Positions 1 to 64,000 of a DNA stretch of 64,000 nucleotides are shown piece after piece. The stretch is from Chondrosia reniformis (taxonomy: Eukaryota; Porifera; Demospongiae; Chondrillida; Chondrillidae), in assembly GCA_947172415.1 (NCBI GenBank), contig OX359197.1:3286001-3350000 (forward strand). Reading direction: 5' to 3'. Both the position numbers and the translations under genes were made by a program. Within the stretch, counting starts at the first letter, position 1; each line of letters opens with the position of its first letter. The notes beneath the pieces were generated by a model, which was not told the origin of the DNA, ran no database searches, and saw nothing but the letters and a program-made list of their open reading frames with translations.

Positions 1-42
1 AACAGACAGCTGTTTTGTCCTTATTAGGACTCATCAGTGTGG
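1..42 (-). ncRNA. Hammerhead-ribozyme-like motif (partial element, off left edge)
   Basis: Read on the minus strand this has CTGATGA, a GTCC/GGAC stem II with a short loop, then AAAAC, a very short CAGCTG stem III and a GTC cleavage triplet. This is the type I hammerhead layout. The usual GAAA is AAAA here, which would be expected to weaken cleavage. Hammerheads of this kind are known from Penelope-like retroelements and small retrozymes, but the host element is cut by the window edge. Confidence 0.5.
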
Positions 43-262
43 CATACGATGGAAGTTTGAGTGGCTAGTCTGCTAATATGTACTCCCAGAAGCAAAAAGC
101 CTGTGGTTTCCTTATCGGCATATAAGGGGTACAGCCAAAAGTGTGGCAGCCCACTAATAGTAGGGCAGGGGTAATACCCAGAGTTAAATGTTGACGACAT
201 CGATGGTTTAAGATCGACTTTAGATCTTGAAGTTCCCAAATGTTTTTCATATTGTTTGTACA
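43..262. other. Unique sequence between hammerhead motif and satellite
   Basis: A non-repetitive stretch that probably belongs to the same element as the hammerhead motif at the window edge. Two short minus-strand reading frames cross it, but neither resembles a known protein, so I do not call a gene. Confidence 0.4.
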
Positions 263-3205
263 TGTTGCACGAATTAGTTGAATGTACTAGAACTAGATAT
301 ATTTACTAGTTGTAGGTACTAGCTGTATGAACCAGCTATGTACTAGTTGTATGTGCTACTTTTACGTGTTAGTTGTATATACAAGTTTTGTACTAGTTGT
401 ATCTTCTAGTTGTATGTAGTAGTTATATGTACCAGTTATATGTGCTATTTGTATGTACTAATTGTTTTTACTAGTTCTATTTACTAGTTGTAGTATTAGT
501 TGTATGTTCTAGTTGTATATACTAATTGAATGTACTAGTTGTTTGTAATAGTTTTATGCACTAGTTGTGGTTCTATTTTTATGTACTAGATGTATGTAGT
601 AGTAGTATGTACTATTTATATGTACTAGTTATATGTGTACGTCCTAGTATATAATAGGTATTAGTTGTATGTGCTTGTTGTATGTACTTGTTGTATGTAC
701 TAGGTCTATGTCATAGTCGTTTGTACTAATTCTACCTACCAGTTGTAGTACTACTTCTATGTACTAATTCTATGTACTAGTTGTAGTTCTAGTTTAATAA
801 TTTAGTTGCAAGTACTAGTTGTATGTAGTACCTGTATGTACTAATTTTATGTACAAATTATATGTACTAGTTTTATATATTAGATATGTACTAGTTGTAT
901 GAAATAGTTGTAGGTTCTGGTACTAGTTAAACTAGGTACTAGGTAGGTATTGGTTGTATGTACAACTTTTTTGAACTAGTTGTGTGTACTAGTTGTATGT
1001 ACTAGTCCTAGTTATATTTACTAGTTCTAGGTACTAAATGTATGTATCAGCTGTATGTAGTAGTTTTATGTACTAATTGTATGAACTGGTTGTGTGTACC
1101 AGTTGTATGTACTAGTTGTATGTATTCGTTAAGTACCAATTGCATGTATTAGTTGTATGTAGTAGTTGTATGTGCTATTTATGTACTTTATGTACACTTT
1201 CTATGTACTAGTTGTATGATCTAGTTTCTAGTGGCATGTTCTATTTGCATGTACTGGTTCTGTGTACTAGTTTTATGTACTTCTTGTATGTACAGGTTGA
1301 ATGAACTAGTTGCGTGTGCTCGTTGTATGTCCTAGTCCTAGTTATATTTACTAGTTTTAGGCATTAGTTGTATGTACATAGTTCTATGTAATAGTTGTAT
1401 GCACCAATTGTATGTACTAGCTGTATGTACTACTTGTATGTACTATTAATATGTGATAGTTATATGTGTATGTACTAGTTATTTGTAGTAGTTGTGTGTA
1501 CTAGTTATATGTACTAGTTTTATGTACTAGTTGTATGTACTAGGTTTGTGTACTAGTTGTATGTACTAGTTGTAAGTTCTAGTACTAGTTTTACTAGGTA
1601 GCAGGTAGATACTAGTTGTATGTAGTTGATACGTTCTGCATGTACTAGTTGTATGTACTAATTGCATGTACCAGGTATTTGTACTGGTTGTATGTACTAG
1701 ATACTAGTTGATGTACTAATTGTATGCACTAGTTGTCCATAATTGATGTTTGTAATAGTTGTATGTTCTACTAACTAATTGTATGTACTAGTTGTATGAC
1801 CTAGTTGTATTTCCTATGGGTGCATATACAATTTGTGTGTACTAGTTACTAGTTCTCTATACTAGATACTAGCTGTATGTATTAGTTGTACGTACCAGTT
1901 GTATTTACTAGTTGTATATATTAGTTGTATGTACTCCATACTAGTTGTATGTACTAGTTTGGTGTAATTGGTGTATACACTAGGTATATTTACTAGTTTT
2001 AGGTTCTAGTTGTATGTACTAGTTGTATGTTTTATTTATATTTATATGACCTGTTTCTAACTATTGTAAGCACTAGTTTGTATGGAATTGTTCTATGTAC
2101 ATGTTTTAGTTCTAGTTTAATGTACTAGGTGTATGCAGTAGTAGTATGTACAATATATATGTACTAGTTATAAGTGTGTGTTCTAGTAATATGTATTAGC
2201 TGTATGCACAAGTTGTATGTACTAGATGAAAGTACTAGCGAATGTACTCGTTGTATGTTCTAGTTATATGTTCTAGTTGTATGTACTAATTCTTTGTACT
2301 AGTTGTAGTATTAGTTGAAAGTGCTAGTTCTATGTACTAGTTGTGGTACAAGTTGTATATACTAGTTGTATGTACTATTTCTCTATACGACTTGTTTGTA
2401 TATGTTGTAGAGACAAGTTGTATGTACTAGTTGAATGTAAGAGTTGTGTGTACTAATTATATGTACTAGTTGTATGCACTAGTTGGATCTACTAGTTATG
2501 TACCAGTTGAATGTACTAGTTTTGTACTAGTTGTATGTTCTAGCTGTATGTAGTAGTTATATGTACTAGTTGTATGTACTAGTTGTATGCACCAGTTGTT
2601 TTTACTAATTCTATTTACTAGTTATATTACTAGTTGTATGTACAAGATGTATGAACTAGTTGTTTTTACTAATTCTATTTACTAGTTATAGTACTAGTTG
2701 TATGTACTAGATGTGTGTACTAGCTGTTAGTAATAGTTCAATGTACTGGGTGTATTTCTACTTTAATGTAGTAGATGTATGTTGTAGTTGTATGTATTAT
2801 TTGTATTTATTATTTATATACACTATTTATATACACTATTTATATGTGTATGTTATAGTAATATGTATTAGTTGTAGGCACAAGTTATATGTACTAGTTG
2901 TAAGTACTAGTTGTATGTACTAGTTATATGTACTAGTTATGTACTTGTTGTGTGTACTAGTTGTATGTACTAGTTGTATGTACTAGTTGTAGGTACTACT
3001 TGTATGTATTATATATATGTATATTTTAGTTGTGTTTACTAGTTTTATGTCATATTTTTATGTACTAGTTATATGTGTATGTGCAAGTTATATGTAGAAG
3101 TGTTGTGTACTAGATATATGTACTAGTTGTTTGTGCTAGTTGTATGTTCTAGTTGTATGTACTAGATATGTACCGGTTGTATGTCCTAGTTGTATGTACT
3201 AGCTA
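263..3205 (+). repeat. 13-bp satellite array, forward block A
   Basis: Degenerate tandem repeat of a 13-bp unit near TACTAGTTGTATG. The palindromic core ACTAGT recurs in most units. Point changes and 1-3 base indels are frequent, so the array is old or fast-evolving. Recurring sub-motifs such as ACTAGGTACTAGGTAGG (near 938 and 1,590) suggest a longer higher-order period. No credible coding sequence. Confidence 0.95.
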
Positions 3206-3906
3206 TGTACATACAACTAGTACTAAAACTAGTACATAGAACTGGTATATAACTGGTCCATACAACCAGTACATTCAATTAGAAAATAAAACTAGTTCAT
3301 ACCATTGGTACATACAACTAGTACATATAGCTAGTACACACAAGTACTACATATAACTAGTACGTATACATATAACTAGTACATATAAATAGTACATTCA
3401 CTTAGTACATACAACTAGAACACACAATTAGCACATAGAAGTAGTACATACAAATAGTACACACAACTACTACATACAACTAGTACACACAACTAGAAAC
3501 TAGTTCTTACAACTAGTACATAGAATGAGTACATAAAACCACTACTCACAACTAGTACTAAAAGTAGAACATACAACTAATACACACAACTAGTGCATAC
3601 AGCTACTTCATACAACTAGAAACGAGTACATAAAACTAGTACATAGAACAATTACATAAAACTAGTATATACACACAACTAGTACATACAACTGGTACAT
3701 AACTAGTGCCTTCAACTAGTACACACCACTAATATATACAATTAGTATATACGACTACTACATACAACTACTACATACAACTACTACATACAACTAGTAA
3801 ATATAATTAGTACTTACACATATAACTAGTACATTTCAATAGTGCGTACACTGAGTACATACAACTAGTACATTCAACTAGTACATAAAAGTAGTACATA
3901 CAACTA
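3206..3906 (-). repeat. 13-bp satellite array, inverted block B
   Basis: The same unit as the neighbours but on the opposite strand (ACATACAACTAGTAC). The left switch is inside TATGTACATACAAC near 3,206 and the right switch inside CTAACTAGTAGTTG near 3,906. Both junctions are palindromic, as expected if an inversion or fold-back repair happened within the array. Confidence 0.9.
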
Positions 3907-6705
3907 CTAACTAGTAGTTGTATGTACTAGTTTCTAGTTGTATGTACTAGTTGTATGTACTAGTTGTATTTACTAGTTGTATGTACTAGTTGTATGTACT
4001 AGTTTTATGTACTAGTTGTATCTACTAGTTATATGTTCTATTTATATGTTCTAGTTATATGTGTATGTTCTGTGTATAAGTTCTAATTGAATATACTAGT
4101 TGCATCCACTAGGTATATGTACTAGTTCTATGAACTAATTGCATGTACTGGCTATGTACTAGTTGTATGTACTAGTTGTATGTACTAGTTTTATGTACCT
4201 GTTCTATGTACTAGTTCTATGTACTAATAATTGAACTAGTTGTATGTACTACTTGTATGTACTAGTTGTATGTACTAGTTTCTAGTTGTATGTACTAGTT
4301 GTAAGTAATAGTTGTCGGTTCTAGTAATAGTTATATGAGGTATTAGGTAGGTACTAGTTGCATTTACTAGTTGCAGGTACTAGTTGCAGGTACTAGTCGC
4401 AGGTACTAGATGTGTGACCTAGTTGTATGTACTACTTGTATGAACTAGTTGTATGTTCTAGTTTCTAGTTGTATGTACTAGTTGTATGTACTAGTTGCAT
4501 GTAGTATTTGTAAGCACTATTTATATGTATTAGTTGTATGTACTAGTTGTAAGTACTAGTTGTATGTACTAGTTGTATTTACTTGTTGTATGCACTGGGT
4601 GTATGTTCTATTTGTATATATTAGTACTAGGTATATTCACTGGTTGTAGGTACTATGTGTATGTACTCCAGGTGTATATGGTAGTTGTATGAACTAATTG
4701 TATGTACTAATTGTATGTACTAGATGTATGTACTGGATATGTACCAATTGTAAGTACTAGTTGTATGTAGTAGATTTACGTTCTGTGCACTACTTGTAGA
4801 ACTAGTTTTATGCACTAGTTGTATATACTAGTTGTATATAGTATTATTATGTTCTAGTTTTTGTGTTTGCACTAGTTATATGTACTAGTTGCATGTACTA
4901 GTTGTATGTACTAGTTGTTTGTACTAGTTGTGTGTACTAGTTGTATGTACTAGTGGTGTGTAGTAGATGCATGTACTACATGTATATTCATGTTGTGTGT
5001 ACTAATTGTATATACTAGTTGTATATATTAGATGTATGTACTATTTATATGTACTAGTTATGTGTGTATGCATTAGGTATATGTACTAGTTGTATGTACT
5101 AGTTATATGTATTAGTTGTATGTACTAGCTGTGTGTAATAGTTGTAGGTTCTGCTACTAGTTAAGTGGGTATTTGGTAGGTAGAAGTTGTATGTACTAGC
5201 TATTTGTTTGTACTAACTATATGTACAAGTTGTATATACTATTTATGTACCAGTTGTATGTACTAGTTGTATGTACTTGTTTTATGTAATCGTTCTATGT
5301 ACTAGTTTTATTGGTATGTACTACTTGTATGTACTAGCTATATTTATTAATTGTATGTATTAATTTTATTTACTAGTTGTACTTACTGGCTAGTAGTTTT
5401 ATGGTCAAGTTGTATGTACTAGTCATATATTCCAGTTTTATGTACTAGTTGTATGTTCTAATTGTATGTACTCGATACTTGTTGTAGTATCAACGAGTTA
5501 TATATGCTAGTAGTATGTTCTAGTTGTGTGTAATTGTTGTATGTACTAGTCGAATGTACTAGTTGTATTCCCCAATGTATGTTCTAGTTGTGTTTACTAG
5601 TTGTATGTACTTGTTGTAAGAGCTAGTTGTAGGTTGTAGTACTAGTTATACTAGATACTAGGTAGGGTCCAGTTGTATGTATTAGTTGTAAGGACTAGTT
5701 GTAAGGACTAGTTGTATGTACTAGTTGTTTGTAATGATTGTGAATAATTGTTGTATGTTCTAGTTATATTTACTAGTTGTAGGTTGCAGTTGTACATACT
5801 AGTTGTAAGTTCTACTACTAGTCATTCTAGAAATTCGGTAAGTACTAGTTTCATGTACTAGTTCTATGTACTAGGTGTATGTACTAGTTGCATGTACTAA
5901 TTGTATGTACTAGTTGTGTTTACTAATTGCATGTACTAGTTGTATGTAATAGTTTTATGTACTAGTTGTATCTACTAGTTATATGTTCTATTTATATGTT
6001 CTAGTTATATGTTCTAGTTATATGTGTATGTTCTGTGTATAAGTACTAATTGAATGTATTAGTTGTATGCACTAGGTATATGTACTAGTTCTATAAACTA
6101 ATTGTATGTACTGGCTATGTACTAGTTGTATGTACTAGTTGTATGTACTAATTTTATGTACCTGTTCTATGTACTAGTTCTATGTACTAGGTGTATGTAC
6201 TAGTTGTATGTACTAGTTGTAAGTACTAGTTTTATTTACTAGTTGTGTCTACTAGTTATATGTTCTATTTATATGTTCTAGTTATATGTGTATGTTCTGG
6301 GTATATGTACTAATTGAATGTACTAGTTGTATGCACTAGGTATATGTACTAGTTGTAGTGCTGGTTGTATCTATTAGTTGTATGTGCTAGTTGTGTGTAC
6401 TAGGTGTTTGTACTAGTTGTATGCATTAGGTTTATATAGTAGTTGTATGCACTAGTACTGGTAATATTTACTAGTTTTATGAACTAGTTGTATGTACTAG
6501 TTGTATGTACTAGGTGTGTGTACTAGTTGTATGCAGTAAATGTATATAGTAGTTGTATGCACTAGTATTGATGTTATTTACTATTTGTTGGTACTAGTTG
6601 TATGTACTAGTTGTATGGACTAGAACTAATTATATTTTCTAGTTTTATGAACTAGTTTTATAAACTCGTTCGATGTACTAGTTGTATGTACTAGTTTCTT
6701 CTAAA
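3907..6705 (+). repeat. 13-bp satellite array, forward block C
   Basis: Continuation of the satellite in forward orientation. A distinctive stretch of more than 200 bp beginning near TCTACTAGTTATATG occurs at 4,021, again at 5,971 and, shortened, at 6,248. This shows segmental duplication of roughly 1,950 bp and 277 bp inside the array. Confidence 0.92.
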
Positions 6706-7018
6706 CTTTGATTCCTACTAACTGCAAGCATGCATATTAGCCAGCTAGCTTATCAATTGATGTTAGTTAGTTAGTTATGCTATTACATTATGTAACTGAA
6801 TTATTACACTGCCTTTAGGTAAAATCGGCCTTATGCTGACCTGTTTTAGGTCGCCATACTGTTCGCCATTTTCGCCTTCGCGCAGCCAATTTTCGGTCTC
6901 AGTCGCTGTTTACACTCTTAGTTAGAAATCTGAATGCTAGCTTCATGGCTTTGTAACAAGCCTCCTTGACCATTTTCACAGTTTCGGCCATTTACGCCGT
7001 TTCCACTACCCCACTTGC
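6706..7018. other. Unique 313-bp insert in the satellite
   Basis: Non-satellite sequence with no convincing ORF, terminal repeats or flanking duplication. It contains short GTTAGTTAGTTA and CGCCATTTTCGCC-like stretches. It could be an old transposon remnant or original host DNA; I cannot identify it. Confidence 0.5.
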
Positions 7019-8170
7019 GTGTAATTGTAGTATGTACTAGTTGTTTGTACTGGTTTTATGAACTAATTGTTTGTAAGAATTCTATGTACCAGTTGTATGT
7101 GTTAGTTGTATGTACTAATTGTATGTACTATTTATATGTATATGTTATAGTTATATGTAGTAGTTGTATGTACTAGTTGTAGGATCTAGTCCAGTATTTT
7201 TAGGCAGTAGGTAGATCATAGTTGCATTTACTAGTTGTATGTACTAGTTGACTGTAATTGTTGTGTGAAGTAGTCATATGTAGTAGTTGCATATCCTAGT
7301 TGTATGTTTTAGTTTCTAGTTGTATGTACTAGTTGTATGTACTAGTTGCATGTTCTAGTTATATGTACTAGTTGTTTGATAGATGTGTGTACTGGATATG
7401 TACCAGTTGAAGTACTATATAGTTGTATGTAGTTGTATTACGTACTCCTTCTATGTACTAGTTCTATGCACTAGTTGCAGTACTAGTTGTGTGCACTAGT
7501 TGTATATACTAATTGTATGTACTAGTTGTATGTACTAGTTGTAAGTAGTATTAATATGTTCTAGTTTTTGTGTTTGAACAAGTTAAATGTACTAGTTGCA
7601 TGTTCTAGTTGTATGTACTAGTTGTATGTACTAGATGTATGTCCCAATTGTATGTACTAGTTGTGTTTACTAGTTGTATGTACTAATTGTAAGAGCTAGT
7701 TGTAGGTTGTAGTACTAGTTTTACTAGGTACTAGGTAGGTTCTAGTTGTATGTCCTAGTTGTAAGTACTAGTTGTATATCCCAATTGTATGTACTGGTTG
7801 TGTTTACTAGTTGTATGTACTAGATGTAAGAGCTAGTTGTATATTGTAGTACTAGTTTATTAGGTACTAGGTAGGTTCTAGTTGTATGTACTAGTTGTAA
7901 GTGCTAATGGTATGTACTAGGTGTATGTACTAGTTGTTGGTACTGGGTATATGTAGTAGTTGTATGAACTAGTACTGGTTATATTTACTAGTTGTATGTA
8001 CTAGTTGTATGTACTACTTTTATTTACAAGTTGTATGTACTAGTTGTTCTTACTAGGTTATTGTACTAGGTGTAAGTACTTGTTGTATATACTAGGTGTA
8101 TGTAGTAGTTATATGTACTAGTATTGGCTATATTTACTAGTTGTATGTACTAGTTTTATGTACTATTTGT
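7019..8170 (+). repeat. 13-bp satellite array, forward block D
   Basis: Forward-oriented units of the same satellite. Near-repeated stretches around TTGTAGTACTAGTTTTACTAGG occur near 7,710 and 7,840, so longer units are locally duplicated. Confidence 0.92.
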
Positions 8171-8241
8171 GAGTATATAATTTTTTTATTTTATCCAGGG
8201 GTATTATTGAGCAACAGCAACATAAGTTATTGATAATAGAA

Positions 8242-8267
8242 CGTTTTAACCCGTAGGTCTTCATCAG
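8242..8267 (-). ncRNA. Hammerhead-like core in PLE terminal arm
   Basis: On the minus strand: CTGATGA, then a GACC/GGTT stem II with a TACG loop, then AAAACG. The invariant G of GAAA is replaced by A, so the ribozyme is probably inactive or weak. It sits in one terminal arm of the PLE remnant only, which fits the known location of hammerheads in PLEs. Confidence 0.5.
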
Positions 8268-8394
8268 CAAAACATAATAAAATGAGGAATGGTTGGGGTT
8301 TATATAGAAAATTGATGGGAGGTGTGAAAAATGATGTCATAAATTGCTCCGAATATTAAATTAACAAAAATGTGAATTCTAGGCTAAGAGAATT

Positions 8395-8835
8395 AATTGA
8401 TTAAGTCATTCCAAATATGATCAAGGGAGATTCCCTGATCCGTATTGAAGCAGGTGGTAGTCTTGATCATGACGGTTTTGTTTACCTTCCTTCTGGTCTT
8501 GTGTCTTTCTTTAGGATTACTTTAGCATCCTTCCAGGCGATATTACGTCCAGTGTACCTGACATCGGTGGCAACTGAGTTGTTGTTATCAAATCTCCTCA
8601 CAGCTTTTTGATGTTCCTTCCGTCTTTCATCCAAGATCTTGGAGGTTTCTCCATTGTATGTGTCCCCACACTGGCAGGGAATTTGGTAGATAACCCCAGT
8701 CAGCTAGATTTGGGGGATTGTTAAGAGGGAACGTAGAGTTGTGGGGTCTTTGTGAACGACATTGAGTGGTCTGTAGGTTTTTTGGAGAATTTCACTGACA
8801 CCCTTGATGTAGGGAAGGCGCTGTATCCCTTCCTC
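8395..8835 (-). pseudogene. PLE GIY-YIG endonuclease domain, degraded
   Basis: Minus-strand translation gives, in order, a PLE-typical IQRLPYIKGVSE linker, a TTLRSLL stretch, an in-frame stop, then VIYQIPCQCGDTYNGETS. This is the GIY-YIG-like block with the paired cysteines of Penelope endonucleases. It is followed by DERRKEHQKAVRR and, after a frame change near 8,490, SLDHIWNDL, the usual C-terminus. The endonuclease would nick the target for reverse transcription. Stop codons and the frame change make it non-functional, and the RT domain is missing. Confidence 0.75.
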
Positions 8836-8930
8836 TTCTTCTGTATCTTCCAACTTCCATATAAACCCTACCATTCCTCATTTTATCAGGTTGCTGTTAC
8901 TCAAAAATACCTCTGGATTAAATTATAATC

Positions 8931-10765
8931 GCTATAAAAACCCTTATCTCTTCATAATTGTTGTATGTACTAGTTATGTTTACTAGTGGTAAGTTCTAGC
9001 TGCATGTACCAGTTCTATTTACTAGTTGTATGTACAAATACCTAGTTGCATGTACTAGTTGTAGGTTCTAGGAGTAGTTATACTAGCTACTAGGTAGGTA
9101 CTAGTTATATGTACTAGTTGTATGTTCTGTAGTTGTAGTTGTATGTACTAGTTATGTTTACTAGTGGTAAGTACTAGCTGCATGTACCAGTTCTATTTAT
9201 TAGTTGTATGTACAAATACCTAGTTGCATGTACTAGTTGTAGGTTCTAGGAGTAGTTATACTAGCTACTAGGTAGGTACTAGTTATATGTACTAGTTGTA
9301 TGTTCTGTAGTTGTAGTTGGAGGTACTAGTTATGTTTACCAGTGGTAAGTACTAGCTGCATGTACCAGTTCTATTTACTAGTTGTATGTACAAATACCTA
9401 GTTGCATGTACTAGTTGTAGGTCCTAGGAGTAGTTATACTAGCTACTAAATAGGTACTAGTTATATGTACTAGTTGTATGTTCTGTAGTTGTAGTTGTAT
9501 GTTCTAATTGTGTGCAATTGTTGTATGTAGTAGTTATATTTATCAGTTGGAGGTACTAGGTGTATGTTCTAGTTGTGTGTACCTGTTGTATGTACTAGTT
9601 GTATGTACTAGTTATATATTTGTACTAGTTGTAGGTACTAGTTGTATGTACTATATAGTTGTGTGTACTAGTTGTCTGTACTAGTTTTATGTACTATTTA
9701 TATGTACTAGTTGTATGTACTAGTTGTGTGTACTAGTTGTAGATTCTAATACTAGGTACTTCGTAGGTACTAGTTTTATGTACTAGTTGTATGTAGTAGT
9801 TGTATGTACAAATTGTATGTACTAGTTGTATGTACTAGTTGTATGTCTAGTTGTCTGTACTAGATATGCACCAGTTGCATGTGCTAGTTGTAGGTACTAG
9901 TTATATGTACTAGTTGTGTGTACTAGTTGTAGCACTAGTTGTATGACCTAGTAGTATGTACTAATTGTATGTACTAGTTGTATGTCCTAGTTGTAGCACT
10001 AGTTGTATGCAGTACTTGTAATAACTAGTTTTATGTATACTTGTATGTAGCAGTTGAATGTACATTTATATGTTGTAGTTATATGTGTATGTATTTGTAA
10101 TATGGGGTCGTTGTGTGTACTAGTTATATGTATTAGTAGTATGTAGTTGTTGTGTGTAGTAGTTGTATGTACTAGTTGTCAATACCAGTTGTATGTAGTA
10201 GTTGTATATAGAAGTTGTACTTACTAGTTACTAGTTGTAAGGTCTAGTTGTATGAACTAGTTGTATGTTCCAGTTGTATGTACTAGTTGTAAGTATTAGT
10301 TGTATGTACTATTAACTAGTTGCATGTAGTAGTTGTAAATACTAGTTTTATGTAGTATTTGTATGTACTAGTTGTACTTACTAGTTACTAGTTGTATGGT
10401 CTAGGTGTATGAACTAGTTGAATGCTTCAGTAGTACGTACTAGTTGTGTGTCCTAGTTATTTGTACTAGTTTTATGTACTAGTTGTATGTACTAGTTATA
10501 TGCAATAGTTGTATGTACTAGGTGTATGTTCTAGTTGTATGTACTAGTTGTATGTACTCCAAACTAGATGTATGTACTAGTTGTATTTACTAGTGATAAG
10601 TATTAGTTGAATGTACTAGTTATATTTACTAGTTGTAGGTTCTAGTTGTATGTTCTAGTTGTATGTACCAGTTGTATAAACTAGTAACTAGTTGTAAATA
10701 TTAATAACTAGTTTTATGTACTGGTTGTATGTACTAGTTGTATGTACTAGTTGTTTGTACTAGTT
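8931..10765 (+). repeat. 13-bp satellite array, forward block E
   Basis: Forward satellite units between the PLE remnant and the R2-like fragment. The first part is organised in a 178-bp higher-order repeat (listed separately). The rest is irregular, with frequent 13-bp units and short duplications. Confidence 0.92.
8961..9494 (+). repeat. 178-bp higher-order repeat, three copies
   Basis: Three consecutive copies starting at 8,961, 9,139 and 9,317, each 178 bp, differ by only a few bases. Every copy holds the same order of variant 13-bp units, including the marker ACTAGCTACTAGGTAGG. Their similarity is much higher than between neighbouring 13-bp units, so this is a recent local amplification. 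Confidence 0.9.
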
Positions 10766-11475
10766 GTACGCAATTGATTCCTTGGCAGATGTACTATGGA
10801 AGCTGGTGAACAAAGATCTGTCAGAAGGTGCCCCATTTTACTGATCCCCAAAAGGATGACCCGAAACGTGTGGCCAACTACTGATCTATTGCATGTCTCA
10901 ACACAATGTACAAGGCTGTCACAGCATACATTGCATCAGAACTACTCACTTAATCATAATGGAAGATGACAAGAGACGTTCCAAAAGTACCCAAAGCTGT
11001 CGGTTGATATGAGGAAACAATTTAAGGGCTACGAATTATGGTTGTCCCGGTGATAATTGGAGCTTTTGGGACTGTGGATACTCTCATGGAAGACCTTAGG
11101 GGAATTCCAAAGCTGTCAAAAGTGCAGTAGAAGTGATGAGAGCCATGAAGAGAACTGTTCTCTGTTCAGCTAAAAGGATATGGAGTAAACATCTAGCTGT
11201 TGAGGGATTGGGGCCTGGCTGATAAGTAGCCCTGTACAAGTCCTTGCCTGTTGGCCACTGGAAAATAGTGGTGGATTGGTGTATGGAAGTCAACTTTGTC
11301 CTGACTTGCATCTGTCTGCTGCTGCCGGAAGGAGGCAAAGCCGAAGCTTCAGACTAAAAACCCAAACAAGGGAAAACATGACTGACTGAGGGCTTTCCAA
11401 GTCATACACTACTTGCCTTAGTAAACTAAGACAAGCAGTAACAAGGTTCTCCATTAAGGCTTTTGTTTGTTAAGT
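10766..11475 (+). mobile_element. Internally deleted R2-like element, copy 1
   Basis: A truncated R2-like fragment. The 5' part matches the RT region of the long element at 27.8-32.1 kb: CTTGGCAGATGTACTA, then the MTRN and CLNTMYKAVTAYIASELL-type coding stretch. It is joined directly to the C-terminal endonuclease end (WQ..FQKYQKL / GTVDTLMEDL-type) and the 3' UTR with a CTTGCCTTAGT/ACTAAGACAAG hairpin. The same internal junction is found in the minus-strand copy at 19,691-20,403. Multiple stops mean no functional protein. Confidence 0.8.
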
Positions 11476-11619
11476 ATGTACTAGTTGTATGTATTAGTTG
11501 TATGTACTAGTTGAATGTTCTAGCTGTATCTACTAGTTATACATACTAATTACATGTAGTAATGGTAGATACTAGTTGTATGTACTAGTTGTATGTTCTA
11601 GTTGTATTTTCTAGCTTTA
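11476..11619 (+). repeat. 13-bp satellite array, short block F
   Basis: Forward satellite between the R2-like fragment and the Tc1/mariner-like element. Its sequence closely matches, in reverse complement, the array beside the other R2-like copy (about 19,560-19,690), which supports a duplicated inverted arm. Confidence 0.9.
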
Positions 11620-12164
11620 TAGTTCATTTCATCATAAAGTGACCAAATGTCTTTAAAGCTAATCTAGGTAAAGTTAGCAATAGTTGGTACCAAAAATATA
11701 CCATTTGATAGAGAATTTATTCAGCTCAGTGATGATGTTCTTGGATGTGAAGTATCTCATTTTTTTGGGAGAAGGGAATCAAAAGGTGTAACTATATTGG
11801 CGAATCAGATTTGAAACGTTTGTCACGTTTGCATATATAATGAGGCATAACAGTAGTGATAACACAACGATGACGCACACAGCGTTAAGCAGGATAATAC
11901 TTTAGTATTATGTACGCTTTAAATGCTAAGAAGGAGCCTTAAATTCAGCGTTTTTTTAGTTACCCATCGGAAGAAGATGGAAACATTCAGATAAAAGCAG
12001 TCTCCGTTTACGGGAGGTGCTTTGAAGCTTTTTGTACTAAGGTGCTTTTTGATCTTTAAATTCGTAATCTTTTTCATCTTTGGAAAAGCTTTTGTAGCAA
12101 ATATCGACTATCACAATAGCGTAACAACTCTAATAAGGATCCTTAAGGTGTTTAAAAGCTCACC

Positions 12165-14637
12165 ATGTCTGATAATACGGAAGAAAGAAACAACACTGAC
12201 AGCCATCATGATAATTCAATTTTACAAAGCAATCTGCAATTAACTCCAAGTCCTAGCAGTTGTCATTCAATTAATTTGAAATTGAGTTCACCTCCAGCAC
12301 CATGGAAAGGCAAAAGAAAGCGTACTCCCAGAAGATATAAAGCCATAAATAAATGCTTCAATCCACAACCAACAGTCCTATTCCATGCTAGTACTAGTCC
12401 CATTGCAAACCAGAATCCCATATGGCAAAACACTCCAGATGACTTACCTAGCAGCTTAAGTGGGGAGGCAGAAGAGAGTTTGTTACTTCAACATGGTCCC
12501 TTCTCAACTTCTGATCTTGATTCAGAAGTTAGTTTACAGGCCACATGTATCCATGTACAATAAAATTCTTTATTAACTTGCCTGTGTATGTTCAGTATAT
12601 AGCACACATGAAAATGCAATGCATATTATATATAAATTTACAAATTAAATAATTTACAGCAGGTTTATAAAGTTACAAATTAAAATGTCAGTTGAATCTT
12701 GAATCCTGAGCTTGCTTTTCCTATAGGATGGAACAATATTAAACAAGTAATAATTTCTTAAGATTTCTTTGTGGCTAGGTATTGACATGGTAAAATCTCT
12801 GATGCTACATTAGCCGGGCAATTGGATTTGTTAATAAACCAAACGTTTTGACCCCAATCTAGGGGTACCAAAGAGTGCTTGCCTTGTACGCAGATTAATA
12901 CAACTGATGAAGACCCCTGGATTGGGGTCAAAGCATTTCATTTATTAACAAATCCAACAGCCCAATTTCAGGCTGCCTAATACAGTACTAGAGATTTCAC
13001 CACAAGTAGTAATTGTAAATGTAAAATGTATTTTTTTAATATATATACAGGAAGTTGAAAGTGGAGAGACCAGTAGCAAGGATGAGGATGATTTCAACTT
13101 AGATGATTCAGTGCCTCATTTGACTGATTGGATGAAGACAATGCCATCAAAGTATCGTAAGAAAAAAAGTTCTGTTATATCACCATTTGGACAAGATGTA
13201 TGAACAAGACAAGACCAAGGCAGCTCGGAGTGCTGGTTTAGCATTGGGATATTTTAGACAGACCATCTACAAATGGGTACGGCAATACTGTAGAAATGGA
13301 GGTGAATTTGCAACTTCTGAAAGGGGTAAGTACAAAAGAGATACTGTACTAGATCAAGAAGATGTCACCAGAAAAGCTGTCAGATGGCTGAGGGAGAAAG
13401 TTCATGACAGAAAATTCAACCTGACTCACAAGAGATTTCAGACATGGTTAAATGAATATCTTCAAAAGCTGGAGTTCCCAGATACCATTAAAAAGAATGT
13501 TTCAGAAGCTACTGCCTTTAGGTATAAAAAAAGGTTAGGATTTACTCACAGACGATACAAGCAGAGCTACGCAGATGGCCATGAGAGGGGAGACGTGGTA
13601 GAATACACAAAGCTGTATTTAAAGAAGGTAAGGATTTTTGAGGCATCCCATTTACCTCCACCCACATGTGAAGACAACATACCATCATGGAACTGTGGCA
13701 GCAATTCAAAGGCAAAAAATGTGGTTTTCATATATCATGACAAGACAACTTTTAATGCCTATGATGCCAAACCATCAGTTTGGGTGGATTCATGTGGTAT
13801 TAGTGAGGTTCGACCAAAAGGCAAAGGGCAAGGTATTATGGTAAGCGATTTTATTGATGAGTTTTCTGGCTATCTCCGTCTTACTGATGAAGAGCACAGA
13901 GCTGTGCAACGAGAATATCCCTTTTGCCCAAAGGAAGCCAGAAGGATTACCGAACATTAGAGAGATGGCTGTTGGGACAATGCTAAGTTCATGAATCAAA
14001 TTAAAGCAGCAGCAATGATAGTCCAATTCAAGTATCCAAGAGAAAAATATGATCTGGTATGGATCTTTGACCACAGCAGTGGTCACCAGGCATATAATGA
14101 CAACGCATTAGTAGCCACACGAATGAATGTAAAGCCAGGTGGAAATCAGCCAGTGATGCGGGATGGGAGTTTACCTAATGGCAATTAACAGGAGATGTGT
14201 CTACCAAATGGTACTCCTAAGGGGTTATAGCTGGTTTTGCGAGAGAGGGGTGTGGACACCACTGGCATGGTGAAGATTGATATGGTTCATAGGCTTCAGC
14301 AATTCAAGGATTAGAAGAATGAAGTCAGCAGTGTTGAAGCGTACTTGAAATCAAAAATCATCGATGTCAATTTTCTCCCAAGGTACAAGAATATACATTA
14401 CATAAATGTATACAACCTACAACATACATGTAAATGTATGTATATATGCATCTAATGGTATCTTACTTACCTCTGCTATACAGTTTCACCCAGAGCTCAA
14501 CCCCATTGAGAGATGCTGGGGTAAAGCCAAACAATATGCAAGATCCAACTGTAACTATACAATGAATGGATTGAGGGAAACTCTGCCAATTGCCTTAGAA
14601 TCTGTCACTGTTGATCTGATTAGACAATACTTTTGAA
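12165..14637 (+). pseudogene. DDE transposase of Tc1/mariner-like element, frame-broken
   Basis: A probable first exon (12,165-12,527; basic stretch WKGKRKRTPRRYK) ends at a GTTAGT donor. Exon 2 starts after ATATACAG at 13,051 with acidic ESGETSSKDEDD. An A7 run at 13,162-13,168 breaks the frame into the main ORF ending near 13,960. That ORF has an HTH-like region (KAARSAGLALGYFRQTIYKW) and the first catalytic Asp in YHDKTTFNAYD. The second Asp lies in FDHSSGHQAYNDNA (about 14,067). After an intron (14,383-14,483) comes the third acidic residue in HPELNPIERCW. It would excise and integrate the element by cut-and-paste. Several stops and frame changes make it inactive here. Confidence 0.75.
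12787..13003. mobile_element. Nested foldback MITE with hammerhead-like core
   Basis: A 217-bp imperfect palindrome inside the transposase intron. The left arm (12,788-12,866) and right arm (12,912-13,002) share TTGGATTTGTTAATAAA and ACCCCAATCTAGGGGT-type blocks in inverse order. The centre-right holds CTGATGA at 12,904, a GACCCC/GGGGTC stem and then AAAGC, resembling a hammerhead core. Probably a short non-autonomous element related to PLE ends. Confidence 0.6.
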
Positions 14638-15621
14638 ACGTTCGCGATTATCATAAAGCCTACATAGAAGTAATGATGACAGGCAATGAAGCTAATAAAC
14701 AGGTAAAAATAATGTATGCATATAAAAACATTAACATGTACATATACGTATACTTTCATATATGTATACTCATATAGTCTAGCTGAATTGCCTATAGTTT
14801 GTGAGCTACAGTACTAGTTGTTGTTTCGTTGTCAATTTTGTAGGTCAAGATCTACAAGGCACACCGCAAAGTATTACAGAATAATTAGAACTTATTTTGT
14901 ACATTACTAATTAAAGGTATGAAGTCAACATCATGATCATCTAAATCACAGTCATTATTATATTTCTTTCCTTCTCCGTAGATCAACATTTACTACATGG
15001 ACAAAATATTTTATTGCATGGAACTTAGAGACATCTTAGAAGCTGAACTAACACTAATTTAGCACTTTTATTGCCAGTTCACTAACTATTAGCTAAGAGA
15101 ACTAACCCGAAAATGTTTATGAATATATTGCGGCTCATATCTCCATTGAAAAGGACAAATCGACTTAAACCTACTCCAGAATCTGTTAAATATCATTATC
15201 TAAAGAATAAAACACTAAATGGGCAATAATATAACTTCTTACTAAAGAAATTTCTCAACTTAGCGCATGTAGGTCAATAACTTCTCTTTCCTTCCTTTGA
15301 ATCGCTTAAGCATACTTGCGATTATAAAGGACTGCCTAATCTATAAATTGATACTTTATTTATCTTACAAATGTGTCCCAAAAGCTTTAAATTCCTACAA
15401 ATCGAAAGAAAAGACATTTTTTCTCCCTCTATTAGATGTGATTGCATCATCAATGCATCGCTATGGAAACGCAACTCGCATAAAAAATATCAGCCTAAAC
15501 ACCTTTTCGACAATTTTATGATTTAAAAGTGCTTCAATAACAGTATTTTGGTCACTTTTTTGCCTGTCATCACTTATTGGTGTAATATCTGCATTTGGTA
15601 ACTTTATGGTGAAATGAACTA

Positions 15622-16257
15622 TATGTATTATTTATATGTGTTTCCTAGTTGTATGTACTATTTGTATGGACTATTTATATGTCCTTTTTATATGTGCATG
15701 TAAAGTTGTATGTACTAGTTTCATGTACTGGTTGTATGTACTAATTGCATACTAGTTGTATGTTTTAGTTTTATGTATTAGCTTTATGTACTAGTGGTAT
15801 GTACTAGGTGTATATATTCATTACCAGATGTATGTAACAGTTGTATGCACTAGTTGTATGTACTAGCACTAGTTATATTTACTATTGTAGTTACTAGTTG
15901 TATGTACAAGTTGTATGTACTAGTTGTAGGAACTATATATATGTTCTAGTTATATGTCTATATACGTTCTTATTATATGTACTGGTTGTATGTGCTAGTT
16001 ATATATACTCGTTCAATGTAATAGTTGTATGTTCTGGTTTCTAGTTGTAGGTGCCTGTTGTATGTACTAGTTGTGTGTACTAATTGCATGTACTAGTTTT
16101 ATGTACTACTTGGATGGACAAGTTGTGAGTATAGATGTATGTACTAGTTGTATTTACTAGTTATGGGTAATGGTTGTATGTACTAGTTCTATGTACTAGT
16201 TGTAGTACTAGTATAATGTAATAGTTGTGTACTATTTGTATGTACTATTTATATCTA
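15622..16257 (+). repeat. 13-bp satellite array, last forward block G
   Basis: Forward satellite up to the Tigger terminal repeat. The last 75 bp before 16,257 reappear in reverse complement immediately after the other Tigger end at 17,016. This marks it as one arm of an inverted duplication. Confidence 0.92.
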
Positions 16258-17015
16258 CAGTGGCGGCCGGTTAATCGGAATCCGATTACTAGAGATAAAT
16301 ACAACTAGTACACACAACTAGTACAAAGAGGTACTGCATACAACTAGAAGCTAGGACATACAACTAATACATAGAACGATTACATAAAACTAATACATAC
16401 AACTGGTTCTTACAACTAGTACATAGCTAGTACATCCAACTAGTACATACAACTGGTACATAACTAGTACCTACAACCAGTACATATAACTAATACATAC
16501 ACATATAACTGATACAGTACATTTCACTTAATCGGGATGCCTTGCAGTTGGGAGACTATTCCAATTAATCACTAGTCCCAAATAAGCAGAAGGTAAAGAA
16601 AAATGTAACAGCTACATATTAAAGTTTAAACAATGTTGTAGTGTTTCTTCCAACGTGACTGCCAGCTGTCAGAAGGTGAAATATTAGATCCATCCGCTTC
16701 TCCGAAATCTTTAGTATTGGTCCTAAAAGACGTGCACCCTGGCTCAACTACTGTTTAACCATTGAAACAGGGCACTACCAACAACCTCCTCTTTCCTAAC
16801 TCGCTGTTGCTTAGGCTCAAGATTGGAACCACTTTCAAGCTGCTACAAGATTTCTTCCTTAGCCTTTGCCAAACGTCCGAATTAACCGAAATCTCGTCCT
16901 GATTTTCACAAGTGATTTGTATACGCAACGTTTATAGCGATTCGCTTCCACAGGAATGGACCTGTTTAACCAAAAATCTCTATTAATCGGATTCCGATTA
17001 ACCGGCTGCCACTGT
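16258..17015. mobile_element. Tigger/pogo-like transposon remnant, copy 1
   Basis: Both ends carry the same inverted repeat, CAGTGGCGGCCGGTTAATCG, followed by GAATCCGATTA (16,258-16,296 and about 16,977-17,015). CAGT-type ends with flanking TA fit Tigger/pogo elements. The body (16,513-17,015), read on the minus strand, gives a broken CENPB/HTH-type N-terminal region (ALFQWLN and GPILK-like segments). A 215-bp piece of inverted satellite lies between the left end and the body, so the element has been rearranged. Confidence 0.65.
16298..16512 (-). repeat. Inverted 13-bp satellite inside the Tigger remnant
   Basis: Satellite units in the opposite orientation from block G, starting right after the left Tigger end. 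This is the point where the whole array changes strand. Confidence 0.88.
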
Positions 17016-17105
17016 AGATATAAATAGTACCTACAAATAGTACATACAACTATTACATTATACTAGTACTACAACTAGTACATACAATTAGTCCCTACAA
17101 TTTGT
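17016..17105 (-). repeat. 13-bp satellite, inverted
   Basis: Short satellite stretch that mirrors 16,180-16,257 almost base for base in reverse complement, including the variant order ATATAAATAGTAC then CTATTACATTATACTAG. Confidence 0.88.
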
Positions 17106-17110
17106 AAAAA

Positions 17111-17180
17111 CAAGGAGTTCGAGTTTAAAAAACTCGTTGGGCGCCAGGCGCCCCTAAGTAAACTCGAACTACTTGGCTGC
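17111..17180 (+). other. Structured double-hairpin element, copy 1
   Basis: About 70 bp that can fold as CGAGTTT/AAACTCG, then GGGCGCC/GGCGCCC, enclosed by an outer stem GAGTTCGAGT-type/ACTCGAACTAC. A homologous element at 44,611-44,677 keeps the fold although its second stem is different in sequence. It lacks tRNA or known ncRNA hallmarks. It may be the end of a PLE-like or other retroelement. Confidence 0.6.
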
Positions 17181-17432
17181 TTCTCATAGATATCCGGTTA
17201 ACCGATTTCCGATCGACTCTTGTTGACCGTCAATTTTTCAAGGCCATATCTCGTAGAAACCGTTTTTACGCAAGCTTTACGTTACATAGTATTAGTAAGG
17301 GTGGTTTTTAAGTCCATTTCATTCGTTCACTGTTCTACGCTAAGGAAGAGAAAGCTAATTTTAAGCTAGAAAACGAAAGCTAGCCGAACGTCCGCCATTT
17401 TTTGACAGATATATATATATATATATATATAT
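17181..17432. other. Unique sequence plus (AT)n microsatellite
   Basis: Non-satellite DNA after the hairpin, ending in an AT dinucleotide run at about 17,408-17,432. It probably belongs to the same inserted element as the hairpin. No ORF of note. Confidence 0.5.
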
Positions 17433-17435
17433 ACC

Positions 17436-18345
17436 TAGTGTGTACTAAATTTTACCAACATCTATTACATTTAACTAGTGCTAAAAACTAGTACATACAA
17501 CTAGTATCTTGCACATACAACTTGTACCTACCCAGTGGGTACAACTACTACATACAACTAGTACACATAACTAATGCATATAACAAGTACATACAACTAG
17601 TACATTTCACTAGTATATACAACTAGTACATAGAGGTAGTATGGAGTAAATACAACTTAAATATACAATAGTAAATACAACGGGTACATTGTACTAATAC
17701 ATACAACTAGTAACTAGTACATACTACTAGTACGTATAACTAGAACACACAACTAGTTCATACAACTAGTATTTACAACTAATAAATATAACTAGTATTA
17801 GAACATACAACCAGTACATACAACTAGTGCATAGTAGCAGTTAATATAACAAGTACATACAACTAGTACACAACTAGTACATACAGGTACTATAAGCTAG
17901 TACATACAACTAGTTCATAGAACGATTACATAAAACTAGTACATACAACTAGAAGCTAGTATATACAACTAGTACATAGGATGATTACATAAAACTAGTA
18001 CATACAACTGGTTCATACAACTAGTACACAACTAGTATATACTACTGGTATATAACTAGTACATACAACTAGTACATACAACTAGTACATAGAACTAGTA
18101 CATATAAATGCACATATAACTAGTACATACAACTAGAACATAAAACCAGTACACCCAACTAGTATATGCAACTAGTACCCACAATTAGTAAATATATGTA
18201 GTACAAGAACATCCAACTAGTACATCCAACTAATATATACAATTAGTACATACAAATAGTACATACAAATAGTACATAGAAGTAGTACATATAAGTAGTA
18301 CCTACAACTAGTACATACAACTAGTACATATAGCTAGTACATGCA
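17436..18345 (-). repeat. 13-bp satellite array, inverted block J
   Basis: Inverted satellite between the hairpin insert and the second Tigger remnant. Units are degenerate, with several 30-60 bp local duplications such as TACATAGAAYGATTACATAA near 17,915 and 17,975. Confidence 0.92.
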
Positions 18346-18868
18346 CTTATAACTGGTATAATACATTCCACTTAATCGGGATGCCTCCGGAGTCGGGAGT
18401 ATGTCCCATTTAATCAGTAGGCCCAATTAAGCAGAAGGTAAGAATAATGTAATAGCTACATATTAAAGTTTAAACAATGTCGTAGAGTTTCTTCCAACGT
18501 GCCAGCCAGCAGTCAGAAGGTGAAAAATAAAACCCATTCTCTTCTCCGAATTCCTTGGCCTTCTGCTTTAGTATTGGTCCTGATAGTCGTGCACCCTGGC
18601 TCAACTTCTGTTTAACCATAGAAACAGGGCACTGCCAACATCCTCCTCTTTCCCAACTTGCTGTCGCTTACGCTCACGATTGCAGCCGCTTTCAAACTGC
18701 TACAAGATTTCTTCCTTAGCCTTCGCCAAATGTCCCAATTAATCGAAATCTCGTCCCGATTATCAGAAGTAATTTGTATATAAAACGTTTATAGCGAATC
18801 TGTTCCACAGGAATGCACCTGTTTAACCGAAAATCTCTATTAATCGAATTCTGATTAACCGCCACTGT
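18346..18868. mobile_element. Tigger/pogo-like remnant, copy 2
   Basis: Homologous to the body of copy 1 (16,500-17,015), including about 30 bp of satellite to the left of the body. It therefore arose by direct duplication of an already truncated copy, about 1.85 kb apart. The right end GACTGAT-type/ACCGCCACTGTA is kept and the left end is absent. The minus-strand translation shows ALFLWLN and GPILK, then KAKEFGEENGF after a frame change, typical of a Tigger N-terminal DNA-binding region. Confidence 0.65.
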
Positions 18869-19690
18869 ACATAAAAAGTACATACAAATAGTACATACAA
18901 CTAGTACATACAACTAGTACATATAAGTAGCACATATAACTAATACATACAACCATTACCCATAACTAGTACATACAACTAGTACACACAACTAGAACTT
19001 ACAACTAGTATGCAAAACTAATTAGTGGTACATACAACTAGTACATACAACTAGTAGATACAACTAGTCCATACATCTATACATATAATTAATCCATCCA
19101 ACTAGTACATTCAACTGATACATGTATTGAGTACATAACTAGTAAATATTATAATACATACAACTAGAACATACAACTAGTACATAAACCTAGTACATAA
19201 ACTAGTACGTACAACTAGTACATACAACCAGTACATACAACTAGTACATGCAACGAGTACATACAAGTAGTCCATTCAACTAGTACATGCTGCTAGTCCG
19301 TACAAATAGTACATACAACTAGTACATACAACTAGTACATAAAACGAGTGCATACAACCAGTACATACATCTAGTACATACAACTAGTACATAAAACTAA
19401 TACATAAAACTGAAATATACAACTAGTACATTCAATTTAACATACACATATAAAAAGCAAATATAAGGATTACATACAAATATATAGTACATACAACTAG
19501 GAAATATAACTAATACATATAAATAGTACATACAGCTAGAACATACAACTGGTATGTACAACTTGTAACTAATCTTTAAAACTAGTACATACAACTAGTA
19601 ACTACAATTACTGCATATAATTAGTACGTATCACTAGTAGATACAGCTAAAACATTCAACTAGTGCATACAACTAATACATACAACTAGT
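18869..19690 (-). repeat. 13-bp satellite array, inverted block K
   Basis: Inverted satellite between Tigger copy 2 and R2-like copy 2. The right end mirrors block F. Short ORFs across it are repeat artefacts. Confidence 0.92.
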
Positions 19691-20403
19691 ACATAGTTAA
19701 CAAAGAAAAGCCTTAATTGAGAACCTTTTTACTGCTTGTCTTAGTTTATTAAGGCAAGTAGTGTATGACTTGGAAAGCCCTCAGTCAGTCATGTTTTCCC
19801 TTGTTTGGGTTTTTTGCCTGAAGCTTTGGCTTTGCCTTCTTCCAGCAGCAGCAGACAGATGCACGTCAGGACAAAGTTGACCTCCAATCACCAATCCACC
19901 ACTACTTTCCAGTGGTCAACAGTCAAGGATTTTTACAGGACTACTTATCAGCCAGGCCCCAATCCCTCAACAGCTAGATGTTTACTCCATATCCTTTTAG
20001 CTGAACGGAGAACAGTTCTCTACATTGCTCTCATCACTTCTACTGCACTTTTGACAGCTTTGGAATTCCTCTAAGGTCTTCCAAGAGAGTATCCACAGTC
20101 CCAAAAGCTCCAATTATCATCGCGACCACCTTAATTCGGTAGCCCTTAAATTGTTTCCTCATCTCAGCTGACAGCTTCTGGTACTTTTGGAACATCTGTT
20201 GTCATCTTCCATTAAGATTAAGTGAGTAGTTCTGATGCAATGTATGCTGTGACAGTCTTGCACATTGTGTTGAGACATGCAATAGGTCGGTAGTTGGCCG
20301 CACGTTTCGGGTCATCCTTTTTGGGGATGAGTAGAGTGCGACCCCTTCTGACAGATCTCTGCTCACCACCCTCCATAGTACTTCTGCCAAGGTATCAATT
20401 ACA
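19691..20403 (-). mobile_element. Internally deleted R2-like element, copy 2
   Basis: Reverse-complement counterpart of 10,766-11,475, with the same 5' truncation point (CTTGGCAG), the same internal junction between RT and C-terminal endonuclease sequence, and the same 3' UTR hairpin. The satellite on both sides also matches copy 1. It was therefore probably copied as part of a larger inverted segment and not by a second retrotransposition. No functional ORF. Confidence 0.8.
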
Positions 20404-20600
20404 TACAACTAGTACATACAACTAGTACATACAACTAGTACATACAGGTAGTACATACAACTAGTACATACAACAAGTACATAAAACTAGTTGCAAATAT
20501 TTACAACTAGTTACTAGTACATACAACTGGTACATACAACTAGTACATACAACTATAACCTACAACTAGTAAATATAACTAGTACATACAACAATTACAC
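20404..20600 (-). repeat. 13-bp satellite, inverted
   Basis: Short inverted satellite between the R2-like copy 2 and the LINE. Confidence 0.9.
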
Positions 20601-21021
20601 AAGTCAATTCAAGTCAAGTATCTTATTTAGACTGGGGAGGCCTTTAACCATTGGCTACTATACTAGGCACCCAGTATTAAAAATGGGCGATGACAAAAAT
20701 TGGGTAAGATGGGAAAAAGAACATGAAGGGGAAAAGCTGGTTAAAAATAAAAGGCCTAATTGTCATGTACAAGAAATAACTTGAGTGATATAATACAGGA
20801 AATAATAAATACCAAATTTACAAGATTGGGAGTGGGTATAATACATAAAAATAAATTAAATAATTTAATTCGAATTAAGAACAATAATAGGCTAACTGTT
20901 TATAGAATTACCAGCCAGCACTGAGAACGTGCCGGGGTTGAGGCTGTCTTTGCATCTGTAGGAAGTGATCTCCAGATGGAGGTGCCACCATAGGTGTAGG
21001 ACTGTTTACCCATGTTGGTTT

Positions 21022-22309
21022 TCACAGGAGGAGGGTTGAAGTCAGATGCACTCCCTCTTGTGTGGTAGTGGGGGGTGGAGGGTTTAAATAGGTCTTTAAG
21101 ATAAACGGGTGTATGCCCTTAACAGATTTCAAAACTTGCTGTGCCAAGTGGAGACGTCTTCTATGTTCCAAGGATGTAACCCCGAGCTGTTGTCTGGGGG
21201 TAGAGGCGGAGTCAAAGGGACTCTTGTGTAGAATGCTTTTGATGGTTAGATTGTGGAGACGCTCTAGCCTAGTAGATTCCTGGGATGTACATTGCTGCCA
21301 CACAACATTACAGTAATCAAAGATAGGCATAATGTAGGATTTGTAGAATAAAATCCTCAAGGGTGTTGGAAGGAACAAAGATAGCCTCCGTAAGAGGTTG
21401 ATCTGCGAGAAGCTTTGGAAATGATAAAGTCAATATTGTCCTTCCAGGTCAGGGTGAGTTTGCTGAGAAGAAGTGAGTGATTTACTGTGTCAAAGGCTTT
21501 AGACACGTCGATGAACAGAGTGGCTACAAACTTCCCAGAATCAAGGGCTTTGGACAAGTATCGGTACAAAATAACAAAGATGTGGTGGTGGAGTGGCCAG
21601 GGTGAAAACCAGATTGCAATGGATAGATAAGGCCATTCTCAGAAAGATGACGATATAACTGATGTTTTACATGCCTTTCAAGGACCTTGCTCCAAGTAGG
21701 TAGGATAGATATAGGACGGTAATTGGAGAGGCTGGAAGGATCACCACCTTTGTGGAGAAGGTGGACGATGGCATGCTTCCATGTAGTTGGAAAGGTGGAA
21801 GTTTGGATAGAATGGTTGAAGATGGAGCAGATGGGCTTAATGATAACTGAAGAAGCTAGCTTGAGCATGAAAGCAGGTATTCCATCAGAGCCAGTACCTT
21901 TGTTGATGTTTAGTCCTGAGAGAGATGATTTACACCAGTCTTCAGGGGTTGGTGACAAAGCTGAGGTGGGTGGATTTGAGGAAGGAGTAGAAGGTTGATA
22001 TAGGTCTGATAGAGTGGTGCAGGCACAGCTGGAGATGGAGGTAAAGTGAACATTGAATTTATCTGCAATGGACTGGTAGGGAGAGTCAAATGTGTTCCAC
22101 TTATTTGAAGGCTGAAGAGGATTGGCAGCCTTCAGAGCCCTCCAAAGAGTGGATGGATAAGTGTTATTGGAAATGAGGTGAGCAAAATGGGATTGTTTGG
22201 CTTGTCTCTGCAAGTTGGTGATGAAATTTCTTTGGGTCCTGTACTGTTGCCAGTTTTGATTGGATCGGTTAGAACGGAAGGGTTTAAGTAGCTTATTACG
22301 TTTGTCCAT
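21022..22309 (-). pseudogene. Reverse transcriptase of the CR1-like LINE, active site deleted
   Basis: Recognisable RT blocks: NKGTGSDGIPAFMLK, LLHKGGDPSSLSNYRPISIL, GFHPGHSTTTSL and, in the next frame, TLFIDVSKAFDTVNH. The sequence then jumps from LLLSKL directly to LTWKDNIDFIISKAS. The segment that should hold the GVPQGS and YADD motifs is missing. The C-terminal FYKSYIMPIFDYCNVVW block is present. The protein cannot polymerise. Confidence 0.8.
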
Positions 22310-22359
22310 TTCACGTCTGATAGGCTTAGAAATCCAGAGGGCTGGGTGGCTTTTGACTC

Positions 22360-23230
22360 TTATGGTCTTAAGAGGGGCATGTCGATCAATGACACCAAAA
22401 AAAGGGTTTCAAAGACCTTAACCTTATCATCAATATCATCAAATGTATCCATCAGCTGCCAGGGAATGTGATCTAAATCAGCTAAGAACTTGGAGGCATC
22501 AAAGTTTTTAAATGAGCGACAGGAGATAGTTTTGGGAGAAGACTTAGGGGATGACCAGAATGTTAAGAGGCTAATTGGATAATGATCAGTAATGGCATGA
22601 TCTAGTACTGTGGCTTGGGTATAAGGAACATCAGGAGAGATAAGGAATAAATCGAAAATAGAACTGGTGCTCTCAGAGACATGAGTGGGATGGCATTGGT
22701 TGGGATACGAGATGAGAGTAGACAAAGTCATATAAGATCTTGGAGAGTTGGTTGCTGGAGTCACTAAACTCAACATTGAAGTCACCACAAGCAATGAAAT
22801 ACTTACTGGAGATGAGGATGTTGTCGATAGTTGAACATATGTCGTGCACTGACTGGACAGGATAGCTGGGAGGACAATAGAAGCAGCCAACCAACAACTG
22901 TGAAGGAAGGAGGGTCCCATCGAAGCCAACCCACAGAAACTCTAGACTCGCATTTGTAGTCCCACAGGAGATGACTTTGCTAGAAAGGGTGTCAGATATA
23001 TAGCAAGCAACACCTCCACCTGAGTGGTTTCGATCTCGACGAAAAAGAGTATATTCTCGAAGATAAACCTCGAAATCGTTGATATAAAAGTCCAACCAAG
23101 TCTCGGAGGGGCAGAGAATCTCTTGGCAAGTGACAGAACCAAAGTATTGAAGTTCCTTGAAGTGCCGTAGTAGACTACAAGTTTTTAGGTGGATAATGGT
23201 AAGTTTCTTTGTCTTTAGTTTTCGACACAA
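22360..23230 (-). pseudogene. APE endonuclease domain of the CR1-like LINE
   Basis: In order: CPSETWLD (catalytic Glu region), RRDRNHSGGGVACYI, a central VGCFYCPPSYP block, ACGDFNVEF (Asp and Asn residues of APE nucleases), then, after a frame change near 22,700, SSIFDLFLISPD and LDHAITDHYPIS (the C-terminal DH pair). It would nick target DNA to prime reverse transcription. At least one frameshift separates the N- and C-terminal parts. Confidence 0.8.
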
Positions 23231-23252
23231 TCTTGTGGGTCCAGGGTTAGCC

Positions 23253-26200
23253 TACACATATAACTACTACATATAAATGTACATTCAACTGCTACATACA
23301 AGTATACATTCAACTAGTTATTGCAACTACTGCATACAACTAGCGCTACAACTAGTGCTGCAACTAGTACATATAACTAAAACATAAACCTAGTACCTAC
23401 AAATAGTACATAGCTAGTACAAACAACTAGTACCTACAACTAGTACATGCAACTGGTACATATCTAGTACAGGCAACTAGACATACAACTAGTACATACA
23501 ATTTGTACACACAATTACTACATATAATTTGTACATAAAACTAGTACCTATGTAGTACCTAGTATAACTAGTACTAGAATCTACAACTAGTACATACAAC
23601 TAGTTCATACAACTAGTACATACAACTAGTGCATACAATTAGTAAATGTAGCTGGTACTAGATCATGCAACTGGATCATACAACTAGTACCTACAATTAG
23701 TACACACAACCACTATATACAACTAGTACATTAAACTAGTAGATACAACTAGTAGATACAACTAGCACATACAAACATAATATACTACTAGTCCATACAA
23801 ATAGTAACTACGACAAGTAAATGTAACTAGTACATACAACTAGTATATAAAAACAACGAGTACATACAACTAGAACCCACCTAGTAACTAGTATATAGGT
23901 ACTAGAAACTACAACTAGTACATAAAACTAGACCATATATACAACTAGTAACTAGTAAGTACAACTAGTTCATAAAAATACTATATAAAACTAGTATTTA
24001 CAACTACTACATGCAACTAGTTACCAATACATACAAATAATCCATGCAACTACTAATCACAATAGTACACACAACTAATACATATGATTAGTACACACAA
24101 CGACCACATATAAAAAATACATACACATATAACTAGTATATATAAATGTACCTTCAACTACTATGTGAAAATCATACAACCAAGCAGTTCATACAACTGG
24201 TCTATAGCTAACACAAACAACTAGTACATATAACTAGTACCTTCCTAGTAACTGGTATAACTAGTTCTAGAACCTACAACTAGAACATACAACTAGTACC
24301 TACAATTAGTACATACAACCAGTATATACAACTAGTACATACAACTAGTACATACAAGTACTACATATACCTAGTCATACATATACAACTAGTACCTATA
24401 AGTAGTACACACAACTAGTACATATAACTAGGACATACAACTAGTACATCTGTATTTTAAATACACATATAACTAGTGCATATAAATAGTACATACAACT
24501 AGTACATACACCTATAACAAGTACCTATAAATAGTACATACAACTAGCACATACAGTTTATAAATAAAACTAGTATATACATAGAAATAGTACATACAAC
24601 TAGTACACAACTAGTATATACAACTAGGACATACAACTAGTACATTAATCTAGTACAGACAACTAGTACATTCTACTAGTATATGCAACTGAAACATACA
24701 GCTAGTCCACACAACCAGATTTTACAACTAGTAACTAGCAAGTACAACTAGTACATACAACTAGTATATGCGAGTACCTAATAGTAGTTTATATATACAA
24801 CTAGTAAATACAATTAGTAGATACAACTAGTACATACAAACACAACATACTACTAGCACATACAAATAATAACTACGACAAGTAAATATAACTAAAACCT
24901 ACAACTAGTACAACTAGCACATACATCTAGAACCCACATTAAATAAATATAACTTGTACTAGTACATACAACTAGTTCATACAACTAGTACATACAATTA
25001 GTACATACACCTAGTATATATACATAAAACTAGGACCTATAAATAGTACATACCATTATTACATATACCTAGTACATACAACTATAACATATATCTTGTA
25101 TATACACATACATCTAGTACATAATAATAGTACATACAACTAGTACATACAACTACTACATTAAATTAGTATTTACATCTAGTACATACAACTAGTACAT
25201 ACAAATGAAGCATACAACTATAATATATAACTAGTACATATACCTATAACTAGTACATATAAATAGTACATACACCTAGCACAAACACTTTGTAGATAAA
25301 ACTAGTATATTCATAGAAATTGTACATAGAACTAGCACACAACTAGTACATACAACTAGTAAATACAACTAGAACATACAACTAGTTCATTCAACTAGAC
25401 CTTACAACTATTAACTAGTAAGTACAACTATTACATACAACTACTACATACAACTAGTATTGACAACTACAAAATACAACTACTGCACCCAACTACTACA
25501 TACAACTAATACATATAACTAGTACACAAAACGACTGCATATTATAAATACATACACATATAACTACTACATATAAGTGTACATTCAACTGCTACATACA
25601 AGTATACATTCAACTAGTTATTGCAACTACTGCATACAACTAGAATTACAACTAGTACATAAAACTAGTACATACAACTAGTCCATAGCTAGTACAAACA
25701 TCTAGTACCTACAACTAGTACATGCAACTGGTACATATCTAGTACAGACAACTAAACATACAACTATTACAAACAATTAGTACATACAACTAGTACATAC
25801 AACTAGTACATTAAACTAGTACCTACATAGTACCTAGTATAACTAGTTCTAGAACCTACAACTAGTACATACAACTAGTACATACAACTAGTACATACAA
25901 CCAGTACATACATATTGTACATACAATTAGTACAAACAATGGGTACATATCTAGTTAACACAACTAGACATACAACTAGTACATAAAACTAGTACATCAA
26001 ACTGGTACCTAGAATTGATAAATACAACTAGTACTAGTGCTATACAACTAATACATAAAACTAGTACATATAATTAATGCACACAACCAGTACATACAAC
26101 TAGTTCATACAACTAGTACATCCAAGTAGTACATATACCCAGACATACACATATAACTAGAACCTAGATATAGTTCATACAACTAGTACATATAACTATG

Positions 26201-27766
26201 ACATCCAACTAGTACATATACCTAGTAAATACACATATAACTAGTACATATAAATAGTACATACAACTAGTATATACAACTAGTACATACAAGTAGTACA
26301 TAAAATGAGTCCATACAACTATTACACACAAGTTGTACATACAACCCGTACAAACAACTAGTACTTACAACTAGTACATACAACTCGTACACACAACTAG
26401 TATATATAACTAGTACACACAACTACTACATGTACCTAGTACGTACACATATAACTAGTACTTTTAAATTGTACATACAACTAGTACGTGCAACTAGTCC
26501 ATACAACACACAACTAGTACTACTAGTTACTATTTTTATGTACTAGTTTTATGTTCTAGTGCATACAACTAGTGTATACAACTAGTACATAAAATAGTAC
26601 GTAAAACAGGTACACACAACTAGTACATTCAACTAGTCATACAACTAGTTCATACAACTAGACCATACAACTGGTAATTAGTAAGTACAACTAGTACATA
26701 AAACTAAAACATACAAGTAGTATTTACAACTAGTACATTCAACTACTTTGTAGTACCTACAACTGGTACATACAACTAATATACACAATTAGTAACTACA
26801 CCACAACACTCAACTAGTACATACAATTAGTAGATCCAATTAGTACATACAATCAGTACATACAACTAGAACAAACAGTTTGTACATACAAGTAGTACAT
26901 ATACCTAGTACATACACGTATAACTAGAACCTATAAATAGTATATACAACTGGTACATATAACTAGAATATTCAACTAGAAGATATACCTAGTACTTAAA
27001 CATATAACTAATATATATAAATAGGACATACAACTAGGACATACAACTTGTATATACATATAACTAGTATATGCAACTATAACATACAACTGTATAGTTT
27101 GGATTACTTACAACCAGTACATACAACTAGTACATACAATTATTGCATACAATTAGGACCTACAACTAGTACATACAACAATTAGTCAGAACTAGTACAT
27201 ACAACTAGTAGATTAAACTAATGCATATATCTAGTACATTCAACTAGGATACACAACTAGTACATACAACTGGAGCATGCAACCAGTTCATACAACTAGA
27301 CCATACAAGTAGTACCTAGTAAATACAACTAGTAAATACAACTACAACATGCATCTAGTATTTACAACTAGTACATTCAACTAATTACTAGTACATAAAA
27401 CTAATTCATCCAACTGCTACACACAACTAGTACATACAACTAATACATATTACTAGTACAAACAACGACTGTATATAAATAATATATACACATATAGCTA
27501 GTACATATAAATGTACATTCAACTCCTACATTCAACTGTACATAAAACTAGTTATTACAACTAGTTACATACAACTAGTACATAGCTAGTACAAACAACT
27601 AGTACCTACAACTAGTACATAAAACTGTGGACATACAACTGGACGTACAACTAGTATATACAATTAGTACATACAACCAGTACCTACCTAGTACCTAGTA
27701 CGACTAGTACTAGAACCTAGAACTAGAACATACAACGAGTACACACACTGGTACATACAACTAGTA
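23253..27766 (-). repeat. 13-bp satellite array, inverted block M
   Basis: The longest uninterrupted inverted block. A stretch beginning TAACTACTACATATAA occurs right after the LINE (23,262) and again near 25,560, and a diverged form near 27,490. This shows longer repeats of about 2.3 and 1.9 kb. A patch of forward orientation lies near 26,520-26,562. The marker ACCTACCTAGTACCTAGT recurs several times. Confidence 0.92.
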
Positions 27767-27778
27767 CCTACCTAGTAC
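27767..27778. repeat. Target site duplication, left
   Basis: CCTACCTAGTAC, identical to 32,117-32,128 on the other side of the R2-like element. Confidence 0.7.
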
Positions 27779-28046
27779 TTTAGAAACAAAAGCCTTTACG
27801 GAGAACCTTGTTACTTCTTGCCTTAGTTTACTAAGGCAAGGAGTATCTGGCTTGGACAACCCTCAGTCAGTTATGTTTTCCTTTCTATGGGTTTTTAGCC
27901 AGAAGCCTCGCCTTTGCCTCCTTCCGGCAGCATCAGACTGATGCGCGTGGGGCCAAAGTTGACGGTCATAATAGGAGGGACTACCTCCATACCCCAATCC
28001 ACCACTGCTTTCCAGAGGTCAACAGGCAAGACTGGGACAGGAATAC

Positions 28047-28640
28047 TTATCGTCCAGGCCCCAATCCCTCAACAGATAAATGTCGCCTCAATATCCTCAC
28101 AACCGAACAGAGAACAGTTCTCTGCATGGCTCTCATCACTTCTACTGCACTTTTTGACAGCTTTGGAATTCCCCTAAGGTCTTCCAGGAGCGTCTCCACT
28201 GTCCCCAAAGCACCAATTATCATCGGGACTACCTTAATTCGGTAGCCCCTAAATTGTTTCCTCATATCAGCAGCCAGCTTCTGGTACTTTTGGAACTTCT
28301 CTTGCCATCTTCCATTAATATTGCCATCAGTAGGAACTGACATCTCAATAATGTAGATGGACTTACATAGCCGATCCTCAACCACTAAGTCTGGCCTTCT
28401 TTCTGTCATTTCATCATCTGTAGGGATACTAGGATCCCACAAGATTTTGAAAGACCTATTCTCATAGACTGGTTTTGCTTCTAGTTTGTACCAGGGCTCT
28501 TCCTGCTTGAATCCATATTCTTTCAACAGTCTCCACAACAATATCAGTATCGCCAAGTCATGTCTCTATTTGTAGAGAGAAACTTCCTTGGACTCACACA
28601 TGTTTAGTGTGTGTCTGACCGTTTCCATAGCCTTGCCACA
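28047..28640 (-). pseudogene. R2-like C-terminal zinc finger and restriction-like endonuclease
   Basis: Translation shows a CR-x-CGKAMETVRHTLNMC finger (one stop codon inside) and an RHD motif, followed by an RLE domain: WDPSIPTDD, ERRPDLVVED, IYIIEMSVP and KFQKYQKLAADMR. The PD...E pattern followed by the KYQKL block fits the PD-(D/E)XK-type nuclease of R2-group LINEs, which cuts the target DNA. Only the linker to the finger is broken. Confidence 0.75.
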
Positions 28641-30789
28641 TTATCTGCACATCAGGAGGCTAGAATTCCTCAGAATCCTATTTTGGTACCACCTAGTGTG
28701 CAGCACATCATCTTGAGCTGCAAAAATCAGAGCCTCAGTTTGAGGTCTGAGTCTCCCCTCAGAAAGCCACACATAAGACTCCCTATTTGTGACTTGTCTG
28801 TGGTATGAGACATGGTGAGACTTTTCGGCTAGGTTACTTTTTAACCTTTCAGTCAGAGCCTCCCGGAGCTCACATGCCAGTCTCCTCCATTCTCTTACAC
28901 TATTTTGTGAGGGATCTGTCTTCAGCCACATTTCCGGTTCTAGTTCTATTCCGTGGCTCTTCAGTATCAATCTGGCTTATTTCAAGACAGTCCTCCTCTG
29001 CTTTGAGCACTCCAGCCACTTTTGGTGTTTAATCACAACAGCTATGAGTGGATCATTGGCAGTATGGAGGTATCTTGCCAGATTCACAACAGCCTGGTCG
29101 TGATCCAAAGGAAAACTACAGAGCCCTCTACTACCTTGAGAGCGAGGCAAGTTCACTCTTTCAATGGCAGAGTTATAGTGATGACACTGGTACTTTCTCA
29201 TGATCTTTCTCACCATTCGGTCCAATTTTGGAAGTTCACTTTGAGTCCACTTCAAAACTGGGTAAGAGTATCTCAATAGAGAGGCACACAACATGTTAGA
29301 GGCTTATGCAGCATTCTCACCATTGAGGTGAGAGCCCCACACTTTGTGGAGTCTCCTCCTCAATTTGTTGATCAAGCAAGCTTTGACCTTGCTGTCATCT
29401 ACCTCAAACAGTTGTTCTAGCCCTAGGTACTTATAAGTAGTACCTTTTTCAAGGCTCCTTATGGATTCTTCACTGCGTTCAGGGTTGTCTGGGCCAGCCA
29501 GAACTTTCCCCTTTTGCATATGAGCTGTTCCCACTTTCTCACTCCAAACCTCAGGCCAATGGCATTTGAGGTTTTCTCCACACATTCCATGGCTTCCCTG
29601 AGTTTATCAGGCCCTCCAGCATATATCTTAAGGTCATCCATGTACAACAAGTGTGACATGGTGTTCCTTTCCCCATTATGCCAGAGGGTATATCCCTTTG
29701 TTCTGGTAAGAACTTGGGAAATGGGAGCTATGGCCAGACAAAAGAGGAGTGGCGATAAGGAGTCTCCTTGGAAGAGTGCTCCTAACCACCTTCCCCACAG
29801 TCCTCAACTCAAGCACAGCAGCCCAGTGTTTGGAGAAGAGCTCTATACACCTCCGGATCCAACCTGGGCACTTGATGGTTTTTAGTACCTTCATCACCCA
29901 CTTGTGAGGGACTCTGTCGTATGCCTTCTCATAATCGATCCATGCAACACTAAGTGGCTTGCCCATAATTTTGGCATCTAGACCGATTGATTGATCCAGC
30001 AATAGACAGTCCACACAGCCCCACCTCCCTTTCCTCATGGCTCGTTGAGCCATAGGTAAAAGATTATTAGTGTAGGTGTAAGTGAGTAATTCTGATGCAA
30101 TGTATGCTGTGACAGCCTTGTACATTGTGTTGAGACACACAATAGGTCGGTAGTTGGCGCACTTTTCGGGTCACCATTTTGGGGATGAGTAGAGTGCGAC
30201 CCCTTGTAAGCCAGTCTGGGACTGACAGATCTCTGCTCACCACCCTCCGTAGTACATCTGCCAAGGAAGACTGTGCAGAGGGGAGTGCTTTCCACCAAAA
30301 AGTGTGGATACCATCCGGCCCAGGGGCTGACCAGCTTTTTGTCTTTTTCAAGGCTTTCCTCAGTTTGGTCTCATCAATGCTATCGGGACCTTCAGAGGAG
30401 GTTCTACCCACCCTCTTTTTGGTTTCCTTTAGCCATTCTTTCACCCCTGGGTCGTCTTTGTTGACCTTACCAATAGTACCTACAATCTTTGTCCAAAAGT
30501 TTCTTACTACCTCTATTGAGGGGGCTTCATTGGAGGTTGGAACATTGCCATTCATCCGGAACTTCCTTTGGGTATTCCAAAGGTGGTTTTGTTCCTGGAA
30601 TTTATTGCGTTCAGCCGATCTTCGCTCTTGTAGGGTCCAGACCCTGAGTTTCCCCAGTGTCTGTTCCCGAGCTCTGATCAGCACATTCAGGTTTAATGAA
30701 TGGAACTCCCTCCTAAGCTTTCTTCGGAGTACTTTCTGGTGTTTGGTCATAGGATTATTACTCTGTTGACGCGCTATTTCCACATCCAA
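28641..30789 (-). pseudogene. R2-like reverse transcriptase domain
   Basis: Successive frames give KSWSAPGPDGIHTFWWKALP, WLTRGRTLLIPK, CLNTMYKAVTAYI, GCVDCLLLDQSI, VAWIDYEKAYDRVPH, then SHLLYMDDLKIYA (the catalytic YMDD at about 29,640), and thumb/C-terminal parts TYKYLGLEQL and RYSYPVLKWTQSELPKLDR. It copies the element RNA at the nicked target. Frame breaks occur near 30,170, 29,700, 29,460, 29,300 and 28,975. Confidence 0.8.
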
Positions 30790-30804
30790 CCAGGCAAGCA
30801 GTCT

Positions 30805-32033
30805 TCAAAACCTAAGGCCTGTGGCTTTCCTGTCACTTATGTGACCTTCCTGTCTCTTACTTCCCTTCTGATTATCTGATTTCCTTCCCTGGTTGCATGG
30901 CTGCAATTCGTAGGTTGTTTTTCCCCTCACAGCCATAGCAACAGAGTAGACTCGGCAGTTCAGGTGCCAGGCCGACCTAGGGCCTTCCTGCCACTCTTTC
31001 TCCACCCAATCATTGGCCTCCTGAAGCAGTGCCGCATCAACATGGTTGAACCGCACCGCCCCTCAGGGTTTTCTATCAGAGAAATCTCCAGGTTTCTTTC
31101 GGAGACAGGCATCTTTTGCTTTGCCTAAAAGTTGCATCAGTTGATCATTGCCACTTGTCCTGAGACTAAAATGATCATTTGTAGGAGTTTCAACAGGGGC
31201 TGCAGGCAGCTCACCATTTTGTTTAGTCACATCCTGAACTTAGTGAAGCTCCCCTTGCCCCTGGGCTCCCAAACCTTCCTCCACAGTCTCAGTTAGGGTG
31301 GCTAAACCACAAGAGTCAGGTTCCAAAAGGTTTAGTCTCGAGAGATCTTGACCTCTTCGTATTCTTCTAATTCTCGTAGTTAGCGCTACCTTTGTGGTTA
31401 TATGGTCTGGCATTTTAGCATTCCAAGCCTGGTACAACCGCTCGGCATACCCCTTTTCCATGGGCTTACTTTCTCAGTAGAGCTCCATGAGGATATTATC
31501 CCTCTGAAGGTTCCAGATCACCCCTTGGATCCTTCTCCTTCTAGAGGCACCTTGCGGTGCATCATTAACCAAATCTAAATCTCGGCTACCAGTTACTGGC
31601 AGTACTCCGTCTCCTACCAAGTTCCTTTTGGTTTGGAAGGCAAGGGTTCGACGGTCTGAGGCAAATGTGGGAATTTTCTCAGCCATTCCCGCTCTAAACG
31701 CTTCTGATAGCCACCTCTTTTGGGTTCAGATCGCTCATAGCAATGAATTAGTGCCCTAACCATTTCCTCGGTTCATAGGGCTGGTTGGCCCCTCATGGGG
31801 ACCGAAGAAAGGCTATTACATTCAGGTACATCTACCTGTGAGGCACCAGTGGAATCACCTATTCTGGTTGACCCAGGGTTTTCTTCACCACTGGTACACC
31901 TAGGCCACAGCCTGTCTTGATAATTGTCATTCTCATGGCGCAACGTAACCCAGTGAAGCTGCCAGACGGGGGTTAGCCCATGCTGACAGGGAGGCTGATT
32001 TAGCCACAGGATGCCACATGAGGGGCTAAGCAC
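30805..32033 (-). pseudogene. R2-like N-terminal region
   Basis: Three or four overlapping minus-strand pieces upstream of the RT: one with VDAALLQEANDWVEKEW, one with AERLYQAWNAKMPDHIT, and the most 5' piece near LTPVWQLHWVTLRHEN. No classical Cys2His2 finger is visible, so the DNA-binding part is either diverged or missing. Frameshifts separate the pieces. Confidence 0.5.
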
Positions 32034-32116
32034 CCTGCTCCGTCAGGGGGTTGAACTGGACAATACCCATCCTCTTGTCAGCTCAGAACCACAGCCTCCA
32101 ATTCCCATGACTACCT

Positions 32117-32128
32117 CCTACCTAGTAC
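32117..32128. repeat. Target site duplication, right
   Basis: CCTACCTAGTAC, the second copy of the duplication flanking the R2-like element. Confidence 0.7.
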
Positions 32129-33500
32129 CTACTAAAACTAGTACTAGATCCTACAACCAGTACATACAACTAGAACATACAACTAAAACATACAGCTAGT
32201 TCATACAACTAGTACATATAACTAGAATTACACACAGGTAGTACAAACAAATAGTATATATAACTACTTTCAACCAGCATATACAACTAGTACATACAAT
32301 CAGTGCGTAAAAGTACATATTACTTGAACATACAACTAGTAAATACAGATTGTTACTAGTTCATACACGTGTTACCTACAACTAGTACCTAGAGCTAGTA
32401 CATATAACTAGTTCATGCAACTACTTACTGGTACATACAACTAGTACATAGAATTAGTACATACAACTAGTACACAAAGCTAGTACATGCAACTTGCACA
32501 TTTAACAAGTACATACAACTAGTACATACAACTAGTACACAAAGCTAGTACATGCAACTAGTACATTTAACAAGTACATACAACTAGTACATACAACTAG
32601 TTCATTTAACAAGTACATACACATATGACTAGTTCATATATATAGTACATAAAACCAGTACCTTCACCTAGACTACATACAACTAGAACTAGTACATACA
32701 ACTAGTACATACAACTAGTACTTAAAACTAGTAAATACAAATAGTAAACATAACTAGAATACAAAAAATACACACAACTGGTACATAGAAGAACTACATA
32801 TAACTATGTAGAACTAATACATTCAACTAGTGCATACATCTAGTTAGTAGTACATACAACTAGTACATACAACTAGTACACAAAAGAAGCACATATAACT
32901 ACATACAAGTAGTACATACAACTAGTACTACCAACTAGTAAATACAGATTGTTACCAGTACATACACCTATTACATAGAAGTACTAAATAAAACTTGCAC
33001 TGAAGAAGTCCCCCATGGTCGAAACGTTTGGCAGAACAGAAGAATCGAAAAAACTGCGTCTCTAGACGCTCTAAAAGTCGAAAGATGAACCTTTACAAAA
33101 AAAACTTGCACATTTAACTAGTACATACAACTACCTACTAATACATAAAACTAGTACATACAATTAGTACATATAACAAGTACATACAACTAGTACATAC
33201 AACAAGTACATATATATAACTAATTCATAGAACTACTTGCTAGGACATACAACTAATACAAAAAAATTAGTACATATAACTAGTACATAAAACTAGTACA
33301 CACAGCTCGTCCATACAACTAGTACATATAACTAGTACATGCAATAAATTATTAGAACAAGTATACAACTAGTACATACATCTAGTACATATAACTAGTA
33401 ATAAAACTAGTACATACATTAGTACATACCTCTAGTTACTAATGCATAAAACTAGTACATACAACTAGTACATAGAACTAGTAACTACAAATAGTAAATA
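32129..33500 (-). repeat. 13-bp satellite array, inverted block N (array end)
   Basis: The last block of the satellite. A pair of near-identical stretches with CACAAAGCTAGTACATGCAA near 32,470 and 32,530 shows recent local duplication. It ends at a foldback element. Confidence 0.92.
33001..33100 (+). mobile_element. 100-bp hammerhead/PLE-like insert with target duplication
   Basis: Satellite sequence AAAACTTGCAC (32,990-33,000) is repeated at 33,101-33,111, bracketing a 100-bp insert. The insert opens with TGAAGAAGTCCC..GGTCGAAACGTTTGGC. This is a degenerate hammerhead-type core with an intact CGAAACG box, common at ends of Penelope-like elements. No coding capacity; probably a mobilised terminal fragment. 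Confidence 0.65.
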
Positions 33501-34293
33501 CTAGAGAACAATAAAACTTTTCTACAAAAATGGTGAAGATGTAGGGATGGCACAGAAAGTATAGGAACAAGAAAGGGATGTTACACAGTGAAGCATTAGC
33601 TGTGCATGAATCATACAACCAAGGGTGTTGCAACATATCCCTACATCTGGCCTGGTGTGCTTTCCACTGTATAGAAAATGCATGGTGTCTACCTTATTCT
33701 TCCCTTGTACATTGATATATGCCACCATACAGGAAGCCTTTGTCATTCTGTTGGTGAAGGCTATAGTAGGGAAGATGTGTCCAGCTTTCAGTCATGCATC
33801 ATTCGTATATAGCATGTCAGAAAAATTAAGATTATTTCAGGACGTATATATACATTGGTATATGCCACCATACAGGAAGCCTTAAAATTTGTCATTCTAT
33901 ATGCAAACAAATGTTTTATTCATTTGAGCCATTTAAATTATATATATACAGGGAAGTGGGACATAGAGTAAACATTGTTACATATAATACTTTGTGCAGA
34001 CCTTCTTCAGCTGATAAAAGACTGATAGGTTCTATACTTATTTGCAGCCTTTACACTAATTTCACTGCATCACGGTAATTGTGAGGATTATACATGTTAG
34101 GGGGACTGCAGCTTCATCTGCCCCAGTTCCAATGCCAATGTTGCCAGATGTAGGGATATGTTGCGACACCCTTGGTTGTATGATGCATGCACAGCTAATG
34201 CTTCACTGTGTAACATCCCTTTCTTGTTCCTATACTTTTTGTGCCATCCCTACATCTTCACCATTTTTGTAGAAAATTTTTATTGTTCTCTAG
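33501..34293. mobile_element. Foldback DNA element with 151-bp inverted repeats
   Basis: Left arm 33,501-33,651 and right arm 34,143-34,293 are near-identical inverted copies (CTAGAGAACAATAAAA to CCCTACATCTGGC). The interior contains a short direct repeat, ATATGCCACCATACAGGAAG, at about 33,716 and 33,860. No transposase is encoded, so it is a non-autonomous foldback/MITE-type element. It sits at the boundary between the satellite and Helitron 1. Confidence 0.85.
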
Positions 34294-34949
34294 TTTCTGT
34301 ACTTTTTATGGGGCACAAGCTGATATATAATTTAGGGTTAACCTCCATGCATACCCCATAATTAATTCTTCATTAATTTACATCTTAAATATATTCAAAT
34401 ATAATAAACTTTGTGGCTTCCAAATGATTCAGCTTAACAAAACAAAAGTAATTTAACTGCAGTTGAATGTCATCTGTATATTGTCAATGCAGTTAGTAAA
34501 GGATAGTGAAAGGTGCACCATGTTCATGGTGTAATTGTAAGATGTACTTGGCGTCAAATCTTTGACTCTTAATTAAAGGAATTTTTCTTCATTTCACAAA
34601 ACTTCATTTATAGTAGGAGAATTCTGCAAAGACAAGAGTGAAAAGTGTCTATCAACATTTGGTTGTGAACCAACATATGATAATGGCAATTATAATAGAA
34701 AATATAATGAGTTCTTACTCTTTCAGTTGGAGTCTATGGGCACTTGAGAACTTGCAAATTGTGTAAAATGTATGTAAACTTTAATGTAGAAAATGTATAA
34801 AATATTATAAGCAAGAATAGATCAAAGACTCAAGGTGCAGAGCATTCACTGTATATAGGCCAATTTACCATCTCTCAATCCCAGCCAAAGAGCAAGCAAT
34901 GCACCAACATCACTGTGTACACTATACTCGAGCCACCCATTTACAACTC
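34294..34949. other. Intergenic, no gene seen
   Basis: AT-rich sequence with no ORF that resembles a protein. The 3' end of Helitron 1 should lie in or just right of this stretch, but I could not identify a clear hairpin plus CTRR terminus. Confidence 0.5.
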
Positions 34950-35015
34950 CAGCCACAGAGTTAACCACCTCAGCCACAGCCTGTGAACATGCACAATACA
35001 TTAACCCTGTGTGTC

Positions 35016-35633
35016 TCAAGTCGCCGCCTTCACCACAGATGAGACTACCTCAAAATGTTGTGGAAAATGCACAATGTACATTGACTTTGCACTGCTGTCA
35101 ACTGGCAAAGTATGGTCCAAGTGGTAAGGACTATACAGTAGCCAGCTATCAGAACTGGTGTCAAACACATAAATGTTAGTCTGCAGTAAATGAGCCACAG
35201 TGAGGATTTCTACATCTGTACCCCATGCGCCATCCCTGTCCATGTGTGTGTCCTGTATGTACTCAGCAATACTGTTCTGAGTTACATGCGCTCCTAGCAA
35301 GAGGGTTGCAATCTTTTGCATATGGTTGATGATTGCATTTCTAACTGCAAGATGGCCTTCTTGTGACCCTGTGATGATCATTGAGATTGAACGGAAAAGA
35401 CAATTGCCATCTGGAAGCATCCGTCTCACTGTCTGGAAGTTGGGCCGTGTCAGAGGGCAGCCTGGTGTGCCATACCGAAATCGACAAGGTCGTTGGTACT
35501 GGACACCTACCCTACTGCATGCTTTATTTTGCCACTTAGAATCAACTGGATGGAACCTATATAAATGAGCATCGTTCCAATTGACTCCAACCTCTGTTGT
35601 TGCTGTCAATTTCAATACATGGCTCCTCTGCAA
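35016..35633 (-). pseudogene. OTU cysteine protease of Helitron 1
   Basis: A 205-codon frame with an OTU fold signature. The catalytic Cys is in RRMLPDGNCLFRSIS (about residue 78), followed by HLAVRNAIINHM and WGTDVEILTVAHLLQTNIYVF, with the catalytic His in HFPQHFEVV near the C-terminus. OTU domains cleave ubiquitin-like or polyprotein links. OTU proteases are known companions of animal Helitrons. The domain itself appears intact, but the link to the helicase (35,640-35,800) has stops. Confidence 0.8.
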
Positions 35634-35807
35634 GTTGCCTTTTATTTTACTTTATCTGGCAAAGTGGCCTCTTTCGAGCATTTTTGGAGCTTGCAGTTGA
35701 ACCTTTCAGACACTTCTTTTGCTTTTTAGGGTCAGGTGGGAATGTGCAAGTACCACTGAGCTTTCTCTTTCTAATGCTACTTTGTTCAGGTGGCAAAGCA
35801 TAGACCA

Positions 35808-37926
35808 TCAAGTCTGGTCTATGCAATTCTCGTAACCTGTTAATTTCCAGCAGACACTTTGAGCTAACGATAATTGACTTTCTATCAAAGGCAACAGGTG
35901 CACCCCATCAAGTGATCTTACTCGTGACAGTGCAACATAGGCCATACCTGAACTGAAGACCTGGTCACAAAGATCCATCATGGCACAGTCAAGAGAAAGA
36001 CCTTGACACTTGTGGATTGTTACAGCATAAGCCAATATTAGTGGAAACTGTTCCCTGTAAACATAGACTCTCCTCATTACAAGAAATCTGCTCTTGACCT
36101 TTTCTACTTCATACTCTGTGCTCATGTGGTCAAACTTCACTGTCACTTTGTGTGCACCAATGGCCACAACTGTGCCAAGTGCACCATTAACTAACCCCAA
36201 GCTTGTGTTAGTATTCCTACGCAACATGACTCTTGCCCCAACAGCAATACGAAGCACAGCCTCTAAACCAGCAGTTAGGTTGCAGTCTTTTTTCAGTCTC
36301 TTCAGCTCTTGTGCTTCTTTTTGCTCCATTTATGCATGCCTTTAGTTTCATCTACTTCATCGGTGCAGCAAATTTCAACAGTCTTGCACTGTAACTTGCT
36401 GAGCATTTCATTGTTGAACTCTTCGCATGCCTTTCGTGTAGGAAATAGGCATACAGGCGACTTCCCAGAGTGCATCAGTTCCTCAAATTTATCAGTTATT
36501 GGACCATGGATAACTCTCTCTTCCAGAGTTTTAACACATTTCTTCACACACGCAACCACGTCGGATTTCATCCAGAATTCCACAGAATTGTGTGTTCTTT
36601 CTCTGACGCTCATTAATTGTCAGCTCATCATATTCTACAGTTTCCTTCCAGATGTTTACTGAAGTCATGCAACCTAGCTTTGATAAAACTGCTTTGTTGT
36701 TCAGTTTGGCAAACACAGGTGCACCATTGACTGAAGCCAGCTGCAGAAGATCACCCACAAAGAGAATATTGATTGACCCAAACCAATTGTCAGTCCCAAA
36801 CACTTCTTCCAGGCACAAATGAAGATAGGCCAGGTTGAGACTAGATAGCATAGACACTTCATCAATTATGAAAAGTTTCACATCTCGGAAGTGTCGTTCT
36901 CATGATCTTCAATGAGTCTCGTGCCAGTCCCCAATAGCCAGCTTCTTTTCCCTCATGCTCAATGGGTAACTGAAACAAACGATGCACAGTAACGCCACCA
37001 ACATTAAAGGCTGCAAGCCCAGTTGGTGCAGCCACTGCACAGAGAAGTGTCTCATGCTTGTCTTTCCATATTGTAGCCACCTGAGCTCTGATGGCTTCAA
37101 TAAGGAAAGATTTTCCAGTCCCTCCAACTCCGCTAACAAACATTTGCAGTGGTTGCAATTGTGAGCATTTACACACTCCAGACTCATGTTTTTGTTGGTG
37201 TAGAAGGTGTTCAGACATGCGTGTAAAGACACGTGACTGGTCTGCATTCAATTTGTCAATTCGCACTTCAAGGCTGATTTCATCAGTACAATTTGTTTGC
37301 AGCTCCTGGACATCATTCATAGCTGCTGTTGCTTCCCCAACAATTTGGGGTCCTTTGTCCTCGTCCTCTTTGTCAACAGAGAAAGTTGCCTCTTCTTGTC
37401 TAGCTTCATTAATCTCCTTTACTTTAGCATTTGCTTTCAGCATTTGCTGCAATCTGTCATGGTGGCTGTACATGTCAGGGTTGGCCTCTACTAAATGAGC
37501 AAAGGCTTTTTCAGCAGATTCATTCTCTGCAAGTAGATTACCTTCACTTCTAAAAGGCGCAAACAACAGTAGCATGGAGTAAAAGTACTCTTCCTTCTGA
37601 TCCTCTTTGTTAGGATCAAAGAGCCTGTGATTTGGAAGCCCAGGCTTGGTAAGCCTGTGATACTTGTGCTGCCCTGATTTGTCATCTTTACACTTGGCAT
37701 AGTATTTAACAAAATCATAAAGGCAAACCTCCTCCATTTCTGCGGGCCTTTGTGGGTAGTATGTGTCAATGACACTGTCTTCAAAGATTTCAGTTGAATT
37801 TGGATCTTCCTTTCCAAGCTTTTGCAGCCTACTGTGATCCTTCAGTCTGCGTTTCCTTTTGTGTGGAAAGGTGGCGTCAATCCACTGAACTGTGTCAGAC
37901 TTTTCACACAAGTGATCGCCAATCAA
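35808..37926 (-). pseudogene. PIF1-type helicase domain of Helitron 1
   Basis: Frames in order: a linker ending FYPQRP-like/EEVCLYDFVKYY, the Walker A SGVGGTGKSFLIEAI, CAVAAPTGLAAFNVGGVTVHR, then in a new frame the Walker B LFIIDEVSML and VGDLLQLASVNG. A further frame gives NERQRKNTQFCGIL-type and RKACEEFN segments, then GARVMLRRNTNTSLGLVNGA and AVTIHKCQGLSLD with YVALSRVRSLDG. This superfamily 1 helicase would unwind DNA for rolling-circle transfer. Breaks near 36,870, 36,570 and 36,310. Confidence 0.85.
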
Positions 37927-37956
37927 CAGATCGCTTGCTTCATAGAGTCCACACTC

Positions 37957-39128
37957 TCAAGAACGCAAACTTCTGATAACAAAGCTCCAAAGTCGACTGT
38001 ACACACTTTTGTTGGAGCCAATTTCCTGCCCCAGATCCTGCATGTTACTTCTTTCTGCCTTTGTGACATATCCTGTCACATAGTGAGCAAGGGCTAGTGA
38101 CGACTCGGCAATAAACTGTACATCAATGTTTGCTTTCCACAGCAAAAGCAACAGAGGATTGTAATCATTTACTCTCGTCTCCTGTTCTGCCCGTTGAAGG
38201 TGGTATAATTTTTTCTTGATTTGAGGCAATCTTCCACACTGTTCAAAGAGCCAGTGTCACTGACTTCCCATGGAAATCCAAACTTGCATCTAGTCACAAA
38301 TGCTCCATTGTACCTTGCCTTTCGCTTGCAGTAGTTGCTGTATTTGTGCATCTGGTACCTAATGACCAACCTGTGCAACTCTGGATTGGTCCTTTCTTCA
38401 GGTATTTGACAAGTGATTCTCTTCTGAATCCAATCTAGCACTCGCTTTGGCTAATCCTTGCCAATCACTGGTGCATTTTGTAACCAGAGGACAACATGAT
38501 GATGAGGTGCACCCCGTGTCTGATATTCCTTCTTGAAGAAATAGTGCTCTACCTTGCCAAAAACCTGTCCTTTTAGAATCACAGTATTGAACAAGGCATG
38601 GAACTTTAGAGAAAACTTCCTAGACATTGAAATGGGATCTTCACAGCACAGTTTCCCAACTGGATAGCTGTCAGATACCTGATTAATTTTTTTTAGGTAA
38701 CTTCCAATCTCTGGAGACTCATATTCAGCACAACTGAATGTGAGAAACAGGGTAGGAGTACCCCATTCACGAAGCATGCAACGCAGTTCACTGTACCTCA
38801 AGAACCAGTACTGCTTAGTGCCTCGAATGGACTGGAATATTGTGGACACGTTTGCTTCCACCGATTCATCAGCATGTGATACCTTGTCTAGGAACAACTG
38901 CACAGACATTCTTTGGTGTTCTATCCTTTTCATCAAATTGTAAACCCCTGCAGAGAGCTCCCATAATTCTTTCTGCCAAAGGAGAAAGAATACATACTGG
39001 GGATCTTTTCGAAAACTAGAGTCCTTGTTTAACAGCCGAGATTTGACATACTCACTGGAGGAGATTTTTAATTCACGTGGGTGAAACTCACCAAACCTAC
39101 CACTTGGGAACGGATGAGGAAAGCACAT
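37957..39128 (-). pseudogene. Rep (HUH nuclease) domain of Helitron 1
   Basis: Starts with the Helitron-like N-terminal block CFPHPFPSGRFGEFH, then QSIRGTKQYW and TPTLFLTFSCAEYESPEI. The HUH motif reads RGAPHHHVVLWL (about 38,490). After frame changes near 38,450 and 38,200 come YQMHKYSNYCKRK, CKFGFPWE and LLLWKANIDVQFI. The tyrosine motif is AHYVTGYVTKAE. The enzyme would nick and rejoin single strands. All signature motifs are present but split into three frames. Confidence 0.85.
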
Positions 39129-39185
39129 GACATCCAGGAATTTTTGGCGATTGTCAAGTGCATCCTCCTTTACACTAAGCAGTTT

Positions 39186-41055
39186 TTACTGTTCAATATC
39201 ACAAACTGTAGACTGCTTCACATTCAAACTACGAATGGTGTATGAATGAAAGCTGGACACATCTTCCTTACTAGCCTTTACTAACATGGTACTGGTTGCA
39301 CTGTCTGCAGTTTCAATGACTTGTTGTGCAACCTCATTAATGCTTGTGTCAGCAACTTCTTTGTAAAGCCAATTTATTTCTCTTAGTTTTTGAATGGCAG
39401 TCTTGACTGCACTCACATCAACTATGCTGCGCCAAATGACCTTCTCTGAAGGTGTTCCATTGACCATGATGTACAATTCAGGGTCAGGCAATGGCACATG
39501 TGGATCTTGGTCAGATTTCTGCGAGAGTGAATTGCTCTCTTGGTTGACAGTCTTCACATTTCCTAATGTTTCCAAAGTTTTTTCAAAGGTAGGGGAAGAA
39601 AGAACATGGTTCCCCTACAAGCTTTCAGTGAATTGTAAATAGGCACTTTGCTGTGTATGTGCCTAACCTTACAATTGTCTGAAATGCTTTCGCTCGTTGA
39701 ATCAGCTGTCTACTCAAAACATCCAATTTACCTAGTTCTGCAGGCATAGGCTCAGTTATCAAACCATTCAGAATACAGCACGAAGGTACCTTGTTGTCAT
39801 TCAGAAATGGTCGGCAGAATTGGCACACATACAGAGAATCAATTTCAGTTTCATTGTTCTGCTCAAGTATGTACTTCTTTAATTGCTGCTAGACCTTTGT
39901 CCCAAACTTTAAGGCACTTTTCTTCATGCTTGTGACATTCTTTCGTTGGTGCAAACGCTCACAACAGCAACATGCATACTCTGGGTCATCACCAACCTCC
40001 TTCCCCAGTTTAGTAATCAGGTTGGCATGCTTTACTTGAAGCAAGGGTTCCAGACTAGGAAGACCTGCTGCCAAGTTCTCTTGAGATGATTCACACTCAC
40101 TCTGACATAGTTCCTCACAATGACTGATGCCAGCAGCATCCATTAGTAGATCAAAATCTACTAAACCAAGTGCCACATCAATGGCATAAATTTGGCGATG
40201 GTGGTTTCTTGCAGAATATAGCCAGACTAGGAACCTTGGTATTTGTGGGTAGTGAGTGGAAGCAGCACTGAGGGTTTTATACAGACTACTGCAGATTCCA
40301 ATGGCACAGGGAAATGGGTGACCTAGCAGCTTATGGAACTGCTCTTGCTCATCCAGTTGACTGGTGAATTTAGCTGCAAAGCACCGATCTGTATAGTGTC
40401 CATGCTGACATCCCTTGTCTATGGACTCAAGTCCATTTCTAAGCTCTTGCTGGGATTTTTTGTAAAGTTCCTTTGCTGCAACAATGGAACTAATCTCTTT
40501 ATCTGTTGGCAGTTTGCACTCTTCTGTGCACTTCCACTTTTTGGGACGCATTGTATTTTTGTCTCTGTCACCCACTTCCTCAGCAGTGCAGCATCGTCCA
40601 TACTCATCCACTGATATGGCATTGTTTTGCTTCATTGGGATGTAAGCGGTATCATAAAAGAATGGCTCTGATGAAGCAGTGTGCCACCTTTCTCCCAAAT
40701 TCAATGATGACAGTTCAAAAGAATTTACCACTCGAACACCCTTCAGCAACTCTCCCACTCTCTCTCTGCACTTCTTGACTACCCTGTCAACAAGTCTTCG
40801 TACAGTGATTCTGTAAACGATTTTTGTCAAGACACCTTTTGACAATTTACTTGCAATATTTTCATGACTTTGCTTAATGTCTTTCCTTAATTCCAGTCTC
40901 AAGGAAGGCCTTGAAAATAGCTTTTTCTGCAAATCTGCTACATACTGCTGCCTAGCATATGCTTTTGGTTCATTCAAAGCATATTTATCTCTACGATAAA
41001 TATTTACATGCTCCTTATTCTGTTCATAATTTGATTTTGATGCAGCTATTTTCAT
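39186..41055 (-). pseudogene. Helitron 1 N-terminal zinc-binding (DUF6570-like) region
   Basis: The 388-codon piece (39,889-41,055) contains CQHGHYTDRC and ends in a Cys cluster, YACCCCERLHQRK. The next frames contain YVCQFCRPFLNDNKVP, GLITEPMPAELGKLDVLS and RAKAFQTIVRLGTYTAK, then a basic/acidic linker with WRSIVDVSAVKTAIQKL. This arrangement, with CxxC pairs before the Rep domain, is standard for animal Helitron proteins. Frame breaks lie near 39,885, 39,640 and 39,180. Confidence 0.75.
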
Positions 41056-41600
41056 CCATTGTTTTTAACATAATTTGCTCTTGAGGCAGCTTTTCTCACA
41101 CCTGAGTTGAATTTGTACCTTTTTCTATCTGCAGCTTTCTTTGCTTCTGGATTGACAGCGTAACGAGCTTTAGCCGCAGCCTTCCTAGCTTCAGAATTAG
41201 TAGAGTAGTTTACTTTAAAAACAAATTTCCTGGCTTCTGGATCAGCAAAGTGTCTTGCTTTAGCTGTAGCTTTCTTTGCTTCTGGATTGACAGCGTAACG
41301 TGCTTTAGTCGAAGCCTTTCTAGCTTCAGAATTAGTAGAGTAGTTTACTTTAAAAGCAGATTTCCTGGCTTCTGGATCAGCAAAGTGTCTTGTTTTAGCT
41401 GCAGCTTTCTTTGCTTCTGGATTGACAGGGTAACGTGCTTTAGCCGAAGCCCTTCTAGCTTCAGAATTAGCAGAGTAATTTACTTTAAAAGCAGATTTCC
41501 TGGCTTCAATGTTAATTTCATAGCTTTCTTTGGATGCCTGTCGTTTTGGTTCAGGACTGTCTGCATAATCAAGCCTTCTCTTCTTCTCTTTGCAACACAT
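41052..41600 (-). pseudogene. Lys/Ala-rich repeat region of Helitron 1
   Basis: Encodes three copies of a 45-residue unit (NPEAKKAAAKTRHFADPEARK-like) downstream of the 2A motif. The frame is +1 relative to the 2A piece, the switch falling around 41,570-41,600. Highly charged, probably helical. Function unknown; Helitron 2 has different repeats in the same place. Confidence 0.65.
41139..41545 (-). repeat. 135-bp tandem repeat, three copies, in coding frame
   Basis: The landmark TTGCTTCTGGATTGACAG (plus strand) recurs at 41,141, 41,276 and 41,411, an exact 135-bp period (45 codons). Confidence 0.85.
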
Positions 41601-41838
41601 ACTTTTGTTTCTTGGCCTGTTTCTTAAGCCATTCCTTTGAAGGACCTGGATTTGATTCCATATCTCCTCCAAGCAGCAGCAACAAAGTAAGTACACTGGC
41701 TAAGGAGCAATTACGTTTATAATAGCATCTTCTGCATTGTAGAAGCCACAGTGTGTATCTGAACCAGTACTGCTTCTGACAAATGAATGTATGCTTGCCA
41801 GCATCAACAGTACTTAAAATAAATGCATAATTCCTCAT
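41569..41838 (-). CDS. Helitron 1 leader with 2A-like ribosome-skipping motif
   Basis: A minus-strand frame with a Cys/Arg-rich stretch (LLQCRRCYYKRNC), a hydrophobic run ASVLTLLLLLGG and then GDMESNPGP (41,641-41,667). The last part fits the 2A consensus D-V/I-E-x-N-P-G-P apart from Met for Val/Ile. Peptides of this type make the ribosome skip the final Gly-Pro bond, and in sea urchins some act as signal sequences. The frame ends at 41,569, and the repeats continue in another frame. Confidence 0.65.
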   Translation of the reverse strand: MRNYAFILSTVDAGKHTFICQKQYWFRYTLWLLQCRRCYYKRNCSLASVLTLLLLLGGDMESNPGPSKEWLKKQAKKQKYVLQREEEKA

Positions 41839-41976
41839 TGCTATGCTATTATAGAACTGAAGTATAGTATTTTCAATATAATGACTGCGACTTGTCCCTT
41901 TTGCAGCTGTAATAGTGATCCTTATAAAATCATTTGGAGCTGCAACAAACTTTGGTACTTCCCTGAGAATCTCACT

Positions 41977-42402
41977 TTACCAACTGCCACAGTTATGGGA
42001 CTTATGGCCCCAACAACAGAAGGAATTACCCCAGTCACAGGGCCAATAGTCCCAGCCACAGGACGAAATGCCCCAGCCACAAGGCCAATAGTCCCAGCCA
42101 CAGGACCAAATCCCCCTGCCACAGGGCCAATACAAATTTATTAATTCATCAGTGCAATTAACACTACATATGGTACAAGGTAGACACAGGTTCTGCATAT
42201 CTAAAAGTTCAATAGCAGGAACAACTGTTTCCTGTTCCTCGCCCTGTACAGCAGGTGGAGTTCTGCAGAAAATAAGTAAAGAGTCTGACACTGGTTGAAA
42301 CAGGAGAGTAGCTGACAAATATGCCAGAAACCACACGACACAGCCACATTTCACATAACATTGTAAATTGTATAACTTATCTGATCTTGGTTCCAAATCC
42401 AT
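41977..42402 (-). pseudogene. CGW-repeat ORF upstream of Helitron 1 2A
   Basis: A 141-codon minus-strand frame with a Cys-containing segment CLPCTICSVNC and then a run of CGW heptapeptides (WPCGWG, SCGWD). A stop at 41,977 separates it from the 2A piece, either because the copy is decayed or because an intron lies between. Confidence 0.5.
42000..42135. repeat. 21-bp minisatellite (CCCAGCCACAGG)
   Basis: About six units with CCAGCCACAGG as the core, degenerate. A longer, cleaner version is at 52,480-52,715 upstream of Helitron 2's 2A motif. Confidence 0.8.
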
Positions 42403-42480
42403 GTGCTTGGTGCATTTCCTCCTTGCTGATCCTTTCCCAAATTTCTTGTTCTAAATTTTGTAAATAAGTTGTATATGCTC

Positions 42481-42732
42481 AACTGAAAGATAATGCAATG
42501 GATTTCATAACAACAGTAATTCATATGAATTTGTAGCGCTCATTTTGCAAAAGGTATTAGGGGTGCGGAGTAACATTATTCATATGCATGCACGCCATAA
42601 TTGTATTCATAGACATTTATCTCTTAAGTAATGCAATACGTGATATCAGGGTGCAATAATTGGTAATTGCTAAAGTGATTGTTGATCAATTCTCCATCCT
42701 TTGAGTCACAGAGATTAGTTGCTATAATTTAA
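42481..42732. other. Intergenic, no gene seen
   Basis: AT-rich sequence that should contain the 5' end of Helitron 1. No ORF or clear terminal motif found. Confidence 0.45.
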
Positions 42733-43530
42733 GACTGGCTCTTTAACATCTTCATAGACCGGATAGTGACAGAAGCAAGGAAGCAATTTTATGGCAGTGT
42801 GCAGTTAACCACTGGGCAGTTGGAGGTATTATTGTTTGCTGATGACCTGGTGATGCTGGCGGAAACTGAAGAAGCATTACAGCACAATCTGCAAGAGCTG
42901 AATGATAAGTTGGAAGAATGGGGAATGAAGGTGAATTGGCAGAAGACAAGAGCTATGAGGATTGGAAGGAAAGATGAGGTATGCAGTGTCGATGTGAATG
43001 GCAAGAGGGTGGAGCAAGTGAAGGAGATGCAGTACCTTGGTGTAATGATTAGTGGTGATGGGTATATGGATAGGGAAGTGGAGCAAAGAATAGGAAAGGC
43101 ATAAAAATGATTGGGGCAATTGGAAATACAGTGCTGGGAAGGAAGGAACTGATGAAGGGCAAGAAAATATAAGTTGTAAATGCTATGGTGATACCCACCT
43201 TGACCTATGGATGTGAAGTGTGGGCTCTACAGGCAAAGCATAAGGGACGAATACATATATGAATATATGAGGGTGTTAAGATGGATAGAGGGGGTGTCGA
43301 GATCGGATAGAATAAGTAACCGTGGATCTTAGGGACAGATTAAAGCAGGAGGGAGTTTTGGATTTTGTGAGGAGACGGCAGCATTGGAAGCAAAGGTTAG
43401 AAGAGATGAGTAGCAGTAGAGTGACAAAGAAAGTGCTCAACGGTAAGATCCCAGGAAAACGCCCTAGAGGAAAACCCAGAAGGAGATTGATAAATACCTT
43501 CGAATAATTATTAACATTGTACATTGATAC
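42733..43530 (+). pseudogene. 5'-truncated non-LTR reverse transcriptase fragment
   Basis: Plus strand: WLFNIFIDRIVTEARKQF, then LEVLLFADDLVMLAETEEAL with the catalytic FADD motif (about 42,840), EWGMKVNWQKTRAM and MQYLGVMISGDGYMDREV. After a frame break near 43,105 come VVNAMVIPTLTYGCEVW, MRVLRWIEGVSR and, in another frame, RRRQHWKQRLEEM. This is the palm-to-C-terminus of an RTE/Jockey-like LINE. The endonuclease and N-terminal RT are missing, as expected from 5' truncation. Confidence 0.75.
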
Positions 43531-43745
43531 AGGAAATTTTTCTAGACTAGTTTAGTTATAAATATTAAACTCTGCCCGCAGAAAACTCTATATTTTGTTT
43601 GTTTGTAATCAGGGCGACCTCCCACTTGGGAGATAAAACCCTTCTTCTTGTTTTGATTGATAGATTGAACTTAAGACAACTGAAAGTAAAGTCATTTTCA
43701 ACTTAACTCTCTATCTCACAATTATGTGAAAGAGTCAAGAAAACG
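43531..43745. other. Spacer before GIY-YIG ORF
   Basis: Contains a GTTTGTTTG run and a CTCCCACTTGGGAG palindrome near 43,620. Probably part of the element that carries the downstream GIY-YIG ORF. The reading frame is open for only about 15 codons upstream of the ATG. Confidence 0.4.
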
Positions 43746-44627
43746 ATGAGGCCGAAACGTATGAAAGAAAGCCTTTATGATGTGGAAGTGGTCGAGCATA
43801 ACATTATGACAGGCCAAGTGAAGGTCCATTACCGTGGTTATAATCATACGGTTACGATGAATGAAGGTAGCTATCCAGAGGACTTAGACATACAGAGTAG
43901 GAATGTTGTGTATCTTATTACTTGTAAACAATGTGATGTACAGTATGTAGGAGAAACCTCTCAGATGCTTAGGAGTAGAATGAACAACCATAGGACTAGT
44001 ACCAAAGGTTTTAAGCCACTGTATCTTTACAATCACTTTAATTCTGATAACCATAGTTTTGATGATGCCTTGATTATGCCCATAGAACAGATACCTGAGA
44101 CACCTAATTCTACTAGCCTCAGACTACTGAGAGAAGCGTTCTGGTACAAGGAACTCTGCTCTATTTATCCATATGGACTTAACGATAACATTAAAGGCGT
44201 TGGCAATATTTCAAAACTTAAAAAAGAAATCATCGTATGGAACCTTTTTAATCGCTTATCTCATAAAAGACGGCATCGGCGCTCCAATCTAAAATCGACA
44301 GGCAGTAGTAATAACGCTACCTTCGACCCTGAATGGCTCAAAGAACGACTACCACTTTACAAGAACGTGGGCTTTCTAGCCAAACTTAAACGCGATACTT
44401 TTGCATTACAAGCTCGACACCTTCATCGTTTGTTAAACTCGGTACAATGTCTCATCGATACCCCAGAAACACCTTTTCCGCTTAGACTTATGCTAATGAT
44501 TAAAGACGTTATTAAAGCACGCGCTTCAGCCAGCCTTCCCAAACACACAACGAAAACGACAAGTCCAGAAGGGTTTCTTAAAATCGTGTTTCATAATAAA
44601 GATGTAGAAACAAGTAGTTCGAGTTAA
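43746..44627 (+). CDS. GIY-YIG endonuclease ORF, PLE type, intact
   Basis: A 293-residue uninterrupted ORF. Residues about 10-40 (DVEVVEHNIMTGQVKVHYRG) resemble a chromo-barrel/Tudor-knot fold. Residues about 55-125 form a GIY-YIG domain: VVYLITCKQCDVQYVGETSQ with the paired Cys typical of Penelope endonucleases, RSRMNNH and YNHF. LLREAFWYKEL and PYGLNDN follow. The C-terminal 150 residues are basic with no recognised domain. No RT is encoded upstream, so this is either a 5'-truncated PLE whose endonuclease survives or a separate endonuclease gene. It ends inside the structured hairpin at 44,611. Confidence 0.7.
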   Translation: MRPKRMKESLYDVEVVEHNIMTGQVKVHYRGYNHTVTMNEGSYPEDLDIQSRNVVYLITCKQCDVQYVGETSQMLRSRMNNHRTSTKGFKPLYLYNHFNSDNHSFDDALIMPIEQIPETPNSTSLRLLREAFWYKELCSIYPYGLNDNIKGVGNISKLKKEIIVWNLFNRLSHKRRHRRSNLKSTGSSNNATFDPEWLKERLPLYKNVGFLAKLKRDTFALQARHLHRLLNSVQCLIDTPETPFPLRLMLMIKDVIKARASASLPKHTTKTTSPEGFLKIVFHNKDVETSSSS

Positions 44628-44677
44628 AAAAACTCGTGGGGGCTGCCGCCTCCCACGCACTCGAACTACTTGGCGGC
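44611..44677 (+). other. Structured double-hairpin element, copy 2
   Basis: Homologous to 17,111-17,180: CGAGTT/AACTCG stem with A-rich loop, then GTGGGGGC/GCCTCCCAC, within an outer GTAGTTCGAGT/ACTCGAACTAC stem. The stop codon of the GIY-YIG ORF lies in the first hairpin. It may act as the RNA terminus or recognition structure of the element. Confidence 0.6.
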
Positions 44678-45490
44678 TTTCGGATGATTTTGTATACTGT
44701 CATATTCTAAGCTTAAGATATTCTCAAGATGTAAATTGTAGAATGTGTATTATCATATATATCTATGATATGATATGAAATACTTAGAAATGAATACAGT
44801 AAATGGAACTAATAAACACAGCCTCTAAAAGAGTGTTACCAAAAGTTAGTGGGAAAAATAAATTTGTCAGGAACCTTGAAGTTCCGAGTTAAGTTAATGT
44901 AAGTGACTATAACCATGTAGAAATTAGTAGCAGGCTGGTTCCAAAATGACTTGTCCAGTTTATCAAATTTGGGTTTGCAAGAATTAGTCTCCCCTGTATA
45001 AAGAAAGAGATTTTAACACAGAATGTATGATGTGTGCAAACCAACAATAGTGTAAAGCATCTATACTTACCATGTGACAATAAATAAAATGCTTCTTTTC
45101 CATGACATCTCCAGAATCACTAAGTGTAACTTGATCTACATTTTCCTTATTGTGCAGACTTAAATTTAAGTGGCTATAAAACTGGATAACCTGCAATTAA
45201 ATAAAACTTCCCTGAAATGATTAAATATTCATTGCAATTTAAAAAATGATTAATAATTGGCTTACGAGTGACTTTACTCCTCCTTATCCTTCTTTGCAAT
45301 AGAAATAGAAAAGTATGTGAACACATCTACATACATACAATTAAAAAGTATACAAAACAAATTACCTCTTATAACATGCAAACAAAATATGCACAATCAC
45401 TAACAGGCATGCATTTAAATCAACACCCTGTATTGCTGGACAATTAATGTGAATGTATATATCACCACCACGGTTGTCTTTAATCATATC
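44678..45490. other. Intergenic, no gene seen
   Basis: AT-rich, with no protein-like ORF. The 3' end of Helitron 2 must lie in or near the right part of this stretch. Confidence 0.5.
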
Positions 45491-45494
45491 CCAA

Positions 45495-45517
45495 TGCAGT
45501 GGCCCATTGCCACTGCA
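45495..45517. other. Perfect 9-bp hairpin just after Helitron 2 stop codon
   Basis: TGCAGTGGC, a 5-nt loop, GCCACTGCA, beginning about 13 bp downstream of the stop codon (minus strand). Helitrons end with a short hairpin near a CTRR terminus, but no CTRR follows at the expected distance. It could be the terminal hairpin of an atypical Helitron or a 3' UTR element. Confidence 0.6.
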
Positions 45518-45530
45518 CTGCTCCTTTTAA

Positions 45531-48500
45531 TCATTCTTCAGGACCACACTGTGACAAAAAGGTGGCAAATGGAGCAAAATCTGTTGAAATCTTTGCAGAT
45601 TCTACTGGAAGTAAGGCAGTGAAATGAGAGGAATCCAAAAAACCTAAAAGTGGCACTTTATCTTCCAGGACTGAGTCAGGACAATAGCAATAATTGTTAT
45701 TTAATCTCTTATCTCTCATTTTAAAAAGATCTTTTAATTCAGCTTGTGTAATGTCATGCTTAATTGGTTGGAGCCTTTCCCCTTCATGATAGAGACTTCT
45801 GTTGCACATCACACCATACAACCAGATAGGCCTTTTTAAAATCAGAGCTAGGGCATACAAATGAAATTGGTCACCCCATGCTTTATCGTGGATTGAACTA
45901 CAAAGGATTTCCAACCATTGTCTCTCTGCTGCCTTAGCAACTGCAAGAGGCTCTCGTTCCCCTGGCGGTATATGTATTCCTGCAACTGGTTGTATGACTT
46001 TTATCAGGCGTTCTCGATGTACAATTATACTATAAGCAGTCAACAACCTCAAGTGCCACATATACTGCTCAGTACCAGAAAGTGATAGGGAAAGCATGTT
46101 ATACATGCAATTACCATCTCCTTTAGTGCACACTGGGACATATTGAGAAGTAAGAGCTGCAAAGATCTTTTCTTTTTCCAAAATATCTACTAGATGACAG
46201 TTGCTAAATGTAGCCCTGCAAGGTATATTTATCACTTTTAAAATACAGTCTAGTTCATGGCTGTGAGAGTTTGCCCATTTTGTTATCGACTCAACAGTTG
46301 GACTATTTTCATTTACTATCACTTCTAGTGCCGTTTTCAGTGAGGACACCAGCTGTGCATCAACATTAACAATCGGATTTAAGTGTACAGATTGACTGAC
46401 TTCCATGTGGACTACTATAGGCTTCTGCTTGCCTTGTAACTCATTATCCCTATTTTTAGTAGACAATGTCTGCTTCTCACTATGCAATGCAGCACTTTTG
46501 TCCTCCACCAAAGGATTGGCCCTGTTTTCACTGTTTGATTTGTCAGGACGTTTGCAGTTCTGAACCAATAGATCTGATGTCTGCCCGTCACTTTGCAATA
46601 CACTACCACAAGTAGACTGTTGTCGCAGCCTTGCCATTTCCTCATGAACTCTCTTGTTTGCTGTCATCTTTTGTGGCTCAAAGTTCAGTAGGGCCACTCC
46701 ATTTAGAGTACGCACGCGACTGAGAGCTACATAGGCCATACCAGGTTCAAAAACGTCCTTACCAAGATCCATGACTGCTGCATCAAGTGACAAACCTTGC
46801 ACTTTATGCACAGTGGCTGCCCAGCAGAGAATCAAAGGAATCTGTGTTCTCTGCAAGAGTGTGCCTTCCTTTCCATAGAAGCATGCTGAAATTGCTGCAA
46901 TCGGCACAACTTCCTGATCACCAGAGGCAATTGTCACCTTTGAGAGGCTTCCCACATTTGGATCAAAGAATTTGACATACACCTCTGTAGGCATTTCACC
47001 AGGTTTTCTCTGATTATTTGTTTTTCCTGGCCATTTGAATCCCACAATTATACCTCTGGCACCATTCACAAGGCCATCACCACAGTTGATGTTACGGCGA
47101 AGCATCACTCTGGCACCAATTGCTAACTTCAATTGACGAGGTAATGCAGCACAATCTTTGTCATCCTGTGGAATGAGGCGTTCAGGAACCTCATTGTAAT
47201 TAACATGGGCATAGAATTGTCCTCGACTCTGTAGAATTGCATGTTCTGCATCAATTCTATACAGTTGATTGTCTTTTGCCAAACATGTAATCTGGGTTTC
47301 ATTATATCCTTCTACATCCACTGAACGAGGATACAATCTGAGGGCAGTTTCAAATGGGGGAGCCAGTAAATCCACAGATCCACTGGAAAGCAACCGTGTG
47401 TGCAAAACTTTAACATCTTCAACCGTGTGGTTGCCTATTCTGACACGATTAAGGATATCTGAAAAGGTAGCATCTTTTTGCTGCCGCATATTAACTTCTA
47501 ATTCAACGACCTTGAAGAAATCTCTCCAAAGGTGTGAAGACAATCGGCCTGATGAACGACCAGGTTTCTTACTGAAAACATGGCTCCCATTCACAGGCGA
47601 CAGCTGGTATAAGTCTCCCACAGCTATCACATTCAAACCACCAAATATTTCATCATTGCCATAAATTTCACACAGACGGCTGTGTACAGACTTCAATATC
47701 TGGTATGAAACCATACTAATTTCATCAATTATGATAGTGTGCACCCCTTGCCACAATTTTCTCAAATCATGCAATGCTAAAGCATGCAGTTGTAACTGAT
47801 GGGCCGTCTTGCCATGCTCTACTTGCAGTCTCAGGGCTCTGTGGATGGTTAGGCCTCCAACGTTAAAAGCTGCAACCCCTGTAGGTGCCATCAAGATGCA
47901 TGCATGCTTGTCTGGCCCACTGGAGACCGAGCGCTCCAAATGCTCTTTAATTGCTCTAATTACGTGTGATTTACCAGTGCCCGCTCCACCTGTCACAAAC
48001 AGATGAAAAGCTTCTGGAGCTTTTGGGCGTAGCTTCATTTGGTACTTATGTAATTCTCGAGTGTACTGAACAACTATGTCAAATGGAACCCGTTGTTGTG
48101 TATTGAGGTTTGCAACTAGTTGCCGAAAGACCTCATCAGGAAGGGTGCATCTAATCATTGCCCCAATGGCATTGTCATCATCATTTATAATCCCTTCATC
48201 TAAATTTCCTGCACCCTCAGTGTCATCCTGAAAGTAATGAGGATCAGCAAAATTCTCAGGGTTCATCAATCCACCCTCAGCCTCTACAGGAGGTTTGGCA
48301 GCATCCTCTCGATGAACTTGGAGTGTCATAGGTGCAACTGCATCCTGATAAGCATCGTCTTTCAAGGCTTGCAATTGTACAACAGCCCTCTGCACCTCGT
48401 CTGCAAAAGTGTGGTTCTCTGCATTAAGAACAACCATTTCTCCCTCCCTTGCAATGAAAGCCTCCATTGCTGAAGAGTGGTGTAGTAGGAGATCCACGGG

Positions 48501-49742
48501 TTCCTTCCTCCAAGGAATGTAAAGAAGCAGCAAACTGTAGTAATAGTCATCACCATGACTTTCTACTGTCTGTACTGGTATTCGAAGGCAAGCTTGCTTC
48601 CTTCGAAGGCGCACCCATCCCAAGTTGTTTTGCAGTTGGCTACGAGGCTGCCCTGATCCACTTCCAACGGAACCATCACATCCATCCACATCATACCAGA
48701 CGGCAAAGTGAGCCAACGTCATGTTGGCAAAGTGTTGTGAGTCTGGTCGTGAGGCATATCTATCAAAGATGCCAGGAGCAAAAATGTCAGTGGAATCATC
48801 CTCCAATTGAAGCAATTCAGCTTTACATTTTAGCAAGCGTGTTCTCTTCTCTGGCTTGGTGGTGTTAACAAAAACCACTTTTCTGGAGTTTTCCTTGAGA
48901 GGCAAATGACATAATCGATATGCTGCCTCCTGGGCACTCAATTCACGGTGTGTCAACATGGTGTTGCCAACCTTTGAGAGGCGCTTTCTTGCTGTAGCCC
49001 GAGGAGGCAAGCTTTCCAGTGCATCCCGGATTGCTTTCCTAACCTCCTCACTTTCCGATTTGCACATATATGAACAAACATATGCTGCTGTCCCATAAAC
49101 AGACCCAATCAACTGTATATCCATATTAGCCTTCCAAGCCTTTAGAAGGTGTGCATTGTATGGATTGCAGTTTTCCTCCCCTTCTGATCGTTTCAGAACA
49201 TAAAACCTGGACTTGTTTCCAGGATCGTCATTGTTTTTCAGCCTTGTAACCTCTGCGAGAGGCTGAGGAAAGTCAAATCGACAATCCTTCACATTTGGAC
49301 GTCTGTTTGTTGCCTTTTTGCAAGTGACTGTATGATGGTGTTGCTGCACGTGCATTACCAAAGAATGCAGTTGTTCATCCTTGCTACCTTCATTTGGTAT
49401 GTTCACAGATATATACCGATCAATGTACTGTGGGGCAATCTGCCTTCCAACTGTTGTGTCTAGGTTGGGAGCATCCTTTATCCACCACATAGAATGGACA
49501 TGTGGGGAACCCCTCAACTGAAATTCAATTCTCCAAAAGTAATCAACCACCTCGCCAATGGGTTGTCCAGATCCTTTAATGACCTCCCTGACAAAGGACT
49601 GAAAACGATGGGCAAAATGCCTAGCTGTAACCACCGGATTGGACCTCATCAGGTTTCTTTTTTCACTGGATGACAGGTTGGCTGCTTCTTCCTCTGAGAG
49701 ATTTTGACCCCGACTTTCGCTTAGAACTATCATCAAGTCTAC
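45531..49742 (-). CDS. Helitron 2 Rep (C-terminal part), PIF1 helicase and OTU protease
   Basis: About 1,400 codons without a stop. The HUH motif is LRGSPHVHSMWW (about residue 79), and the Rep tyrosine motif is TAAYVCSYMCK (about 220). Helicase motifs are VTGGAGTGKSHVIRAI (about 585), APTGVAAFNVGG, TIIIDEISMVS, AVGDLYQLSPVNG, LEVNMRQQ, AATVHKVQGLSLD and YVALSRVRTLNG. The C-terminal OTU domain has Cys in CTKGDGNCMYNML (about 1,205), AWGDQFHLYALALI and the His in DSSHFTALLP. The protein would nick, unwind and transfer a strand; OTU may process proteins. It is separated from the upstream ORF only by a TAG codon in the same frame. Confidence 0.88.
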   Translation of the reverse strand, partial: VDLMIVLSESRGQNLSEEEAANLSSSEKRNLMRSNPVVTARHFAHRFQSFVREVIKGSGQPIGEVVDYFWRIEFQLRGSPHVHSMWWIKDAPNLDTTVGRQIAPQYIDRYISVNIPNEGSKDEQLHSLVMHVQQHHHTVTCKKATNRRPNVKDCRFDFPQPLAEVTRLKNNDDPGNKSRFYVLKRSEGEENCNPYNAHLLKAWKANMDIQLIGSVYGTAAYVCSYMCKSESEEVRKAIRDALESLPPRATARKRLSKVGNTMLTHRELSAQEAAYRLCHLPLKENSRKVVFVNTTKPEKRTRLLKCKAELLQLEDDSTDIFAPGIFDRYASRPDSQHFANMTLAHFAVWYDVDGCDGSVGSGSGQPRSQLQNNLGWVRLRRKQACLRIPVQTVESHGDDYYYSLLLLYIPWRKEPVDLLLHHSSAMEAFIAREGEMVVLNAENHTFADEVQRAVVQLQALKDDAYQDAVAPMTLQVHREDAAKPPVEAEGGLMNPENFADPHYFQDDTEGAGNLDEGIINDDDNAIGAMIRCTLPDEVFRQLVANLNTQQRVPFDIVVQYTRELHKYQMKLRPKAPEAFHLFVTGGAGTGKSHVIRAIKEHLERSVSSGPDKHACILMAPTGVAAFNVGGLTIHRALRLQVEHGKTAHQLQLHALALHDLRKLWQGVHTIIIDEISMVSYQILKSVHSRLCEIYGNDEIFGGLNVIAVGDLYQLSPVNGSHVFSKKPGRSSGRLSSHLWRDFFKVVELEVNMRQQKDATFSDILNRVRIGNHTVEDVKVLHTRLLSSGSVDLLAPPFETALRLYPRSVDVEGYNETQITCLAKDNQLYRIDAEHAILQSRGQFYAHVNYNEVPERLIPQDDKDCAALPRQLKLAIGARVMLRRNINCGDGLVNGARGIIVGFKWPGKTNNQRKPGEMPTEVYVKFFDPNVGSLSKVTIASGDQEVVPIAAISACFYGKEGTLLQRTQIPLILCWAATVHKVQGLSLDAAVMDLGKDVFEPGMAYVALSRVRTLNGVALLNFEPQKMTANKRVHEEMARLRQQSTCGSVLQSDGQTSDLLVQNCKRPDKSNSENRANPLVEDKSAALHSEKQTLSTKNRDNELQGKQKPIVVHMEVSQSVHLNPIVNVDAQLVSSLKTALEVIVNENSPTVESITKWANSHSHELDCILKVINIPCRATFSNCHLVDILEKEKIFAALTSQYVPVCTKGDGNCMYNMLSLSLSGTEQYMWHLRLLTAYSIIVHRERLIKVIQPVAGIHIPPGEREPLAVAKAAERQWLEILCSSIHDKAWGDQFHLYALALILKRPIWLYGVMCNRSLYHEGERLQPIKHDITQAELKDLFKMRDKRLNNNYCYCPDSVLEDKVPLLGFLDSSHFTALLPVESAKISTDFAPFATFLSQCGPEE

Positions 49743-52006
49743 CTAGTTATTATCATCAGCACTCAGTGTAATAAAGAATGTGGGAGGACCGAGAGTGCGA
49801 AACATAGCAAATAATTGGATCTTCACTGAGTTCCAATAAGCTTGCGTACCACGAATGTCTTTCATGAAACTGTAACAGTTTTCACGCAATTCGGGATTGT
49901 CATCCAATGGTCCTCTAAGCAATCCAGCTGTGAGTAAGCGCTTATCATCAGTTTCATTGCCAGTCTTATTATCAAAGTGGCTTACTCTGAAAGACCGCAT
50001 TCTCATAGCGATGGAAATGCTGCTCTGCAATTTCAGTGCTTCCACAATGTTGCATGCCCAAAAGATGTATGAAGGATGACAGGCCCATCTTGTGTCAGCA
50101 CTCAGCAATCTCGCTTGGAAATACTGTAGAGGTGAAACCTTGGTCTCTCTGATTTTACCAAAGCTATTTTCACCATCAGGATATAAAGTTGGAAAAGCCA
50201 TTGCTTCAAGATCATCCCGATCCTCAAATATGCTCAATGGTGTAGCTGTTATTCTTTGTAACTCATGAACCTGGTGTTCAATTGATTTACGTTCTTGTAC
50301 CAATTCAACAGCAACTACATTAGGCTGGAGAGCATCCAACCTGACAATTCCAGTTTCATCCATTTCAAGATTTTCTTCTTGTCGGCTGTTCTCACCTTCG
50401 GTGACTTCTTCACCATCAACAAACATACCTTCTGATATGTTGCTGATGGAGACATCTCTATACAAGGGGTTATGCTGCTTTAGCCATTGCAATGCTTGCA
50501 TAACTCTAGAGTACCGACAGCAATGATAAGCTTTATCAGGCCCATTACTTTTGTCTTCACTTTCTGGTGACTGTGGCTGCTGAATGTAAACAATATCTTC
50601 CCCATTAGGTAGACGGGGGAGTTCCGAAATGACAGAGTCAACATTTGAAGGAAAGTTAATCACTTGCCCTCGGACAGCCCTTTGTCCACCCCTTGGTAAT
50701 ATCACCATTTTCATGAAAACAGTGGCCTTTGAAATCAAACGTTGCTCCAATGTATTTAATCCCATTAACACTGAAGGGATGTCCACCACTTTCATTTTAT
50801 TAAACTGAGACACTGCTGGAATTTTTTTTCTTTGTAACAAATTCTTACACCTGTTACAAAACCAAACAGTTTTAATATTATCTTGAATTGATTCATTTAT
50901 TGTAGAAAGTAACTCAACTGCAACATCCAAGCTAAATGTCGCACCCAACTGTCTATAGCACAACTTTCCACATGAATAACATTTATGGGTAGGCCCTTCC
51001 AGAATTACTTTTTCAAACTTTTGCAAATTATTTCTCAATTTTTTGCCTTGATTAGATGGCAATGCAATCTGAAGTGTTGGTACAGTAACAACAGATTCTG
51101 AAACTGTAATAGCAGTAACTTCTGCATCCTCTTCCATGTCTTTCTCTTCAGACATTTGGTAGGTGCAATCTTGCTTAGCAGCACCATACAAAACTGCATG
51201 GTTACAAAGCAATATTTGTTCCCCTTGTAGTCCTTCTTTTGATAGAATATCTATATCTCCAACAGCCAAATTTACCTGTGAAGTAACACTGGCACATTGT
51301 ACATTTTCAGTTTTTTGCACTCCATGGTATTCATCTAATGACTCATGGTTTGTAAACAATTCCTGTTTTCGCTTTCTAAATGCCTGCATTCTTAATCTTG
51401 CTTGATCCTTTTCTCTCTTCAATCTTAGAGTACGCTCCTGTTCAGATTCTTTTACGCTTCTTGATTTTTTCCATTCCTTCATACCACTTAGTCTTGACTC
51501 CAGATTTTCATCTGTTTCTGACAGTAGCCTTTGCTTACGATTTACAGAGAGAGTAGCAAGCCGTGCTTGACGTTCTTCAATACTTTGTGACTTTAAGCGC
51601 TTCTTTTGATTTTCACGAAGTGTAGCAACTCTGGCCTCACGTTGCTCAGCACTTTCTGCCTTTAAACGCTTCCTTTGATTCTCAGAAAGTGTAGCAACTC
51701 TGGCCTCACGTTGCTCAGCACTTTCTGATTTTAAGCGTTTCTTTTGATTTTCGGAAAGTTTAGCAACTCTACCCTCATGTTGCTCATCACTTTCTGATTT
51801 TAAGCGCTTCTTTTGATTTTCAGAGTATTTACTCAGTCTTACAGAACGTTGTTGTTCTGTTTCACACTGTAGGCGTAGTCTTTGGTTTTCAGACATTTTT
51901 GCTAGCCTTGCAGAATATTCTTTTCCTGTTTCATTTTCTAGACACTTTCTCTGATATGTTGATAGCATTGATAGTCTTGAAGACCTCCTTGCTTCACTCT
52001 CTGCTC
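49743..52006 (-). CDS. Helitron 2 N-terminal region up to Rep
   Basis: In frame with the downstream ORF. It begins after the A9 run with ESEARRSSRLS and continues through basic 23-residue repeats (SENQKKRLKSES). A zinc-binding DUF6570-like part follows: HKCYSCGKLCYRQ, WFCNRCKNLLQRKKIP, LNTLEQRLISKATVFMKM and LPRGGQRAVRGQVINFP. Then comes the Helitron-like N domain, AFPTLYPDGENSFG and IFWACNIVEALKL, ending FFITLSADDNN followed by TAG, where related proteins have Trp. The first ATG in this frame is near 51,968, but the frame is open up to the A9 run. Confidence 0.85.
51560..51960 (-). repeat. 69-bp tandem repeat in coding frame
   Basis: About six units of 69 bp (23 codons, ENQKKRLKSES..EARVA). 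Adjacent starts at 51,598 and 51,667 give the exact period. The encoded repeats are highly charged and probably helical. Confidence 0.85.
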
Positions 52007-52865
52007 TTTTTTTTTACTCTGATCATCAGTCAACTTAGCAGCCGATGCAGGAAGGCTGGAAATTTCATTATTGTGATATGGTCCCGGATTTAGTTCAACA
52101 TCTCCGGCCAGCAATAACAGTAAGCTTAACACACATGCTAAATAAACGTTACGCTTACAATGTTTCCTTTTGCATGCCAAGTGGTCCAATGAATTTCTAA
52201 GTCGGAAATGATTTTGATGAATGCATTTCTTATGCAATTGCACCATTTCACAATAATAGTTCCTTAAATTAGGATGACAGTCCTTCCAATTAGCAGTGTA
52301 ATGCCCATGGTTACACCCATAAGTAGTAGAAAGGGTACACAAAATGCCCATTCTTATTTCATTCAATACAGTGTACTCTACTACTTTATGGTTAATAATA
52401 TTTGTGTCTGTTAAGTTAAATGTATAACTTGGAAATGACACTAAACAGGGCAAACCTACCCAGCCATGTGCATTGGGTGAGCAACCCCAGCTACTGGGTA
52501 ATTGATCCCAGCTACAGGGTGAAGAACCCCAGTCACAGGGTGAGTAACCCCAGCCACAGGGTGGGCAACCCCAGCCACAGGGTAATTGACCCCAGCCACA
52601 GGGTGAGCAACCCCAGCCACAGGGTAATTGACCCCAGCCACAGGGTGAGCAACCCCAGCCACAGGGTGAGCAACCCCAGCCACAGGGTAATCGACCCCAG
52701 CCACAGGGTGATTTACTTTGACTCCAGAAACAGAGCAAAGAATTGACAGACTGAGTGTAATTATGTTTGTAGATAGTGCCTATCATGACAGTCTGTTCAT
52801 TTGAGATGTATGCAAATGGAGTCTTAGAATGCATACGTACCGTATATTGTTCATTTTTCAGACAT
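51938..52865 (-). CDS. Helitron 2 leader: CGW repeats and 2A peptide
   Basis: Open from a likely splice acceptor at 52,866-52,867. It encodes CLKNEQYTVRMHSK, then about ten heptapeptides of the type SPCGWGC/QLPCGWG, a Cys/His-rich segment (YGCNHGHYTANWKDCH) and a basic stretch (ACKRKHCKRN). A hydrophobic run CVLSLLLLLAG follows, then GDVELNPGP (52,079-52,105), an exact match to the 2A consensus. The leader would be released from the replicase by ribosome skipping, and the hydrophobic run could serve as a signal sequence. The frame ends at 51,938; the replicase follows in the -1 frame after an A9 run. Confidence 0.75.
52480..52715. repeat. 21-bp minisatellite encoding CGW heptapeptides
   Basis: About eleven units, ACCCCAGCCACAGGGTGAGC-like on the plus strand. 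The period is a multiple of three, so all frames stay open and spurious ORFs appear on both strands. Confidence 0.92.
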
Positions 52866-53213
52866 CTATAGCCTGGAATAAAAAATAGAAAGGCAGCTAA
52901 TATATATAGAAATGATTATCAACAAAACCCAGTCACACAGAATAGAGCAACTTACAGTAAAGGTACAATTGCATGCATGTGAAAAAATTACTGTGATTAT
53001 TAAAAATTTGGCCTCTAAACACATTAGCATTTTTTATGCATGTGATCTTGTCAATCAAGATTATATAGCACCACCGCTTGAGCAGCTAGCTGCCCCACCC
53101 ATCACCTCTAAGCAGCTGCCCCACTCACAGCCTTCTAGGATCACATGACGGCACGATTCTGGACTAATAATAACTATATTATAGAGTAAATGGAAGTGAT
53201 GATTTCGACTTAC

Positions 53214-53299
53214 TTAAAAATGGCTGCTTCAACATTATTGCCACTATCGTCAATTCTTCTACGAACACATTTACTATCAACGCTAGAAAAAGAATTCAT
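53214..53299 (-). CDS. Possible 5' exon of the Helitron 2 gene
   Basis: ATG at 53,297-53,299 opens MNSFSSVDSKCVRRRIDDSG and ends at a consensus GTAAGT donor (53,208-53,213) in phase 2. Joined to the acceptor at 52,866, the reading frame enters the CGW/2A leader without a stop. The splice is inferred only; the exon could belong to host sequence. Confidence 0.4.
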
Positions 53300-53302
53300 T
53301 GT

Positions 53303-53703
53303 GACGTACTTGAAGTTGGTGTGGTCGAGCTTTATAAATGTTGTAATTAAATAATACAATAGAAATTTATGCGCCCAGACATTGCCTTGCATAATTATAG
53401 ATAAAACAAACACATACATGCAATATTGTCACTTTACGGTATCAATGATGGCTTAGTTGGCTTGTGTTCTGTGCAACTTTTCTTACTGTTTCTTTCATGT
53501 TCTGTTTTTTGGGATGATTCCTGCTGCATGGGATAAAAAGTATGTAGTAATAACATAGCATGCAATTTGTAAATAAAATTAATTTGTCAGCCAGCCAGTT
53601 CTGGTTTCACTGTGCATACCATAAAAGCAGTTTCATAAGCAACTAAATTCAGTTTTTCACTCATTTATATACCTTGGAAAAGCTATAAAATTATATATAT
53701 ATA
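53303..53703. other. Intergenic, no gene seen
   Basis: Possible promoter side of the Helitron 2 gene. No ORF or recognisable repeat beyond a short TA run at about 53,690. Confidence 0.4.
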
Positions 53704-54274
53704 CAGTGGAACCTGTGTCAGCAGTTACCTGTGTTAGGCGGTATCCTAGTATAAGCCGGTAACTATAGGGGAAGTCCCAAATGAATACATATTAATTTGT
53801 GTGCATTATTAACCTGTAGTAATGGTCACTCTCTATTACGTTAAACGGCCACTGCTCGAGTACAAACGAAATAATACACTTGTCAGTAAAGTTCTTTGCT
53901 ACGGAAAGAGGTTCTTGAGCCTCTCTATGTAGGCCAGGCATCCGTAAAATCAGTACATGCACGAAATTTCTAGGCCACGGTTAACCATCCCCCCAGCTTC
54001 ACAGAGGGCGATGCTCTCACCCTTCCTGAAGAAAAATGAAACTGTTTGGCATTGGAACGAGGAAGATCGCTGACACTTTTAAGTGTGGACAAACGCAGGT
54101 GCAGGCAATTTTGAAGGCGAAGGAGTTGATCATCCCCACCTTCGAAATTATACTGTTTCGCCATATTATTATATATTGTAATTATATTTGATGCAAACTC
54201 TATAAGCAGGCCACCTCTGTATAAGAGCCAGTTGGTCAGGTCCCAAGGCTGACTGTTTTATACAGGTTCCACTG
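53704..54274. mobile_element. Tigger/pogo-like non-autonomous element
   Basis: Ends CAGTGGAACCTGTRT in inverted orientation (53,704 and 54,274). TA precedes the left end. The 570-bp body keeps part of the transposase DNA-binding region, so it is an internally deleted copy. Confidence 0.75.
53990..54165 (+). pseudogene. Tigger transposase HTH fragment
   Basis: Plus-strand translation contains RKIADTFKCGQTQVQAILKAKELI-like residues (54,058-54,130), the second helix-turn-helix of pogo/Tigger N-terminal regions. Stops on either side; no DDE domain. Confidence 0.65.
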
Positions 54275-55404
54275 CGGTAAAATAAAGTATGTCAATGACT
54301 ACATTCCAATAAATATGGAAGGTGTCAGTAAGTTTTCAGAAGGCAATTAAGTATTGCATAATAAGACTATATAGGTGTGTATAAGACTATTAAATTGATT
54401 GGAAACGGCATAACGTGATGTGAGCAAGGGTTGTTATGCTTCCAAATTTTAGTTTTGGAGGTGTGAAGATAGTTGCATTCAGACACACTTTTTTGTTTGT
54501 GTTTGACAGTGTACATTCTTTGGAACCGCATTTTGCATTACTATAATTTAAAAAGCATATATTTCTCTTATTATTCAAATGAGAGATATATACATTGTAA
54601 CAATGGGTTCAGAGAGTAACTCTACTTAAATAGATTAATATAAGGAGACCCCATGCTCTAAGATAAAGACACACAATATTGCTGGACAAGTTACCCATCT
54701 AAAGCGTTTTTCCTAAGTGTACTAAAAGGATGGCCTACTTTACTATCTCTTACTATTAACTACTAGAGTCCGTTTAGTACATGTATCTGTTATTAGGGAT
54801 ATGCTGCATTAATTTAAAAACTTTGTGGTGCTACCACTACAGGTACATAAACGATTTACGCGCTTCCGCTTCTTTGTATATATCAATAATAATACAATAC
54901 CTAGCAAGGTAGCCTTTCGATCGACAGTTTGAGAAGCTTGGCGTCATTGTTAACGATCTATAGCTTATTGTCTACAACTGGAAGCGTATAACAACCTCGA
55001 TCGTTCTACATCGTTACACTATATTGATATACGAGAATCATATGAAATCCTTTATAGTATCCCTCTTCAAAGGCTATTTGACGTATCAAGTCATTTATAA
55101 AAGCGCTTTAGCTCATCATACGTCCCGGAAACACTGTACCCAAAAACGAAATTTCAACAAACATGGTGACAGCCGCGCGTTGGCGGATACCGATATAGTC
55201 ATTTTTCTTTTCCTAAGTAGAAGTCGTCCTAAGTAGAAGTCGGATTTAAGTAATAATTTAAGATGAATCTTAGCAGCTTAAGAAAGTAGGAGGAAAAGGA
55301 AGGGAATCCGAATGAAGAAATACAACTCTTTCAAATGGATAGATGTGCAGCTGAAAATTGGTGTCAGCATTCACAGACCGACAGCTAAGTATACATTTCT
55401 GTAG
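54275..55404. other. Intergenic, no gene recognised
   Basis: AT-rich single-copy-looking sequence. Short ORFs (for example 55,024-55,236 on the plus strand) have no recognisable similarity. The stretch 55,300-55,395 could hold an upstream exon for the WD40-type exon, but I cannot define it. Confidence 0.4.
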
Positions 55405-55493
55405 GTTCAGATGATGGTACTTTAAGGTTTTGGGAGGTGGACACTGGTGATTGTTCATCCCTAAATCATATCCAAAGAGTTTCACACAAATGG
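55405..55493 (+). CDS. Orphan exon encoding a WD40-like blade
   Basis: Bounded by a TTTCTGTAG acceptor and a GTAAGC donor. With a G from the previous exon it encodes GSDDGTLRFWEVDTGDC, the classical G-x-x-D-G-x-x-x-x-W-x strand of a WD40 repeat (BOP1/Erb1 proteins have a similar blade). No neighbouring exon was found, so it is either one exon of a host gene or a gene fragment. Confidence 0.4.
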
Positions 55494-55593
55494 GTAAGCT
55501 TTTCTTTTCATTCACGTAGCTAAAAAACTTTGGTACCAGCCGTCCTTAGCATAGCAAGGGAACGTCACCAAAGGAATTGTGCCTATATTAAAC

Positions 55594-55645
55594 CATAGAT
55601 TAATTATCTATACTACGTAATGTTACGTAGTATACATAATCTATG
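55594..55645. repeat. 52-bp imperfect palindrome
   Basis: CATAGATT..TACTACGTAA followed by TTACGTAGTA..AATCTATG. It could form a long hairpin or cruciform. No element features beyond nearby AACGTCAC on both sides. Confidence 0.7.
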
Positions 55646-56068
55646 ATTAAACGTCACTGTCTCATCCTTACAGTACCATCATCTTTATCACTATCATTGT
55701 AATATTTGCCCTTGTTTATTGATAAGATAATTTGAAAAAGTATATTAAACGTTATAGTAAAGGTATTACTACGCATAGATGTAATTTGTCTTAAACAAAG
55801 ACAATATGATTACGTACGGCCCCGGACATATTTAAGGATATCATGTAATATGGCTAAAAATCAAAAGAAGGCCTTCAGAGCGCAAAAGACTAGTGTATTC
55901 ATTTGGCAGGCGCCGTCGATGTCTTTGCCCTACGCTTCTTATTACTGATTAGCATGATTATCAATAGATGATACAAACATTACAGTGTTTATTATAAACA
56001 GTTTATAAACAAATACTGTCCTGTTTGTAAACACGGGAATCTAATTTAAGTTAGAAGTAAACTTACAG
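55646..56068. other. Intergenic, no gene seen
   Basis: No ORF, repeat or conserved motif recognised. Confidence 0.4.
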
Positions 56069-56682
56069 CCTAAATGTACTGTAAGACTTTAGTAGAGGGA
56101 AGTCATGAGCTGTAAGACTATAAGACTAACAGAAAAGGGTATATTTGGAGGCACCGTAACTTTAGACAAATGTAGAACCCCTCTGCTAAGCTACACTCGT
56201 ACAACTTTAGACACACTTAGAACCGCTCTGCTAAGCTACACTCGAACAACTTTAAACAGACTTAGAATCCCTCTGCTAAGCTACACTCGAACAACTTAAG
56301 ACAGACTTAGAACGCCTCTGTCAAGTTACACTCGAACAACTCGATGGACACACTTACAACCCCTCTGCTAAGCTACACACGAACAACTTTAGACACGCTT
56401 AGAACGCCTCTGCTAAGCTAGACTCAAATAACTTTAGACAAATGTAGAACCCCTCTGCTAAGCTACACTCGAATAATTTTAGACAGACTTAGAACCCCTC
56501 TGCTAAGCTACACTCGTACAACAGTAGACAGACTTAGAACGCGTCTGCTAAGCTACACTCGAACAACTTTAGACAAATGTAGAACCCCTCTGCCTAAATG
56601 TACTGTAAGACTTTAGTAGAGGGAAGTCATGAGCCATAAGACTATAGGACTAACAGAAAAGTCTGTATTTGGAGACACCGTG
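56069..56682. repeat. 45-bp tandem block 1 framed by a 90-bp direct repeat
   Basis: A segment starting CCTAAATGTACTGTAAGAC (56,069-56,159) recurs at 56,593-56,682. Between them are about nine copies of a 45-bp unit (CTTAGAACCCCTCTGCTAAG, then CTACACTCGAACAACTTTAGACA). Confidence 0.88.
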
Positions 56683-57505
56683 AAATCCCTATGCTGTATT
56701 TCAAATTAAATTTTGATATGGCTTCCATCTTCGAATACTTGTAAACGAAATGCCCAACGCTTAGGCTAACTTGGGCATACTATTCTAAGCTTTAATTAGC
56801 TTTCTCTTCACTAGCGTCACTGATGAAAATGGCACTGATGAAAACTGAACTGATGAAAACCAAAGTAAAGCCTGCGTACAAGGTTTTAAAGACTTACGGA
56901 CTTCAAACGACGAATTGGAACCGGTGAAACGTACGCTTGATGCCTTAATACTGAAATATGAGCAAGTAGCTCGAGTACGGGGCTGCCTCCTATAACTTGA
57001 TTTGATAATGTGTTTCCCTCACTCTACAGTGTAGCACCCTACGTCTTTGTGTTCACCGATTCTTGACATGGAGTAGTGTAAATATTATTCTTTATATGGA
57101 TTGTACACTACTGTTTGTTTAGAGACGGCGATCAAAGGCCAAATCGTCTTTACATAATTATTATCAGTTAATGTATAAGCAGCGCGTATATAATATAGGA
57201 GGTCTACTACTTATACATATAAGCGTTATTGCTTAGTAGAAGATAATCAATATACTCACTAGAGATGATGTTTGGCGTTCACGAAGGGAGTCATAGATAG
57301 CTGTAGCGTTGAAAAACGCTGTTATAAGCAATAGCCACTTTTCGATGTTCATCGTTGTAGTGTAGGTTGTTATAGCGATATCGATAATATTGTTACCGCC
57401 AAATGCTCGCTTAAAACGCCAAATTTCAGCCGTTATAGCGAACTTCGGCTGTTGGACCAGATTCCAGCTGTGCGATAAGAATTTCAGACGCTTGCGAACA
57501 CGAGA
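56683..57505. other. Intergenic, no gene seen
   Basis: Includes three short GATGAAAA-type direct repeats near 56,820-56,860. No convincing exon except the candidate at 57,506. Confidence 0.4.
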
Positions 57506-57520
57506 ATGGATACGATGGAA
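57506..57520 (+). CDS. Candidate first exon of the RanBP2 zinc-finger gene
   Basis: ATG GAT ACG ATG GAA followed by GTAGTG. Splicing to the acceptor at 58,041 would give MDTMEDDALLLEE in frame. The donor is not a strong consensus, so this is only one possible start. Confidence 0.2.
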
Positions 57521-57729
57521 GTAGTGAGTTTCATTTCTTGCATGATATACCGGACGATATTCCTCTAAATAAAGAATGGCGGATTCACTTTGCCCTGTTT
57601 TAGCGACACGTAAACTATACCACCCGTAGGCGTACGTAAACTAAACAAAATAAAGTTTATTTTATTAATTGGTAAGAATTTTAACGAAAGGAAGTGTATA
57701 ACATGTGCATACGAATTTATTGAAGAATA

Positions 57730-57905
57730 CAGTGTAACCCCTTATACGGGACTCTCTGAAATGCGGACATCGCGATTATGCGGACACAAATATAAGGTCC
57801 CGATTGTTGCCGGTAGACGTACGTATTTAAGTAACGTCTGATTTATAGACACCTCAATATTCCGTAATACGGACATATATCCTTGTACAGCGTATATCAT
57901 TGCAA
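57730..57905. other. Possible degraded pogo-like terminus
   Basis: CAGTGTAACCCCTTATACGG resembles pogo/Tigger ends, and CGGACA motifs recur. No matching opposite end was found. It lies in the presumed intron of the zinc-finger gene. Confidence 0.25.
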
Positions 57906-58041
57906 TAGGAATGTCTTCATATACCCTAGCTGTAGGTAAGCCTCTAACCGGTTGAGATATTGTAGTTTCTATGGTATTGGTATACTGTTACGATTATGTA
58001 AATATCGTTTAGATCCCGTTTTCTATTTAAATATATTATAG

Positions 58042-58527
58042 GACGATGCACTCTTGCTTGAAGAAAGCATAAACCCACCCCCACAACCAAACATTAACCC
58101 CACCACCCCCACCACTTCACCACCCCCACCCAACCCTACTCCCACCACCCTCACCAATACACCACCCCCACCGAACATTACACCTATCACATCCAACAAC
58201 CCTCCACCTCCACCCAACATTACTCCCAATAACTTACCCCCCCCCCTTCCAAGCACTACACCCACTACCTCCACCACCCCACCCTGTCACCCAGTTCCCC
58301 GCCCTCAAACACAAAAGAAGGCAGGCAAGAAAGGGTGGACATGTAACACGTAAGATGTGTCTTAAGCAGTTTTTTGTGTATGTTATTATAACCTCTTTTC
58401 CATGTGTAGATGCAGGTTCTACAACTTTGGCTTCAGGGGGAGGTGCAAAAGATGCAACTCCCCCAAAAGCAATGTGGGTAGACAGGGGAAGGGTTCAATG
58501 GTAAACAACATGCACTTGAATGTATAA
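58042..58527 (+). CDS. Proline-rich protein with RanBP2-type zinc finger (two exons)
   Basis: Exon A, 58,042-58,349, follows a TATTATAG acceptor and encodes DDALLLEESINPPPQ, then about 75 residues rich in Pro, Thr and Asn (NTPPPPNITPITSNN), a basic QKKAGKK and GWTCNT. A 60-bp intron (58,350-58,409, GTAAGA...TGTGTAG) follows. Exon B, 58,410-58,527, adds CRFYNFGFRGRCKRCNSPK. Across the splice the pattern W-x-C-x2-C-x3-N-x6-C-x2-C is complete, which is the RanBP2/NZF-type finger that binds single-stranded RNA or ubiquitin in known families. The C-terminus is short. AATAAA lies about 12 bp after the stop. The 5' end is uncertain. A probable host gene, not related to the nearby transposons. Confidence 0.65.
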
Positions 58528-58899
58528 TATATGTAAAATAAAAAATTAATGATTTTTCTCTTTTTTTCCTTTAGACGTTCCATTCAATAAATGTATCTGG
58601 AGGTGGGAACATTTTCTTTCAATAGAGCTATAAACATATATATGCATTGTTTATGTAATTAATTATTATTCTTTAAATAACCTAACTCGGGAAAATAAAA
58701 AATAGTCAAAACGATTAACCAATATTAATTTTAAGGTTGTTTAATGTCTAATCAACTCTCTTTCACGAGCATGAGATCAAATCCATTGCAGGACTTTTTA
58801 TGTCACATGCAGTTAAAAAAGGGTTGAGTAAAGACGATAATCGACTACACAATTTGTACAATGAGATAAGTTACAGTTGTAGTGCTATAATTACAGACA
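58528..58899. other. 3' flank of the zinc-finger gene
   Basis: Contains the likely polyadenylation signal just after the stop and then AT-rich sequence. No further gene seen. Confidence 0.45.
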
Positions 58900-60172
58900 A
58901 CATCAGACACAGGTAGAATGCCTCTGTACGCTACACTTGTACAACCTTAGACACACGTAGAACACTTCTGTCAAGCTACACTCATACAACTTAGATAGAC
59001 TTAAAACTCCTCAGCAAAGTTAGCTACACTCATAACCTTTAGACACACTTAGAACTCCTCTGCTAAGCTACACTAGAATAACTTTAGACAGACTTAGAAC
59101 GCCTCTGTCAGGTTACACTCGAACAACTTTAGACAGACTTAGAATTCCTCTGCTAAGGTACACTCGAACAACTTTAGACAGACTTAGAACCCCTCTGCTA
59201 ACCTATACACTCGAACAACTTCAGACAGACTTAGAACGCCTCTGCTAAGGTACACTCGAACAACTTTACACAGACTTAGAACGCCTCTGTCAAGTCACAC
59301 TCGAACAACTTTAGACACACGTAGAACCCCTCTGCTAAGCTACACTCGTCCCACTTTAGACACGCTTAGAACGCCTCGGCTAAGCTATACACTCGAACAA
59401 CTTCAGAGAGACTTAGAACGCCTCTGCTAAGGTACACTCGAACAACTTTAGACAGACTTAGAACGCCTCTGTCAAGTCACACTCGAACAACGTTAGACAC
59501 ACGTAGAACCCCTCCGCTAAGCTACACTCGTACAACTTTAGACAAATGTAGAACCCCTCTGCTAAGCTACACTCGAACTACTTTAGACAGACTTAGAACC
59601 CCTCTGCTAAGCTACACTCGAACAACTTTAGACACACGTAGAACCCCTCTGCTAAACTATACGCTCGAACAACCGTTTAGATAGACTTGAACGCCTCGGC
59701 TAAGCTACACTCGAACTATTTTAGACACAATTAGAACCCCTCTGCTAAGCTATACACTCGAACAACTTCAGAGAGACTTAGAACCCCTCTGCTAAGCTAC
59801 ACTCGAACAACTTTAGACACACGTAGAACCCCCCTGCTAAGCTATACGCTCGAACAACCGTTTAGATAGACTTGAACGCCTCGGCTAAGCTACACTCGAA
59901 CTACTTTAGACACAATTAGAACCCCTCTGCTAAGCTATACACTCGAACAACTTCAGAGAGATTTAGAACGCCTCTGCTAAGGTACACTCGAACAACTTTA
60001 GACAGACTTAGAACGCCTCTGTCAAGTCACACTCGAACAACTTTAGACAGACTTAGAACGCCTCTGCTAAGGTACACTCGAACAACTTTAGACACGCTTA
60101 GAACCCCACTGCTAAGCTACACTCGAACAACCTTAGACAGACTTAGAAGGCCTCTGTCAAGTTACACTCGGA
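58900..60172 (+). repeat. 45-bp tandem block 2
   Basis: About 28 copies of the same 45-bp unit as block 1. Variant units are ordered in a higher-order pattern: the series with TATACACTCGAACAACTTCAG followed by GGTACACTCG and GTCACACTCG units returns near 59,200, 59,385 and 59,940. The block stops just before the Merlin element. Confidence 0.9.
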
Positions 60173-60187
60173 TCAGCCGTAATATAC

Positions 60188-60235
60188 GGACACGGCGTCC
60201 ATTTGCAATTATGACGTAACCAATCACTCACGCGT
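60188..60235 (+). repeat. Merlin terminal inverted repeat, left
   Basis: 48 bp identical in inverse orientation to 62,926-62,973. Similarity stops sharply after CACGCGT. Confidence 0.95.
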
Positions 60236-60716
60236 CACTTCAAGAGGCGCTTCCAAGTATCGCAGGGCGTTTACTGCCTTTACTTCTTTTTTTGTTCGTA
60301 GGGGTTGATGGATGGAAGGATCACCGTACGCTTTCGAAAATCAGATGCGCCCGTAAGTTGTTAGCTGGGATCGTTGGCTGTATCCATGATTTCTCGTCCT
60401 TGTTATGGTTCTTGCCCTGATTTTGCGTTTAAAAAATTTCCGAAAAATTACAGAGCGCCTACGGTTCAGGTGTTCTGAAATTTGGCCCGCTTAGGGAATC
60501 CCAACTAAATGCTATACTATAATTCCAGTTTAATTAAAGATTGGCCGTTTTTGTTGTCACGTTAGTTATGTATTCTCAACTGTTTGTGTTTGTTTACTCA
60601 TTGTTTGTTTGTAAACAAACCCTTGATTTATTTTGTATTTTGTCAAGCCAATCATTACTATCTATGATTACAAAAACGGATATAAATAGTGTAAATGTAA
60701 AAGATGAAGTAACTAT

Positions 60717-61777
60717 CTAAACAGGATATTGTTGTTTAATCTGTGCAATTAGGTTTTGAAACGCTTCCCTTTTTGATACCCCATACCGCTCCCGCCACAT
60801 GAACTCGTCCAGGTAGGACGGCAGTTGTTCTTCTGAAACCCCTCTCATGTTTTTAAATTTAATTTTTGCTCTATTCCAATAGCTTTCAATGTTCTGTGTG
60901 TGGGTCCCAGTAGGACCCACAAAGTTAAGGCTATGATTTACAGTTCTGTGGGCAGCTACATTGGGTAGCTGCCCAACATTACTGTACGCCCTCCATTCAT
61001 CAGAGGCGATGATTGTGCCTGGCTTCACGTGAGCTTGAATAATTGGCAGCAGAGTACCAGCCCTTTGGTCGGGCACCAGCTCCATGTACCCAAGGGCTGG
61101 GTCGAAGGAAGTGTCGCATAGCCCAAACACCCATCGTTCCTGCCTTGGAGGTCTGCCCCTGTGATTCTGTGTATACATAAGTACATTTGGAATGTTAATT
61201 GAATTTAAATGTTAATTTCTTTTTTCAATCATCATTTCTTTGTAATTTTATATACCTTAGGTTTGTGGGAAAACAGCGACTCGTCGATTTGCACCACCAC
61301 CCCTTGACCTCCAAGGAGAATCTGCAGAGAACACAGCTTGGTGGAGCACACCTCCCGAAACCACTGGAATGCTGCACATGCCGTGTTCTCAGTGACCTCT
61401 ATTTGGGCAGCAGCAGTTGTTACAGCTATTTCGAAGGCCCACCAGTGCATGAGGAGGAGCCACTTCTGCAGTGTGAGCTTAGATTTACTGAAGAAGCTCC
61501 CCTCCCTGAGTGTGGCACACTTGTGACATGCAGGACACCTCCATCTATGTGATAATTACATAATTATAATTATTTTTATCCTATTTTTATTGTAAAATAA
61601 GTTTTATTAATTTTATATGTACCTGAATTTGTCCGAGATATCTTGGCGTGGCACCATGGTCATAGCTGTGCCACAGGAACAGGTCCTGCTGCTTGCCAGC
61701 AGGCCTTTTGATTGAAACCAATCAAGTAGATCATCTTGTGGTCCAAAAGCAACCTTACCAATTTCCAAAAATGACAT
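60717..61777 (-). CDS. Merlin transposase (3 exons, 297 residues)
   Basis: Exons on the minus strand: 61,623-61,777, 61,256-61,544 and 60,717-61,166, with GT-AG introns of 78 and 89 bp and phases that join correctly. The N-terminal zinc ribbon has CSCG..CPAC cysteines (RTCSCGTAM, WRCPACHKC). Then come LTLQKWLLLMHWWA and ENTACAAFQWFREVC. The DDE residues are in VVQIDESLFSHKPK (D1), IIASDEWRAYSNV (D2) and THTQNIESYWNRAK (E3), followed by LPSYLDEFMWRERYG. It would cut and paste the element at its 48-bp ends. No stop or frameshift is seen after splicing. Confidence 0.88.
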
Positions 61778-62224
61778 TTTTTAAAACCGCCTTAAAAAAC
61801 CGCCTAAATATTGCGAATGAATTTAATTAGACAATGAATGAATTTAATTAGACACATGAATGCTATTAAATGCACAAAAAATCTTGGAAAAGGTCGCTGG
61901 TAATGTTTATGCATACTTATAGACTTCATTACAGCTCGTACGACAATTGCGTAATACCCGTATATACCGGTACATGGCGGTTGCGCAAGTTGGATTACAT
62001 CATTCGCAGCTTCGTAACTAAAAGTAGCCACAATTTCGCAATAAATTGTTAATTAATATTATTATTATTATTATCATTGTTACAAAAATAAATACAATTA
62101 TTACAGTTATTTTGCTGTCTCTTCTCTTTCTTTGTGTAGATCTGTAGAAAGAAACAAAGGTAATTAGTAACTAAACTCACAAATCCTAACGTTAACCCTA
62201 AGTTAAAGTATAATATAAAATAAT

Positions 62225-62541
62225 TTTGGTGCTGTAACTCTAGAAAATGGAGAGATATGAAACTGTAACTTGGCATGAACACTCACAGACATCCATAAAG
62301 TATAACCATTGAGTTTTAGAAAAAATGATTTTTTTTTAAATTTGCCCTATCCCTCACCATACATTGCTAAAATGTACATTTGGTGTTGTAACTCTAGCAC
62401 ATGGAGTCATAAGAAGTTAAAACTTAGTGTCAACACTCACAGACACCCCTAAGGTATATCCTATGAGTTTTAGAAAATTTGATGAAAAAAGAAATTTGCC
62501 CTATATCTCACCATACATTGCTAACCCTAACCCTAACCCAA
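62225..62541. repeat. About 150-bp tandem duplication ending in telomere-like CCCTAA
   Basis: Two copies beginning GGTGCTGTAACTCTAG / GGTGTTGTAACTCTAG (about 62,228 and 62,381), both containing CACTCACAGACA and CCATACATTGCTAA. The second runs into three CTAACC units. It lies within the Merlin non-coding part. Confidence 0.75.
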
Positions 62542-62925
62542 CTATCTAAACCAAACCCTAATTCATAACAAGCATTCATTTGCTACATCAACAGCTTAGG
62601 TGTTGTTTAACTTAACAGCTTACAACAGGCACAGTTAAACTATACACATTTTCTTTAAATTAAATTATCATTGTTTACAAACAACAATGAAATACCTTAA
62701 AAGCGTTGAGCCTTAAAAAGTATTTAGACACACGCCAAAGCTTTTAAAAAGAAACGTAAGTACTAACGTAATAACAGATGGGCTAGGGGCAAGGGAACTT
62801 ACGGGTGAAACTAGGAGCGAAACAAGTCTAAAACGGCCACAGACGATTGATTAATCAGTACCAATTAACTTCATCGCTGGATTTAGATAAGCGCCCGCTG
62901 ACACTTGGAAAGGAGTCGTCATATA

Positions 62926-62973
62926 ACGCGTGAGTGATTGGTTACGTCATAATTGCAAATGGACGCCGTGTCC
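62926..62973 (-). repeat. Merlin terminal inverted repeat, right
   Basis: Exact inverse copy of 60,188-60,235. Confidence 0.95.
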
Positions 62974-63070
62974 TACCTAGTGGTAATCCAAACGATTTTG
63001 GAAGCTTAAATGACCTGAACATGATAGAAAGGCTTCAGCTTCATGGAAGGCCGCCATTTGCAAAAACGAT

Positions 63071-63208
63071 ATATTGACGTATAAATTAAGTGTAACAATA
63101 GTTACGTATGAACTCGTATTATACATATATCGACGTATAAAATAAGTGTTATAATAGTTGCGTATGAACCCGTATTATATATATAGATATATATATATAT
63201 ATATATCT
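63071..63208. repeat. 56-bp direct duplication and (AT)n run
   Basis: Units starting ATATYGACGTATAAA at 63,071 and 63,127 differ at a few positions. An AT dinucleotide run follows (about 63,177-63,208). Confidence 0.8.
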
Positions 63209-63246
63209 TTCCGTAACATGAAGCCGTACAACGTAATCGGCAAATG

Positions 63247-64000
63247 AAAACAATATAAGGGCTGCCTGTGGCAGCCCCTAAAAATAGGCCTCTCAGGTAT
63301 CTTAAACCAAAAGTTAGTGTTAGAAACTGTCCCACCCTTTATACAAAACAAAGAGCCCCCATGTGTAGTATATAAGAATACCCAACCAATAGGACCTCAA
63401 ATCTTTAACTTTTCACAAGCCTCTAAGTCAGATGTCTTTAGAAAACCAGAACCATGTGAGTGTCACAAGTCCCCCTTCATTTACAATCCCCTAGGCCATG
63501 TTTTAACAGGTGACCTACGTATTGTTAGTAACCCAAAACTTAGAAAACTTCTTAAGAAAGGACCAAAATTTAGAGAACCTAATAACTTTAATTGGGTAAC
63601 TGCTTTAAAAATGTGTAAGGAAGGTCTTAGAAAATATAAGATTACCTGGGCCCGTAGAGAAAATGTATCTATTTCTGTATTTAGTGAGTGGGAAAATACT
63701 GTACTTAAGAAAATTAATGATAGGATCTCTAAGCTGTCTAAATTGTATACCAAATCCTCCGTAGCCAAGAAGACCCTTACTTGCCCTAAAATTAAGAAAT
63801 TCTTAGCAGACCTACATGATAAGTATGTTATAGCCCCTGCCGATAAGGCCTCTAATAATATAATATTTATATGTAAGTCCTACTATAGACAAATTATTTA
63901 TGAAGAACTAGGCAGTACCTCCACTTATGCTAAATGTACAGTAGAACCACAACAGTTAATTAGGAAACACATAGATTTCTTAAAACTAGAGAACTTAGAA
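63247..64000 (+). CDS. Penelope-like reverse transcriptase, N-terminal part (off right edge)
   Basis: One plus-strand frame is open from 63,247 to the window end. It encodes LVLETVPPFIQNKEPP, CECHKSPFIYNPLGHVLTGD, LRKLLKKGPKFREPNNFNW, KYVIAPADKASNNIIFICKS and YYRQIIYEELGSTSTY. The P-ADKASNN-I-F-C-K-YY block and the GHVLTGDL..LRKLLKKGPKFREP block are standard at the start of PLE RT proteins. No early ATG is present in this frame, so translation may begin upstream by splicing or the copy may be 5'-truncated. The RT core and any GIY-YIG domain would lie beyond 64,000. No stop or frameshift is visible. Confidence 0.8.
63257..63278 (+). other. GGGCTGCC/GGCAGCCC hairpin at start of PLE frame
   Basis: Perfect 8-bp stem with a TGT loop. 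Similar in type, though not in sequence, to the second stem of the double-hairpin elements at 17.1 and 44.6 kb. Confidence 0.55.

Follow-up and report, generated by a model that had tools for sequence, protein, structure and literature searches.

The window (the whole stretch of DNA analysed, 64 kb in length, positions 3286001-3350000 of contig C9 in an assembly of 117,379,552 bases and 15 contigs) carries on its minus strand a Helitron copy, assigned here to family A. In this copy the minus strand from 52105 to 52079 reads GGAGATGTTGAACTAAATCCGGGACCA and encodes GDVELNPGP, a 2A/StopGo core (52079..52105) in which the peptide-bond skip would be expected between the last G and the P. The residues directly N-terminal of the core are ...ACVLSLLLLLA (longer upstream stretch: LACVLSLLLLLA); a first-pass annotation of this DNA had reported a leucine run followed by a fit to the 2A consensus, and this is borne out by the sequence. 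The segment just N-terminal of the core, CKRKHCKRNVYLACVLSLLLLLA (52106..52174, minus strand), is basic and then leucine-rich, and it is the part of the leader conserved between families. The remaining leader is an open frame on the same strand, delimited from stop to stop (52175..52915), and it contains an array of 21-nt (7-aa) units, the CGW array (52538..52705). NPGP is found at three places in the six frames of the window, namely the 52105-52079 region, 41652-41641 and 23248-23237. The octapeptide DVELNPGP agrees with the StopGo core consensus (D/G/C/N)(V/I)ExNPGP, and the preceding LLLLAG, compared by eye, fits the class of LLLLSG-like hexapeptides, both as given in the available part of PMC12846837.

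The same annotation had placed the 2A between a CGW leader and the Rep/helicase region and proposed that it splits the leader from the replicase. The order holds: the CGW array (52705-52538) precedes the 2A within one frame, and the Rep region follows. A single frame through all three, however, is not present in the window copy, where leader and 2A occupy 325 codons (52915-51938) and the Rep lies in another frame (52013-49743). The two frames depart from each other at a run of nine A (52007..52015, minus strand), which has ten A in the uninterrupted sister copy L013. The Rep frame is further divided by a TAG at 49745-49743: the first open frame (49743..52013, minus strand) encodes STPR repeats, DUF6570 and the start of Helitron_like_N, while the second (45531..49742, minus strand) encodes the rest of Helitron_like_N, a PIF1-like helicase and an OTU-like protease. 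The window copy, which is 99.8% identical to two copies on contig C4 over the ~9.5 kb compared, is thus broken; the proposed splitting finds no support in it, and no claim is possible for its own expression.

The 3' terminus is marked by a palindrome with two 14-nt arms 34 nt apart (44611..44672, minus strand). When eight other copies were compared at this end, six continued to ACTTGTTT and then differed from each other, and the other two (L020 and L019) diverged slightly before it. In canonical Helitrons, according to the available part of PMC4067079, the 3' end is CTRR, a palindrome lies ~11 nt before it and insertion occurs between A and T; here, the sequences of the copies part right behind the palindrome, after ACTTGTTT, and not after CTRR. 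Such an end fits the Helentron/Helitron2 type, and the element looks Helentron/Helitron2-like. It has in common with Helentrons and Helitron2, as far as they are described in the same portion of PMC4067079, the Rep/helicase, the OTU-like protease, the 3' palindrome, the T-rich 3' junction and tandem repeats within the element. A difference is the C-terminal AP endonuclease of Helentrons: no endonuclease family was among the Pfam matches (E <= 0.01) in the three copies searched (L013, L031 and L029), and their content fits the single Rep/helicase ORF without endonuclease of Helitron2, an element defined also by palindromes and asymmetric inverted repeats at both termini. In all three, the HUH Rep is joined to a PIF1-like SF1 helicase (PF14214 and PF05970); the OTU domain was found in L013 and L029; it was not found in L031, where the part of the frame that was read stops short of this region. 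Stretches that we take to be the HxH and two-Tyr motifs are visible in the Rep alignment of relatives from families A, B and C.

At the other end, the resemblance to other copies extends as far as ~60169, a position within a tandem array that hides the 5' terminus. Units of ~45 bp are repeated upstream of the coding part on the minus strand, at 56158-56593 and around 60100, and also in other copies. A candidate empty site on C14 matches at the left flank but not at the right, and thus did not fix the 5' end; an upstream exon guessed from raw sequence reading was discarded, as it did not join in frame. The flank at ~60170-60800 recurs at C14, C1 and C8, and lies beside an open frame (60717-61211, minus strand) whose product resembles an ISXO2/Merlin-like transposase. 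A second, decayed Helitron, of family C, lies at 35016-42450 on the minus strand; it has its own leader open frame (41977..42450), its own CGW array (42102-42040) and a 2A reading GGDMESNPGP, with M in the V/I position (41641..41670). Between the two Helitrons, the plus-strand open frame 43707-44627 (YLITCKQCDVQYVGETSQ) encodes a product that resembles a GIY-YIG nuclease.

Intact copies and conservation of the 2A core

A 63-aa probe around the 2A retrieved 77 places in the genome; 75 were read, the remaining two being second halves of split copies. D(V/I)ExNPGP is present at 55 of these leader-like places, a looser core at 4, NPGP alone at 5 and none of them at 11. The core is GDVELNPGP in family A, GGDVELNPGP in family B, where some copies have GRDVELNPGP (R replaces G before D at 5 of the 75 places), and GGDIESNPGP in family C. 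Families D (LLLLSGDVEVNPGP), E, F, G and H were recognised from short pieces; the leaders of D, E, G and H are quite unlike, yet a hydrophobic run followed by D(V/I/M)ExNPGP is found again. The first-pass annotation had made the presence of a 2A at the matching position in related Helitrons a test of its proposal, and several families of this same genome have it.

Differently from the window copy, four copies from three families carry the leader, the 2A and the Rep/helicase in one stop-free open frame, with the core inside that frame and a product on both sides of it, as StopGo demands. The whole frame from leader to helicase is stop-free in L013 (family A, 2523 aa) and in L029 (family C, 2510 aa); L031 (family B, 2312 aa, 2262 read) and L030 (family C, 2555 aa, 2438 read) are stop-free as fetched. 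In family D, conversely, the 2A frame (mostly 208-335 aa) is separate from the Rep frame (up to 1652 aa), which suggests an intron or damage between them. Family D also includes three Helitrons arranged head to tail, at C5:4587408, 4599373 and 4611338, with equal 2A segments and a spacing of exactly 11,965 bp; they are possibly a tandem multimer formed by rolling-circle replication or an assembly artefact.

Overall identity is 70% between A and B and 29% for both A-C and B-C, and the 2A stands out in the divergent comparisons. In the B-C comparison it ranks first among 2846 windows of 20 columns (16 of 20 positions identical); between A and C it scores 14 of 20, a value that 36 of 2846 windows attain but that, within the first 1150 columns, is seen at the 2A alone. 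The A-B comparison does not single out the 2A window, 797 windows being as good; in the nine codons of the core, however, pS is 0.545 and pN is 0, against a pN of 0.255 in the neighbouring post-2A/STPR region and 0.42 in the stretch before the core. Such a pattern bears on the proposal that the leader is removed, if at all, by proteolysis, for example by the element's own OTU-like domain, and that the 2A is a decayed relic. An OTU-like domain is in fact encoded at the C-terminus, and cleavage of Rep/helicase subunits has been raised as a possible role (PMC4067079, available part); a relic, however, would not accept synonymous change alone between A and B, nor stand out between B and C, and this explanation is very improbable.

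Equally, the motif might be an ordinary membrane anchor or peptide without skipping, whose fit to 2A is incidental. The 3 of 75 places where the core has DM, DL or DT would be compatible with it. The invariant residues, however, are those of the 2A core (D, E and NPGP) and not those that a membrane anchor needs; leaders otherwise unlike each other have just hydrophobicity and this core in common, and LINEs of the same genome bear the same core upstream of their reverse transcriptase. An incidental fit is thus very improbable.

The rest of the leader behaves differently. A-B mismatches at codon positions 1/2/3 are 33/31/35 in the interval between -300 and -75 nt relative to the skip site, 6/3/9 from -75 to 0 and 28/18/59 from 300 to 600 nt after it; between C1 and C2 (L029-L069), they are 33/27/38 from -420 to -45 nt, the L069-L070 pair within C2 having been left out of the codon-position test as out of phase in parts. 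Third-position bias is thus absent upstream of the last ~25 codons of the leader in A/B and ~15 in C1/C2. A and B are also nearly identical in the leader, with pS/pN of 0.066/0.073 before the CGW array and 0.029/0.034 in it; since the two rates are about equal, there is no sign of protein constraint there. The possibility that array and leader are a plain non-coding repeat was nevertheless rejected, because the frame is open more often than chance allows. It is open through the CGW array in three families, for 271 (A), at least 220 (B) and 297 (C) codons; of 2000 shuffles each for L013, L031 and L029, respectively, 0, 1 and 0 left the stretch from the array to the skip site open, and 10, 448 (the piece being cut short) and 3 did so for the stretch before the array. 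The leader was therefore kept as a fast-evolving leader of uncertain start, for which, judging from these alignments, extra conservation appears only near the skip site.

These data also concern a dual use of the hydrophobic run, in which translation would start close upstream, the run would serve as an N-terminal ER signal and incomplete skipping would yield a fused secretory product together with one released to the cytosol or nucleus. In eight leaders the hydrophobic cores are of 11 aa, with a mean hydropathy of 2.3-3.5; a Met codon precedes the skip site by 55 codons in A, 62 in B and 65 in C, most of the conservation falls within the last ~25 leader codons, and the sea urchin NLR leader offers a precedent for split targeting (PMC4981915, available part). 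However, the open frames reach far upstream, with the lengths given above, and the array-to-skip stretch is almost never open in shuffles, so that the run is probably not N-terminal; moreover, the 66 residues read upstream of the core in family D contain no Met. A dual signal is therefore unlikely, though less so than the explanations based on proteolysis or on a membrane anchor.

Distribution in the genome and other owners of the motif

The DNA pattern GAYRTNGARNNNAAYCCNGGNCC, corresponding to D(V/I/M)ExNPGP, has 126 sites in 117.4 Mb, 69 on the forward and 57 on the reverse strand; the backwards control of the pattern has 1 site genome-wide, which excludes a chance origin of the motif. With a wider core pattern, sites rise from 126 to 143. 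For Helitron_like_N, at least 133 matches were obtained from 150 candidates scored, and these were merged to 119 places. For 69 of these 126 2A sites, Helitron_like_N follows on the same strand at a distance of 550-3364 nt, whereas the three control placements (on the downstream side, and on either side on the other strand) contain 0, 0 and 0 sites. Seen from the other side, 69 of the 119 merged places have an upstream 2A and 50 have no exact one; in seven of the 50 an A-type leader is present in decayed form, and in 43 nothing matching such a leader was found. The figure of 43 overstates the true absence of leader or 2A, since at least three of these places (C2:5043121, C1:5025288 and C13:2521412) have a D- or H-type leader relative upstream, read by eye. 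Helitron matches seem to be mostly mid-chromosome on contigs C1-C14, perhaps pericentromeric, an impression formed without a count; cox1 is on contig C15.

The phase between 2A and Rep was determined for 29 pairs, from 30 of the 133 Helitron_like_N matches hand-picked mostly for long or stop-free frames; 13 of the 29 are in phase and 10 and 6 in the other two phases. The excess is slight because most copies are decayed. Among Rep frames longer than 1600 aa, 8 of 11 are in phase, but three of the 8 come from a single tandem array of family D copies whose 2A frame is just 247 aa long.

Outside this genome, a profile search of other genome contigs gave 0 of 286 candidates. In viral contigs, the Rep-helicase query had 294 relatives, and for the best 80 of them the matches listed cover the helicase part alone; the query with Rep alone gave 0 of 39 candidates.

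The 2A is not peculiar to Helitrons, since LINEs of the same genome carry it as well. Among the RT candidates scored (150 of 1688), a reverse transcriptase domain follows at least 14 of the 57 sites without Helitron_like_N downstream, at 1.4-1.9 kb and on the same strand, and none of the 57 is preceded by one. The other 43 have no owner by the RT/Helitron_like_N count, and some of them are Helitron copies found by the 63-aa probe. A LINE-like remnant is also present in the window (21524-23251, minus strand); its start reads V*ANPGP, with NPGP at 23248-23237, and its 2A is probably decayed, as a similar-looking piece, L091, has SGDVETNPGP. In some pieces of non-Helitron type (L090, L095 and L096) a zinc-finger-like stretch follows directly after the 2A; it is rich in Cys and His and resembles, as we assume, a PHD finger.

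LINEs inserted near Helitrons could in principle be the owners of the motif, as 2A-bearing LINEs exist in the genome and a decayed one lies inside the window. However, the 2A and the Rep/helicase are in one uninterrupted frame in the four copies described above, and for 69 of the 126 sites the order and strand with respect to Helitron_like_N are constant. A nearby LINE as owner is refuted for families A, B and C by the single frames together with the fixed order, and has a practically negligible probability overall.

Proposed leader release and known 2A systems

The reading preferred here, to which a probability of about 0.8 is given, is that the N-terminal part of the replication protein of these Helentron/Helitron2-like transposons contains a genuine 2A/StopGo element, which would release the replicase from a leader. 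Skipping, as well as the purpose of the leader, may be deduced from the anatomy described above and from the known mechanism of 2A sequences. The leader would be translated first, ending with 25-30 residues that are basic, then leucine-rich, followed by GDVExNPG; from within the exit tunnel, this nascent chain would stall the ribosome. The leader would then be released, ending in ...NPG, and the ribosome would continue without a new start. The replicase would thus begin at the proline and include STPR (or other basic) repeats, DUF6570, HUH Rep, PIF1-like helicase and OTU. The benefit would most likely be a nuclear replicase with a clean N-terminus, free of a hydrophobic, Cys-rich leader, with both products obtained from one mRNA; as a role for the leader, this clean release is preferred over dual targeting.

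Skipping is considered likely because SLLLLLAG-DVELNPGP fits by eye the active L-rich class of PMC12846837. According to the part of that source available, the upstream motifs of the L-rich kind have (A/S/C)G as their last residues ahead of D, the representative of motif 6 supported StopGo in reticulocyte lysate, and the four classes tested reached ~93% to almost 100%. The L-rich (motif 2/6) viral sequences described there have in common with the Helitron ones the LLLLSG-like hexapeptide, the G before D and DVExNPGP, but they belong to proteins of RNA viruses. The 2A signal sequences of sea urchin NLRs (PMC4981915, available part) similarly have a hydrophobic segment fused to a 2A core, with possible dual targeting; they are, however, N-terminal, 26 aa long and part of host immune receptors, whereas here the 2A follows a frame of 220-297 codons in a transposon. 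Finally, 2A-like sequences were described in APE-type non-LTR retrotransposons by Odon et al. 2013, as cited in the available parts of PMC4981915, PMC11512398 and PMC12846837. Like the Helitrons described here, these are mobile elements of cellular genomes and have a D(V/I)ExNPGP core, but they belong to class I and encode a reverse transcriptase, in contrast to a DNA transposon with HUH Rep and helicase.

The use of StopGo in cellular genes is called rare in the available part of PMC12846837, whose main text mentions neither transposons nor helicases, and 2A is not mentioned for Helentrons/Helitron2 in the portion of PMC4067079 at hand. No account of a Helitron 2A was found in the literature search; such proteins may already be listed by Rao et al. 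2025, a study of eukaryotic and viral 2A sequences known here through its citation in PMC12846837. The device is a known one, and apparently the class of owner is new. Tentatively, and with slightly less than an even chance of being right, it may be supposed that leader release by 2A is old and retained in Helentron-like Helitrons of animals, predating the split between families of 29% identity, that Helitrons and LINEs, as unrelated classes in one genome, converged on it or exchanged it as a means of ridding their enzymes of a fast-evolving hydrophobic leader, and that skipping is general in animal mobile DNA and not mainly viral.

If skipping does take place, a major class of DNA transposons would use a translational recoding that the literature consulted attributes for the most part to RNA viruses, LINEs and a small number of host genes. 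Skipping would also explain how a leader and a clean Rep/helicase can be obtained from one Helitron mRNA, and the annotation of animal Helitron proteins would change, with the replicase beginning at a proline. The many natural 2A variants in one genome, together with the LINE versions, form a set for studying the origin and spread of 2A sequences.
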